The notes under the pieces: generated by a model
What the model was told of the DNA's origin: nothing
What the model saw: the letters and a program-made list of their open reading frames with translations, nothing else
Databases searched by the model: none
NCBI GenBank assembly: GCA_020846655.1
Contig: JADLDL010000299.1
Span: forward strand, 1 to 42,112
Length of the DNA stretch: 42,112 nt
Source: Saprospiraceae bacterium
Lineage (GTDB): Bacteria; Bacteroidota; Bacteroidia; Chitinophagales; Saprospiraceae
Direction of reading: 5' to 3'
Position numbers and translations under genes: made by a program
Shown: piece after piece, positions 1 through 42,112 of the stretch
How positions within the stretch are numbered: position 1 is the first letter of the stretch
How the letters are laid out: every line of letters begins with the position of its first letter

Positions 1-23
1 TAACGTTTTCTTAACTCTCGTGT

Positions 24-31
24 TATTTTTG
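24..31 (+). promoter_or_regulatory. -7 promoter box (TATTTTTG) upstream of the first glycosyltransferase
   Basis: The sequence TATTTTTG matches the Bacteroidota -7 consensus TAnnTTTG. It lies about 50 bases upstream of the ATG at 82. No clear TTTG -33 element is visible at the right distance, so this rests on one box only. Confidence 0.4.
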
Positions 32-58
32 CAACGCCAAGTGGCCGGTTCGCGGAAA

Positions 59-74
59 GCAGTAGGCAGTAGGC
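59..74. repeat. Short heptamer tandem repeat (GCAGTAG x2.3)
   Basis: The 7-base unit GCAGTAG occurs twice in a row, followed by a partial third unit, ending 8 bases before the first gene. On its own this is minor. It is listed because 7-base periodicity recurs at 807-869 and 25472-25570 with different sequences. Confidence 0.55.
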
Positions 75-81
75 TGGTACT

Positions 82-804
82 ATGATGAAGAATACGCCAA
101 AAAAGCGACTTGACGTACTGATTCCGGCCTACAATGAGGAAGTTTCGCTGCCCCTGGTCCTGGCTGCCATCCCAAAAGAGTGGGTGCGCGAGGTGTTGGT
201 TTGTGACAATGGCTCTACGGATCGCACTGCAAGCGTCGCCCGGGAAGGCGGCGCCCGGGTCATCGAAGCCCGCCAGCGTGGTTACGGCTCGGCTTGCCTG
301 GCGGGCATGCGTTACCTGGAAAGCCTGCCCCCGTCCGAACAGCCCGAAATTCTGGTGTTCCTGGATGGCGACTATTCTGACTACCCCGAAGATCTGCCAA
401 ACGTGGTGGATCCGATTTTGAACGGCGACTTTGATCTGGTGATCGGCTCCCGGCTGCTGGGCCAACCCGAACCGGGCGCGATGACAGCGCCCCAACGCTT
501 TGGCAACTGGCTGGCGCCCCTGCTGATCCGCTGGATATACGGCTACCGGTTTACCGACCTCGGCCCCTTCCGGGCCATCCGTTGGAAAACGCTGCTGGAA
601 CTGAAGCTGCAAGACCCGAACTACGGCTGGACGGTGGAAATGCAGGTCCGGGCTGCCCAGCACCGACTCGCTTGCACCGAAGTGCCCGTGCGCTACCGCA
701 AACGGGCCGGCGGACGCAGCAAAGTGTCCGGCACCCTTCGGGGTGTCGTACTGGCCGGTTGGAAAATTATCATCACTATTTTCAAATTGGCCATCCGCCC
801 CTAA
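82..804 (+). CDS. Family 2 glycosyltransferase, DPM1/polyprenyl-phosphate type
   Basis: This is a 240-residue GT-A fold glycosyltransferase of family GT2. The N-terminus has the nucleotide-sugar binding start (VLIPAYNEE, residues 12-20) and a CDNGSTD motif (41-47). The metal-binding acidic motif is FLDGDYSDYPED (94-104, DGD at 95-97). The C-terminus keeps the basic KRAGGRSKVSGTLRG element typical of dolichol/undecaprenyl-phosphate sugar transferases. The only hydrophobic stretch is near the end (about 225-237), so it is probably a peripheral inner-membrane enzyme that transfers a sugar from a nucleotide donor onto a lipid carrier or glycan. Donor and acceptor cannot be read from sequence. ATG at 82 was chosen; an ATG directly after it at 85 is equally possible. 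It is followed by a repeat tract and a second GT2 gene in the same direction. Confidence 0.88.
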   Translation: MMKNTPKKRLDVLIPAYNEEVSLPLVLAAIPKEWVREVLVCDNGSTDRTASVAREGGARVIEARQRGYGSACLAGMRYLESLPPSEQPEILVFLDGDYSDYPEDLPNVVDPILNGDFDLVIGSRLLGQPEPGAMTAPQRFGNWLAPLLIRWIYGYRFTDLGPFRAIRWKTLLELKLQDPNYGWTVEMQVRAAQHRLACTEVPVRYRKRAGGRSKVSGTLRGVVLAGWKIIITIFKLAIRP

Positions 805-806
805 TC

Positions 807-869
807 CGAAACACGAAACACGCACCCCGAAACACGCACACCGCACCCCGAAACACGCACAACGCACTT
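807..869. repeat. Nine-unit heptamer tandem repeat between two glycosyltransferase genes
   Basis: The stretch divides without remainder into nine 7-base units, each beginning with CG. Four are CGAAACA (807, 814, 828 and 849). The others are CGCAC followed by two variable bases (821, 835, 842, 856, 863). The repeat fills almost the whole gap between the stop at 804 and the start at 887. A 7-base unit is not a multiple of three, which argues against a coding role. Confidence 0.85.
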
Positions 870-886
870 TAAGCACTCAACCACAT

Positions 887-2431
887 ATGTACGGTCTCCA
901 TTCTTTTTTCGAAGCACTCCAATATCAGGCATTTGTCGATTTTGGTTATTTGATGCTCTTCGTTTACTTCGTTGCTATGAGCGGCGTCACGGTGTACGCC
1001 CTCCTGCAATTCCACTTGTTGTACCTGTACAAACGGTACCACAAGGAAAACCCGAAGATCCAGTACAGCCAGTATGAAATGGACGACCAGAACGCGCCAT
1101 TTGTTACCGTGCAATTGCCCATGTACAATGAAATGTATGTGGCAGAGCGCATTATCGACTATGTGGCAGCGCAGGAGTATCCCAAAGACAAATTTGAAAT
1201 TCACGTGCTGGACGACTCTACCGACGAAACGGTCGGTATCGTAGCCGCTAAAGTGGCGGAGCTCAAAGCACAGGGTTTTAATATCGAGCATATCCACCGC
1301 GTCAACCGCCAGGGCTACAAAGCCGGCGCACTACAGGAGGCCATGCCAAAAGCCAACGGCGATTTTATCGCCATTTTTGACGCCGACTTCACGCCGCGTC
1401 CCGATTTTCTGCGCACCACGATGACCTATTTCGAAGATGCGAAGGTGGCCATCGTGCAAACCCGCTGGGAGCACATCAACGCCGATTACAGCATGTTGAC
1501 CAAATTGCAGGCCCTGCAACTCAACGTGCACTTTACCGTCGAGCAAGCCGGCCGTTCGTACGGCAACCTGCTGCTCCAGTTCAACGGTACGGCTGGTGTG
1601 TGGCGCAAAAAAGTAATCAACGAAGCCGGCGGCTGGCAGAGCGACACGCTGACCGAAGACCTGGACCTGAGTTTCCGCGCCCAGATCATGGGCTACAAAA
1701 TTCAGTACCTGGAGAAACTGGGCAGCCCGGCCGAATTGCCGGTAGACATGAACGCCCTGAAAGGCCAGCAATTCCGCTGGAACAAAGGCGGCGCTCAAAA
1801 TGCCCGCAAACTGCTCAAACTCGTGTGGAACACCGACAAACTGAACCGCGTGCAGAAAATGCACGCCATCAGCCAGTTGCTGGCCTACGGCGTGTTCCTG
1901 TGGGTATTTATTGCCGCCCTGAGCAGCATTCCGCTTTCGTTTGCCTTCCAGGAACTGGGCATCTCCACGCACTTCCTGTCGTTCTCCGTGCTGGGTTTGT
2001 TTGCGGTAGCGAGCATTTCCTATACCGCCAACATCACCGCCGCCCTCAACCGCACCAATGGCACCTCGTTTTGGGAAAAAGTGCGCTTTTTCGGCTTGTT
2101 CCTTTCGTTTATGCCGATTTCAATGGGCTTGTCGCTCTACAACGCTGTGGCGGTAGTGGAAGGCTTGCGCGGTAAAGTATCGGCATTCGTACGGACGCCC
2201 AAATACGGCATCACCGGCGGACACAACAACTCCATCAAAAAAGCCAGTTACCTGGCCTCCAAAATCTCCTGGGTCACCTACGCCGAGGGCTTTATGGCCC
2301 TGGTGTTTGCCACCACGGTGATCATCGGTATCCGCACGGGCAACAACGCCTTCGTGCTGTTCCACTCGATGTTGTCGTTTGGTTTTGCCACGATTTGCTA
2401 CTACTCCATCAAGCACCTGCGCTTGCGCTAG
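887..2431 (+). CDS. Membrane GT2 glycosyltransferase, cellulose-synthase-like
   Basis: This is a 514-residue processive-type GT2 enzyme of the bacterial cellulose synthase-like group. After an N-terminal membrane segment (about 19-45) the cytosolic catalytic domain shows all four family motifs: DD (109-110), DAD (165-167), TED (256-258) and QQFRW (294-298, the QxxRW motif of processive enzymes). Four or more hydrophobic segments follow (about 328-355, 364-385, 400-425, 465-485, 488-508). It probably polymerises or exports a polysaccharide, or glycosylates a membrane lipid; the product is unknown. The frame is open back to 743, but the upstream part would be translated repeat, so ATG 887 is preferred. 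No PilZ domain or BcsB-like partner is present. A strong terminator follows directly. Confidence 0.88.
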   Translation: MYGLHSFFEALQYQAFVDFGYLMLFVYFVAMSGVTVYALLQFHLLYLYKRYHKENPKIQYSQYEMDDQNAPFVTVQLPMYNEMYVAERIIDYVAAQEYPKDKFEIHVLDDSTDETVGIVAAKVAELKAQGFNIEHIHRVNRQGYKAGALQEAMPKANGDFIAIFDADFTPRPDFLRTTMTYFEDAKVAIVQTRWEHINADYSMLTKLQALQLNVHFTVEQAGRSYGNLLLQFNGTAGVWRKKVINEAGGWQSDTLTEDLDLSFRAQIMGYKIQYLEKLGSPAELPVDMNALKGQQFRWNKGGAQNARKLLKLVWNTDKLNRVQKMHAISQLLAYGVFLWVFIAALSSIPLSFAFQELGISTHFLSFSVLGLFAVASISYTANITAALNRTNGTSFWEKVRFFGLFLSFMPISMGLSLYNAVAVVEGLRGKVSAFVRTPKYGITGGHNNSIKKASYLASKISWVTYAEGFMALVFATTVIIGIRTGNNAFVLFHSMLSFGFATICYYSIKHLRLR

Positions 2432-2457
2432 TCGTTTGATTTTATAATTTGCCTGAC

Positions 2458-2512
2458 AAGGGCACATTTGGACGCGCGCGTTTTCAGCGCTACCAAATGT
2501 GCCCTTTTTTTT
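2458..2512 (+). terminator. Intrinsic terminator after the cellulose-synthase-like gene
   Basis: A perfect 14-bp inverted repeat (AAGGGCACATTTGG at 2458-2471 pairing with 2493-2506) runs into a T tract at 2505-2512. It starts 27 bases after the stop codon. Confidence 0.92.
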
Positions 2513-2588
2513 AAGAAAATTTTAAACCAACCGTTTGAGGGAGTCATGCTGTCTTTGTAGGTAAATAGGTTCATCTAAATCATTTGCC

Positions 2589-3053
2589 ATGAAACATGTC
2601 ATTTTGCTGCTCCTCTCCTTTGTCGTATTTTTTTCCTGCAAAAAAAATTGCGACTGCGTGCCGCCTCCTACCACGGCCGATTATCTGATCGTCGGTTATT
2701 CCAGTTGTTTTTGTGAAAACTGTTGCACCACCGCCTACAAACTGGCCGACGGCAAGTTGTACCTGGGCGAACGCACCGAACCCGACAAGTATACCTTCCA
2801 AAGCACCGCGCTCGACCCGGCCAAATACAACCAGGCCAAGGTATTGCTCGACGAATTTCCTTCAGAATTGCTCGACGAAAACAATGCCATGTATGGTTGC
2901 GGCGGCTGTGCTGACCAACCCGTTTTTTACGTGGAAATGAAAAAAGACGGACAAGTCTATTCCTGGCACATCGACTCGATCACGGATGGCTTTCCGGATT
3001 ATGTGAAAGCCTATTCCAAACACCTGTCGGACGTTTTTGCCCAATTGCAATAA
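2589..3053 (+). CDS. Cysteine-rich lipoprotein of unknown function
   Basis: This is a 154-residue protein I do not recognise. It has a lipoprotein signal ending in a lipobox (VVFFSC, Cys17), so the mature form is probably anchored to the outer membrane. Two cysteine clusters stand out: CDCV just after the anchor and SCFCENCC (about 39-46), plus CGGC near residue 103. This density is unusual for a periplasmic lipoprotein and suggests disulfides or metal binding. The rest is soluble and mildly acidic. It stands alone between two hairpins (2458-2512 and 3074-3113). ATG 2589 gives a good signal peptide. The cysteine clusters are seen; the metal or redox role is speculation. Confidence 0.75.
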   Translation: MKHVILLLLSFVVFFSCKKNCDCVPPPTTADYLIVGYSSCFCENCCTTAYKLADGKLYLGERTEPDKYTFQSTALDPAKYNQAKVLLDEFPSELLDENNAMYGCGGCADQPVFYVEMKKDGQVYSWHIDSITDGFPDYVKAYSKHLSDVFAQLQ

Positions 3054-3073
3054 CTCCGCGTCGGGTGGTCTTA

Positions 3074-3113
3074 ACAATACAGGCGTGCTGGTGGTCCGGC
3101 ACGCCTGTATTGT
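3074..3113 (+). terminator. Perfect 15-bp hairpin after the cysteine-rich lipoprotein gene
   Basis: ACAATACAGGCGTGC (3074-3088) is perfectly complementary to 3099-3113, with a 10-base loop, starting 21 bases after the stop. There is no T run behind it, so termination may be partial. It could also act as a 3' stabiliser. Confidence 0.65.
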
Positions 3114-3155
3114 GTTAAAGCCGTTTAACACAGGTTAAACCGTCGTTAAACCGCC
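3112..3155. repeat. 11-bp-phased GTTAAA repeats with an internal palindrome
   Basis: Four consecutive 11-base blocks (3112, 3123, 3134, 3145) each carry GTTAAA or GTTTAA near the start. The last two are nearly identical (GTTAAACCGTC and GTTAAACCGCC). The first two form a palindrome, GTGTTAAA and TTTAACAC, with a 4-base loop. It lies 90 bases upstream of the ATG at 3245. A spacing of one helical turn suggests protein binding, but this is inference. Confidence 0.5.
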
Positions 3156-3244
3156 CACAGCCCTCGTGCGAACTGCCACCTGAGCGGGTATATTTACCGT
3201 CATACCGGTATCTCCACCATCCTTTCCATTGCCTACCCAATTGT

Positions 3245-3970
3245 ATGAGAACATCCTTCTTTTTTCTGCTGCTCCTGCTGGCCTCCTGTGCGCCGTATTA
3301 CCGCTACCAACCCGCCGCCGAGCAACCCGACCTCACCAGCACCTACTACCACCACGGCCTGCCGACCCTGCGTTCGCAGCTCAACGGCGCCGACATCTCC
3401 GCCGACCTGAGCATCCGCGGCAACCGGAACATGACGCTGAGCCTGTTTGTGCAAAATGCCGGCTTGCAGGCCTTTGACGTGCTGCCGGAAGACATCAAAG
3501 TGACCGGCTACGACGCCGCCGGCAACAAAATGTCGTTTCAGGTACTGACGGCCGAACAAGTGATCCGCCGCAAGCGCAACCGCAACCTGGCTATTGCCGG
3601 CGTAGCCGTGGCGGCTACCGTGGCTACTGTGGCCGTGGCCGCTAACAACCTGGACAGCCCGAATGTCCCCGACAACGACTATCAGTACAACTACGAGGCT
3701 GATTTCTGGTACTCCATGGCAACCATACCGGCTGTGGTGCTGGAAACCTCCGCCATCGTGGCGGCTACGCAACAGTTGGCGCCGCCGGTGGCGCCTTTCC
3801 GTTCGTCCGACGGCTTATTGCGCCGGCACACGTTGTACCCTGATGAAGCCCTGGAGGGCATCATCAAAATCCGCGCCCGCCCCGATCACCTGAGCAAAAT
3901 AGAAGTGGAAGTGCCCGTAGAGGGCGGATATGCACAATTTACCTTCGACCGTCGGAAAAAGCCTTTCTAA
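3245..3970 (+). CDS. Putative lipoprotein of unknown function
   Basis: This is a 241-residue protein with a short lipoprotein signal peptide (LLLLLASC, lipobox Cys15). A Tyr-rich segment follows (YYRYQP). A beta-rich region follows at about 50-100, and then an Ala/Val-rich stretch (about 115-133, AIAGVAVAATVATVAVAA) that looks like a membrane-inserting or hairpin segment. The C-terminus has the repeated charged/hydrophobic alternation of a beta sandwich. I do not recognise the family. It is probably attached to the periplasmic face of the inner or outer membrane. The next gene starts 15 bases later, but a -7-like box lies in that gap, so co-transcription is not certain. Confidence 0.7.
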   Translation: MRTSFFFLLLLLASCAPYYRYQPAAEQPDLTSTYYHHGLPTLRSQLNGADISADLSIRGNRNMTLSLFVQNAGLQAFDVLPEDIKVTGYDAAGNKMSFQVLTAEQVIRRKRNRNLAIAGVAVAATVATVAVAANNLDSPNVPDNDYQYNYEADFWYSMATIPAVVLETSAIVAATQQLAPPVAPFRSSDGLLRRHTLYPDEALEGIIKIRARPDHLSKIEVEVPVEGGYAQFTFDRRKKPF

Positions 3971-3973
3971 AAA

Positions 3974-3981
3974 TACCTTTG
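3974..3981 (+). promoter_or_regulatory. -7-like box (TACCTTTG) immediately before the GT-C gene
   Basis: TACCTTTG fits TAnnTTTG exactly but ends only 4 bases before the ATG at 3986. If used, the transcript would start at or next to the start codon. No -33 TTTG is visible. Confidence 0.3.
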
Positions 3982-3985
3982 CGCC

Positions 3986-5416
3986 ATGGCGCGCAACTCC
4001 TCCCACCCAATTTTGCCGGTAACCGTCAGTGGCGCCATGATCGCCCTGACGGTTTTTTTAGGGTATTTCGCAGATCGCCCGGCGTTCCTCGGGCTGCTCG
4101 GCAGTTACGGCCTGTGGTTTGGCTTGTACGGCCTGGTGCTGTTCGGCAGGGGCTGGACGGCTGTCCAGCAGCGTTGGTGGCTCGGTTTGGGGCTCGGGCT
4201 TCGGGCCTTACTGCTGTGCAGCACGCCCAATTTTTCCGACGATGTTTTCCGGTTTTTGTGGGACGGGCACCTGAGCGCGGCCGGCCTTCACCCTTTTGCA
4301 CACCCACCGGCCTACTACCTGGAGCAGCAACTGGCCGTTCCGGGCAATACGCCGGAGTTGTACCAGCGTCTCAACTCGCCACAGTACCACACCGTTTACC
4401 CGCCGGTTTGCCAGGCGGTATTTTGGCTGGCGGTGCGTTGTTTTCCGGAAAGTATGGCCGGAGCGATTTTCGTGATAAAATTTTTCCTGCTGGCTTGCGA
4501 GGCGGGCACCATCGCGGTGTTGGCGCGGTTCCAACTGCGGACTTCGGGTTCCGAGACCCCAGCGCCCGGGTTGGCACCGCTTTCTATCGCGGTGGCGTAT
4601 GCCTTAAACCCGCTGGCGATCCAGGAGATCACGGGCAACTGCCATTTTGAAGGCGCCATGTTGTGTTTTCTGCTGGCTGGCCTTTGGGCGTTGCAGCGGC
4701 AACGCCGGGCTGGGGCCGCTGTTTTTTGGGCACTGGCCACGGCAGCCAAATTGTTGCCGCTGTTGTTTTTGCCGATCGTGTTGCTGGGGTTGGGTTGGCG
4801 CAAAGCCCTGCGGTTTGCGCTGGTCTTTGCAGGCACGGCGGCAGTATTGTTTTTGCCGCTGTTGCAGCCGGATATTTTGCTGCACATGGCGGGCAGCCTG
4901 CAACTGTATTTCCGGCAATTTGAATTCAACGCCAGCCTGTATTATGTCTTGAAAAACATTGGCGAAGCCTATGCGCCGCCGAAATTGGATGTGGCGCGCA
5001 CGCTGGGACCGATTCTGGCGGGCCTTGTTTTTCTTTCCGTCCTGGTTGTCTCGGCGTATAAAATCCGCCGGGACCGGCCGGGCGAAGTGCCGGCTGGTCC
5101 CGGCGAACGCTTGCCGAAACAAATGGTGCTTGCCCTCGGCATTTACCTGAGTCTGGCCACTACCGTGCATCCCTGGTATGTGGTGCCCTTGTTTGGGCTG
5201 AGCCTGCTGACCCCCTGGCGGTTTCCACTGGTCTGGTCGGCAGCCGTGGTCTTATCCTACAGCCACTATGTGGGCGGCGGGTTTCTGGAAAACTATCGCC
5301 TGATCGGGCTGGAATACGCGCTGGTGGCGCTGGCTATCGGCTGGGATGTTTGGCAACGCCGCCGGCGGCTCAATCTTTCGAGCTCTCGCCCACAAAATAA
5401 TGCTCCCGGTTTTTGA
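3986..5416 (+). CDS. Polytopic GT-C type glycosyltransferase (GT87/mannosyltransferase-like)
   Basis: This is a 476-residue integral membrane protein with about ten to twelve hydrophobic segments. The first long loop carries NFSDDVFRFLWDGH (about 82-95). A paired acidic motif after the first helices is the catalytic signature of GT-C enzymes that use lipid-phosphate sugars (GT87, MptB-like). A second conserved-looking loop contains HTVYPPVCQAVFW, and TTVHPWYVVPLF near the C-terminus is also typical of this group. Likely role: transfer of a sugar from a polyprenyl-phosphate donor on the outer face of the inner membrane. The DPM1-like enzyme at 82-804 could supply such a donor, but this pairing is inference. 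Its last 47 bases overlap the end of the convergent gene at 5370-5906. Confidence 0.8.
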   Translation: MARNSSHPILPVTVSGAMIALTVFLGYFADRPAFLGLLGSYGLWFGLYGLVLFGRGWTAVQQRWWLGLGLGLRALLLCSTPNFSDDVFRFLWDGHLSAAGLHPFAHPPAYYLEQQLAVPGNTPELYQRLNSPQYHTVYPPVCQAVFWLAVRCFPESMAGAIFVIKFFLLACEAGTIAVLARFQLRTSGSETPAPGLAPLSIAVAYALNPLAIQEITGNCHFEGAMLCFLLAGLWALQRQRRAGAAVFWALATAAKLLPLLFLPIVLLGLGWRKALRFALVFAGTAAVLFLPLLQPDILLHMAGSLQLYFRQFEFNASLYYVLKNIGEAYAPPKLDVARTLGPILAGLVFLSVLVVSAYKIRRDRPGEVPAGPGERLPKQMVLALGIYLSLATTVHPWYVVPLFGLSLLTPWRFPLVWSAAVVLSYSHYVGGGFLENYRLIGLEYALVALAIGWDVWQRRRRLNLSSSRPQNNAPGF

Positions 5417-5906
5417 ACAGGAAATTGAAGGTGGTCATGCTGCCGTAGCAACGGGTGATGTATTGCTGGAGGTTGACCTTGTCTTCGTCGTCCAGTTTTT
5501 TGTGGCCGTTGATGTTTTGTTCGAGCACCCGGAGCCGGTCGCGCATCATCACGATTTTGTGAAAAAACGTGTCGATTGGAATTTCTTTGGGTTGCACGCT
5601 GCCATCGGCAGACTGGAGGATCAATTTTCCATTGACCCAGCGGTCGCCCAGCGGCACTGTTTCGAGGCTAACGCCGGCCCAGGCGCGCAGGATGCGCACC
5701 AGCGATTTTTCGGCGTCGGTGAACGTCACCGATTCTTCGGCCGGCACGGCCTCTATGACTTGCCAGTTGGGATTGTCTTTGCCTACCATTTTTATGCCGT
5801 GCTGAACGTAGCACACTTCGTAGGCCGCCACGTGCAGGCGGATAATTACCCCGTCGCCGAACGCGGGGTGTTTGATGCGTGAACCGATACCTAATACTTG
5901 ATCCAT
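5370..5906 (-). CDS. Conserved hypothetical protein with N-terminal Tudor/SH3-like segment
   Basis: This 178-residue soluble protein begins LGIGSRIKHPAFGDGVI. That is the pattern of the small Tudor-like barrel found at the C-terminus of UvrD/PcrA helicases, where GxxVxHxxFGxGxV is the hallmark. The remaining 140 residues are mixed charged helices without a motif I recognise. There is no signal peptide or membrane segment, so it is probably cytoplasmic. It lies 21 bases downstream of the CPBP protease gene on the same strand, so the two are probably co-transcribed. Its 3' end overlaps the convergent glycosyltransferase by 47 bases. The function is unknown; nucleic-acid or RNA polymerase binding is a guess from the barrel. 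Confidence 0.75.
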   Translation of the reverse strand: MDQVLGIGSRIKHPAFGDGVIIRLHVAAYEVCYVQHGIKMVGKDNPNWQVIEAVPAEESVTFTDAEKSLVRILRAWAGVSLETVPLGDRWVNGKLILQSADGSVQPKEIPIDTFFHKIVMMRDRLRVLEQNINGHKKLDDEDKVNLQQYITRCYGSMTTFNFLFKNREHYFVGESSKD

Positions 5907-5927
5907 TATACGAGAAAAGTTTGAAGT

Positions 5928-6893
5928 TCAGGAAGGAAGAAGTGTTTGCCTGCGGCAAATTTGATTAATCCAAAACATCAGCGCCAGCGTCAGCAGCAGA
6001 GAAACCAGGGCGAATGGCCAGGAAATGATGATGTCTTGCGCCAAATCAATGGGAAACAAGCCGCGGCTGTACAAAAACTGCCCCAGTATCTGCGCGCCGT
6101 TGTTGACGAAATGGGCGGCGGCGGGTATCCAGAAATTGCCGGTGCGCCAGTACAGCCAGCCCAACACGAGGCCGAGTACCATACGCGGCAAAAAGCCTTC
6201 GAATTGCAAATGGGCAAAACTGAAAATAGCCGCTGCCAGCAGCAGTGCTTCCCAGGGCATCCGCAAGCGGCGCAGGAGTTGTTGTTGGAGTACGCCCCGG
6301 AACACCAATTCTTCGCCCAGGGCCGGTAGCAGGGCGATGAGCCCCAGGTTGGCCCACAGTTCCAGAGCGGTATCCATACGCAGGAGTTCTTTCAGGGTGC
6401 CGGCGGTTTTGTCTTCCATGCTTCTGAACAGTTCGGGCAGCGGCAGGGCTTTATTGATTTGGTACAGGTACATGACCAGGGGTATCGCCACCAGCATGAG
6501 CAACAAGCCGAGCAGCAGCAGGCGGGCATTGGGCCGGCGCCGGGCTTTCAGGTAATCCAGCGAACGCCAGGCCGGGGGGTAAAACAAGCGAAGCGTCATC
6601 CAACCGGCCAACAGGAAGGTGCTGATCTGGCTGACGGCCAGGAGCAGGCGCATCTGCCAGCGCGAGGCGGCACTGGCATCGGGCTTCAATTCGCCCGTTA
6701 GGAGGGATTCGTCCCAGCCGCCCAAGCGGGCGATCAGTTGGAGCAGCATCGCACCCGCGATGGTCAACAACACGCTGAACGCCAGTTGCACCAGCAACAC
6801 CGCCCGCACCCGTGGCGGCGCGAAACCGGCGGCCGGCGGCGTTGTTTTGAATTCCGGGTCATCCAGAGGAGTATCCTGTCTGTTGTCTTCCAT
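5928..6893 (-). CDS. CPBP family intramembrane glutamic protease
   Basis: This is a 321-residue polytopic membrane protein with about eight hydrophobic segments. It carries the three CPBP (Abi/CAAX protease-like) motifs: EELVFRG (194-200, catalytic Glu pair and Arg), FSFAHLQF (224-231) and AAAHFVNN (258-265). These residues form the active site in Rce1-type intramembrane glutamic proteases. Bacterial members act in prenyl-protein or signal-peptide processing and in bacteriocin immunity; no substrate is indicated here. The frame is open upstream to 7082, but that part lies over pdxJ, so ATG 6893 is chosen. A TATTTTTG box sits 20 bases upstream of this start. It heads a probable two-gene operon with the Tudor-like gene. 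Confidence 0.9.
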   Translation of the reverse strand: MEDNRQDTPLDDPEFKTTPPAAGFAPPRVRAVLLVQLAFSVLLTIAGAMLLQLIARLGGWDESLLTGELKPDASAASRWQMRLLLAVSQISTFLLAGWMTLRLFYPPAWRSLDYLKARRRPNARLLLLGLLLMLVAIPLVMYLYQINKALPLPELFRSMEDKTAGTLKELLRMDTALELWANLGLIALLPALGEELVFRGVLQQQLLRRLRMPWEALLLAAAIFSFAHLQFEGFLPRMVLGLVLGWLYWRTGNFWIPAAAHFVNNGAQILGQFLYSRGLFPIDLAQDIIISWPFALVSLLLTLALMFWINQICRRQTLLPS

Positions 6894-6912
6894 GTAAGCC
6901 GTACTTTTGCGA

Positions 6913-6920
6913 CAAAAATA
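6913..6920 (-). promoter_or_regulatory. -7 promoter box of the CPBP protease gene
   Basis: Read on the minus strand this is TATTTTTG, an exact TAnnTTTG match, 20 bases before the ATG at 6893. It lies in the 61-base divergent gap shared with pdxJ. A -33 element is not obvious. Confidence 0.5.
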
Positions 6921-6954
6921 GGACGTAGTTTGCGAAAACCTTAACCGAACAACA

Positions 6955-7674
6955 ATGCACCCAACACGCCTTTCCGTCAACATCAACAAAATAGCCCTGC
7001 TGCGCAATGCCCGGGGCGGCAATTTGCCCAACCTGGCGCAGGTAGCGCAGGACTGCGAGGCCTTCGGCGCCGAGGGTATCACGGTTCATCCGCGCCCCGA
7101 CCAGCGGCATATCCGTTTTGACGACGTGCCGTTGTTGCGGCGTATCGTCAGCACAGAATTCAACATTGAGGGCAATCCGACACCGGATTTCCTAGAGTTG
7201 GTGCTGGCCAATCCGCCACACCAATGTACCCTCGTGCCGGATACCACGCACCAACTGACCAGCGACCACGGCTGGGACACCCGCACGCACGCTGGTTTTT
7301 TGACAGACGTCATCGCCGCCCTGCACGTAAAAAACATCCGGGTTTCGGTGTTTGTGGATCCCGACCCGGATATGATCGAGGGCGCCAAAGCAGTGGGCGC
7401 CGACCGGGTGGAATTGTACACGGGACCGTATGCCCACGATTTCAACCAGGACCCGGCTGCGGCAATGGCGCCCTACACAGCCGCCGCGCTGGCAGCCAAT
7501 AGCATCGGTATCGGGCTGAATGCAGGGCACGACCTGAACCTGTACAACCTGAAATTTTTCAAGGAAAATTGCCCGGGCTTGCTGGAAGTCAGTATTGGGC
7601 ACGCCCTCATTGCCGATGCGCTGTATTATGGTTTATCGAACACCATCCGCATGTATTTGCGGCAGTTGCGCTAA
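6955..7674 (+). CDS. pdxJ: Pyridoxine 5'-phosphate synthase
   Basis: This 239-residue protein is PdxJ over its full length. The enzyme condenses 3-amino-2-oxopropyl phosphate with 1-deoxy-D-xylulose 5-phosphate to give pyridoxine 5'-phosphate, the last step of the DXP-dependent vitamin B6 route, in the cytoplasm. Visible hallmarks are VNINKIALLRNARGG (8-22), the active-site GITVHPRPDQRHIR (His45), NIEGNP (Glu72), LVPDTTHQLTSDHGWD, the phosphate-binding ELYTGPYA, and GLNAGHDLN and VSIGHALIADAL near the end. Asn replaces the Asp of the E. coli NIDH motif, as I recall is usual in Bacteroidota. It is divergent from the CPBP gene with only 61 bases between start codons, and is monocistronic. Confidence 0.97.
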   Translation: MHPTRLSVNINKIALLRNARGGNLPNLAQVAQDCEAFGAEGITVHPRPDQRHIRFDDVPLLRRIVSTEFNIEGNPTPDFLELVLANPPHQCTLVPDTTHQLTSDHGWDTRTHAGFLTDVIAALHVKNIRVSVFVDPDPDMIEGAKAVGADRVELYTGPYAHDFNQDPAAAMAPYTAAALAANSIGIGLNAGHDLNLYNLKFFKENCPGLLEVSIGHALIADALYYGLSNTIRMYLRQLR

Positions 7675-7746
7675 GCGTGCCGGCGGTTTTAATGCCAACA
7701 AAATGACTTCAAAAGCGCAGCAATTTTACCAGACTGTAAATTTTTT

Positions 7747-7776
7747 ATTGCACGTTTGGCGAAACACTTATCTTTG
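7747..7776 (+). promoter_or_regulatory. Promoter for the first susC leader (ATTG-N18-TATCTTTG)
   Basis: The -7 box TATCTTTG (7769-7776) is an exact TAnnTTTG match. ATTG at 7747-7750 sits 18 bases upstream, close to the TTTG -33 element. Transcription would begin near 7782, giving a leader of roughly 345 bases before the ATG at 8129. Confidence 0.6.
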
Positions 7777-8128
7777 GTATTGCTGATTAGGTCTTTGACC
7801 ACAATTCTTACCTTTATAATCCTTCATCAGTTTCCAACCAATTCAAACTTTTGGAGTCGGACAGGCTTTCTGTGGTAAATGACGACCTAGTTGTCATTAA
7901 GCCTGTCTTTGTGCCTCAACGCGAGTTTCCGGCACATTTTCCACGGTTTTGAATAATCGCTTTCCTACCAACTCAATTTTCTGGAAGTCATCCCGTCGCG
8001 GGTGACCGCTTGCTCTATTTGTCTGCAAGACAAGGCTTGTAATCGCCTCGATGGGTCGGCGCGCTGTACAGTTGCGCCCACACAGAAGCCTTATTCATTT
8101 AATTTTTTAACTAAACTATTCTATTGGT
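7777..8128 (+). promoter_or_regulatory. Long structured 5' leader of the first susC
   Basis: This stretch has no convincing gene. It contains two imperfect copies of a 28-29 base element at 7831-7858 and 7961-7989; both start TTTCC-A/T-ACCAA and end near GGA-GTC. Each copy is followed by a hairpin. The first is nested: GACAGGCTT at 7860-7868 pairs with 7899-7907, and inside it AATGAC at 7878-7883 pairs with 7893-7898. The second is at 7987-8006, GTCA-CCCG pairing with CGGGTGAC across one bulged base and a 3-base loop. A further small palindrome, ACAAGGCTTGT, lies near 8030-8041. The arrangement suggests a regulatory leader or a small RNA. No known riboswitch was recognised. Confidence 0.5.
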
Positions 8129-11100
8129 ATGAAGCGATTACAAACAACCCTGATTCTGCTATTTGCGATAGCAGGATTAGCCATGGGCCAGCGCACCGTC
8201 GTTGGCACCGTGAAAGGCGACGATGGTGATGCACTCATCGGCGCCTCCGTCCGGGTAAAGGGCTCCAACGTGGGTGCCGTAACCGATGTCGACGGGAAAT
8301 ATTCCGTAGCCGTGCCTGCCGGCTCCACCACCCTGGTCATTATGTATACCGGGTATTCCACCAAAGAAGTTGAACTTGGCGCCTCCAATGTGGTGGACGT
8401 ACAGCTCGCTTCCGGTCAAGTGCTTCAGGAAGCCGTGGTAACGGCCATGGGTATCACCCGTTCGGAAAAAGCCCTTGGGTACACCGTTTCCAAGGTCGAC
8501 GGCTCTACCGTGACCGGTTCCGGGGAGGTCAATGCCATTCAGGCGCTGGCCGCGAAATCCTCAGGGGTACAGGTTATTGGCTCCGGCGGTACGCCGGGGG
8601 CCTCGTCCAAGATCCTGATCCGGGGCAACTCCTCGTTCCAGTTGGACAACCAGCCGCTGATCGTGATCGACAACATCCCGTACGACAACGCGGTCAACAC
8701 CGTGATCGGGGGCGACTATCCCTTCAACCCGAATTTGCAGGGGGTGAATGAATCGAACCGCGCCCTGGACATCAACCCGGACGACATTGAGAACATCTCC
8801 GTGTTGAAAGGGCCTTCCGCCAGTGCTTTGTATGGCACCCGGGCTGCCAACGGCGTCATCATGATCACCACCAAAAAAGGCGCAAAAGGCAAGTTGAAAG
8901 TAAGTTACAACGCCTCCTACAGCACCGACGAGGTGAACCGCCTGCCCGAGTTGCAACAACAGTACGGCCAGGGCGCCGGCGGCGGCGCTGCCGTGCGCGA
9001 TGCCAACAACGTGATAATCGGCAGCAACCCGGTCGGCAACCCGGGCACAGAAACGGCCAACAACTGGGGCCCGGCTATCACCGGACAAGCCTTCGACAAC
9101 CTGGACACGTATTTCCAGCGCGGCAAATCCATCAGCAACAATTTTTCGATTTCGGGTGGTAACGACAACACCACCTTCCGGTTCTCGTACGGCAATGCCA
9201 ACCAAACAGGTATTGTACCGAACACCGACCTGAAGCGCAATGCTTTCCGCATAAGCGCCACGACCGGGGTAGAAAAGTTCAAGGTGACGGTGAATGCTGC
9301 CTACACGACCATTCAGGACACGAAAGCACAAAACGGCAGCAACCTGTCGGGCGTCATGCTGGCCCTGACCCGTATGCCGGCCGACTTTGATGTGCTGGGC
9401 GGTACCGGTGCCAAAGGCTACGAAAACGCCGACGGCTCGCAGCACACCTATTTTTCTGCGTACGACAACCCCATGTGGTCGGCCTATCACAACCCGAACA
9501 CCTCTAACCTGGGCCGTTTCACCGCTTCCGTTGGGTTTGATTACATGCCCCTGGACTGGCTGACGTTTACCATGCGGATGGGCACGGACATGTACAACGA
9601 CAAACGCCGTCAAATCTGGGACATTGGCTCGCAAAACTTTGACCCGCGCGGCGAGGTTTGGGAATCCAACATTCGCCACGAAGAGTTGAACACCGACTTT
9701 CTGGCCCGGATCAACAAACGTTTTGGCGATATCTCCACCAGCATCACCCTGGGTTCGCAGTTGAACCACCGTTCGGACATCATCAACTTCGCACGGGGTT
9801 CTGTATTGGCTGCCGCCAACTACTACAACCTGAAAAATGCGTCGATTTTGTATGCCGACAACGACGAAAAAATCCGCCGCGTAGCCGGTGTGTTTGGAAC
9901 ATTGGACATTGGTTACAAAGACTTTATCTACCTGACCGTTGGCGCCCGCAACGACTGGGCATCTACGTTTGGGCCAAAAGCCAAAAACAGTTTCCTGTAC
10001 CCGAACGCGTCCTTGTCGTTTGTGCCCACCGAGTTGATGGAAAGCAGCGACATCTTGTCGTACCTGAAAATCCGCGCTTCGTTTGCACAAGCCGGCCGGG
10101 AGCCCTTGATTTACAGCTCGCGCACCTACTACGGCCGTCCGACCTTTACGGATGGCTTTACCAACGGTATCGGTTTTCCGTACCTGGGCCAGAATGGTTT
10201 TGTCATTGGCATCAGCAACCCGAATGTGTTGGGCAACGAAGTACTGCGCCCGGAAATCAACACCTCTTATGAGGCAGGTTTTGATATCCACCTGTGGAAA
10301 AGACGCGCACGCGCTGCCTTCACGTACTACCACTCCAAATCGACCGATTTGTTGATCCAACGGCCGATTGCCTCCACCTCGGGTTTTGCATTCTACACCA
10401 GCAATGCGGGTGAAATGGAGAACAAAGGTGTGGAAATTGACTTGGATGTAGACGTCGTGCGCAGCAAAGACTTCACCTGGACAGTAGGCGGCAATTTCAC
10501 CAGAAACCGCAACAAAGTACTCAAACTCGCTCCGGGTGTTGACCAGTTCAGCGTTGAAACGGCGTTTACCGGCATTAACCCCTTCGCCATTGTGGGCCAG
10601 CCCTACGGCGCGTTGTTCGGCTCCAAATGGGAACGCAACGACCAGGGACAACTCATCATCGGCGCCAACGGTTTGCCCTTGGTCAACCGCCAGGACAACT
10701 TCCTGGGCAACCCCTATCCGGACTACACCATCGCTGCGCGCAATACCTTCAAATTCAAAGGCCTGAGCCTCACCGCCCTGGTCGACATCCGCGAAGGCGG
10801 CGCTTTGTGGAACGGTACGTATGCGCGCCTCAACCGCATCGGCCGCACCCAGGAGTCGGCAGATGGTCGCGACAAATACTACATCATTGACGGGGTAAAA
10901 GCAGACGGTACCCCCAACGACATCCGCATCAGCGCGTTGCAGTACTTCTCCACGTTTAAAGGCGACGGCGGTGCATACGCCGTAGAAAATGCGATCCAGG
11001 ACGGCTCGTGGATCCGCCTGCGGGAAGTAACCCTGAACTATGATTTCCCGAAATTCGCTGACTTCATCGGTGGGCTGGGCATTTTTGTAACAGGCCGCAA

Positions 11101-11239
11101 CCTTTGGCTGAAAACGGACTACCAGGGAGTTGACCCGGAAACGAGCCTGACGGGCGCCGGTTCCAATACCGGTGGTTTCGATTATTTCAACATGCCGAAC
11201 ACCCGCTCGTTTATCGTCGGTTTGCGCGCCAACTTTTAA
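8129..11239 (+). CDS. SusC/RagA-family TonB-dependent outer-membrane transporter
   Basis: This 1036-residue protein is a complete SusC-like receptor. It begins with a signal peptide (1-20, cleaved before QRTVVG). A carboxypeptidase-regulatory-like beta sandwich follows (about 22-95), then a TonB-box region (EAVVTAMGIT, 101-110). The plug domain includes SKILIRGNSSFQLDNQPLIV and SVLKGPSASALYGTRAANG (about 115-250), and a 22-strand-type barrel ends in FIVGLRANF with the terminal aromatic needed for barrel assembly. It would import a large nutrient through the outer membrane using energy from the ExbB-ExbD-TonB complex, with its SusD partner as lid. The substrate is unknown because no glycoside hydrolase, peptidase or regulator is adjacent. 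It lacks an STN domain, so it is not an anti-sigma signalling receptor. The susD gene starts 24 bases after its stop. Confidence 0.95.
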   Translation: MKRLQTTLILLFAIAGLAMGQRTVVGTVKGDDGDALIGASVRVKGSNVGAVTDVDGKYSVAVPAGSTTLVIMYTGYSTKEVELGASNVVDVQLASGQVLQEAVVTAMGITRSEKALGYTVSKVDGSTVTGSGEVNAIQALAAKSSGVQVIGSGGTPGASSKILIRGNSSFQLDNQPLIVIDNIPYDNAVNTVIGGDYPFNPNLQGVNESNRALDINPDDIENISVLKGPSASALYGTRAANGVIMITTKKGAKGKLKVSYNASYSTDEVNRLPELQQQYGQGAGGGAAVRDANNVIIGSNPVGNPGTETANNWGPAITGQAFDNLDTYFQRGKSISNNFSISGGNDNTTFRFSYGNANQTGIVPNTDLKRNAFRISATTGVEKFKVTVNAAYTTIQDTKAQNGSNLSGVMLALTRMPADFDVLGGTGAKGYENADGSQHTYFSAYDNPMWSAYHNPNTSNLGRFTASVGFDYMPLDWLTFTMRMGTDMYNDKRRQIWDIGSQNFDPRGEVWESNIRHEELNTDFLARINKRFGDISTSITLGSQLNHRSDIINFARGSVLAAANYYNLKNASILYADNDEKIRRVAGVFGTLDIGYKDFIYLTVGARNDWASTFGPKAKNSFLYPNASLSFVPTELMESSDILSYLKIRASFAQAGREPLIYSSRTYYGRPTFTDGFTNGIGFPYLGQNGFVIGISNPNVLGNEVLRPEINTSYEAGFDIHLWKRRARAAFTYYHSKSTDLLIQRPIASTSGFAFYTSNAGEMENKGVEIDLDVDVVRSKDFTWTVGGNFTRNRNKVLKLAPGVDQFSVETAFTGINPFAIVGQPYGALFGSKWERNDQGQLIIGANGLPLVNRQDNFLGNPYPDYTIAARNTFKFKGLSLTALVDIREGGALWNGTYARLNRIGRTQESADGRDKYYIIDGVKADGTPNDIRISALQYFSTFKGDGGAYAVENAIQDGSWIRLREVTLNYDFPKFADFIGGLGIFVTGRNLWLKTDYQGVDPETSLTGAGSNTGGFDYFNMPNTRSFIVGLRANF

Positions 11240-11263
11240 TTTTTGACTCAAAATTTGTATTCA

Positions 11264-12625
11264 ATGAAAAAGATAATTGCTCTATATGCACTCCTGGCGC
11301 TGGTTATATTCCAGACCGGCTGCAAAAAATTTGTGGACGGATACGACGTATCGCCCAACGACCCGGCTGATGTAAACATCGAAGTCTTGTTGACCGGGGC
11401 GCAAGTAGCCACTTTCAGCAACTACACCGGCAACCTGGCCCGCCTGCCGGCGGTGTTGACCAATCAACTGGCCGGCCGGCAATTTCAGTTTGAAGATTTC
11501 CACCAATACATCATCCGGGAAACAGCCCTCGACAACGAGTTCCAGCAGCTGTACAACGGCGCGATGATCAACGCAGAGCAGTTGATCCTCAAAGCCGGCG
11601 ACGACAACAAGTACTACCGGGGCATTGGCCGGGTGATCAAGGCCATGAACCTGGGTCTGGCTACCGACATGTGGGGCGATGTACCGAACAGCGAAGCCCT
11701 GCGCGGGCTGGAGGGCGAAGCCCAGTTTAACCCGGCGTACGACGCCCAGGAAATCGTGCTGCGCGACATCCAGTCGAGCCTCGACCTGGCGATTCAGGAT
11801 TTCAACAGCGCGGATACCGACAACATCAAATTGCCCGGAGAAGACGACCTGATTTTTGGCGGCGACCCGGCACTGTGGCGCAATGCTGCCCGTATCCTGA
11901 AGGCACGCTATTACAACCGCCTGAGCAAACGCGATGCAGCTGGATCGGCCAATTCGGCGCTGGCTGTGCTGGACGAGGCCTACGCTGACGGCCTCAGCGG
12001 CAGCGGCGACGATATGATGGCGTATTTCGGTGAAGCAGCCAACGAGTGGAACCAATGGTATGCCTTCGAGCAGCAGCGCTCCGGTTACCTGACCATGAAC
12101 CAGTTTTTCCTTGACCAGTTGGTGGGCGACCCGCGGCTGCCGCTGTATGCCACCGCCAACGGCGACGGCAATTACGATGATCAGCAGCCCATCGGCCCGT
12201 ACTACAGCGGCCTTTCGTCCTCCTTGCCGCTGATTACTTATTTTGAGGCCAAGTTTATCGAGGCAGAAGCCGCGCTGCGCGCCAACAACAAAACGCGGGC
12301 CGCCTCGGCCTTCAATGATGCCGTAAAAGCCAACCTGGGCAAACTGGGCGTAGCCGACCCGGCTTACCTGGCGACCCACGCCAACGAAACCGACGCGACC
12401 ATCACGCTGGAAAAAATCATGACCCAGAAGTACCTGGCCATGTTTACCCAGCCGGAAGTGTGGGCCGACTGGCGCCGCACCAACCTGCCGGCGCTGACGC
12501 CCAATGCGGGCGCCACGCTGACGGCGATTCCGCGCCGGATTATTACGCCGCAAACCGAACGGTTGTACAACACCAAGGCCGTTGTCACGTCCGACATTCT
12601 GACACCGGTTTGGTGGGATAATTAA
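11264..12625 (+). CDS. SusD/RagB-family nutrient-binding outer-membrane lipoprotein
   Basis: This 453-residue lipoprotein is the surface lid of the SusC barrel encoded just upstream. The signal peptide ends at FQTGC (Cys20). The body has the SusD pattern: an N-terminal segment after CKKFVDGYDVSPNDP, a helical TPR-like core (GIGRVIKAMNLGLATDMWGDVPNSEAL about 122-148, with the recurring DMWGDVP/ALR motif), the segment ARILKARYYNRLS, and the C-terminal signature EKIMTQKYLAMFTQPEVWADWRRTN. It most resembles the SusD-like_2 subgroup. The frame is open to 11243, but MKK at 11264 gives the correct lipoprotein signal. A terminator follows. Confidence 0.93.
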   Translation: MKKIIALYALLALVIFQTGCKKFVDGYDVSPNDPADVNIEVLLTGAQVATFSNYTGNLARLPAVLTNQLAGRQFQFEDFHQYIIRETALDNEFQQLYNGAMINAEQLILKAGDDNKYYRGIGRVIKAMNLGLATDMWGDVPNSEALRGLEGEAQFNPAYDAQEIVLRDIQSSLDLAIQDFNSADTDNIKLPGEDDLIFGGDPALWRNAARILKARYYNRLSKRDAAGSANSALAVLDEAYADGLSGSGDDMMAYFGEAANEWNQWYAFEQQRSGYLTMNQFFLDQLVGDPRLPLYATANGDGNYDDQQPIGPYYSGLSSSLPLITYFEAKFIEAEAALRANNKTRAASAFNDAVKANLGKLGVADPAYLATHANETDATITLEKIMTQKYLAMFTQPEVWADWRRTNLPALTPNAGATLTAIPRRIITPQTERLYNTKAVVTSDILTPVWWDN

Positions 12626-12650
12626 GCTGTAAATTGTTTTTTAAACCTCT

Positions 12651-12689
12651 GAAGGCTGTCCGTTTCCAAACGGGCAGCCTTCTTTTTTT
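12651..12689 (+). terminator. Intrinsic terminator of the first susCD pair
   Basis: GAAGGCTG-TCCGTTT (12651-12665) pairs with 12668-12682 with one wobble, followed by seven T (12683-12689). It starts 26 bases after the susD stop. Confidence 0.9.
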
Positions 12690-13000
12690 GGAGTGGCTGC
12701 GGGGGCTGGGTTTGGGATAAAAAGCGGGCCAAAACAGAGAAATTTCGCCGGCATTTGCCACATTTCCCCCAGACCCTACTTTGCCATACCGGATTCTTGC
12801 AATGTCGCTTTTGTACCAGAATAAATTTCATGCGCAGCATATCTCGTCAAATTTTCAATACCTTTGCACAGTAAGCACCCGTTTTGCGTGGGTATTTAGC
12901 CAAAAAACATGCCCGGCAAGACATATTCCCCTACTGGATGAAAACCAGTTTTTGCTTGTAATCTGTCAACAAAATTATTTAACCAAATCTAACTTTTCGT
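12690..13000 (+). promoter_or_regulatory. Upstream region of the second susC with a -7 box
   Basis: No gene is visible here. An exact -7 box TACCTTTG lies at 12859-12866, which would start transcription near 12872 and leave a leader of about 130 bases. No good -33 TTTG precedes it. GCTTGTAATC (about 12954-12963) also occurs in the leader of the first susC (about 8034-8043), and the bases around both ATGs are nearly the same (GTATGAAGCGATTAC). The two leaders therefore share a remnant of common ancestry, but this one lacks the repeat-hairpin modules. Confidence 0.5.
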
Positions 13001-16000
13001 ATGAAGCGATTACTAACAACCATTTGGTTGGTGTTAGCTGTTGTGGGTTTTGCACTTGCACAGCGCACCGTAGTAGGTACGGTGAAAGGCGACGATGGAG
13101 AGCCCCTGATTGGCGCAACCGTTTCCGTAAAGGGAACGACTGGCGGCGGGCGCACTGACATCGAAGGCAAATACTCCGTACTTGTACCCGCGGGCTCCTC
13201 TGTGCTCGTATTTTCCTACACCGGCTATCAAAGTCAAGAAATTACGCTGGGCGCATCCAACGTAGTTGACTTGGTGCTGGCAGGTGGCATCCAACTGGGT
13301 GAAACCGTGGTAACCGCCCTGGGCGTTTCCCGCTACAAAAATGAACTGCCGTATTCTGCTCAAAAAGTAGGCGGCGAGGATGTGAGCAACGTCCGCAACC
13401 AGAACGTGGTGAACTCCCTGTCGGGTAAAGTAGCCGGTCTGGAAATCCGCCGCAACAACAACCTCGGCGGTTCCACCAACATCGTGCTGCGGGGTACCAA
13501 ATCGTTGACCAACGACAACCAGGCGTTGTTTGTGGTAGACGGTGTGCCTATCGACAACTCGAACACCAACGAAGCCGACCAACGTCGCGGCCGCCTTGGC
13601 TACGACTACGGCAACGCCGCTTCCGACATCAACTCCGACGACATTGAGTCGGTAACGGTGCTGAAAGGCGCCGCCGCTTCCGCTCTGTACGGTTCGCGCG
13701 CGTCCAACGGCGTAGTGATGATCACGACCAAAAAAGGCACCAAGAAAAAAGGTATCGGCATTTCCGTCAATTCGGGGATGAACTTTGGCAACTACGACAA
13801 ATCCACCTTCGTAGACATCCAGGACAAGTACGGCGCTGGCTACGGCCAGTTCTACGAAGACCCGTCCGGCTACTTCCTGTACCGCGACATCGACGAAAAC
13901 GGCACCGAAGACCTGGTGGTCACCACCAGTGAAGACGCTTCCTGGGGCCCTGCGTTCGACCCGAATTTGCAGGTATACCAGTGGGATGCCTTCGACGTTT
14001 CTTCGCCGAACTACGGCAAAGCCCGTCCTTGGGTAGCCGCTACCAACGGCCCGTCTTCCATTTTCGAAACCGCCGTCGGGATCAGCAACAGCATCATGAT
14101 TGATGGCAGTACCGAAAAAGGCTACTTCAAACTGGGCTACACCAAAAACACCGACAAGGGGATCATGCCGAACAGTAACATCGACAAAGACCTGATCAAC
14201 TTCGGTGCTTCGTACAACCTGACGGACAAACTGAATTTCTCTGCGTCGATCAACTACACCTCCACCGATGGTTTGGGCCGTTATGGCACGGGTTACGACT
14301 CGAAAAACCTGATGGGCAACTTCCGCCAGTGGTGGCAGACCAACGTAGACGTTCAGGAGATGCGCGCTGCCTATGAGCGCACCAAACAAAACATCACCTG
14401 GAACTGGGCTGACCCGACCGATTTGGCCCCCATTTACTGGGACAACCCCTACTGGACACGTTTCGAAAACTACCAGAACGACCACCGCAACCGCTACTTC
14501 GGCAACATCGCGCTGAACTACAAACTGACGAGCTGGCTGAACCTGATGGGCCGCGTTTCGCTCGACCAGTACGACGAAATCCAGGAAGAACGCATTGCTC
14601 TGGGCAGTATCGACGTTTCGGAATACTCCCGTTTCAACCGCAACTTCCGCGAGATGAACTACGACCTGCTGTTGGAAGTTCCGCAGATGAGCATCACGGA
14701 CGCGTTGAAATTTGACGCATTGATCGGTGGCAACGTTCGCAGAACGGATATTTCCTCCATCCGTGCACAAACCAACGGCGGCTTGGCGCTGCCGCGTTTG
14801 TATGCGCTCAGCAACTCGAAAAACGACCTGCAAGCACCGGCAGAAGCGGCTTCGCAACTGGAAGTGGATGGTATCTTTGGAAAAGTTGGCTTTGTGTACA
14901 ACCGTTGGGCGATTCTGGACCTCACGATCCGTCGTGACCGCGCCTCCTCGCTTCCGGAAGGCAACAACAGCTACATCTATCCTTCGGCATCCTTGGGTGT
15001 GATCTTCTCGGAATTCCTGGGCGACAACTCCTTTATCTCCTTCGGTAAAGCACGGGTCAACTACGCCTCTGTGAGTAACACAGCTCCTCCGCTGAGCGTT
15101 TATGACGTCTACAACGTCAATACGCCATTTGGCGATGCGTCCAATATCTCTTTGCCGGTAACGAAAAACAACTCCGATTTGAAACCGGAGTTCACCAACA
15201 GCCTGGAGGCCGGTTTGGAAATGCGTTTTGCCAAAGACCGCTTCGGCTTCGACGTAACGGTATACCAAACGAAAACGTATGACCAGATCATCCCGGTTGC
15301 CGTTTCGCGGGCTACGGGCTACAGCGCCAAATTCCTGAACATCGGCGAAGTTCAAAACAAAGGTGTGGAACTTTCCGCCTTCCTCCGTCCGGTACACACC
15401 CGCGACCTGAGCTGGCGCGTCGAATTGAACTGGGCCAGAAACCGCAACGAAGTGGTTGACCTGGGCGGCAGCATCGACAACCTCCAGTTGTCTTCCTCGC
15501 AAGGCGGTGTGAGCGTCAATGCGACTCTCGGCCAAGCCTACGGCACGATCCGCGGCAACAACTTCGTGTACAACGACAAAGGTGAAAAAGTTGTGGGCCC
15601 GAACGGCCGTTATCGCCTGAGCGCTACGTCCAACGAAGTGATCGGTAACGTAAACCCGGATTGGATCGGTGGTATCACCAACTCCCTGCGCTACAAAAAC
15701 ATCACCCTTGGCTTCCTGATCGACGTCAAACAAGGCGGCGACGTGTTCTCGCTCGATATGTACTACGGCTTGGCTACGGGTATCCCGGTTGAAACCGCTG
15801 GTAAAAACGACCTGGGCAACGACCTGCGCCTTCCACTCGACCAGGGTGGTGGCATCATCAACCCGGGTGTAAAAGACGATGGCACACCGAACGACATCCG
15901 TATCGCTGCTACCGACTTTGGTGTATTCGGCTACCGCCGCAAACCGGCTGCTGCGTTCATCTACGATGCCAGCTTCGTGAAACTGCGTGAAGTAAACCTG

Positions 16001-16213
16001 TCCTGGGACCTGCCCAGCACCCTCTTGGGCAACAACCGCATTTTCAAAGGCGTCACCTTGGGCGTATATGGCCGCAACCTGTGGATCATCCACAAAAACT
16101 TGCCCTATGCTGATCCGGAAGATGGACTTTCCTCCGGCAACGTACAAGGCTATCAAGCGGGTAGCTACCCGACTGTTCGCACCTTCGGTGCCAACCTTAA
16201 TTTAAAATTCTAA
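13001..16213 (+). CDS. SusC/RagA-family TonB-dependent outer-membrane transporter (second copy)
   Basis: This is a 1070-residue SusC-like receptor with signal peptide (1-20), regulatory-like beta sandwich (22-95), TonB-box region (ETVVTALGVS, 101-110), plug (NIVLRGTKSLTNDNQALFVV; SVTVLKGAAASALYGSRASNG) and a barrel ending in GANLNLKF. The first 110 residues align with the other SusC without gaps and are very similar (QRTVVGTVKGDDG is identical). The barrel differs strongly, as expected for paralogs with different ligands. It is paired with the SusD-like gene 18 bases downstream. The predicted role is TonB-powered uptake of an unknown, probably oligomeric, nutrient. No substrate-processing enzyme is encoded nearby. 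Confidence 0.95.
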   Translation: MKRLLTTIWLVLAVVGFALAQRTVVGTVKGDDGEPLIGATVSVKGTTGGGRTDIEGKYSVLVPAGSSVLVFSYTGYQSQEITLGASNVVDLVLAGGIQLGETVVTALGVSRYKNELPYSAQKVGGEDVSNVRNQNVVNSLSGKVAGLEIRRNNNLGGSTNIVLRGTKSLTNDNQALFVVDGVPIDNSNTNEADQRRGRLGYDYGNAASDINSDDIESVTVLKGAAASALYGSRASNGVVMITTKKGTKKKGIGISVNSGMNFGNYDKSTFVDIQDKYGAGYGQFYEDPSGYFLYRDIDENGTEDLVVTTSEDASWGPAFDPNLQVYQWDAFDVSSPNYGKARPWVAATNGPSSIFETAVGISNSIMIDGSTEKGYFKLGYTKNTDKGIMPNSNIDKDLINFGASYNLTDKLNFSASINYTSTDGLGRYGTGYDSKNLMGNFRQWWQTNVDVQEMRAAYERTKQNITWNWADPTDLAPIYWDNPYWTRFENYQNDHRNRYFGNIALNYKLTSWLNLMGRVSLDQYDEIQEERIALGSIDVSEYSRFNRNFREMNYDLLLEVPQMSITDALKFDALIGGNVRRTDISSIRAQTNGGLALPRLYALSNSKNDLQAPAEAASQLEVDGIFGKVGFVYNRWAILDLTIRRDRASSLPEGNNSYIYPSASLGVIFSEFLGDNSFISFGKARVNYASVSNTAPPLSVYDVYNVNTPFGDASNISLPVTKNNSDLKPEFTNSLEAGLEMRFAKDRFGFDVTVYQTKTYDQIIPVAVSRATGYSAKFLNIGEVQNKGVELSAFLRPVHTRDLSWRVELNWARNRNEVVDLGGSIDNLQLSSSQGGVSVNATLGQAYGTIRGNNFVYNDKGEKVVGPNGRYRLSATSNEVIGNVNPDWIGGITNSLRYKNITLGFLIDVKQGGDVFSLDMYYGLATGIPVETAGKNDLGNDLRLPLDQGGGIINPGVKDDGTPNDIRIAATDFGVFGYRRKPAAAFIYDASFVKLREVNLSWDLPSTLLGNNRIFKGVTLGVYGRNLWIIHKNLPYADPEDGLSSGNVQGYQAGSYPTVRTFGANLNLKF

Positions 16214-16231
16214 CCCAATAGAATATAGCAC

Positions 16232-17659
16232 ATGAAAAAGATACTATTTCTTCTAATGCTCGCTGGCTTGGCCTTTTCCTGCAGTAAGGACTTTACGGAC
16301 CTGAACACGGACAAGAAAAAGCCCTCTGCGGTACCGCCGGGCGGTTTGTTTGCCAACGCGCAAAAATCGCTGGTCGACGTGATGACCACACCCAACGTCA
16401 ACACCAATATCTTCCGCTTGCTGTCCCAAAACTGGGCGCAATGCACCTACATCGACGAGTCGAACTACGACCTGACGACCCGGAACATTCCGCAGAATTT
16501 CTGGAATACGATGTACCTCAACGTGCTGAAAAGCCTGGATGAAAGCAAACTCCTCATCCCGACGGAGTTCCAGGTCCCAGCAGTGTATGCCAACCAAGAG
16601 GCTTGCATCGAAATCCTGAATGTTTATGCGTACAGCACCCTGGTCAACACCTTCGGTGACATTCCGTACAGCGAAGCCCTGGATTCCCGTAATCTGGTAC
16701 CGAAATACGACGATGCTGCCACGATCTACAACGATTTGGCTACCCGCCTGGACGCTGCCCTCAACTCCATCGACGAAAGTCAGGGTGGTTTCGGCAGCAG
16801 CGACCTGTTCTACGGTGGCGACATGGCCGGTTGGAAAACTTTCGGCAACTCGCTCAAACTCCGTATGGGTCTGATGCTGGCCGACGTGGATGCCGCCAAA
16901 GCCAAAACGATGGTAGAAGCCGCCGCTCCGGGCGTAATCTCCTCGAACAGCGAAAACGTAGTACTGCACTACCTCGACGCACCGCCGAATACCAATCCGG
17001 TTTGGGTGGACCTCGTGCAAAGCGGCCGGAAAGACTTCGTGGCTGCCAATACGATCGTTGATTTCATGAACGGATTGAATGACCCGCGTGTACCGCTGTA
17101 TTTCTCCACCGACGCCAGCGGCGCTGCTTATGTAGGCGGCCCTTATGGCTCGAACAACAACTTTGCTACCTTCTCAAAACCGGCTGATGCCATTCAGGCC
17201 CCCTCTTTCGAAGCACTGTTGCTGGACTACTCGGAAGTGGAATTCCTGCTGGCTGAAGCCGCTGCCCGTGGCATGAACGTGGGTGGCACTGCTGCCGAGC
17301 ACTATGAAGCCGCTATCCGCGCTTCCATCGAATACTGGGGTGGCGCCACGGCAGATGCCGACGCATACCTGGCCAAACCGGAGGTTGCTTATGCTACCGC
17401 CGCCGGCGCCTGGAACCAGAAAATCGGCAACCAGAAGTGGATTGCACTGTTCAACCGCGGTTTCGAAGGTTGGACCGAATGGCGCCGCCTGGACTTCCCG
17501 ATCCTCAACGTTCCGGACGGTTTGACCTATGCCGACATCCCGGTGCGCTACACGTACCCGGTACAGGAGCAAAACCTGAATACGACGAACTACAATGCCG
17601 CTGCAACTGCTGTAGGTGGCGACAAAGTGAGCACCAAATTGTTCTGGGATAAAAACTAA
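16232..17659 (+). CDS. SusD/RagB-family nutrient-binding outer-membrane lipoprotein (second copy)
   Basis: This 475-residue SusD-like_2 type lipoprotein has its lipobox at LAFSC (Cys17). It keeps the subgroup's features: the early segment DLNTDKKKPSAVPPGGLFANAQKSL with its LFANA element, AYSTLVNTFGDIPYSEALD (about 130-148), YNDLATRLDAALNSI, DMAGWKTFGNSLKLRMGL and the C-terminal GFEGWTEWRRLDFP before the last third. It forms the lid of the preceding SusC. Compared with the SusD at 11264 it shares the fold and layout but little direct sequence, so each pair probably binds its own ligand. A strong terminator ends the unit. Confidence 0.94.
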   Translation: MKKILFLLMLAGLAFSCSKDFTDLNTDKKKPSAVPPGGLFANAQKSLVDVMTTPNVNTNIFRLLSQNWAQCTYIDESNYDLTTRNIPQNFWNTMYLNVLKSLDESKLLIPTEFQVPAVYANQEACIEILNVYAYSTLVNTFGDIPYSEALDSRNLVPKYDDAATIYNDLATRLDAALNSIDESQGGFGSSDLFYGGDMAGWKTFGNSLKLRMGLMLADVDAAKAKTMVEAAAPGVISSNSENVVLHYLDAPPNTNPVWVDLVQSGRKDFVAANTIVDFMNGLNDPRVPLYFSTDASGAAYVGGPYGSNNNFATFSKPADAIQAPSFEALLLDYSEVEFLLAEAAARGMNVGGTAAEHYEAAIRASIEYWGGATADADAYLAKPEVAYATAAGAWNQKIGNQKWIALFNRGFEGWTEWRRLDFPILNVPDGLTYADIPVRYTYPVQEQNLNTTNYNAAATAVGGDKVSTKLFWDKN

Positions 17660-17694
17660 GAGCGATTGCCAATAGCACCAGTTGCTGAAAAGGG

Positions 17695-17728
17695 GCTGCT
17701 TCGGAACAACCGAAGCAGCTCTTTTTTT
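17695..17728 (+). terminator. Intrinsic terminator of the second susCD pair
   Basis: GCTGCTTCGG (17695-17704) pairs perfectly with 17710-17719 around a 5-base loop, followed by a T run ending at 17728. Confidence 0.9.
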
Positions 17729-17868
17729 ATAGGTAGCTCCACAAGCCAAAACAGTGCATTCACCCAAATAAATACCCGTTTGAAACAATTACCCTCCAAA
17801 AGCCCACCAATTTCTCCGAAATTCGCATCTCTTTAGGTATACGCTATCTTCACCAATCCATTTCTGCT

Positions 17869-18090
17869 ATGTCTACCGACGAAAACCTCCGGCAGCGCCG
17901 TTTCATCCGGAATCCCATGTTGATCCTGGGCTTTGTCATGACCGCTATTTATGTTTGCTTGGGCGCCTGGCTGTTGTTGGACAGCAGCTTCCTGCCCGGC
18001 ATCCCCAGCGAATTCCGCAATATTTTTGCCTCCATGCTGCTCCTCTATGGCATCTATCGCGGCTGGCGGGTATATGCCGATTATTTCTAG
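17869..18090 (+). CDS. Small two-TM membrane protein of unknown function
   Basis: This 73-residue protein has a short basic N-terminus (NLRQRRFIRNP) and two hydrophobic helices: about 18-38, MLILGFVMTAIYVCLGAWLLL, and about 50-68 around IFASMLLLYGIYRGW. The tight loop FLPGIPSEF between them suggests a helical hairpin in the inner membrane. I do not know its function. It starts a rightward set with the PstS-like lipoprotein (72 bases on) and the TPR protein, facing the ExbB-TonB cluster. My recollection is that small proteins like this occur next to such genes in other Bacteroidota; that needs a search. Confidence 0.7.
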   Translation: MSTDENLRQRRFIRNPMLILGFVMTAIYVCLGAWLLLDSSFLPGIPSEFRNIFASMLLLYGIYRGWRVYADYF

Positions 18091-18162
18091 CACTTTCGCC
18101 CATACTTTTGACCCTAAAGCCATTCGTCTGATGGTATACCGTCACTACTTTTCGCCAACGTT

Positions 18163-19098
18163 ATGATACGCCACTATTTTTTTGCCCTGCTCGCCCTGAG
18201 TCTTACCCTGGTTGCTTGTGAGCAACGCGGGAAAGATGGCAAAGTACTCGATACCCCCACCACCGGTCATATCCGGATCATGGTCGACGAAGGGTACAAG
18301 CCCATTATCGCCAGTACGATTGATGTATTTGACTCCATTTACCGGCGGGCGAGTATCGACGCCCAATACACCTCGGAAGGAGAAGCCGTGAACGCCATGA
18401 TTCGCGATTCCATTCAGGTGATTATTATTACCCGCAAACTCACCGAGGAAGAACTCAACAAGTATTTCCGCCCCCGCGGCTTCACACCACCGATGACTCC
18501 CATTGCACACGATGCCGTGGCGTTTATTGTGCATCCGGATAACCGGGACACGCTGTTTACCGTGGAGCAACTGCACGATATTCTGGTTGGTAAAACGCTG
18601 AAATGGTCTCAGTTGAACCCCAAATCGACATTGGCCGACATCCGGCTGGTTTTTGACAATCCACTGTCCGGCACCGTGCGCTATGCCAAAGATTCGATAG
18701 CCGGCGGCGCCGATCTTTCGCCCAATGCATCGGCCCTGCAAACCAACGCTGAAGTGATTGCCTATGTGGCGAAAAACAAAAATGCCATCGGGATTATCGG
18801 CGCCAATTGGGTTTCGGATACGGACGACAAGGGGGTGCAAGCCTTCCGCCGGGAAATCAAAATTGCCGATATTGCCAAAAAAGCAGGCGAAGAAGGCTTC
18901 GGCCCCTACCAGGCATACCTGGCTACCGATCGGTATCCCTTCAAACGCACCGTTTATATAATCAATGCGCAGGCGCGCAAAGGTCTTGGCTTAGGTTTCG
19001 CCGCTTTTCTGGCCGGCGACAATGGGCAACGGATCGTGCTGAAAGACGGTCTGCTCCCGGCATCGGCGCCCACCCGGATCATTCAAATTCAACATTAA
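18163..19098 (+). CDS. PstS-like substrate-binding lipoprotein
   Basis: This 311-residue protein has a lipoprotein signal (LTLVAC, Cys19) and the fold pattern of phosphate ABC-transporter binding proteins (PBP-like type 2 domain). Supporting segments are a first lobe with GHIRIMVDEGYKPIIASTIDVF, then VIIITRKLTEEE, IAHDAVAFIVHPDN, FTVEQLHDILVGKTLKWSQL, the ligand-loop-like DNPLSGTVRYAKDSI, and NKNAIGIIGANWVSD. No PstCAB genes are near, so classical phosphate import is doubtful. Its position, converging on an ExbB-ExbD-TonB cluster and followed by a TPR protein, matches a gene set I recall from other Bacteroidota. A role in sensing or assisting TonB-driven uptake is possible. Confidence 0.82.
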   Translation: MIRHYFFALLALSLTLVACEQRGKDGKVLDTPTTGHIRIMVDEGYKPIIASTIDVFDSIYRRASIDAQYTSEGEAVNAMIRDSIQVIIITRKLTEEELNKYFRPRGFTPPMTPIAHDAVAFIVHPDNRDTLFTVEQLHDILVGKTLKWSQLNPKSTLADIRLVFDNPLSGTVRYAKDSIAGGADLSPNASALQTNAEVIAYVAKNKNAIGIIGANWVSDTDDKGVQAFRREIKIADIAKKAGEEGFGPYQAYLATDRYPFKRTVYIINAQARKGLGLGFAAFLAGDNGQRIVLKDGLLPASAPTRIIQIQH

Positions 19099-19175
19099 AA
19101 CCGGTGCAAATCGCCGAAGGAGTGTATTCTGGCAGCATCCTGTGGGTGGCGACGTTAAGGTAGTATTAAACTTAG

Positions 19176-19199
19176 TCGGCAAATGAGGCATTATGCCGA
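19176..19199. promoter_or_regulatory. Hairpin between the PstS-like and TPR genes
   Basis: TCGGCA-AATG (19176-19185) pairs with CATT-A-TGCCGA (19189-19199) with one bulged base and a 3-base loop. No T run follows. It may be an operator, or a weak 3' end for the PstS-like gene. Confidence 0.35.
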
Positions 19200-19305
19200 T
19201 TAGAATGTTGCTTTTATAGCCAATAAACGTCAAAAAATTCAAAACTTTGTGCCGGGAAACAAATTTCCGTGTTCGTCAGTCATTAACAAAAAACAATTCC
19301 AAGCA

Positions 19306-20985
19306 ATGACAAATTTCCTGAAAAAAATCTTCGTGCTTTTCCTGGCCGTAGCATATGCCGGTTTGGGCATGGCGCAGACCCATAGCGATGGGCTGGCCGC
19401 CATGCAAATGGAAAATTGGGATAAAGCCATCAAGATTTATTCCGACCTGACCCAAAAAGACCCTGCCGATCAGGTTGCCTGGCTGACGCTTGGCAGCGCC
19501 TACCTGGCCAAGGGAGACAAAAACAAAGCCAAGGAAACCTACGATGCTGCGTTTAACGCCAAAGCAGAAGGGGCACTGGCGATGATCGCCACCGCGCGTA
19601 TTCTGTTGCTGCAAAACAAGCAGGCCGAAGCAGATGCAATTTTCAAAAAGGCAGAAAAACTGGCCAAAAAAGACATTGCCGCCAAACGCCTCATTGGGGA
19701 ATCCTTCCTCTACATGGCGCCCGAAAACGGACAACGCCCCAACTACACCCGGGCGGAGGAAGCCCTGAAGGCTGCCATGGAAGCCTCTTCGAAAGACTTC
19801 CCGACTCTGATGGCTCTTGGATACTGCTACAAGGAAATGCCCAATGGCGGCCTTTCAGCCCAACACTACGAATATGCCGCCAACGTGGAGCCGCAGAATC
19901 CCCTGCCGGTTTATATGCTGGCCGTGGTGTACAAAGCCGCCAAACTGAATGATAAATTCCTGGTGTATATCGATAAAACCCTGGCGCTGAGCCCGAAATT
20001 CACGCTGGCCCTCCGGTCCAAAGCCGAGTTTTTGTACTACAACCGCCAGTGGGAAAAAGCCACCGAAGCCGCCAAAAACCTGGTCAACAACGGTACCGAT
20101 ATCACTATTGAAGACGAAATGCTACTGGCCAACCTCCTGTATATCACCAAAGATTGCCCGGGGTGCAGCGCACTGGTAGAAAAAATCCTGAAAAAGGACG
20201 GTTCCAAAAACTACCTCCGCCGCTTGCAGGGCTATTGCGACTACGACAATGGCAACTACGCCGAAGGCCTGAAAATCCTCGAAGAGTTTTTCAACATCGT
20301 GGCCCCCGAGAAAATCCTGGCCTCCGACTATGACTACCTGGGTAAAATGCAAATTAAAATGGGCCGCGATACCAACATTGCTATCGCCAATTTCATGAAG
20401 GCTATCGATATGGATTCGTCCAAATGGCCCCTGTATGGCGATATCGGCGATTTGTACAAAGCCAAAAAAGACTATTGCAATGCCGCAATAGCCTATCGCA
20501 CCCGCCTGGACTCGGTAACAACCCCCGCAGCCATGGACTTTTACTGGATGGGCATTTGCCACTACTACTGCCAAGGCGATACCCTGCGCTTCGAAAAGGC
20601 TGAAAAAGCCTTTGCCCGGGTTACGGAGATTGCCCCTGAGGCTGGCATTGGTTGGTCCTGGCGCGCCAAAGCCATGTCCAAACTGGAGCCGGATATCGCC
20701 AACCACCCGGAACTCCTGGATGAATTCGGCAAAGCGAAGCCTTTCTTTGAAGAGTTCGTCAAACTCGGCGAAAAAAATCCGGAAAAGAATAAAAAAGACC
20801 TGATCACGGCCTATGAGTACCTGGCTTCGTATTTCTTCCTCCGCAAAGAGGATGAAAATGCCAAACTGTACCTCGACAAATTGGTCGCCATCGATCCGGA
20901 GAACAAGAGCGCTAAAGACATCAAACAATTTATGGCCGGCGAAACACCCGTTCCGCCTACCAAAAGTGGTGGCAAAGGCAAATAA
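19306..20985 (+). CDS. Secreted TPR-repeat protein
   Basis: This 559-residue protein has a cleavable signal peptide (MTNFLKKIFVLFLAVAYAGLGMAQ, about 1-24), so it acts in the periplasm. The body is a chain of tetratricopeptide-like helix pairs, for example WDKAIKIYSDLTQKDPADQVAWLTLGSAYLAKGD (about 39-71). Further units run to NPEKNKKDLITAYEYLASYFFLRKEDENAKLYLDKLVAIDP (about 497-537). A CPGC pair sits near residue 284. TPR arrays hold partner proteins, so it is probably a scaffold. The frame is open to 19249, but only ATG 19306 gives a signal peptide at the start. It converges on the tonB gene 483 bases away. Confidence 0.85.
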   Translation: MTNFLKKIFVLFLAVAYAGLGMAQTHSDGLAAMQMENWDKAIKIYSDLTQKDPADQVAWLTLGSAYLAKGDKNKAKETYDAAFNAKAEGALAMIATARILLLQNKQAEADAIFKKAEKLAKKDIAAKRLIGESFLYMAPENGQRPNYTRAEEALKAAMEASSKDFPTLMALGYCYKEMPNGGLSAQHYEYAANVEPQNPLPVYMLAVVYKAAKLNDKFLVYIDKTLALSPKFTLALRSKAEFLYYNRQWEKATEAAKNLVNNGTDITIEDEMLLANLLYITKDCPGCSALVEKILKKDGSKNYLRRLQGYCDYDNGNYAEGLKILEEFFNIVAPEKILASDYDYLGKMQIKMGRDTNIAIANFMKAIDMDSSKWPLYGDIGDLYKAKKDYCNAAIAYRTRLDSVTTPAAMDFYWMGICHYYCQGDTLRFEKAEKAFARVTEIAPEAGIGWSWRAKAMSKLEPDIANHPELLDEFGKAKPFFEEFVKLGEKNPEKNKKDLITAYEYLASYFFLRKEDENAKLYLDKLVAIDPENKSAKDIKQFMAGETPVPPTKSGGKGK

Positions 20986-21468
20986 AACCAGCACCTAAAC
21001 CCTGCAGGTAGGAGGCCGTCGGATCAGTCATTGGGCTGGTGTGGCGGCCTTCTTGTTTCTTAGCCATTCGTTGGAAAGGTGGGCAATTGCCGGTAGTTCA
21101 GCGCCCTGCCACTACTCCTTTTTGAACCATTTAGGGCTCTTGGAACTATGCCTTTGTTTCAGATGCCACATTTTGACCGCCATTTCCGCCAGGCGCATTG
21201 GCATGCAGAGTGACCTGAAGAACTTGCCATCAAGAGCACAGCACGGGAACTGGTGCTGTTGTGCAGTTCCTTTATTCATTCAGCAGAACGAAGTGGCTGC
21301 TTCTTTCCAAATAGACATGCGCTCCAGCAAAGGTTTTCCTGCGGAATCACAAGCCAAATGACCGGTACCAAACACAAGGTCCGAAGGCGCCAGCGCAGCC
21401 AAACGTAAAAAGCGCCACCCGGCACAACGTCCGGATGACGCCCATTCCAAGCAGGCTTGGGGTGTATC
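20986..21468. other. 483-base convergent gap without a convincing gene
   Basis: A weak hairpin (AGGCCG 21013-21018 with 21045-21050, long loop) may end the TPR transcript. A rightward frame at 21041-21361 (106 codons) is Cys/His/Leu-rich with no recognisable feature. A leftward frame at 21112-21279 (55 codons, starting MNKGTAQQH and ending SSKSPKWFKKE) is basic and lies directly after a stop codon. Neither has a -7 box or a family match I know. The right edge holds the tonB terminator (21407-21441). The gap could be a gene remnant. Confidence 0.4.
21407..21441 (-). terminator. Intrinsic terminator of the second tonB
   Basis: On the minus strand, an 11-bp stem (plus coordinates 21431-21441 with 21412-21422, two G-U pairs) and an 8-base loop run into TTTTT (21411-21407). 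It starts 28 bases after the tonB stop. Confidence 0.8.
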
Positions 21469-22305
21469 TTAATCCAGTTTGAACCGCACCGGCAGCATAA
21501 ACCGCACTTTTACGGCCTGCCCGTTGGCTTCGCCGGGGCTCCAGCGCGGCATGCCTTCCACCACCCGTACGGCTTCCTTGCCACAGCCGCCGCCAATATC
21601 CTTCACCACCGATACCTTTTCAATAGATCCGTCCTTATCGATCACAAACGACAGCACCACCTGACCCTGAATGTTGTTTTCGCGGGCCAGCTCGGGGTAT
21701 TTGATGTGCTTGGCCAGGTAGCTCAGCAAATCGCGCTCACCACCCTGAAAACTCGGCATTTTATTGACGTCCATGAACTCATACACCTGGTCGTTGCTTT
21801 TGGGGGTCGGGGTTTCTACAACTGGGCCAAAATCTCTCGGATCAGGGTCGATACTGGGTGGCCCATCGATATCGCCGGCTTTGGTTTGCGCGCCCACTGG
21901 GGCTTTTGTTGCAAGGATTTCATCCACCGCAGGAGTAAGATCATCCTCCGGCACCTTATTATCGATCATCACCACTGGCGGTACGTACCGGATGGTTGCC
22001 TTGGCGGGTGGCGGAGGGGTTGGCGGCGGCACCGGCGGCGGCAACTCCGCTTTTTCCGGCTTGGGTGGCGGGCCCAGTTCGACCACTACTTCGGTGTTTT
22101 CGGTGTCCGGGAAGGCCTTTGAAACGGCCGAAAGTACAATCGGCAGCGCCAGTGCAAACAGCACCAGCAGCAAGCCGATCCCCAACGCGCGGCCCAGGTA
22201 AGCCGGGTAGTGGCGCCGGAGTTGGTACGCACCGTAGGTTTTGTTGCGGTCGGCAAAAACGATCTCCAGCAGATCGGGGGCAGGTTTACTTTGTTCGGTA
22301 AGCAT
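21469..22305 (-). CDS. tonB: Energy transducer TonB (second, distal copy)
   Basis: This 278-residue protein links the inner-membrane ExbB-ExbD motor to outer-membrane receptors such as SusC. The N-terminal cytosolic tail has the Bacteroidota signature LEIVFADRNKTYGAYQLRRHYP (about 12-33). A single TM helix follows (about 39-63), then a Pro-rich periplasmic spacer (PPPVPPPTPPPP, about 88-99). The C-terminal TonB domain (about 195-278) contains YPELARENNIQGQVVLSFVIDKDGSI and GCGKEAVRVVEGMPRWSPGEANGQ and ends VRFMLPVRFKLD. It is a clear paralog of the TonB at 23233-24075. It is co-directional with the exbD gene at 22416, so the pair looks like one duplicated module. A strong terminator follows. 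Confidence 0.93.
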   Translation of the reverse strand: MLTEQSKPAPDLLEIVFADRNKTYGAYQLRRHYPAYLGRALGIGLLLVLFALALPIVLSAVSKAFPDTENTEVVVELGPPPKPEKAELPPPVPPPTPPPPAKATIRYVPPVVMIDNKVPEDDLTPAVDEILATKAPVGAQTKAGDIDGPPSIDPDPRDFGPVVETPTPKSNDQVYEFMDVNKMPSFQGGERDLLSYLAKHIKYPELARENNIQGQVVLSFVIDKDGSIEKVSVVKDIGGGCGKEAVRVVEGMPRWSPGEANGQAVKVRFMLPVRFKLD

Positions 22306-22415
22306 AATGTTGAGTATTTATGGGTAAAAGAATGGCTGTCCGGAACGAGCAGGAAGCGCGTCGGCGAGAGGTATCTACGCAGTACTATCAGGAAATTGAA
22401 GTGGTGCCAGGCGGT

Positions 22416-23042
22416 TTAGTGCCGCTGGTAAGCAGCGGCCATTTGTTGGGCCACTGTAAAGTTCAGGCCGACAGCCGGGTCTTGGACAAAAGCCTTTTCC
22501 GGCTCCGAAATGTCGAGCATCACGTAGTGCGCAATCTGGCAGATATGCATTTCATCGAGCACATCCACCACGTTTTTGTAACGCGCGCCGGGCATGGCTT
22601 TGATGATGACCACCATCGGCGAAACGGATTTGCTGTGGCCGGGGTGACGGGGATCGGGGCGTTCCTGTTGGCCAAACAGGCGGGTTACCCGTTCTTTTTT
22701 GTCCAAAATAACACGCCGCAAGCCTTCAGCCTGGTAACTGGTCGAATCCAGGCGGGCCTGATGCGGGTCTTCATACCAGTACACTTTATCGTCGGCCCCC
22801 AGCAGGAGCGTCAGCACCTTTTGGGGCGAAACGACGGGCGGTTCCTGCACGGGTGTTTTATCGGGCATGGCTACGGGCATGACCTGAGGTTTGGACAAGA
22901 TGGTGGTCAGCATAAAAAAGGTAATCAATAAAAATCCCAAATCGACCATGGGGGTCAGGTCGATGCGAATGGAAAGCCGGCGGGGCGAGCCTCGTTGGGG
23001 CTGGTTTCCGGAGCGGCGGTCGGCGGTTTGCATATCGGCCAT
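22416..23042 (-). CDS. exbD: Biopolymer transporter ExbD (third copy, distal module)
   Basis: This 208-residue ExbD/TolR-family protein has a basic cytosolic N-terminus, then the TM segment with the essential proton-relay Asp in DLTPMVDLGFLLITFFMLTT (about 28-47, Asp at MVD). A periplasmic domain follows, with DKVYWYED and VVIIKAMPGARYKNVVDVLDEMHI. It matches the ExbD at 24135 from the first residues (MADMQTAD against MAEMQTAD) to the end, so the two arose by duplication. This copy is richer in Arg and Pro, the other in Lys and Asp/Glu. It starts after the terminator at 23134-23174, so it needs its own promoter, which I could not identify. tonB follows 110 bases downstream. Confidence 0.92.
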   Translation of the reverse strand: MADMQTADRRSGNQPQRGSPRRLSIRIDLTPMVDLGFLLITFFMLTTILSKPQVMPVAMPDKTPVQEPPVVSPQKVLTLLLGADDKVYWYEDPHQARLDSTSYQAEGLRRVILDKKERVTRLFGQQERPDPRHPGHSKSVSPMVVIIKAMPGARYKNVVDVLDEMHICQIAHYVMLDISEPEKAFVQDPAVGLNFTVAQQMAAAYQRH

Positions 23043-23133
23043 ACGACTAAGGTTTTGTAGTGAGCGATACTAATAAGATGCGCCGAAGAAGCGTTTTGGC
23101 GTACGCACAATGCGTTGTTTTTCAGAAATTTAT

Positions 23134-23174
23134 ACAAAAAAAGCGCGGCATTGACGAAGGTCAATACCGCGCTT
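23134..23174 (-). terminator. Intrinsic terminator separating the two exbD-tonB modules
   Basis: On the minus strand, a 14-bp stem (plus 23161-23174 with 23141-23154, one G-U pair) and a 6-base loop run into eight consecutive T. It lies about 60 bases after the stop of the first tonB and about 90 bases before the next exbD. Confidence 0.93.
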
Positions 23175-23232
23175 CAGCGTGTCCGGGCATAGTTGGAAAC
23201 ACGGAGGCCCGGGCAGTTGCTGTAGGGTAGAA

Positions 23233-24075
23233 TTACTCGAGTTTAAAACGGACCGGAAGCGTAAACCGCACCTTCACGGGGTTGCCGTTGGCTTCACCGG
23301 GAAGCCATTTGGGCATCGTTTCCACGACGCGCACGGCTTCTTTTCCGCAACCACCACCGATGTCTTTCACGATTTTTACATCCCGGACGCTACCGTCTTT
23401 CCCGACCACGAAGGTGAGGGCGACGACGCCTTGAATGTTGTTTTCGCGGGCCAGCGGGGGATATTTGATGTTCTGCGCCAGGTATTTGAGCAGCTCGCCT
23501 TCACCACCGGGGAAACTCGGCGGCTTTTGGATATCAAACATCTCGTAGGTCTTTTCTTCTACCGGCGCTTTTGGCGCTTCTACCACGTCAAGTTCCGAAG
23601 GGTTCTCGTCGATGGTTGGCGCCAGATCGTCGTTGCCTTTTTTGGTATCGGCACCAACGTCTGCTTTCGTTTCGATGACCTCTTCCACTGTCGGCGGATC
23701 TTCTTCGGCTACTTCTTCGTCTTTTTTCACGATCGGCGGCACAAACTGTACCGTCGAGCGAGTGGGTGGCGGAGGCGTAGGCGGCGGAGGTGGCGGCGGA
23801 GGCGGTGGGTTGTTCGGATCAATATCCGGCGGCGGACCCAGCTCGGCTACCACATCAATCGGCTTGTCTGCCTGGTTAAAGGCATCCGACACCAAAGAGG
23901 TGATGAAGGGCAGCAGAAAAAAGAAAACGATGAGCAGCAAGCCAAAACCCAATGCGCGTCCCAGGTAGGACGGATAGGAACGGCGGAGCTGGTATGCACC
24001 GTAAGCCTTATTCCGATCGGCGAAGATGATATCGAGCATGTCCTTGTAAACAGGCGTGCCTTTTACTTCTGCCAT
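23233..24075 (-). CDS. tonB: Energy transducer TonB (first copy)
   Basis: This 280-residue TonB has the same layout as its paralog: cytosolic LDIIFADRNKAYGAYQLRRSYP (13-34), a TM helix (about 40-64), and a Pro-only tract (about 89-100, after DPNN) followed by PPTPPPPTRSTVQF. An acidic linker follows (KDEEVAEEDPPTVEEV). The C-terminal domain (about 197-280) ends VRFTLPVRFKLE, with GCGKEAVRVVETMPKWLPGEANGNPV. It delivers proton-motive energy to TonB-dependent receptors. As the fourth gene of exbB-exbD-exbD-tonB it is the core transducer of the operon, 59 bases after the second exbD. The C-terminal domains of the two TonBs are close enough that they may serve overlapping receptors. Confidence 0.95.
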   Translation of the reverse strand: MAEVKGTPVYKDMLDIIFADRNKAYGAYQLRRSYPSYLGRALGFGLLLIVFFFLLPFITSLVSDAFNQADKPIDVVAELGPPPDIDPNNPPPPPPPPPPTPPPPTRSTVQFVPPIVKKDEEVAEEDPPTVEEVIETKADVGADTKKGNDDLAPTIDENPSELDVVEAPKAPVEEKTYEMFDIQKPPSFPGGEGELLKYLAQNIKYPPLARENNIQGVVALTFVVGKDGSVRDVKIVKDIGGGCGKEAVRVVETMPKWLPGEANGNPVKVRFTLPVRFKLE

Positions 24076-24134
24076 AATTTTTGATTTTGAATGTGTGTGA
24101 CGTTAAACGGGTGCTAACAGTATTGTCTTGCAGT

Positions 24135-24758
24135 TTACTTGGTACTGGCATCAGCCTGATCTTCGATCGAGAATTTCAAACCTCCGGCTGGATTTTTGAT
24201 AAACTCTTCTTCCTGTTCAGAAATATCCAACAACACATACAAGGCAACATTGGTAATTTTCATCTCATCAAACGCATCCACGATGTTTTTGTACCGTGAA
24301 TCTTTGGTGGGTTTGATGATGACGTTCAATTTGGAAATCATCTTCTTTTTACCCGGATTCTTCGCGTCGTCCTTCTCTGTTTCGCCCCATTGTTGCTTCA
24401 CGCGGTCTTTCTTATCCAGAATAACTTTGCGCAGCCCCTCGGCAGAGTAGTCGGTCGAATCCAGTTTTGCATCGGAAATGCCTTCATAATAGTAGACCTT
24501 GTCGTTGCCGCCGAGCATCAGGGTCAATACCTGGGACTCTTTGGTGGCTTGAAGGTCTTCATCTTTAATATCTTTTTCCGGCATTACCACAGGCATAATT
24601 TGGGGTTTGGCCAGTGTAGTTGTCAACATAAAAAACGTGATGAGCAGGAAGCCCAAGTCTACCATGGGCGTCAGGTCAACACGGGTTGACATCTTTTTGG
24701 AACGGACCTTACCACCTTTTTTTCTGGCACCGCTATCCGCGGTTTGCATTTCAGCCAT
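24135..24758 (-). CDS. exbD: Biopolymer transporter ExbD (second copy)
   Basis: This 207-residue ExbD has a cytosolic N-terminus (MAEMQTADSGARKKGGK) and a TM with the proton-relay Asp in VDLTPMVDLGFLLITFFMLTT (about 27-47). The periplasmic domain includes VLTLMLGGNDKVYYYEG and LNVIIKPTKDSRYKNIVDAFDEMKI. It works with ExbB as the stator that couples proton flow to TonB. It lies between the more divergent exbD (24815) and tonB (23233). It is the parent-type copy of the ExbD at 22416 and differs mainly in having more Lys and acidic residues. Confidence 0.94.
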   Translation of the reverse strand: MAEMQTADSGARKKGGKVRSKKMSTRVDLTPMVDLGFLLITFFMLTTTLAKPQIMPVVMPEKDIKDEDLQATKESQVLTLMLGGNDKVYYYEGISDAKLDSTDYSAEGLRKVILDKKDRVKQQWGETEKDDAKNPGKKKMISKLNVIIKPTKDSRYKNIVDAFDEMKITNVALYVLLDISEQEEEFIKNPAGGLKFSIEDQADASTK

Positions 24759-24814
24759 GTCGGTGTGCTATTTAGGTGATGAAAATGGATGAATCGAACG
24801 AACCGGTTGGCTGT

Positions 24815-25459
24815 TTACAGGGCCTCGGTTTTGTTCGGATCCGCCTCTTGGCTGGTGATCAAATTAAACTTATTGACGTTGATATCAATCAGGGTATTGA
24901 TCACCTTTTGAACGGCAGGATAGGGCGTATCTTTATCTGCTTTGACTACGATCACGTATTCATCCGATACTTTTCCTTCCTGTTTCATGTGAAACTGGGC
25001 CAGGCGGGCATTGTGAATCCAGGGACCGAGTTCATTGTTCGTGGAGTCGGCGGGCATGCCGGGTACCTGAACTTGGGCTCGTTCCGTTGGGTTAAGGTCC
25101 AACCATTGTTTCAACTGGTTGCGCGGCACCCCGAAAGCGCCGGCAATCGTGAACTTCAGTTGTTCCTCCTCCGTAAGCCCCATGGGATACTGTGTGTTCA
25201 TGTCCTTGATCAGGGCCAGGCGTGTGTGCTGGCCTGCCATGTCCAAAAACACCCGGCCGTCTTTGTCTACCAGCACCGTGAGCGTACCGGCATCCGGCAG
25301 CTTGGTTTCCGATATCGAAGAGGGCGTATCCACGGCAACGGGTTCTTGCGGCTTCATCTTTGCGGTAAGCATGAAGAAGGTCAGCAGCAGGAATGCCACG
25401 TCGCACATGGCCGTCATATCGACGGTTGGCACTTTACGATGCGGTTTATGCTTAGGCAT
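24815..25459 (-). CDS. exbD: Biopolymer transporter ExbD (first copy, divergent)
   Basis: This 214-residue ExbD has a short cytosolic tail (MPKHKPHRKVP) and a TM with the relay Asp in VDMTAMCDVAFLLLTFFMLTA (about 13-33). It has a longer periplasmic domain than classic ExbD. An insertion around DTPSSISETKLPDAGTLTV to WIHNARLAQFHMKQEG comes before the conserved end EYVIVVKADKDTPYPAVQKVINTLIDINVNKFNLIT. It is clearly different from the other two ExbDs, so a mixed ExbD stator is likely. Two unlike exbD genes behind one exbB is a common Bacteroidota arrangement as I recall. It is separated from exbB by 112 bases containing TGAGTGT-type repeats. Confidence 0.93.
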   Translation of the reverse strand: MPKHKPHRKVPTVDMTAMCDVAFLLLTFFMLTAKMKPQEPVAVDTPSSISETKLPDAGTLTVLVDKDGRVFLDMAGQHTRLALIKDMNTQYPMGLTEEEQLKFTIAGAFGVPRNQLKQWLDLNPTERAQVQVPGMPADSTNNELGPWIHNARLAQFHMKQEGKVSDEYVIVVKADKDTPYPAVQKVINTLIDINVNKFNLITSQEADPNKTEAL

Positions 25460-25471
25460 GTTGCTTTAGTT

Positions 25472-25570
25472 TTGAGTGTTGAGTCTTCCCGGCGCCGGGC
25501 TGCCGAATCGGCATTCCGAATACCAGGCGTTGAGTGTTGAGTCAGATGCTCAGGCGGCTCAATACTCAAT
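25472..25570. repeat. Heptamer direct and inverted repeats between exbB and exbD
   Basis: TTGAGTGTTGAGTC (two 7-base units, TTGAGTG and TTGAGTC) occurs at 25472-25485 and again at 25530-25543. CTCAATACTCAA at 25558-25569 is the inverted form with one mismatch, so it can fold back on the second copy (12-bp stem, one mismatch, 16-base loop). The stretch lies between co-directional genes of one operon and may affect the relative amount of ExbB and ExbD mRNA. Confidence 0.7.
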
Positions 25571-25571
25571 T

Positions 25572-26396
25572 TTAGTGGTGTTGCGAAGCATAGGTTTGCG
25601 TGAGGCTGAAGCCGGCCTCATCAATCCGGTACGTCATTCCATCAATACGGCTGGTAAAGATGTTGTAGAAAATAATGGCGATAGCAGAAGTACCGATACC
25701 GAGAGCCGTATTGATAAGAGCCTCAGAGATACCCGTAGCCAGAGCCGTGGAGTCCGGCGCGCCAGCAGTAGCCAGAGCGGCGAAGGACCGGATCATCCCC
25801 AATACCGTACCGAACAGACCCAACAGGGTGGCGATCGATGCGATGGTAGCCAGGATGTTCAGGTTTTTTTCCAGCATAGGCAGTTCGAGCGTGGTGGCTT
25901 CCTCCACTTCTTTCTGGATGGCCAACACTTTTTCGTCCTTTTCCATACCGGTTACCTTTTCCATTTCAGCATACTTGCTCAAACCAGCGCGTACCACATT
26001 GGCCACGGCGCCTTTTTGCTTGTCGCAAGCCGAAATAGCGGAAGGAATGTCGCCTTTATCGAGGAAACTTTTGATCGTACGGACGAACGAATCAACTTTT
26101 CCAGCGCCAGCAGCGGTGTTCAGCGTAATAAAACGCTCAATTACAAATACAATGGTAATGAAGAGCGTTCCCAACAAGATCGGTACCACGAATCCACCTT
26201 TGTAGATCGTGCCCAGGTAATCACCCGGATTGGGGTCTTTGGTGTTGTCGCCATCAATAAAGTGCGAACCGTCACCGAATACAAAGAGATACACCAGGGT
26301 CGATGCCAGAAAACAGGCGGGAATAGCGATCAGCGGGAAAATCGAGCTGATGTCAGAACCTTGTTGCTTAGCAGGAGTTGTTTTTGCTGCTGTCAT
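25572..26396 (-). CDS. exbB: MotA/TolQ/ExbB proton-channel family protein
   Basis: This 274-residue inner-membrane protein is the ExbB-type channel subunit. It has an N-terminal TM (about 19-41), a second TM (about 70-88, FVVPILLGTLFITIVFVIERF), a cytosolic helical region with the family's E-x-R/K pattern (IQKEVEEATTLELPMLEKN, about 161-179), and the conserved paired TM signature NLNILATIASIATLLGLFGTVLGMI (about 179-203). A last TM contains INTALGIGTSAIAIIFYNIF. The extra N-terminal helix and the acidic loop are typical of Bacteroidota ExbB. It is the first gene and the only ExbB for three ExbD and two TonB proteins. It has a good promoter match about 220 bases upstream. Confidence 0.94.
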   Translation of the reverse strand: MTAAKTTPAKQQGSDISSIFPLIAIPACFLASTLVYLFVFGDGSHFIDGDNTKDPNPGDYLGTIYKGGFVVPILLGTLFITIVFVIERFITLNTAAGAGKVDSFVRTIKSFLDKGDIPSAISACDKQKGAVANVVRAGLSKYAEMEKVTGMEKDEKVLAIQKEVEEATTLELPMLEKNLNILATIASIATLLGLFGTVLGMIRSFAALATAGAPDSTALATGISEALINTALGIGTSAIAIIFYNIFTSRIDGMTYRIDEAGFSLTQTYASQHH

Positions 26397-26720
26397 GCTG
26401 CGTTTAATTTTGAGTTAATGAATGTTTTGTGACAGTGCTCCTTGTTGCTGTGAGAGGTTCTTAAATTCCGGACATTACTTTTCCGTTTCGTCTTGATCCT
26501 TGCGCTTGAATAGATGCAACGCAGCAAAAAATTGGTGTGTAATCACAAAAAAATTTTTGCCCGAATCTCTGAACCTCGTCTGCCGTGCTAAAGGAGCGGC
26601 TTTTTCTCAGCGGTAAAAATAGTGTAAGACATACAATTTCCAACAAAGGCTCCTGGAAATTCATATTTATTACACATTTAATTGGCTAATCGCCGTTAGC
26701 CATTCGCTTGAATTTCAATC
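26397..26720 (-). promoter_or_regulatory. exbB upstream region with promoter and long leader
   Basis: No gene is visible in these 324 bases. On the minus strand GTTG (26644-26641), 19 bases, then TATTTTTA (26621-26614) is a near-consensus Bacteroidota promoter with one mismatch in the -7 box. Transcription would begin near 26608, leaving a leader of about 210 bases before the exbB ATG. The left arm of the gap as read on the minus strand holds the kdsA 3' hairpin (26683-26702). Confidence 0.5.
26683..26702 (-). terminator. Weak hairpin after kdsA
   Basis: TGGCTAA (26683-26689) is complementary to TTAGCCA (26696-26702) with a 6-base loop, 19 bases after the kdsA stop. The downstream sequence on the minus strand (ATTAAATG) has no T run, so termination is uncertain. 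Confidence 0.4.
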
Positions 26721-27539
26721 CTAACGAATAGCCTGCCGGATTCGCACCAAGCGTTCCAGCAGTTTTTCCAGGCGATCCAGTGGAAGCATATTGGCGCCGT
26801 CTGACTTCGCCGTTGCAGGGTGTGGATGCGTTTCGATGAACAATCCGTCCGCACCTACCGCCACGCCCGCACGGGCCACGGTTTCGATCAGGGCAGGCCG
26901 GCCACCGGTCACCCCGCTGCTTTGATTGGGCTGCTGCAACGAATGCGTGCAGTCCAATACCACCGGACAACCAAACGCTTGCATCGCCGGGATCCCCCGG
27001 AAATCCACGATCAGGTCCTGATAGCCAAACATCGTCCCCCGGTCCGTCAGGAACACATGCGGATTGCCCTCCTCTTCTACTTTCTCCTTGGCAAATTGCA
27101 TGGCCTCCGGGCTCACAAACTGGCCTTTTTTGATATTAACCACCTTGCCGGTCTGCGCAGCAGCCACCAAGAGGCTGGTCTGCCGGCACAAAAAAGCGGG
27201 AATTTGCAGCACATCCACATACATCGCGGCCAAAGCAGCCTCGGCGTCGCTGTGGATATCGGTAGTCACCGGCAGGTCGTAGTGCTCCCCAACGGCTTTG
27301 AGGATCGATAGCGCTTTTTCGTCGCCGATCCCTGTAAACGAATCCCGCTTGCTGCGGTTGGCCTTGCGGTAGCTGCCTTTAAATATATAAGGTATGGCCA
27401 GGCGCTCGCATATCTCGCGGACCTGACCGGCGATATCGAACGCCATTTGCTCGCCTTCAATGGCACATGGCCCGGCTATCAGAAAAAAATTGCCCGAATC
27501 CGTGTGTTTCAGGCGGGGTAAACTGTTTTGCCAATTCAT
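26721..27539 (-). CDS. kdsA: 3-deoxy-8-phosphooctulonate synthase (Kdo8P synthase)
   Basis: This 272-residue protein is KdsA. It condenses phosphoenolpyruvate with D-arabinose 5-phosphate to Kdo-8-phosphate, the first committed step of Kdo synthesis for the lipopolysaccharide core. Family motifs seen: FLIAGPCAIEG (19-29), YIFKGSYRKANRSKRDSFTG (51-70), VTTDIHSD, LQIPAFLCRQTSLL, VNIKKGQFVSPEAM, LTDRGTMFGY, CTHSLQQPN, GLFIETHPHPATAKSDGANMLPL. Cys25 in AGPC is the metal ligand of the metal-dependent class; the E. coli type has Asn there. ATG 27539 is chosen; the TTG two codons upstream is not needed. A TACTTTTG box is 20 bases before the start, so kdsA can be transcribed apart from the peptidase gene 41 bases upstream. 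Confidence 0.97.
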   Translation of the reverse strand: MNWQNSLPRLKHTDSGNFFLIAGPCAIEGEQMAFDIAGQVREICERLAIPYIFKGSYRKANRSKRDSFTGIGDEKALSILKAVGEHYDLPVTTDIHSDAEAALAAMYVDVLQIPAFLCRQTSLLVAAAQTGKVVNIKKGQFVSPEAMQFAKEKVEEEGNPHVFLTDRGTMFGYQDLIVDFRGIPAMQAFGCPVVLDCTHSLQQPNQSSGVTGGRPALIETVARAGVAVGADGLFIETHPHPATAKSDGANMLPLDRLEKLLERLVRIRQAIR

Positions 27540-27558
27540 GAACAAGCTGTTTTAGCGG

Positions 27559-27566
27559 CAAAAGTA
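27559..27566 (-). promoter_or_regulatory. -7 promoter box of kdsA
   Basis: On the minus strand this reads TACTTTTG, an exact TAnnTTTG match, 20 bases before the ATG at 27539. It sits in the 41-base gap after the M1 peptidase stop. No -33 TTTG is evident. Confidence 0.45.
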
Positions 27567-27580
27567 AGTTTACCAATTGG

Positions 27581-30500
27581 CTAATTTACCAGATTCTGCA
27601 CCACTTCCAAGGGGGTCACCTTGCCAATCCGGATGCTCCAGGAAATCCGCCGGAAATAATTGCCATTCCCCAGTTCCTGGTAGCGGTCGCGCAAGGGCCT
27701 GGCATTGACCAGGGGGAAATACAGTTCCAGGGCGCCATTAAAAAACTGCAACATAAGCCCGCCGCTCCATAAAAATTGTTCCTCGAAGGGCCGGTCGCGT
27801 CCCAAAGGCGTCGCGTCGTGAAAATACCCGATGTCGAAGTAAGGTTTCAGCGGAATACCCAGCGGCAGGCGCTGTGGCAGGTCGGCTTTCAGGTTCAGGG
27901 CGAGAATAAAATCGTTGGAATTGCCGATCAGGTTGGCAAAAGGCGCGCCCAGGGCATTTTTAAACCCGCCTTCGGTTTGGCTGATTTGCTGGGCCCAAAT
28001 GCCGGAGGCCTCCGAGCGCCCCAAAAAGATCTGGTCGAAGCGGTAATCGTTGAAGCCTTGTGGGTTCAGGGCAAACGAGGCCCGGGCCACATCTTCCGTC
28101 AGGCTGTTTTGCGCCACACTGCCACGCGCACGCTGTGTGTTTTGCAAAAAATAACCGGCAAAGGCGCGCAGGTAAACTTTCCGTTTGGCCTGGTAGTAGA
28201 ATTGCTGATTCCATTCGAGGCTGCCCCGCAGGTACTGTGCCGGCTGCCCGTCGGGCGCCTGGTACGCCTGCTGTTCGAGCGCCGCTGTCAGGCGATACGG
28301 GTTGGGCAATTTGCGCTGGGCGGCCTCGTAGCGGAGTTCGTAGATCGTGGTGTGCTGCCAGTTTTTGTCCAGGTATTCGCCCGTGGAGGCAAACTCGGCT
28401 TCCTCCTTGCCGATCAACAGGGCGCGCAATACGAGCGCATGGGCAAAAGAAGGCGAACTACTGCGCAGTTCGGCGCGCAACTGCGGCATGATCCGGTAAA
28501 ACCGAAGGTAGTAATCGTCGCGGCGGTTGCGGTCGTAGTTCAGCAGTTTGGCATTGACGCCCAGGGTGACCTTGGGCAGCAATTCGCCGGGCAAAAAACG
28601 GTAGCGCACATCGGCCATGCCCACAAAATGCTTCGAACCGATGCCGTAGCCCGGCAACATAAAATATTGAAAGCGCCGCGACGGAAACGGCGGGTTGTAC
28701 AACACCAGCCCCAGCATGGTTTTGTCGTAGTTGTTCCAGCCCAGCCAGGGCAAAATACCCGCTACACTGCGGGCGGGCATCTGGGCCGGGCTCAGCATTT
28801 TGATCCGCAAGGGCTCCACGCCGGGAAATATCCCGCTGGTACGCCGGCTGTTGTTGCGCCGGTTTACATCCAGCGTGGTGTGTTCCTGATCCAGCACAAA
28901 AACCTCTGCCTCCACCGCCGGAAAGGCAACTACCGTGCGGGATTGTTCCAGGGCCGGGTACCAAATCGTTTGCACGGGCTGGCCATTCCGCAGGGCTGAA
29001 ATACTAAACGGAGCCGCCAGGCTGCCGCGCTGTTTTACCGTAAGAAATACACTATCCTGCGTGCGCTCCACCCGGGTGAGCGCCAGGTCGAAACGCCGGC
29101 GGGTCTGCATACCCTGAAAAAACCAATCGACTTCCAGCCCCGCCGCCGCCCAGGCCGCGCGCAGGTCCTCGGGGTATGGGTGCCGAAACTGCCATTGGCG
29201 GTAGTATTGCTGCATCGCATCGTCGAACCGGGCTTTGCCCACCGAATGTTCGAGCCATTCCAGGCACATCGCCGTTTTCATATACACCTGGATGCCATAT
29301 GCGATCGACCAAAAATCGTCCGATGGCGTATCCGGCGGTGTGTCGGCGCCTTCGCGGGCCAGCATGAGATAGCCGTTTTCGACCACCGGCCCCGAGGCCG
29401 AGGGGTCGAAAGCCCAGCGCGGCAGCATGTCGTTGGTGCCGTCAGTGCCGTAATACTGCACCATATAGCGGTGTTGGTAATAGGTATTGATGCCTTCGTC
29501 CATCCAGGGATGGTCGCGTTCGTTGCTGGCCAGTATGCCATAAAACCAGTTGTGCCCTACTTCGTGGGTGATCACATCGTCGAGCGACTTGCCACTCGAC
29601 GCATCGCCGATCACCGTCACCATCGGGTATTCCATGCCGCCACCGGCGCTCAGGGCGCTGTGTACGGCCGTGGCTTGCGGCCAGGGGTATTCGCCCACGT
29701 GCCGGGAGTAAAATTCTAAGGAACGGCGCACATAAAAGGCGCCTTTCTCCCAAAGATCAAAATCCTCGGCGGTAAACATCGCCCAACAATCCACCGTTTT
29801 GCCGCTGCCCAAGTGGGCTGTGTCTTTGAGCACAAAAAAACGCTTGTCGGCAAACCAGGCAAAATCATGCACCCGGTCGGCAGTGTACCGGATGGTTTTG
29901 GTTGCGCTGGCTGACGCCGGGAACGGGGCTTCCACGGCCTGTTTTTTACTTTTTTTGACCACCGCATTGCCCGCCCGGCGGGCTATTTCCTGCCGGGTTT
30001 CGCGCTCTTTTTGTTGTAAAAATTCGATTTCCGAAGGGGTTTGCAAGGCGCCGGTAGCGCCCACCACGTAGTTTTCCGGCAGGGTAATACTGACATCAAA
30101 GGAGCCGAATTCGGAGAAAAACTCGCCCATGTCCAGGTACGGCATAGCGTGCCAGCCTTTGGCGTCGTACACCGCTGGCTTGGGGTACCATTGGGTGAGT
30201 TGGTAGGAGCTGCCCACATGCCCGAGCCGCGAAAACGAAGCCGGGATGTGCAGCAAAAACGGCGTTTCAATCACCACCGTACCGCCCGGCAGCAGCGCTT
30301 GCGCGAGGCGCAGCACTGCGATATCCGGATTTTTGGGGTCTATCTGCCAGGCTACCGGCTGGCCATCCACCCGGAAGTCGATATTTTTAAAAAAGCCCAG
30401 CGTGCTGTCGGGCGAAAAATAAAATTGTGCATTGCCGTCGCGCAGTTTTTGCCGGCAATAGGCGGAAGAACGGCTCTGAAACGCGTTGGCCCAGAGGTGC

Positions 30501-30691
30501 ATCCAGATTTCCGGCAGGGCATCGGGCGAGCGGTTGGTGTAGGCCATCCGGATGTGCCCGTCGAGGCGGTGCTGCCGGTCGTCGAGGGTCACCTGGATTT
30601 GGTATTGGAGGTCCTGTTGGAAATAGGTTTTTTGAGCAAAAAACGGAGTTGTTTGTGCCCAAAAAAGGACAAACAGGAGGGTACGAAGCAT
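27581..30691 (-). CDS. M1-family zinc metallopeptidase with C-terminal beta-barrel-like region
   Basis: This 1036-residue protein has a signal peptide (about 1-19). It contains a gluzincin aminopeptidase-type domain with the zinc site HEVGHNW (His376, Glu377, His380) and the third ligand Glu399 in HPWMDEGIN, i.e. HExxH-x18-E. The substrate motif is GGGMEYP (350-356) in place of the usual GAMEN. From about residue 630 to the end the sequence changes to alternating strands with aromatic girdles, e.g. YFMLPGYGIGSKHFVGMADV, PYFDIGYFHD, LWSGGLMLQFFNGALELYFP and ISWSIRIGKV. This looks like an outer-membrane barrel rather than the ERAP-like helical domain of ordinary M1 enzymes. If so, the peptidase is held at the outer membrane. 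Its gene lies 36 bases after the DUF4153 gene, probably in one operon. Confidence 0.88.
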   Translation of the reverse strand: MLRTLLFVLFWAQTTPFFAQKTYFQQDLQYQIQVTLDDRQHRLDGHIRMAYTNRSPDALPEIWMHLWANAFQSRSSAYCRQKLRDGNAQFYFSPDSTLGFFKNIDFRVDGQPVAWQIDPKNPDIAVLRLAQALLPGGTVVIETPFLLHIPASFSRLGHVGSSYQLTQWYPKPAVYDAKGWHAMPYLDMGEFFSEFGSFDVSITLPENYVVGATGALQTPSEIEFLQQKERETRQEIARRAGNAVVKKSKKQAVEAPFPASASATKTIRYTADRVHDFAWFADKRFFVLKDTAHLGSGKTVDCWAMFTAEDFDLWEKGAFYVRRSLEFYSRHVGEYPWPQATAVHSALSAGGGMEYPMVTVIGDASSGKSLDDVITHEVGHNWFYGILASNERDHPWMDEGINTYYQHRYMVQYYGTDGTNDMLPRWAFDPSASGPVVENGYLMLAREGADTPPDTPSDDFWSIAYGIQVYMKTAMCLEWLEHSVGKARFDDAMQQYYRQWQFRHPYPEDLRAAWAAAGLEVDWFFQGMQTRRRFDLALTRVERTQDSVFLTVKQRGSLAAPFSISALRNGQPVQTIWYPALEQSRTVVAFPAVEAEVFVLDQEHTTLDVNRRNNSRRTSGIFPGVEPLRIKMLSPAQMPARSVAGILPWLGWNNYDKTMLGLVLYNPPFPSRRFQYFMLPGYGIGSKHFVGMADVRYRFLPGELLPKVTLGVNAKLLNYDRNRRDDYYLRFYRIMPQLRAELRSSSPSFAHALVLRALLIGKEEAEFASTGEYLDKNWQHTTIYELRYEAAQRKLPNPYRLTAALEQQAYQAPDGQPAQYLRGSLEWNQQFYYQAKRKVYLRAFAGYFLQNTQRARGSVAQNSLTEDVARASFALNPQGFNDYRFDQIFLGRSEASGIWAQQISQTEGGFKNALGAPFANLIGNSNDFILALNLKADLPQRLPLGIPLKPYFDIGYFHDATPLGRDRPFEEQFLWSGGLMLQFFNGALELYFPLVNARPLRDRYQELGNGNYFRRISWSIRIGKVTPLEVVQNLVN

Positions 30692-30727
30692 ACAAAAAGA
30701 GATCGGACGGGCCCGGTTGGTAAAACA

Positions 30728-32515
30728 CTATTTTAAAAACAAAACACCATTCAGGTTTTCGAGACGGGATTTTTCGCGCTGGAAACGAAGGAATTCGACC
30801 AGCAGCCGGGCTTTTCGCTTGGCATTGGACAATTCCACGGCAGGAGCATCCAACAACAATTCGGTCGTTTTCACCGAATCGGCTGCCACCCAGCGGCGAA
30901 GTTGCGGACCGAGATCAAACGAATCCAGCGCCGGGGTATTGCCTTCGAGTTTTACGACGATCTTCTGGCCATCGTCCGAAAGCCAGGCCAATTGGTGGCT
31001 TCTGTCCTGCGCTTGCGTACGCTCCGTGGGCAGGTACAGTTCGAGTTTGTAATACGACCGGAAGCCGGCAACATTGCCGCCCAGCACCGGATCTTTGGGC
31101 CGCACGCTGAGGTATTCTAACACGGAGTAGGTATCGTAGGTCGACTTGATATTCAGCCAATTGGCAATCCGGGTACTGTTGTCGTCGTATTGCGTCAGGG
31201 CCGGCAGCGCAGTTACCGGCACCGGCAGCCAGGCTTCGACCACATCCAGGGCGTGCTGGCGTTGCAGGAAATAAAGGCTGCCCAGTATCCGTTCGGCGTC
31301 GGGGCCCGTCACGATTTTGCCGCCAGGCTTCAGTTTTTCGCCCTCGAATCGGTCGTTTTTCTCCAGCAAATCCCGCAAAATAGCCGTTTGGCTGCGCCGG
31401 GACACCTGCTGGGCGTTGAAGGGGCCAAAGATGGCCGGCAGTATAAACAGCGCCAGCGAGATCGGAATAAACTTGATGTTGTCTTTTTTGGACCACAAAA
31501 AGTACAGACACAACACCAGCAGCCAAATGGCCGCATGGGCCACGTAGTAGCGCGGCTCGGTCACGCCGTAATCGCTGATCCGCTGGCCAATGGCCACCAG
31601 CAACAGGCCCACCATCGGGAGCAGCACATGCCAAAACCAGCGGCGGAAAGCCGAGACGATCTTGCTGTCGGTGTAATCGGGCAACAAATAATTGATGAGG
31701 TAGGTAAAAATGCCGGCGATCGAAAACCCGAGTACCAGCGACGACACCCAGCCGTGGGGCAAATGCCAGGTTGCCAGGATTTTAAACGAATAGGCGTACA
31801 AAATCAGGAAATACAGACCCACGATCGGGATCAGGATATACTGGCAAAGGTTTTTGAAAACAACATTGTAGGCCTTGTCGGCTTCGCTGAACTGGTACGA
31901 TGCCGGAAAATGGTACAGAAAAAACGTGGTATTGAACAAGCCTGCCAGCAGCACAAACAAATGCCCGTACATTTTGTAGCGGATGTCCAACTGAAACAAC
32001 TCGTTGACGGCCAGCAAGGCCAGCGAAAGGCCGGTGTATAAAATCAGGGTATAGGCGGCGCCAATGATAAAATTGGCAAACAACTGCTTGTTGTACTCCC
32101 AAAAATCGGCCACCCCCAACCGGTTGAGGTAGGGCGCTACCGCCACAAACAAGTGTGCCACCAGGAGTAGGCCGATGTAGGGCGGCAGGAACACGGCTTC
32201 AAACTCGGGGGCATTGATGTCGAGCAGGAAAAAATAGAGGACCAGCAGGGCAATACCCAAAGCGGCGAGCAGGTATTTGTGCCGCGTGGGCAGGGCGCGT
32301 TGTTCGGCAAAAGCCGTAAGGCCCGTACACAGCGCCAGGCCCAATTGGGCCATGAGCCAAAATTTGAGCAGGGTATAGTCGTCGGCCGGTTCGGCCTCGA
32401 TAGCGACCATGAGGGTCAGGATACCGACGACGGCGCAGAACAGGGTTGCCGGAAAGCGCCGCCAGGCATCGCGAAACGCCAGGGCCAGGAAAGACAGGGA
32501 GGGTCGTTTCAACAT
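30728..32515 (-). CDS. DUF4153-type polytopic membrane protein
   Basis: This 595-residue protein has eleven or more hydrophobic helices in the first 370 residues. Typical family stretches are LCTGLTAFAEQ (about 60-70), YILIPIVGLYFLILYAYSFKIL (about 227-248), HLPHGWVSSLVLGFSIAGI and ISDYGVTEPRYYV (about 309-321), which I associate with DUF4153. The last 200 residues are soluble and beta-rich (EGEKLKPGGKIVTGPDAERI onward). The function of the family is not known. It is the first gene of a probable two-gene operon with the M1 peptidase. Its start is 106 bases from the divergent gene at 32622. Confidence 0.82.
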   Translation of the reverse strand: MLKRPSLSFLALAFRDAWRRFPATLFCAVVGILTLMVAIEAEPADDYTLLKFWLMAQLGLALCTGLTAFAEQRALPTRHKYLLAALGIALLVLYFFLLDINAPEFEAVFLPPYIGLLLVAHLFVAVAPYLNRLGVADFWEYNKQLFANFIIGAAYTLILYTGLSLALLAVNELFQLDIRYKMYGHLFVLLAGLFNTTFFLYHFPASYQFSEADKAYNVVFKNLCQYILIPIVGLYFLILYAYSFKILATWHLPHGWVSSLVLGFSIAGIFTYLINYLLPDYTDSKIVSAFRRWFWHVLLPMVGLLLVAIGQRISDYGVTEPRYYVAHAAIWLLVLCLYFLWSKKDNIKFIPISLALFILPAIFGPFNAQQVSRRSQTAILRDLLEKNDRFEGEKLKPGGKIVTGPDAERILGSLYFLQRQHALDVVEAWLPVPVTALPALTQYDDNSTRIANWLNIKSTYDTYSVLEYLSVRPKDPVLGGNVAGFRSYYKLELYLPTERTQAQDRSHQLAWLSDDGQKIVVKLEGNTPALDSFDLGPQLRRWVAADSVKTTELLLDAPAVELSNAKRKARLLVEFLRFQREKSRLENLNGVLFLK

Positions 32516-32593
32516 GGTAGTGGTATGGTATGGCCTAAAAAAAGCAATCTGGCGGAAAAATAGGGATTTCGGCTGTGCCTACGGTTTGTTGGC

Positions 32594-32601
32594 TATTTTT
32601 G
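32594..32601 (+). promoter_or_regulatory. -7 promoter box of the 32622 gene
   Basis: TATTTTTG, an exact TAnnTTTG match, lies 20 bases before the ATG at 32622. The spacing is the same as at CPBP and kdsA. No clear -33 element. Confidence 0.45.
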
Positions 32602-32621
32602 CCCGTCAAATTTCACTCTTT

Positions 32622-33173
32622 ATGCGCACAATTCTGATTTGCGTAGTTTTTTTCGGCGCCGGAGCCCTGCGCCTGGGCGCCCAGGCCCCCGATTCGCTGC
32701 CGTTTCCGGCATCCTGGGCCGGCAATTGGCACGGCACGCTGGAGATTTTTAACGGCCGGGGCAAGGTACAGTCGGTACCCATGTGGCTGGAGATTCAAAA
32801 AATAGACAGTTCCAGCACCGGCCGCTACACGTTTGGCCTGGTCTACGGCTCCAAGGAGCAGGACTGGCGGCCCTATGAACTCGTGCCTGTAGCGCCCGAA
32901 AAAGGCCTCTGGCGGGTGGATGAAAAAAACAGCATCGTGATGGAAAGTTACCTGTACGGACCCAAACTGCTCTGCTGGTTTACGGTGAGCGGCAACCGCA
33001 TCCTGTGTACCTACGAGAAACGCAGCGCCACCGAAATGTGGTTTGAAGTGTATTCCGGAGAAGAAAAACCGGCGAGCAGCACCGGCAACACCAAGCAGGG
33101 CGAGGAGGATATCCCGGAAGTCAAGACCTATCCGTTCAGCGTATTTCAGCGGGCTGTTCTCAACTTAAACTGA
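32622..33173 (+). CDS. Secreted hypothetical protein
   Basis: This 183-residue protein has a signal peptide (MRTILICVVFFGAGALRLGAQ, 1-21). The compact beta-rich body contains SWAGNWHGTLEIF (about 30-42), VPMWLEIQKI, YTFGLVYGS, IVMESYLYGPKLLCWFTVSGNRILCTYEKR and WFEVYSG. The pattern of strands is reminiscent of small lipocalin-like folds, but I do not recognise a family. The frame is open upstream to 32409 within the divergent gene; ATG 32622 is preferred because it starts the signal peptide and follows a -7 box. The next gene starts 1 base after the stop, so they are translationally close. Confidence 0.75.
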   Translation: MRTILICVVFFGAGALRLGAQAPDSLPFPASWAGNWHGTLEIFNGRGKVQSVPMWLEIQKIDSSSTGRYTFGLVYGSKEQDWRPYELVPVAPEKGLWRVDEKNSIVMESYLYGPKLLCWFTVSGNRILCTYEKRSATEMWFEVYSGEEKPASSTGNTKQGEEDIPEVKTYPFSVFQRAVLNLN

Positions 33174-33174
33174 C

Positions 33175-34416
33175 ATGGATTCGCTCACACAGATTGTATT
33201 GGGCGCTGCTTGCGGCGAAGCGGTGGCGGGCCGCAAACTCGGCAACCGGGCGATGCTTTGGGGCGCCATCGGCGGCACGATCCCCGACCTGGACGTGCTG
33301 GCCGAATTGTTTACCGACCGGATGACGGCCATGGCTTTTCACCGGGGTTTTATGCACTCTATGCTATTCGCCGCCCTGATGCCCTGGCTGCTGGCCTACC
33401 TCGCCCAGTTGTTTTACGGGCAGGGCATGTACCGCCTCCGGGGCTACAAATGGATCGCCGGACTGATCTGGGTCGTCTTTTTTGTCGGCGCCCTGGCCGG
33501 CATCAATTTTATCCCGGTGCTGCTCAATGGCCAACTCAGCCCCTACATCCTGCTGCCCACGCTGGTGTTGGGGGTTTGGTTTGTGTGGCGGCTCTGGACC
33601 GACTACTGGCGGCGCGAGCTCCCCGAGGTGCAGGCGCCCTACTACACCTGGGTGGCGCTTTTTTTCTGCAGCATCGTGACCCACCCTATTCTCGACTGTT
33701 TTACCAATTTCGGCACCCAGATCTGGCAGCCCTTTTCCGATTTGCGCGTCCAATGGACGACCGTTTCGGTGGTCGACCCCATCTACACCGTCCCCTTTGC
33801 CATTTGCCTGCTCGTGGCGGCGCGTTTCGATCGACTGGCGCGCGTGCGCCTGTACCTGTGCTGGGCAGGTATCCTCTGGAGCAGCGGTTATCTGGGCTAC
33901 ACCTATTGGCACAAGCAACAGGCCAACCACTTGTTTGAGCAAACCTTGCAGGCAAAACATATTCAATACCAGCGTTTTATGACAGGCCCTACGATATTCA
34001 ACAATATCGTATGGTTCGGGGTAGCAGAAGGCGACACGGCGTATTATTTCAGTCAGGCGGGTTTCAACGACTGCCGGCCGCAATTTGAAAAAATATCCGT
34101 TTTGCCCAAAAACCGCGACCTCATCGCTCATGTGCCGGCCGAGGACCCGGCCTACCACTTCCTGCGCTGGTTTACCAATGGGTACTACGACATCCTGCCC
34201 TACAGCGGCGACACGCTTCAGGTGAACGATCTGCGTTTCGGGTTGCTGGGCGACAGCCTGGTGCAGAAAAACTATGTATTTCCTTTTCTTCTGTTTAAAA
34301 ATGAAAAAGGCCGCTGGGATATTTACCAGCACAACCGCTCGCCGCAAGACCCGGAAGCCTTTAAAAAGGCGTTTGGCGACCTGTGGGAGCGGGCGAAAGG
34401 GCAACCTTGTGAGTAA
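33175..34416 (+). CDS. Metal-dependent membrane hydrolase, DUF457/YdjM-like
   Basis: This 413-residue protein starts with the family signature MDSLTQIVLGAACGEAVAGRKLGNRA (1-26) and GTIPDLDVLAELF, followed by FHRGFMHSML (His and Asp residues of the proposed metal site). A second motif, THPILDCFTNFGTQIWQPFSD, lies at about 163-183. Membrane helices occur at about 60-80, 95-115, 122-142, 155-170, 200-218 and 225-240. The last 170 residues are soluble. Members of this family (E. coli YdjM, YbcI) are membrane-bound and called metal-dependent hydrolases, but the reaction is unknown. It lies between a secreted protein gene and cdsA in one rightward unit. Confidence 0.88.
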   Translation: MDSLTQIVLGAACGEAVAGRKLGNRAMLWGAIGGTIPDLDVLAELFTDRMTAMAFHRGFMHSMLFAALMPWLLAYLAQLFYGQGMYRLRGYKWIAGLIWVVFFVGALAGINFIPVLLNGQLSPYILLPTLVLGVWFVWRLWTDYWRRELPEVQAPYYTWVALFFCSIVTHPILDCFTNFGTQIWQPFSDLRVQWTTVSVVDPIYTVPFAICLLVAARFDRLARVRLYLCWAGILWSSGYLGYTYWHKQQANHLFEQTLQAKHIQYQRFMTGPTIFNNIVWFGVAEGDTAYYFSQAGFNDCRPQFEKISVLPKNRDLIAHVPAEDPAYHFLRWFTNGYYDILPYSGDTLQVNDLRFGLLGDSLVQKNYVFPFLLFKNEKGRWDIYQHNRSPQDPEAFKKAFGDLWERAKGQPCE

Positions 34417-34443
34417 GGCCTTCAAGATCAAGCCAATAAGGAT

Positions 34444-35319
34444 ATGAAACAACGGGCCATTACGGCATTATTTTTTGTGGCGGCCATGATCGGTGGCGTG
34501 TTTGGCGGCCGGGAATCGTTTTTTGTGCTGTTCAGCCTGATCGCCGCCGGCGCCTTGTGGGAGTTTTGGGACTTGCTGCTCGGGCCGGAAGTGCCGCAGC
34601 GCCTGTTCAGAAAAACGGTAGGGCTGCTGGCGGGGCTGGTGCCAGTGTTGTGGTGGGGCTTTTGGGTGCTGTTTGACGACGCTTGTGGGCAGGCCAGCGC
34701 CGGGGCAATGGCGGAGCCGCATTGGCAAACCCAATTGAACCTGGGCGCCGGCGTGGTGCTGCTGGAATTGTTTCTGGTACTGGGCTTGCTGTTGTTTGAG
34801 TTGTTTGCCGCTGCGCCAAAACCGTTTCAAAACACGGGCATCCTGGGGCTCGGCTTTTTTTACATTGTGTTGCCGGTCCTTTTGTTGTTTGCGCTGGCTA
34901 CGCCGGCTTGCACGTACCAGCCGGGCCGGGTATTCGGCTTGATGGGGCTGGTTTGGGTGAACGATACCCTGGCGTACCTGATTGGCTCCCGGTTTGGCAA
35001 AACCAAGTTGTTTGAGCGCATTTCACCCAAAAAAACCTGGGAAGGCACACTCGGCGGCGGGCTCTGCACCGTGCTGATTGCCTGGGGCCTGGCGCAGTAC
35101 AGCGGCGCCTACTCCACCGCACAATGGCTGGCCCTGGGTGTGGTGATCAGTATTTTTGGCAACCTGGGCGACCTGATCGAAAGCATGCTGAAGCGCAGCG
35201 TGGGCGTCAAGGATTCGGGCAGCCTGTTTCCGGGGCATGGCGGGTTTCTCGACCGTTTCGATGCGTTTTTGTTTATGCTGCCCTTTGCGTGGGCGGTGGT
35301 GACGCTGCTGGGCGGCTGA
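34444..35319 (+). CDS. cdsA: Phosphatidate cytidylyltransferase
   Basis: This 291-residue inner-membrane enzyme makes CDP-diacylglycerol from phosphatidic acid and CTP, the branch point for phospholipid synthesis. It has about eight TM helices. The CDP-alcohol-forming signature is complete at the C-terminus: ISPKKTWEGTLGGGL (about 192-206), FGNLGDLIESMLKRSVGVKDSGSLFPGHGGFLDRFDAF (about 236-273), with Asp, Lys-Asp and the PGHGG-DR-D residues that bind two metals and CTP. It starts 27 bases after the DUF457-like gene. Its final 47 bases overlap the end of the convergent pnuC gene. Confidence 0.95.
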   Translation: MKQRAITALFFVAAMIGGVFGGRESFFVLFSLIAAGALWEFWDLLLGPEVPQRLFRKTVGLLAGLVPVLWWGFWVLFDDACGQASAGAMAEPHWQTQLNLGAGVVLLELFLVLGLLLFELFAAAPKPFQNTGILGLGFFYIVLPVLLLFALATPACTYQPGRVFGLMGLVWVNDTLAYLIGSRFGKTKLFERISPKKTWEGTLGGGLCTVLIAWGLAQYSGAYSTAQWLALGVVISIFGNLGDLIESMLKRSVGVKDSGSLFPGHGGFLDRFDAFLFMLPFAWAVVTLLGG

Positions 35320-35914
35320 GTTTTTTCCGCCACTCGATATAGCCCAGCACGGCCAGCACCAGAAAAACGGCGTACTGAAAGCCGGTGAACACGAAGCCTT
35401 TGATAAAATAAAGGGGGATGGATGCGGTGTTGGTGAGGATCCACCACAGCCAGTTTTCGAGTTTTTTGCGGGTCATGAGCCACATGCCGGTGTAGGCGGC
35501 AGCGGAGGCGAAGGCGTCGGCCAGGGGCACGGTGCTGTTGGTCCAGACGCGAAGAATCCAGTAGAGGAGCAGCCAGCAGGCGCCAAAGAAGCTCAGGCTG
35601 AGCAACCATTCGCGGCGGCTGGAGCGGCTGATCCGAAGGGCGTTTTGCCCGTTTTTTTTCGAGGCCCACATCATCCAGCCGATGATACTCATGATGGTGT
35701 AGTAAAAATTCACCCCGGCCTCGGCGTAGAGGCCCGCCACAAAACTCAGGTAGATATAAATGGTGGTGTTGACCAGCCCGGTGGGGTACACCCAAATGTG
35801 TTCGAGCCGCGAAAAAATGACGCTGGCGATGCCGAAAAAGACGGCCAGAAACTCCAGCCAGGTGGTGGCCAGCAGGCCTTGGATCAATTGCTGCCAGAAT
35901 TCTGCCAGGGACAT
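35273..35914 (-). CDS. pnuC: Nicotinamide riboside transporter PnuC
   Basis: This 213-residue protein has seven TM helices. It carries the family pattern: LEFLAVFFGIASVIFSRLEHIWVYPTGLVNTTIYIYLSF (about 20-58; WVYPTG is characteristic), the G-x-x-L/Y-A-E-A-x-x-N-FYY element (about 61-72), IGWMMW, and WWILTNTASIPLYFIKG near the end with the NR-binding Trp/Asn residues. PnuC carries nicotinamide riboside across the inner membrane by facilitated diffusion for NAD synthesis. No THI-box or NAD riboswitch is visible upstream. It ends inside the last 47 bases of cdsA. A TATTTTTG box is 38 bases upstream of its ATG. Confidence 0.94.
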   Translation of the reverse strand: MSLAEFWQQLIQGLLATTWLEFLAVFFGIASVIFSRLEHIWVYPTGLVNTTIYIYLSFVAGLYAEAGVNFYYTIMSIIGWMMWASKKNGQNALRISRSSRREWLLSLSFFGACWLLLYWILRVWTNSTVPLADAFASAAAYTGMWLMTRKKLENWLWWILTNTASIPLYFIKGFVFTGFQYAVFLVLAVLGYIEWRKKLSRPAASPPPTQRAA

Positions 35915-35951
35915 GCGGGAATATTTTTAACCAACCGGATATCCGGCTCGG

Positions 35952-35959
35952 CAAAAATA
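35952..35959 (-). promoter_or_regulatory. -7 promoter box of pnuC
   Basis: Read on the minus strand this is TATTTTTG, 38 bases before the pnuC ATG. It directly follows the hairpin at 35964-35995, so the T-rich -7 box could double as the U tract of that terminator. Confidence 0.45.
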
Positions 35960-35963
35960 GCAA

Positions 35964-35995
35964 AGCCTTCCGCTGCTCCAAGGCAACGGAAGGCT
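35964..35995 (-). terminator. Hairpin terminator after the double-glycine peptide gene
   Basis: AGCCTTCCG (35964-35972) pairs perfectly with 35987-35995 around a 14-base loop. It lies 24 bases after the peptide's stop and is followed on the minus strand by a T-rich stretch (TTTGCTATTTTTG). Confidence 0.7.
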
Positions 35996-36018
35996 CTGAA
36001 ATGGCATATCAATAGGGC

Positions 36019-36228
36019 TTATTGCGGAATAGTTTCTCCGCAACTCGAATTCCAATTGAATACCGAACTAAATGCTTTGGACCCACTCTTACCGCCCTCC
36101 ACACGAACCATCTCGTCTTTTTCCAAAACAGTCATTGTTTGCTGTAGAGAATCGAGTTGACTTTTCGTGTTGTCCGGCTGTTCTTTCTTGGTGGGTTCGT
36201 TCGTCTTTTTAGAAAAAAATGGAAACAT
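36019..36228 (-). CDS. Double-glycine leader peptide (putative RiPP/secreted peptide precursor)
   Basis: This 69-residue peptide has a charged N-terminal part (MFPFFSKKTNEPTKKEQ) and then a canonical double-glycine leader end, TVLEKDEMVRVEGG (residues 33-46). It fits the L-x-x-x-E-M/L-x-x-V-x-G-G pattern cleaved by C39 peptidase-type exporters. The remaining 23 residues would be the mature peptide: they start KSGSKAFSS, contain one Cys (CGET) and are rich in Ser/Thr. A promoter match (TTG, 19 bases, TACCTTTG) and a hairpin terminator flank the gene, so it is a self-contained unit. No modification enzyme or exporter is encoded in the window. The role is unknown: bacteriocin, lanthipeptide-like product or signal are all possible. 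Confidence 0.72.
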   Translation of the reverse strand: MFPFFSKKTNEPTKKEQPDNTKSQLDSLQQTMTVLEKDEMVRVEGGKSGSKAFSSVFNWNSSCGETIPQ

Positions 36229-36256
36229 AGGCCTTGGCTCAACCTTTTGTGCTCCT

Positions 36257-36286
36257 CAAAGGTATGGTCTTTTTCCGAATCGTCAA
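36257..36286 (-). promoter_or_regulatory. Promoter of the double-glycine peptide gene
   Basis: On the minus strand, TTG (36286-36284), 19 bases, then TACCTTTG (36264-36257). The -7 box is an exact match and the spacing is right. Transcription would start near 36251, 23 bases before the ATG. Confidence 0.6.
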
Positions 36287-36347
36287 GGATGCGGTCGGTT
36301 TTTTGTAGGATAGGCGTCAAAATTAATGTGAACGGTAGCCTGAGGCG

Positions 36348-36355
36348 TATTTTTG
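36348..36355 (+). promoter_or_regulatory. -7 promoter box upstream of the YceI-like gene
   Basis: TATTTTTG, an exact TAnnTTTG match, lies 124 bases before the ATG at 36479. The -33 element is not clear. Confidence 0.4.
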
Positions 36356-36478
36356 TACAAATACCAGTACACTGTTCATCTGGGTCTGAACAGGTTTCAG
36401 TCAGGCTTTTTCCCTGCTGAGCGTGTTTTTTTTTCGCAACAATACTTCTTCATCTTACTTTCAGCCAATCAAATGGTT

Positions 36479-37072
36479 ATGAAACATTTTATTGTCTGTG
36501 TATTGTGCGGCCTGACCGTGCTGATTATGTCGGCTTTCGGAATCCTGGAATTTGATGCAGCAAATTTCGGGCCAGGGGGGCCGGATGTTTATCAGTGTAC
36601 CACCGGTTCGATCCAGTTCAAATCAGAGGCACCGCTCGAACTCATCGAAGCCCGCAGCACCCAATTGCTCGGCGCCATCAACCCCGCCAACCAAACCTTT
36701 GCCTGGTCCGTCGATGTCCTCAGTTTTTCAGGGTTCAACAGCACGCTCCAACGCGAACATTTCAACGAAAACTACCTGGAAAGCGGCCGCTACCCCAAAG
36801 CCACGTTTGCCGGAAAAATTATTGAAAAAATAGACTTCGAAAAAGACGGCGTCTACTCCGTTCGGGCGAAAGGTAAACTGAACGTACACGGCGTGGAACA
36901 AGAGCGGATTATCAAAGGGCAACTGGAACGCAAGGGCCGAAAACTACACATCAGCGCCTCGTTCTCCGTTCCTTTGACCGATCACAACATCACCGTACCC
37001 AAGATTGTATACCAGAAAATTGCACAGGAAATCCTGATTACCGTGGATGCCGACCTGGTCCTCAAGCCCTGA
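36479..37072 (+). CDS. YceI-family periplasmic protein
   Basis: This 197-residue protein has an N-terminal signal or anchor (MKHFIVCVLCGLTVLIMSAFG). The lipocalin-like YceI fold follows: TTGSIQFKSEAPLELIEARSTQLLGAINPANQTFAWSVDVLSF, then REHFNENYLESGRYPKATFAGKI (the H-F-x-x-x-Y-F/L-x-x-x-x-Y/F-P family hallmark), GKLNVHGVEQERIIKGQLERKG, and LTDHNITVPKIVYQKIAQEILITVDADL. YceI proteins hold isoprenoid or amphiphilic ligands in the periplasm. MVM at 36473 is an alternative start, and the frame is open to 36353 without need. It lies between the divergent double-glycine peptide and the sensor kinase, whose TTG start comes 47 bases after its stop. Confidence 0.88.
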   Translation: MKHFIVCVLCGLTVLIMSAFGILEFDAANFGPGGPDVYQCTTGSIQFKSEAPLELIEARSTQLLGAINPANQTFAWSVDVLSFSGFNSTLQREHFNENYLESGRYPKATFAGKIIEKIDFEKDGVYSVRAKGKLNVHGVEQERIIKGQLERKGRKLHISASFSVPLTDHNITVPKIVYQKIAQEILITVDADLVLKP

Positions 37073-37119
37073 TACGCACCCGACCCTACTTCTGGACGAC
37101 CTTCTATCCCGACACGCAC

Positions 37120-40011
37120 TTGATCAAAAAAAGTTTACATATCATCCTTTTTTTACTGTGCAGCAGCCATTGGCTCGCCGCACAAACGCCCTTTTTTCGG
37201 CAGAAAACCCGGAAAGAACTGTATGGAACGCACATGCGGGCCATTTTTCAGGATCACCTGGGGTGGATTTGGCTGGGTGGAAAAGGGGGCTTGTTTCGCT
37301 ACGACGGACAGAGTTTCCAGCCTGTTCCACTGCCCGATTCGCTGGCCAAAGACCCAATCCGCAGCCTGTACGAAACGAAAGGCCAACTTTGGGTTGGTTT
37401 CGAAAGCGGTTCCATTTGCATCTTGCCCAAAAACACCGTTTTTCTTCCCGAGTCGCCCCAGGAAACCCGGAATGCCAACCCCAGCCAATCGCCCCTCCAA
37501 CGCTGGATACCGGAAGAGGGCAACCCCAGGAGCCCGATCACCGGTTTTTGCGCCACCCCCAACGGCGATTTCTGGATCTCAACCTACGGAGAAGGCCTCT
37601 ATTGTTGGAAAAACGAGCGCCTGTACCAATTTAATACCGACGACGGGCTGGCCAGTACCGATATTTATACCATCAGTTGCGACAGCCAGGGGCAAATCTG
37701 GACCGCCACCGATGCCGGAATCAGCATTTGCTCCATGCCGGAGCCCGGCAAAAAGAAGATCCGCAACATCACTACGGCCGATGGCCTGCCCGACGAAATC
37801 GTATCCGCGCTTCGGGTAGACGCAGCGGGCGACATGTGGATCGGGATGTATGAAAAAGGCATTTGCCGCTATAAAACCGCCCAGCAATCTTTCGATTTTC
37901 CGGTCTCCGGCTGGACGCATGGCCCGGTCACCAGCCTCGTTTCTTTTGGTAGCCAGGAAATATGGGCCGGCACCGCCAACCACGGCCTGATTCGAATTGA
38001 CCTGCAAAACCCTGCATCAACCGCCGACCGCTGCCAACCCCTACCCGAGCAACACCCGCTTTGCCATGAAAAAATAACAGCCCTTTGCAAAGACCGCGAA
38101 GGCTTGTTGTGGGTCTTGGAAAACGAAGGCGCCATTTATTCCGCCAACATCCGGATCGGGCTGCTAGCCACCCCCTCGCGCGAGATCCAGGCTGTTTGTG
38201 TGGATCGGCTGGGCCGGCTTTGGGCGGGCACAGAACAAGGCTTGATGGTGCAGGAAAACGGCCAATTTCGGCAGGCCCTGCCCCTTCAGGAAAATATCAT
38301 TTCGCTTTGGGAAGCCTCCGATGGCAATATCTGGGCGGGCTCCTTTGGCAATGGAGTGTTCGTGCTCCACCCCGAAGGCCGGGTATTGCGCCACCTTACT
38401 GAAAAAAACGGCCTGACCAATGGCAGCGTATTGTCCATCACCGGGCATGCCGGAACAGTATGGCTCGCCACGCTGGGCGGCGTCACGGAAGTTAACCAAA
38501 ACAATTATTCACTGCGCACCTACCAAGCTGAACTCGGTGCCGGGTATATCTACGCGATACTGGCCGACAGCAAGGGCCGGATTTGGTTTGGCACCGATGG
38601 CGAAGGCCTGATCGTTTTGGAAAACGGCGCGTTCCGGCACATTCGCCAGGCTGCCAACCGGTATTTGAAAACGGTCTATGGCATCGTGGAAGACCGCGCC
38701 GGCAACATCTGGTTTTCGACCGAAGGGGACGGCTTGTTTTGTTATACGGGCCAAAATTTTCGACAGTACAGCACAGAGCATCACCTGCACAGCCTGAATA
38801 TTACGGGCCTGGCCGTCGACGGCAATGAACATATTGTACTGGCTTATGAAGACGGGATTGATATCCTGACGCCCGGCACCGGCCATGTGGCTTTTTTTGA
38901 TGCTGCCAGCGGGGCGCCTGCGGCAAAAGCCGCTTTTAATTCGATTTGCCGCGACCGCAATGGCCATGTCTGGATGGGTGCCGAAGAAGGGATTTTGCGC
39001 CTGGCTACATTTGATGAGGCTTTTGTGTTCGACCCCGAGCCCAATATTACCGCTGTATCGGTGTTTTTGCAGCCGGTTGATTTTTGGACGACCACCGTAT
39101 TTCCGCACGACCAGAACTATTTTGTTTTCAATTTTGTCGGCCTCTGGTTTACCAACCCCGAACTGGTGCGATACCGGTACCGGCTCGATGGCTCGGACGC
39201 CGATTGGGTGATCTCCAAAGAGCACTTTGCCTCCTATCCCAACCTGCCGCCGGGGCAATACACCTTTCGCCTGCAAACCAGCGAACACGGCGATTTCAGC
39301 GGCACCCCCGAAATCACCTATTCGTTCACGATCCGGCAACCCATTTGGAAGCAGCTGTGGTTTGTTGTCCTGAGCCTGTTGATCGCCACCGGGCTGTTGT
39401 TTTCATTTATCCGGAGCCGCGAAAAGCGCTTTCACCGGGAAGCCGCGCTGCGCCGGGAATCGGTAGAGTCGCAATTTGCTGCCCTGAAAAGCCAGATCAA
39501 CCCGCATTTTCTGTTCAACAGTTTTAATACCCTGATCACGATCATCGAGGAAAATCCCAAAATGGCCGTCGAATACGTGGAGCATTTTTCCGATTTCTAC
39601 CGAACCATCCTGGACTACCGGGAAAAAGACCTCATTACCCTCAGCGAAGAACTGGCCCTCGTCCGCAATTTCAATTTCCTGCTCCAAAAACGCTACGAAG
39701 AAAATTTCAGGCTCAACTGTATCCCGGACGGTCAACCCGGGTATATCATGCCGCTCACGCTCCAGATTTTGGTGGAAAATGCCGTCAAACACAACGTTAT
39801 TTCCCGCGCCAAACCCCTGACGGTCGATATATTTGTAGAAGACGGCGGGTATTTGGTGGTGCGCAACAACAACCAACGCAAAATCAAACCCGAGCCCGGC
39901 ACACACTTCGGCTTGCACAGCCTGGTGCATCGCTACCAACTATTGGGCGCCAAACCCGTCATTGTCGAAGATACCGAAACCTCTTTTACAGTAAAAGTCC
40001 CCATCCTGTAA
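37120..40011 (+). CDS. LytS-type sensor histidine kinase with periplasmic two-component propeller
   Basis: This 963-residue membrane kinase has a signal peptide (about 2-22, cleaved after LAAQ). Repeats of the Reg_prop type, each with a DxxGxxWxGT-like core, follow (e.g. DHLGWIWLGGKGGLFRYDG, DSQGQIWTATDAGISI, DSKGRIWFGTDGEGLIVL, DRAGNIWFSTEGDGLFCY), forming a periplasmic beta-propeller pair to about residue 635. Next come a Y_Y_Y domain (about 650-740), one TM (about 744-765), and the His_kinase domain with His796 in SQINPHFLFNSFNTL. The ATP-binding N box is LTLQILVENAVKHN. There is no DNA-binding domain, so it signals through the LytTR regulator encoded 44 bases downstream. The only start that includes the signal peptide is TTG at 37120; no ATG or GTG lies just upstream in frame. 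Confidence 0.92.
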   Translation: MIKKSLHIILFLLCSSHWLAAQTPFFRQKTRKELYGTHMRAIFQDHLGWIWLGGKGGLFRYDGQSFQPVPLPDSLAKDPIRSLYETKGQLWVGFESGSICILPKNTVFLPESPQETRNANPSQSPLQRWIPEEGNPRSPITGFCATPNGDFWISTYGEGLYCWKNERLYQFNTDDGLASTDIYTISCDSQGQIWTATDAGISICSMPEPGKKKIRNITTADGLPDEIVSALRVDAAGDMWIGMYEKGICRYKTAQQSFDFPVSGWTHGPVTSLVSFGSQEIWAGTANHGLIRIDLQNPASTADRCQPLPEQHPLCHEKITALCKDREGLLWVLENEGAIYSANIRIGLLATPSREIQAVCVDRLGRLWAGTEQGLMVQENGQFRQALPLQENIISLWEASDGNIWAGSFGNGVFVLHPEGRVLRHLTEKNGLTNGSVLSITGHAGTVWLATLGGVTEVNQNNYSLRTYQAELGAGYIYAILADSKGRIWFGTDGEGLIVLENGAFRHIRQAANRYLKTVYGIVEDRAGNIWFSTEGDGLFCYTGQNFRQYSTEHHLHSLNITGLAVDGNEHIVLAYEDGIDILTPGTGHVAFFDAASGAPAAKAAFNSICRDRNGHVWMGAEEGILRLATFDEAFVFDPEPNITAVSVFLQPVDFWTTTVFPHDQNYFVFNFVGLWFTNPELVRYRYRLDGSDADWVISKEHFASYPNLPPGQYTFRLQTSEHGDFSGTPEITYSFTIRQPIWKQLWFVVLSLLIATGLLFSFIRSREKRFHREAALRRESVESQFAALKSQINPHFLFNSFNTLITIIEENPKMAVEYVEHFSDFYRTILDYREKDLITLSEELALVRNFNFLLQKRYEENFRLNCIPDGQPGYIMPLTLQILVENAVKHNVISRAKPLTVDIFVEDGGYLVVRNNNQRKIKPEPGTHFGLHSLVHRYQLLGAKPVIVEDTETSFTVKVPIL

Positions 40012-40055
40012 CCATCCCCCATCGGCTTCCCGATCAACAACACAAACAATTTGCT

Positions 40056-40814
40056 ATGAATGTCATTATCATCGAAGACGAAAACGCCGCCGCCCGGCGC
40101 CTGGAAAAACTCCTGAAGGAAGTAGCCCCGGAAACGATCGTCCTCCAGCAACTGGATAGCGTGGAAACATCCGTGCTCTGGCTACAAAACAACCCACAGC
40201 CAGATTTAATTTTTATGGATATCCACCTGGCAGACGGCGCGAGTTTTGAAATCCTGCAACACGTCCCGATCAAATGCCCGGTCATTTTTACCACCGCCTA
40301 CGACGAATATGCCTTGCAGGCCTTCAAAGTCAACGCCGTCGACTACCTGCTCAAACCCATCAAAAGCACCGAACTGACGGCTGCCCTGGAGAAATACCGC
40401 GACGTGTTCCGCGCGCCGGTGTCCGACTACAGCTCGCTACTCGAGACCCTGCGCCGGCAGGAAGGTATGCAACGTATGCTCATCCGCCTGGGGCAAAGCA
40501 TGAAACTCATCGATCTCTCGGATGCCGCCTATTTTTATACAAAAGACAAAATCACCTTTGTCATTCTTCGCAACAGCGGCAAACGTTATCCGGTGGAGTA
40601 TCCGCTGGACCGGCTGGAAAATATGCTGGACAAACGTGCCTTTTTCCGCATCAACCGGCAATTTATCGTGAATGTCGCCGCCATTCGCGAAATGCACCCC
40701 TACTCCAAACGCCGGGTAAAAATAGACCTGGACCCCGCCACCGATATGGAAACCATCGTGAGTACCGAACGCTCCGCAGAGTTTAAAAAATGGCTGGTCG
40801 GTGAAAATGTTTGA
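40056..40814 (+). CDS. LytTR-family response regulator
   Basis: This 252-residue cytosolic regulator has an N-terminal receiver domain (about 1-120) with the acidic pair EDE (7-9), phospho-acceptor Asp55 (LIFMDIHLADG), Thr80 (FTTAY) and Lys100 (DYLLKPI). The C-terminal LytTR DNA-binding domain (about 146-250) contains FYTKDKITFVILRNSGKRYPVEYPLDRLENML, FFRINRQFIVNVAAIREMHPY and STERSAEFKKWL. It is the cognate partner of the kinase directly upstream. LytTR regulators bind short direct repeats upstream of their targets; none could be assigned here. Confidence 0.95.
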   Translation: MNVIIIEDENAAARRLEKLLKEVAPETIVLQQLDSVETSVLWLQNNPQPDLIFMDIHLADGASFEILQHVPIKCPVIFTTAYDEYALQAFKVNAVDYLLKPIKSTELTAALEKYRDVFRAPVSDYSSLLETLRRQEGMQRMLIRLGQSMKLIDLSDAAYFYTKDKITFVILRNSGKRYPVEYPLDRLENMLDKRAFFRINRQFIVNVAAIREMHPYSKRRVKIDLDPATDMETIVSTERSAEFKKWLVGENV

Positions 40815-40855
40815 GGGGCCGCAGTAGCCCACGTATGTAATTTTCAACCTAAACT

Positions 40856-40886
40856 TTTACGCTCCACCGCTGTTTTCATACCTTTA
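40856..40886 (+). promoter_or_regulatory. Promoter of the MerR-family gene
   Basis: TTTA (40856-40859), 19 bases, then TACCTTTA (40879-40886). Each box differs from consensus by its last base. Spacing fits the -33/-7 layout. The leader to the ATG at 40996 would be about 104 bases and has GGCAGG near its start complementary to CCTGCC near 40974-40979. Confidence 0.45.
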
Positions 40887-40995
40887 CTGCGGCAGGAAAC
40901 GGCAACACCACCGGAGCGAACAGACCATTTCGCGTTTCTGAAGTTCTAAGCGGAATTCCAAACGCCCGCTACCCTGCCGATCGAAATAACAAGGT

Positions 40996-41904
40996 ATGGC
41001 GATTTACTCCATCCGGGATCTGGAGAAACTAACAGGCATCAAAGCGCACACCATTCGAATAGGGGAGCAGCGCTATCGCCTCATTGACCCCGCGCGCACC
41101 GATACCAATATCCGCTACTATACCGACGAGAACCTCCGGCACCTGTTCAATGTTGCCCTGCTGAACCGCTACGGCCATAAAATCAGCAAACTGGCCCGGA
41201 TGCAACCTGAAGAAGTAGCCGCCCGGGTCGCCGAAATCGCCGAAAACAACACCAGCCCCAATGCACAGGTCGACGCCCTCACCCTCGCCATGATCGACCT
41301 GGACGAATCTGCGTTCGACCGGATATTTGCCGCATACCAACTCGACCACGGTTTCGAACATACCATGCTCGAACTGATTTATCCTTTTCTGGACAAATTG
41401 AATGTCCTGTGGCTGACCCACAGCGTGAGCCCGGCCCATGAAAAATTCATCAGCAACCTCATCCGGCGCAAACTCATGTGCGCCATCGACAGAACCACCG
41501 TGGATCCGCAGCGCGAAAGCGCTACTTTTTTGCTCTACCTGCCCGAAGGCGAGAGCCAGGAACTGACGCTCCTGTTTATGCACTACCTGCTCCGCAGCCG
41601 GCACCACAAAGTCGTGTACCTCGGCGCACACACCTCCCTCGACGACCTGCACGACGCCTGCCAGCCCCTGAAACCCGATTTCCTGTTTACTATTCTGCAC
41701 GACCCGCTCACCCGGCAATCGATTCAGTCGTATATCGACAACGCCGGCAAGGTAACGGGCAGCAGCCGGCTACTGCTCACTGGCGCCCAATTGTTTGTCA
41801 ATGAAATAAAATTGCCCGCCAACACCCAACGGCTGGGCGGCCTGCCCGACACCCTGCGTTTCCTCGACGAACTCACGCTGGAACAACTCCAGAAAGGCGG
41901 CTAA
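40996..41904 (+). CDS. MerR-family regulator with degenerate cobalamin-binding-like domain
   Basis: This 302-residue protein has a MerR winged-helix domain (1-70): YSIRDLEKLTGIKAHTIRIGEQRYRLIDPARTDTNIRYY. The family almost always has Trp where Gly23 stands (HTIRIWEQRY). After a helical region comes a CarH/LitR-like B12-binding pair: a helical bundle with LWLTHSVSPAHEKFISNLIRRKL (where EH is usual, AH is found) and an alpha/beta domain LLYLPEGESQELTLLFMHYLLRSRHHKVVYLGAHTSL. The usual cobalamin-ligating His in E-x-x-x-H-E-L-G is replaced (GESQELT). It may thus have lost B12/light sensing, or use another ligand. Target genes are unknown; in other species such regulators control carotenoid or light-response genes. 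Confidence 0.85.
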   Translation: MAIYSIRDLEKLTGIKAHTIRIGEQRYRLIDPARTDTNIRYYTDENLRHLFNVALLNRYGHKISKLARMQPEEVAARVAEIAENNTSPNAQVDALTLAMIDLDESAFDRIFAAYQLDHGFEHTMLELIYPFLDKLNVLWLTHSVSPAHEKFISNLIRRKLMCAIDRTTVDPQRESATFLLYLPEGESQELTLLFMHYLLRSRHHKVVYLGAHTSLDDLHDACQPLKPDFLFTILHDPLTRQSIQSYIDNAGKVTGSSRLLLTGAQLFVNEIKLPANTQRLGGLPDTLRFLDELTLEQLQKGG

Positions 41905-41905
41905 A

Positions 41906-42112
41906 TCAATTGGGGCTGCGCTTGTCCAGCCATTCGGAAATAGCCTGATCGCCCTCCGTTTTTTCCTTCATTTTGTTCATCCATTTTTGGGCAAATTGCC
42001 ATTTCCGGTTCCGGACAGCCAGCAGGCCGCAAAATTTGGTGATGGCATCCTCCAAATCGCGCTCGGCCCGCACCTCCGTAATATCATCAAAGGCCTTGAA
42101 CGGGCCATCGAA
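41906..42112 (-). CDS. Partial hypothetical protein (C-terminal 68 residues)
   Basis: A leftward reading frame enters from the right edge of the window and ends with TGA at 41906-41908, one base after the MerR-family stop. It starts FDGPFKAFDDITEVRAERDL, is highly charged and helical, and ends EWLDKRSPN. There is no recognisable domain in what is visible. The start lies outside the window. Confidence 0.65.
   Translation of the reverse strand, partial: FDGPFKAFDDITEVRAERDLEDAITKFCGLLAVRNRKWQFAQKWMNKMKEKTEGDQAISEWLDKRSPN

What the first reader, a model, noticed from the sequence alone, without database searches (positions are those of the whole stretch)
36019..36228. Orphan double-glycine leader peptide with its own promoter and terminator
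Residues 33-46 (TVLEKDEMVRVEGG) match the double-glycine leader of peptides exported and cleaved by C39-domain ABC transporters. The predicted 23-residue mature part is Ser/Thr-rich with a single Cys. The gene has a well-spaced promoter and a perfect 9-bp terminator, so it is expressed as a separate unit. No exporter, LanB/LanM, radical SAM or other maturase gene occurs in the 42 kb. It is either served in trans or belongs to an uncharacterised class. The leader motif is seen; cleavage and modification are inference.
Basis: partly seen in the sequence, partly recalled or inferred. Interest (0 to 1): 0.72.

Follow-up and report, generated by a model that had tools for sequence, protein, structure and literature searches.

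The report
Saprospiraceae secreted-peptide signalling system, candidate pheromone
The small gene is real and belongs to a conserved family of bacterial peptides that look made to be cut and exported; in related bacteria it sits between the genes of a regulator and a sensor kinase, which suggests a chemical message that has not been described in this group as far as the searches show.

Summary
Observation confirmed: a 69-aa double-glycine peptide gene, minus strand, 36019-36228, with its own promoter and hairpin terminator, under purifying selection in leader and core. Homologues occur in 37 of 42 genomes of its genus. In other Saprospiraceae genera that have it, it lies between a LytTR response regulator and a soluble tetratricopeptide (TPR) histidine kinase: of 69 regulator loci examined, 60 have the peptide and 50 also the kinase behind it (ORF controls 0-1). 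The core keeps an end such as ...CGGIVPQ or ...GGTIPL. In the window's genus regulator (39 of 42, two as fragments) and kinase (37 of 42) persist at separate loci; the kinase is missing from this assembly. A C39 exporter occurs in 71 of 72 family genomes with the regulator and 22 of 78 without (not corrected for phylogeny). Two of the genome's three C39 exporters sit in other RiPP clusters, leaving one orphan exporter with HlyD as likely partner. Best reading: a C39-exported peptide signal read by a cytosolic TPR kinase that drives a LytTR regulator. Export is well supported, the link to kinase and regulator strongly inferred, signalling between cells untested.

The parts
36019..36228 (-). GG-leader peptide gene, 69 aa, stop codon included
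   Evidence: homologues in 37 of 42 genus genomes at E<=0.0034; pN/pS 0.07-0.15
36091..36132 (-). leader motif TVLEKDEMVRVEGG (residues 33-46); predicted cut after GG
   Evidence: hydrophobic residues at -4, -7 and -12 in 30 of 30 genus members (A1) and 49 of 56 in A2
36022..36090 (-). predicted mature peptide KSGSKAFSSVFNWNSSCGETIPQ, 23 aa, conserved C-terminal end
   Evidence: A1 and A2; last two residues PQ, PL or PS in 30 of 30 genus members
36257..36286 (-). promoter: TTG, 19 bp, TACCTTTG
36287..36316 (-). conserved block just upstream of TTG; the genus consensus holds a direct repeat with a period of about 20 bp; candidate activator (LytTR-like) site
   Evidence: the one site over the threshold in the 42 kb with a matrix that includes this sequence
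35961..35998 (-). intrinsic terminator hairpin

Best explanation
The gene encodes the precursor of a secreted peptide signal. The leader is recognised by a C39-peptidase ABC exporter (most likely the orphan C39 + HlyD pair on contig C4 of this genome), cut after GG, and a peptide of about 23 aa is exported. The conserved free C-terminus is read by a soluble TPR histidine kinase, which passes phosphate to a LytTR response regulator that controls target genes. Shown here: the gene, its leader, its conserved core, homologues between regulator and kinase in other genera, co-occurrence with C39 exporters, and no membrane segment in the six kinases tested. Inferred: cleavage and export, that kinase and peptide interact, that the peptide is re-imported or acts before export, and that it reports cell density.
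For: 37 of 42 genus genomes hold the peptide (a 38th, G012, only at E 0.34 with a stop inside, not counted). In other genera 60 of 69 regulator loci have a GG small ORF with the expected ending (P[QLSHR], IQQ or LNQ) downstream on the same strand, against 1 of 69 on the reverse strand, 0.5 of 69 in shuffles and 0 of 67 in a window further down; of the 40 loci fetched where the peptide profile had given no hit, 31 have it. 50 of 69 have peptide and kinase in order. Regulator = Response_reg + LytTR; kinase = TPR + His_kinase + HATPase. No membrane segment in 6 kinases (best 19-aa mean hydropathy 1.43). C39 in 71 of 72 genomes with the regulator at E<=1e-70 against 22 of 78 without; 74 of 79 against 19 of 71 at 1e-55, 68 of 69 against 25 of 81 at 1e-80. 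The exception at 1e-70, G051, also lacks the peptide between regulator and kinase. In the window's genus the regulator (39 of 42, two of them fragments) and the kinase (37 of 42) persist though unlinked; G013 lacks all three. The own C4 exporter is 71-82% identical to the exporters of 5 of 5 other genus genomes compared; the other two own exporters sit with a lanthipeptide-type and a grasp-with-spasm cluster. Kinase profile and AlphaFold model match TPR proteins, Rap and NprR among them. Four isolate genomes carry the triad.
Against: No experiment. The kinase is not in this genome's assembly; a gap in a 398-contig draft and a true loss cannot be told apart. In the genus the genes are scattered and some genomes keep only part: G030 has the peptide without regulator or kinase; G009, G012 and G018 have regulator and kinase but no convincing peptide (the G018 kinase frame has a stop); G005 likewise but 79% complete; G025 has peptide and kinase but no regulator. 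9 of 69 regulator loci lack the peptide; L193 (G119) has regulator and kinase, and C39 elsewhere, but no peptide. 22 of 78 genomes without the regulator have C39. Co-occurrence is not corrected for phylogeny. TPR matches are generic: the best structural hits are designed TPRs and LGN. The promoter repeat was not evident in the triads; the promoter matrix found no site near regulator, kinase or exporter, but it also missed the peptide promoter of G004 in L044. Peptide import was not examined.
Confidence: 0.6

Rival explanations
1. The small protein acts inside the cell as a regulator of the TPR kinase and is not a message between cells; export by C39 merely removes it (a timer or export-sensing circuit).
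For: The kinase appears soluble, so no import step is needed; gene order regulator-peptide-kinase.
Against: Leader motif and core end are both under strong constraint, which this reading explains only if export is part of the circuit.
Confidence: 0.2
2. A bacteriocin or other antimicrobial peptide whose expression the two-component system controls.
For: Weak leader matches to bacteriocin models; C39 export.
Against: As a rule one copy per genome with a conserved core; no obvious immunity gene among 20 neighbour proteins of six triad loci scanned with Pfam; the core lacks the four Cys of bacteroidetocins (PMC6671954, passages).
Confidence: 0.1
3. A RiPP precursor modified in trans by a distant maturase. 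Not exclusive with the best explanation.
For: The TIGR04149 rSAM-modified RiPP model matches 15 of 56 members, best E 1.9e-4; the one score shown (19 bits) is under the cut-off of 25. The genome has lanthipeptide-type and grasp-with-spasm enzymes elsewhere.
Against: No maturase among 20 neighbour proteins of six triad loci or the window proteins scanned; those enzymes sit with their own precursors; Cys in only 7 of 30 genus members.
Confidence: 0.08
4. In the window's lineage the neighbouring propeller histidine kinase and LytTR regulator (37120-40814) are the receptor pair. Not exclusive with peptide signalling as such.
For: They lie about 1 kb away, divergent; LytTR output.
Against: YceI, which leads that block, lies divergently beside the peptide in 11 of 36 genus loci besides the window (some loci end near the gene); the orthologue of the triad regulator is at another locus.
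Confidence: 0.06

Closest known systems
ComC/ComD/ComE and Blp-type systems of streptococci (features recalled)
   Same: GG-leader peptide, C39 exporter, histidine kinase and LytTR regulator
   Different: Kinase appears soluble with TPRs, not a membrane receptor; exporter encoded elsewhere in the loci seen; Gram-negative host; only weak matches to ComC models
RRNPP systems (Rap-Phr, NprR, PlcR)
   Same: Cytosolic TPR protein paired with a small peptide; TPR matches to Rap and NprR
   Different: TPR is fused to a histidine kinase; peptide has a GG leader; the review seen describes RRNPP for Gram-positives (PMC13220807, passages)
RiPP clusters of Bacteroidales with GG precursors and HK/RR or TPR genes (PMC10352776, passages)
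   Same: GG precursors near signalling or TPR genes in Bacteroidota; the authors suggest signalling for some
   Different: Those are transporter- and enzyme-bearing clusters, several with rSAM-like enzymes; neither 'LytTR' nor 'Saprosp' occurs in the text
Bacteroidetocins (PMC6671954, passages)
   Same: GG peptides of Bacteroidota with a C39-type transporter
   Different: 42-aa, four-Cys toxins in a four-gene region; 'histidine kinase' does not occur in the text

Membership tests
C39/PCAT-exported GG-leader peptides | GG preceded by hydrophobic -4, -7, -12 | tested here: met
   window peptide V, M, L; 30 of 30 genus members, 49 of 56 in A2
C39/PCAT-exported GG-leader peptides | C39 exporter in the genome | tested here: met
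   42 of 42 genus genomes; own C4 exporter has C39, ABC membrane and ATPase domains
C39/PCAT-exported GG-leader peptides | cleavage after GG and export shown | not testable with these tools
   needs mass spectrometry
ComC-type pheromone system | peptide matches a ComC model | tested here: not met
   NCBIfam ComC in 3 of 56 (best E 0.0062), Pfam ComC in 2 of 56 (best E 0.0085), both weak; no ComC match for the window peptide
ComC-type pheromone system | LytTR response regulator | tested here: met
   2 of 2 triad regulators scanned; 11 regulators incl. the own orthologue aligned
ComC-type pheromone system | membrane histidine kinase receptor | tested here: not met
   no membrane segment by hydropathy in 6 kinases
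RRNPP | cytosolic TPR protein | tested here: met
   location inferred from sequence
RRNPP | TPR protein is itself DNA-binding or a phosphatase | tested here: not met
   His_kinase and HATPase domains instead
RRNPP | peptide import by oligopeptide permease | not tested
   not searched
RiPP (lanthipeptide, rSAM, graspetide) | maturase beside the precursor | tested here: not met
   none among the window proteins scanned or 20 neighbour proteins of six triad loci; maturases elsewhere in the genome exist
Class II bacteriocin | curated family model over its cut-off | tested here: not met
   window peptide: Pfam Bacteriocin_IIc 13.2 bits against 27.1; NCBIfam BLP_Lacticasei 15.5 against 40

The most novel reading that the evidence does not exclude
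A peptide quorum-sensing system of Saprospiraceae, the first in Bacteroidota as far as my searches show, joining two known halves that I did not find together in what I read: a GG peptide exported by a C39 transporter, and a cytosolic TPR receptor fused to a histidine kinase with LytTR output. Peptide, regulator and kinase form one cluster in the other genera that have them, and have moved to separate places in the window's genus while being kept.
Probability: 0.45. Interest if true: 0.9.

Novelty: new variant of a known kind. Interest (0 to 1): 0.8.

Why it matters
Peptide quorum sensing is known mainly from Gram-positive bacteria. A conserved signal-receptor-regulator set in Saprospiraceae, present in cultivated Neolewinella and Lewinella, would make peptide communication in Bacteroidota directly testable. 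That signal, receptor and regulator are kept at separate loci in one genus also shows how an apparent orphan peptide can be given partners through its relatives.

Tried and rejected
Antimicrobial and RiPP readings: not chosen first (see rivals). ComC and bacteriocin models: weak matches only. Adjacent propeller kinase/LytTR pair as partner: not chosen first, the neighbourhood is not shared across the genus. A promoter pattern in the own genome gave 7 sites, two of them in the window (the peptide promoter and one in the terminator stretch); the reversed pattern gave 0; the other five were not followed. A promoter matrix found no site over its threshold near regulator (19 loci), exporter (8 loci) or kinase (20 loci), but it also missed the peptide promoter of G004 in L044. 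The consensus rests on 25 of 30 loci, 16 after removing near-duplicates, one of them (L018) anchored wrongly. Phylum sample: 3 of 395 genomes: own genome, one more of the family, and G378, an unrelated Cys-rich GG peptide without the P-Q end; few genomes of the family were in that sample, and profiles miss divergent members (A1 hit 36 of 150 family genomes, fewer than hold the regulator). Plasmid search with 501 bp around the gene: no match. PADLOC: no match for the peptide. Notebook counts '38/42' (entry 1), 'nearly all' (entry 3) and '38 of 42' kinases (entry 5) are replaced by 37 of 42, 60 of 69 and 37 of 42.

Rows dropped and choices: four of the 73 loci had no regulator in the fetched stretch (L063, L065, L082, L086). 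33 loci were chosen because the peptide profile hit them (29 have the regulator, all with peptide), 40 because one search showed a regulator where the profile had no hit; strong regulator places not fetched: G072:C6, G052:C205, G148:C267, G057:C72, G111:C78. The 52 of 69 for the kinase is a lower bound, since some stretches end early. Two regulator fragments (G003, G020) are in the 39 of 42. Alignment A2 holds 46 of the 61 triad peptides found (one locus, L180, has two) and 10 of the 30 genus peptides. Alignment A4 holds 48 kinases kept by score and length. Of 20 kinase loci fetched in the genus, four were laid out. The 17 pairs were chosen by hand. The first extraction of genus peptides ignored strand and was replaced.

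After the request to check, I added and corrected: regulator 39 of 42 (was 38), exporter identity 71-82%, Cys in 7 of 30, the C-terminal pattern, the wording on names, the missed G004 promoter, and the maturase test, which now rests on scans.

Papers: PMC6363468, PMC10352776, PMC6671954 and PMC13220807 were seen as passages only; PMC5524665 gave only a reference to Dirix et al. 2004, which was not read. That no report was found rests on the searches in an open-licence library without preprints.

Full report
WHAT IS THERE. The reading frame at 36019-36228 runs on the minus strand and codes for 69 aa. It lies between pnuC (35273-35914, minus) and a YceI-domain gene (36476-37072, plus), which is followed by a propeller histidine kinase and a LytTR regulator. 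Promoter and terminator are present and recur in the relatives; the terminator keeps its hairpin while its sequence changes (29 of 30 loci, 21 different arms). Synonymous changes far exceed amino-acid changes in N-terminal part, leader and core (pN/pS 0.15, 0.07, 0.08; 17 pairs). It is a real, constrained gene with its own signals; transcription itself was not observed.

THE FAMILY IN THE GENUS. A search of all 42 held genomes of the genus matched 38 at E<=1; 37 are convincing. Thirty members aligned (A1) show invariant GG and, in 29 of 30, an end of the form (S/T)-x-G-x-T-I-P-(L/Q) (L026 ends STPGGNVPS). Residues L, I, V, M or F stand at -4, -7 and -12 in 30 of 30, and E or D at -8 in 27 of 30, which fits the C39 recognition in PMC6363468 (passages). 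The core is 22-24 aa long in all 30.

OTHER GENERA: A TRIAD. A profile search of 150 family genomes gave 36 hits, 33 outside the genus. The sequence around them showed the same arrangement again and again: a LytTR response regulator, then the peptide, then a kinase, on one strand. I then searched with the regulator itself (79 of 150 genomes at E<=1e-55) and fetched 40 more loci. Of 73 loci examined 69 hold the regulator; 60 have a GG small ORF with the expected ending, 52 have the kinase within the fetched stretch, 50 have both in order. The same ORF test gave 1 of 69 on the opposite strand, 0.5 of 69 in dinucleotide shuffles and 0 of 67 in a same-strand window further down. Without the demand on the ending the contrast is 62 of 69 against 22, 20.2 and 8 of 67, so the ending carries most of the signal. 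The peptides share leader and end, consensus MGKxKKxLxDLKKDLKxLxKxDMxKIxGGK...WxNGCGGIxPQ (A2, 56 sequences of both groups). The window peptide (...NWNSSCGETIPQ) fits it.

THE PARTNERS. The regulator has Response_reg and LytTR domains (2 of 2 scanned). The kinase has TPRs in about its first 390 residues, then His_kinase and HATPase (5 of 5 scanned; HATPase_c of L090 under its cut-off), with no hydrophobic segment in six examples, so it is most likely cytosolic. An AlphaFold model (48 sequences; mean pLDDT 87.4, pTM 0.63) shows helical repeats, a long helix and a kinase. Foldseek ranks designed TPRs and LGN first; Rap with pheromone (8rsv, E 7e-9), NprR (5dbk, E 3e-8) and the GanS kinase (6swj, E 2e-9) follow; the sequence profile also finds Rap proteins among many TPRs. 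This agrees with peptide binding but does not prove it. Twenty neighbour proteins of six triad loci were scanned: DoxX, FAD-dependent protein, ion channel and other housekeeping domains, a TPR-AraC regulator once, no maturase and no C39.

IN THE WINDOW'S GENUS THE SET IS SCATTERED BUT KEPT. The regulator matches at E<=1e-50 with 45-53% identity in 39 of 42 genomes, in G003 and G020 as fragments (own copy G000:C292:1666-2427, 53%). In 19 loci examined neither kinase nor peptide was found beside it; mltD, ftsY or both were. The kinase over most of its length is in 37 of 42; in the four loci laid out neither regulator nor peptide is beside it. The own assembly lacks it, although G041 and G025, whose peptides are the closest (88 and 87%), have it. 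G013 lacks peptide, regulator and kinase together; G030 has the peptide without the other two.

THE EXPORTER. All 42 genus genomes have a C39 match, 21 of them exactly one, and 19 of these 21 have the peptide. The own genome has three. The one on C131 sits with a biosynthesis protein over the TIGR03891 cut-off and a precursor just under the class I lanthipeptide cut-off, the one on C114 with grasp-with-spasm maturases over their cut-offs. The one on C4, with HlyD, has no GG peptide in the 19 kb around it and is 71-82% identical to the exporters of five other genus genomes, against 47-55% between the three own copies. HlyD follows it in three of those five. Across the family, C39 is present in 71 of 72 genomes with the regulator at E<=1e-70 and in 22 of 78 without (Fisher 9e-22, not corrected for shared ancestry; other thresholds 74 of 79 against 19 of 71, and 68 of 69 against 25 of 81). 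The exception, G051 (87% complete), has regulator and kinase 18 bp apart with no peptide between. Against the rule, G119 has regulator, kinase and C39 but no peptide found.

PROMOTER. In the genus a block upstream of the promoter is conserved, and its consensus holds a direct repeat, GACCGTTCCCTT and GACCGTTTTCTT, 20 bp apart. LytTR proteins bind direct repeats of a similar period (recalled). Repeats at 21 bp were seen in 6 of 30 genus loci against 1.2 expected, but the loci are related; triads showed 6 of 60 against 2.8. I treat this as a hint of regulation, not as proof of autoinduction.

DISTRIBUTION AND NAMES. In a sample of 395 genomes of the phylum, hits were the own genome, one other of the family, and one unrelated peptide. 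Record titles with the regulator mostly say Saprospiraceae, others only Bacteroidetes or Bacteroidota, Chitinophagales, Saprospirales, Lewinellaceae, Lewinella or Phaeodactylibacter; contig lengths equate genus genomes with Saprospiraceae records (e.g. G015 with JAHBTU010000001.1). Isolates with regulator, peptide and kinase in order are Neolewinella agarilytica DSM 24740, N. aurantiaca SSH13, N. litorea HSMS-39 and Lewinella sp. W8.

JUDGEMENT. Exported GG peptide: about 0.85. Works with the TPR kinase and LytTR regulator: about 0.75. A true signal between cells: about 0.5. Direct binding of the imported peptide to the TPR domain: about 0.4. The literature searched holds no report of it; PMC10352776 (passages) raises signalling for GG precursors in Bacteroidales, so the idea has a forerunner.

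Noticed in passing
L042 (G000:C131), 1276-9372: C39 exporter with a TIGR03891 thiopeptide-type biosynthesis protein and a 59-aa Cys-rich GG precursor that matches the class I lanthipeptide leader just under the cut-off.
   Followed up: partly
L043 (G000:C114), 8473-16302: C39 exporter, 83-aa GG peptide, ATP-grasp (TIGR04192) and SPASM (TIGR04193) maturases and a HlyD-type protein: a grasp-with-spasm cluster.
   Followed up: partly
window 37120-40814: Propeller (Reg_prop, Y_Y_Y) histidine kinase and LytTR regulator behind a YceI gene; beside the peptide only in part of the genus.
   Followed up: partly
window 8129-17659: Two pairs in tandem of a TonB-plug protein with CarboxypepD_reg domain and a SusD-like protein.
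   Followed up: no
L180 (G086), 2584-3125: Two different GG peptides in tandem between regulator and kinase, a possible duplication of the signal gene.
   Followed up: no
L193 (G119) and L174 (G051): Regulator and kinase without a detectable peptide; G119 has a C39 exporter, G051 has none.
   Followed up: partly
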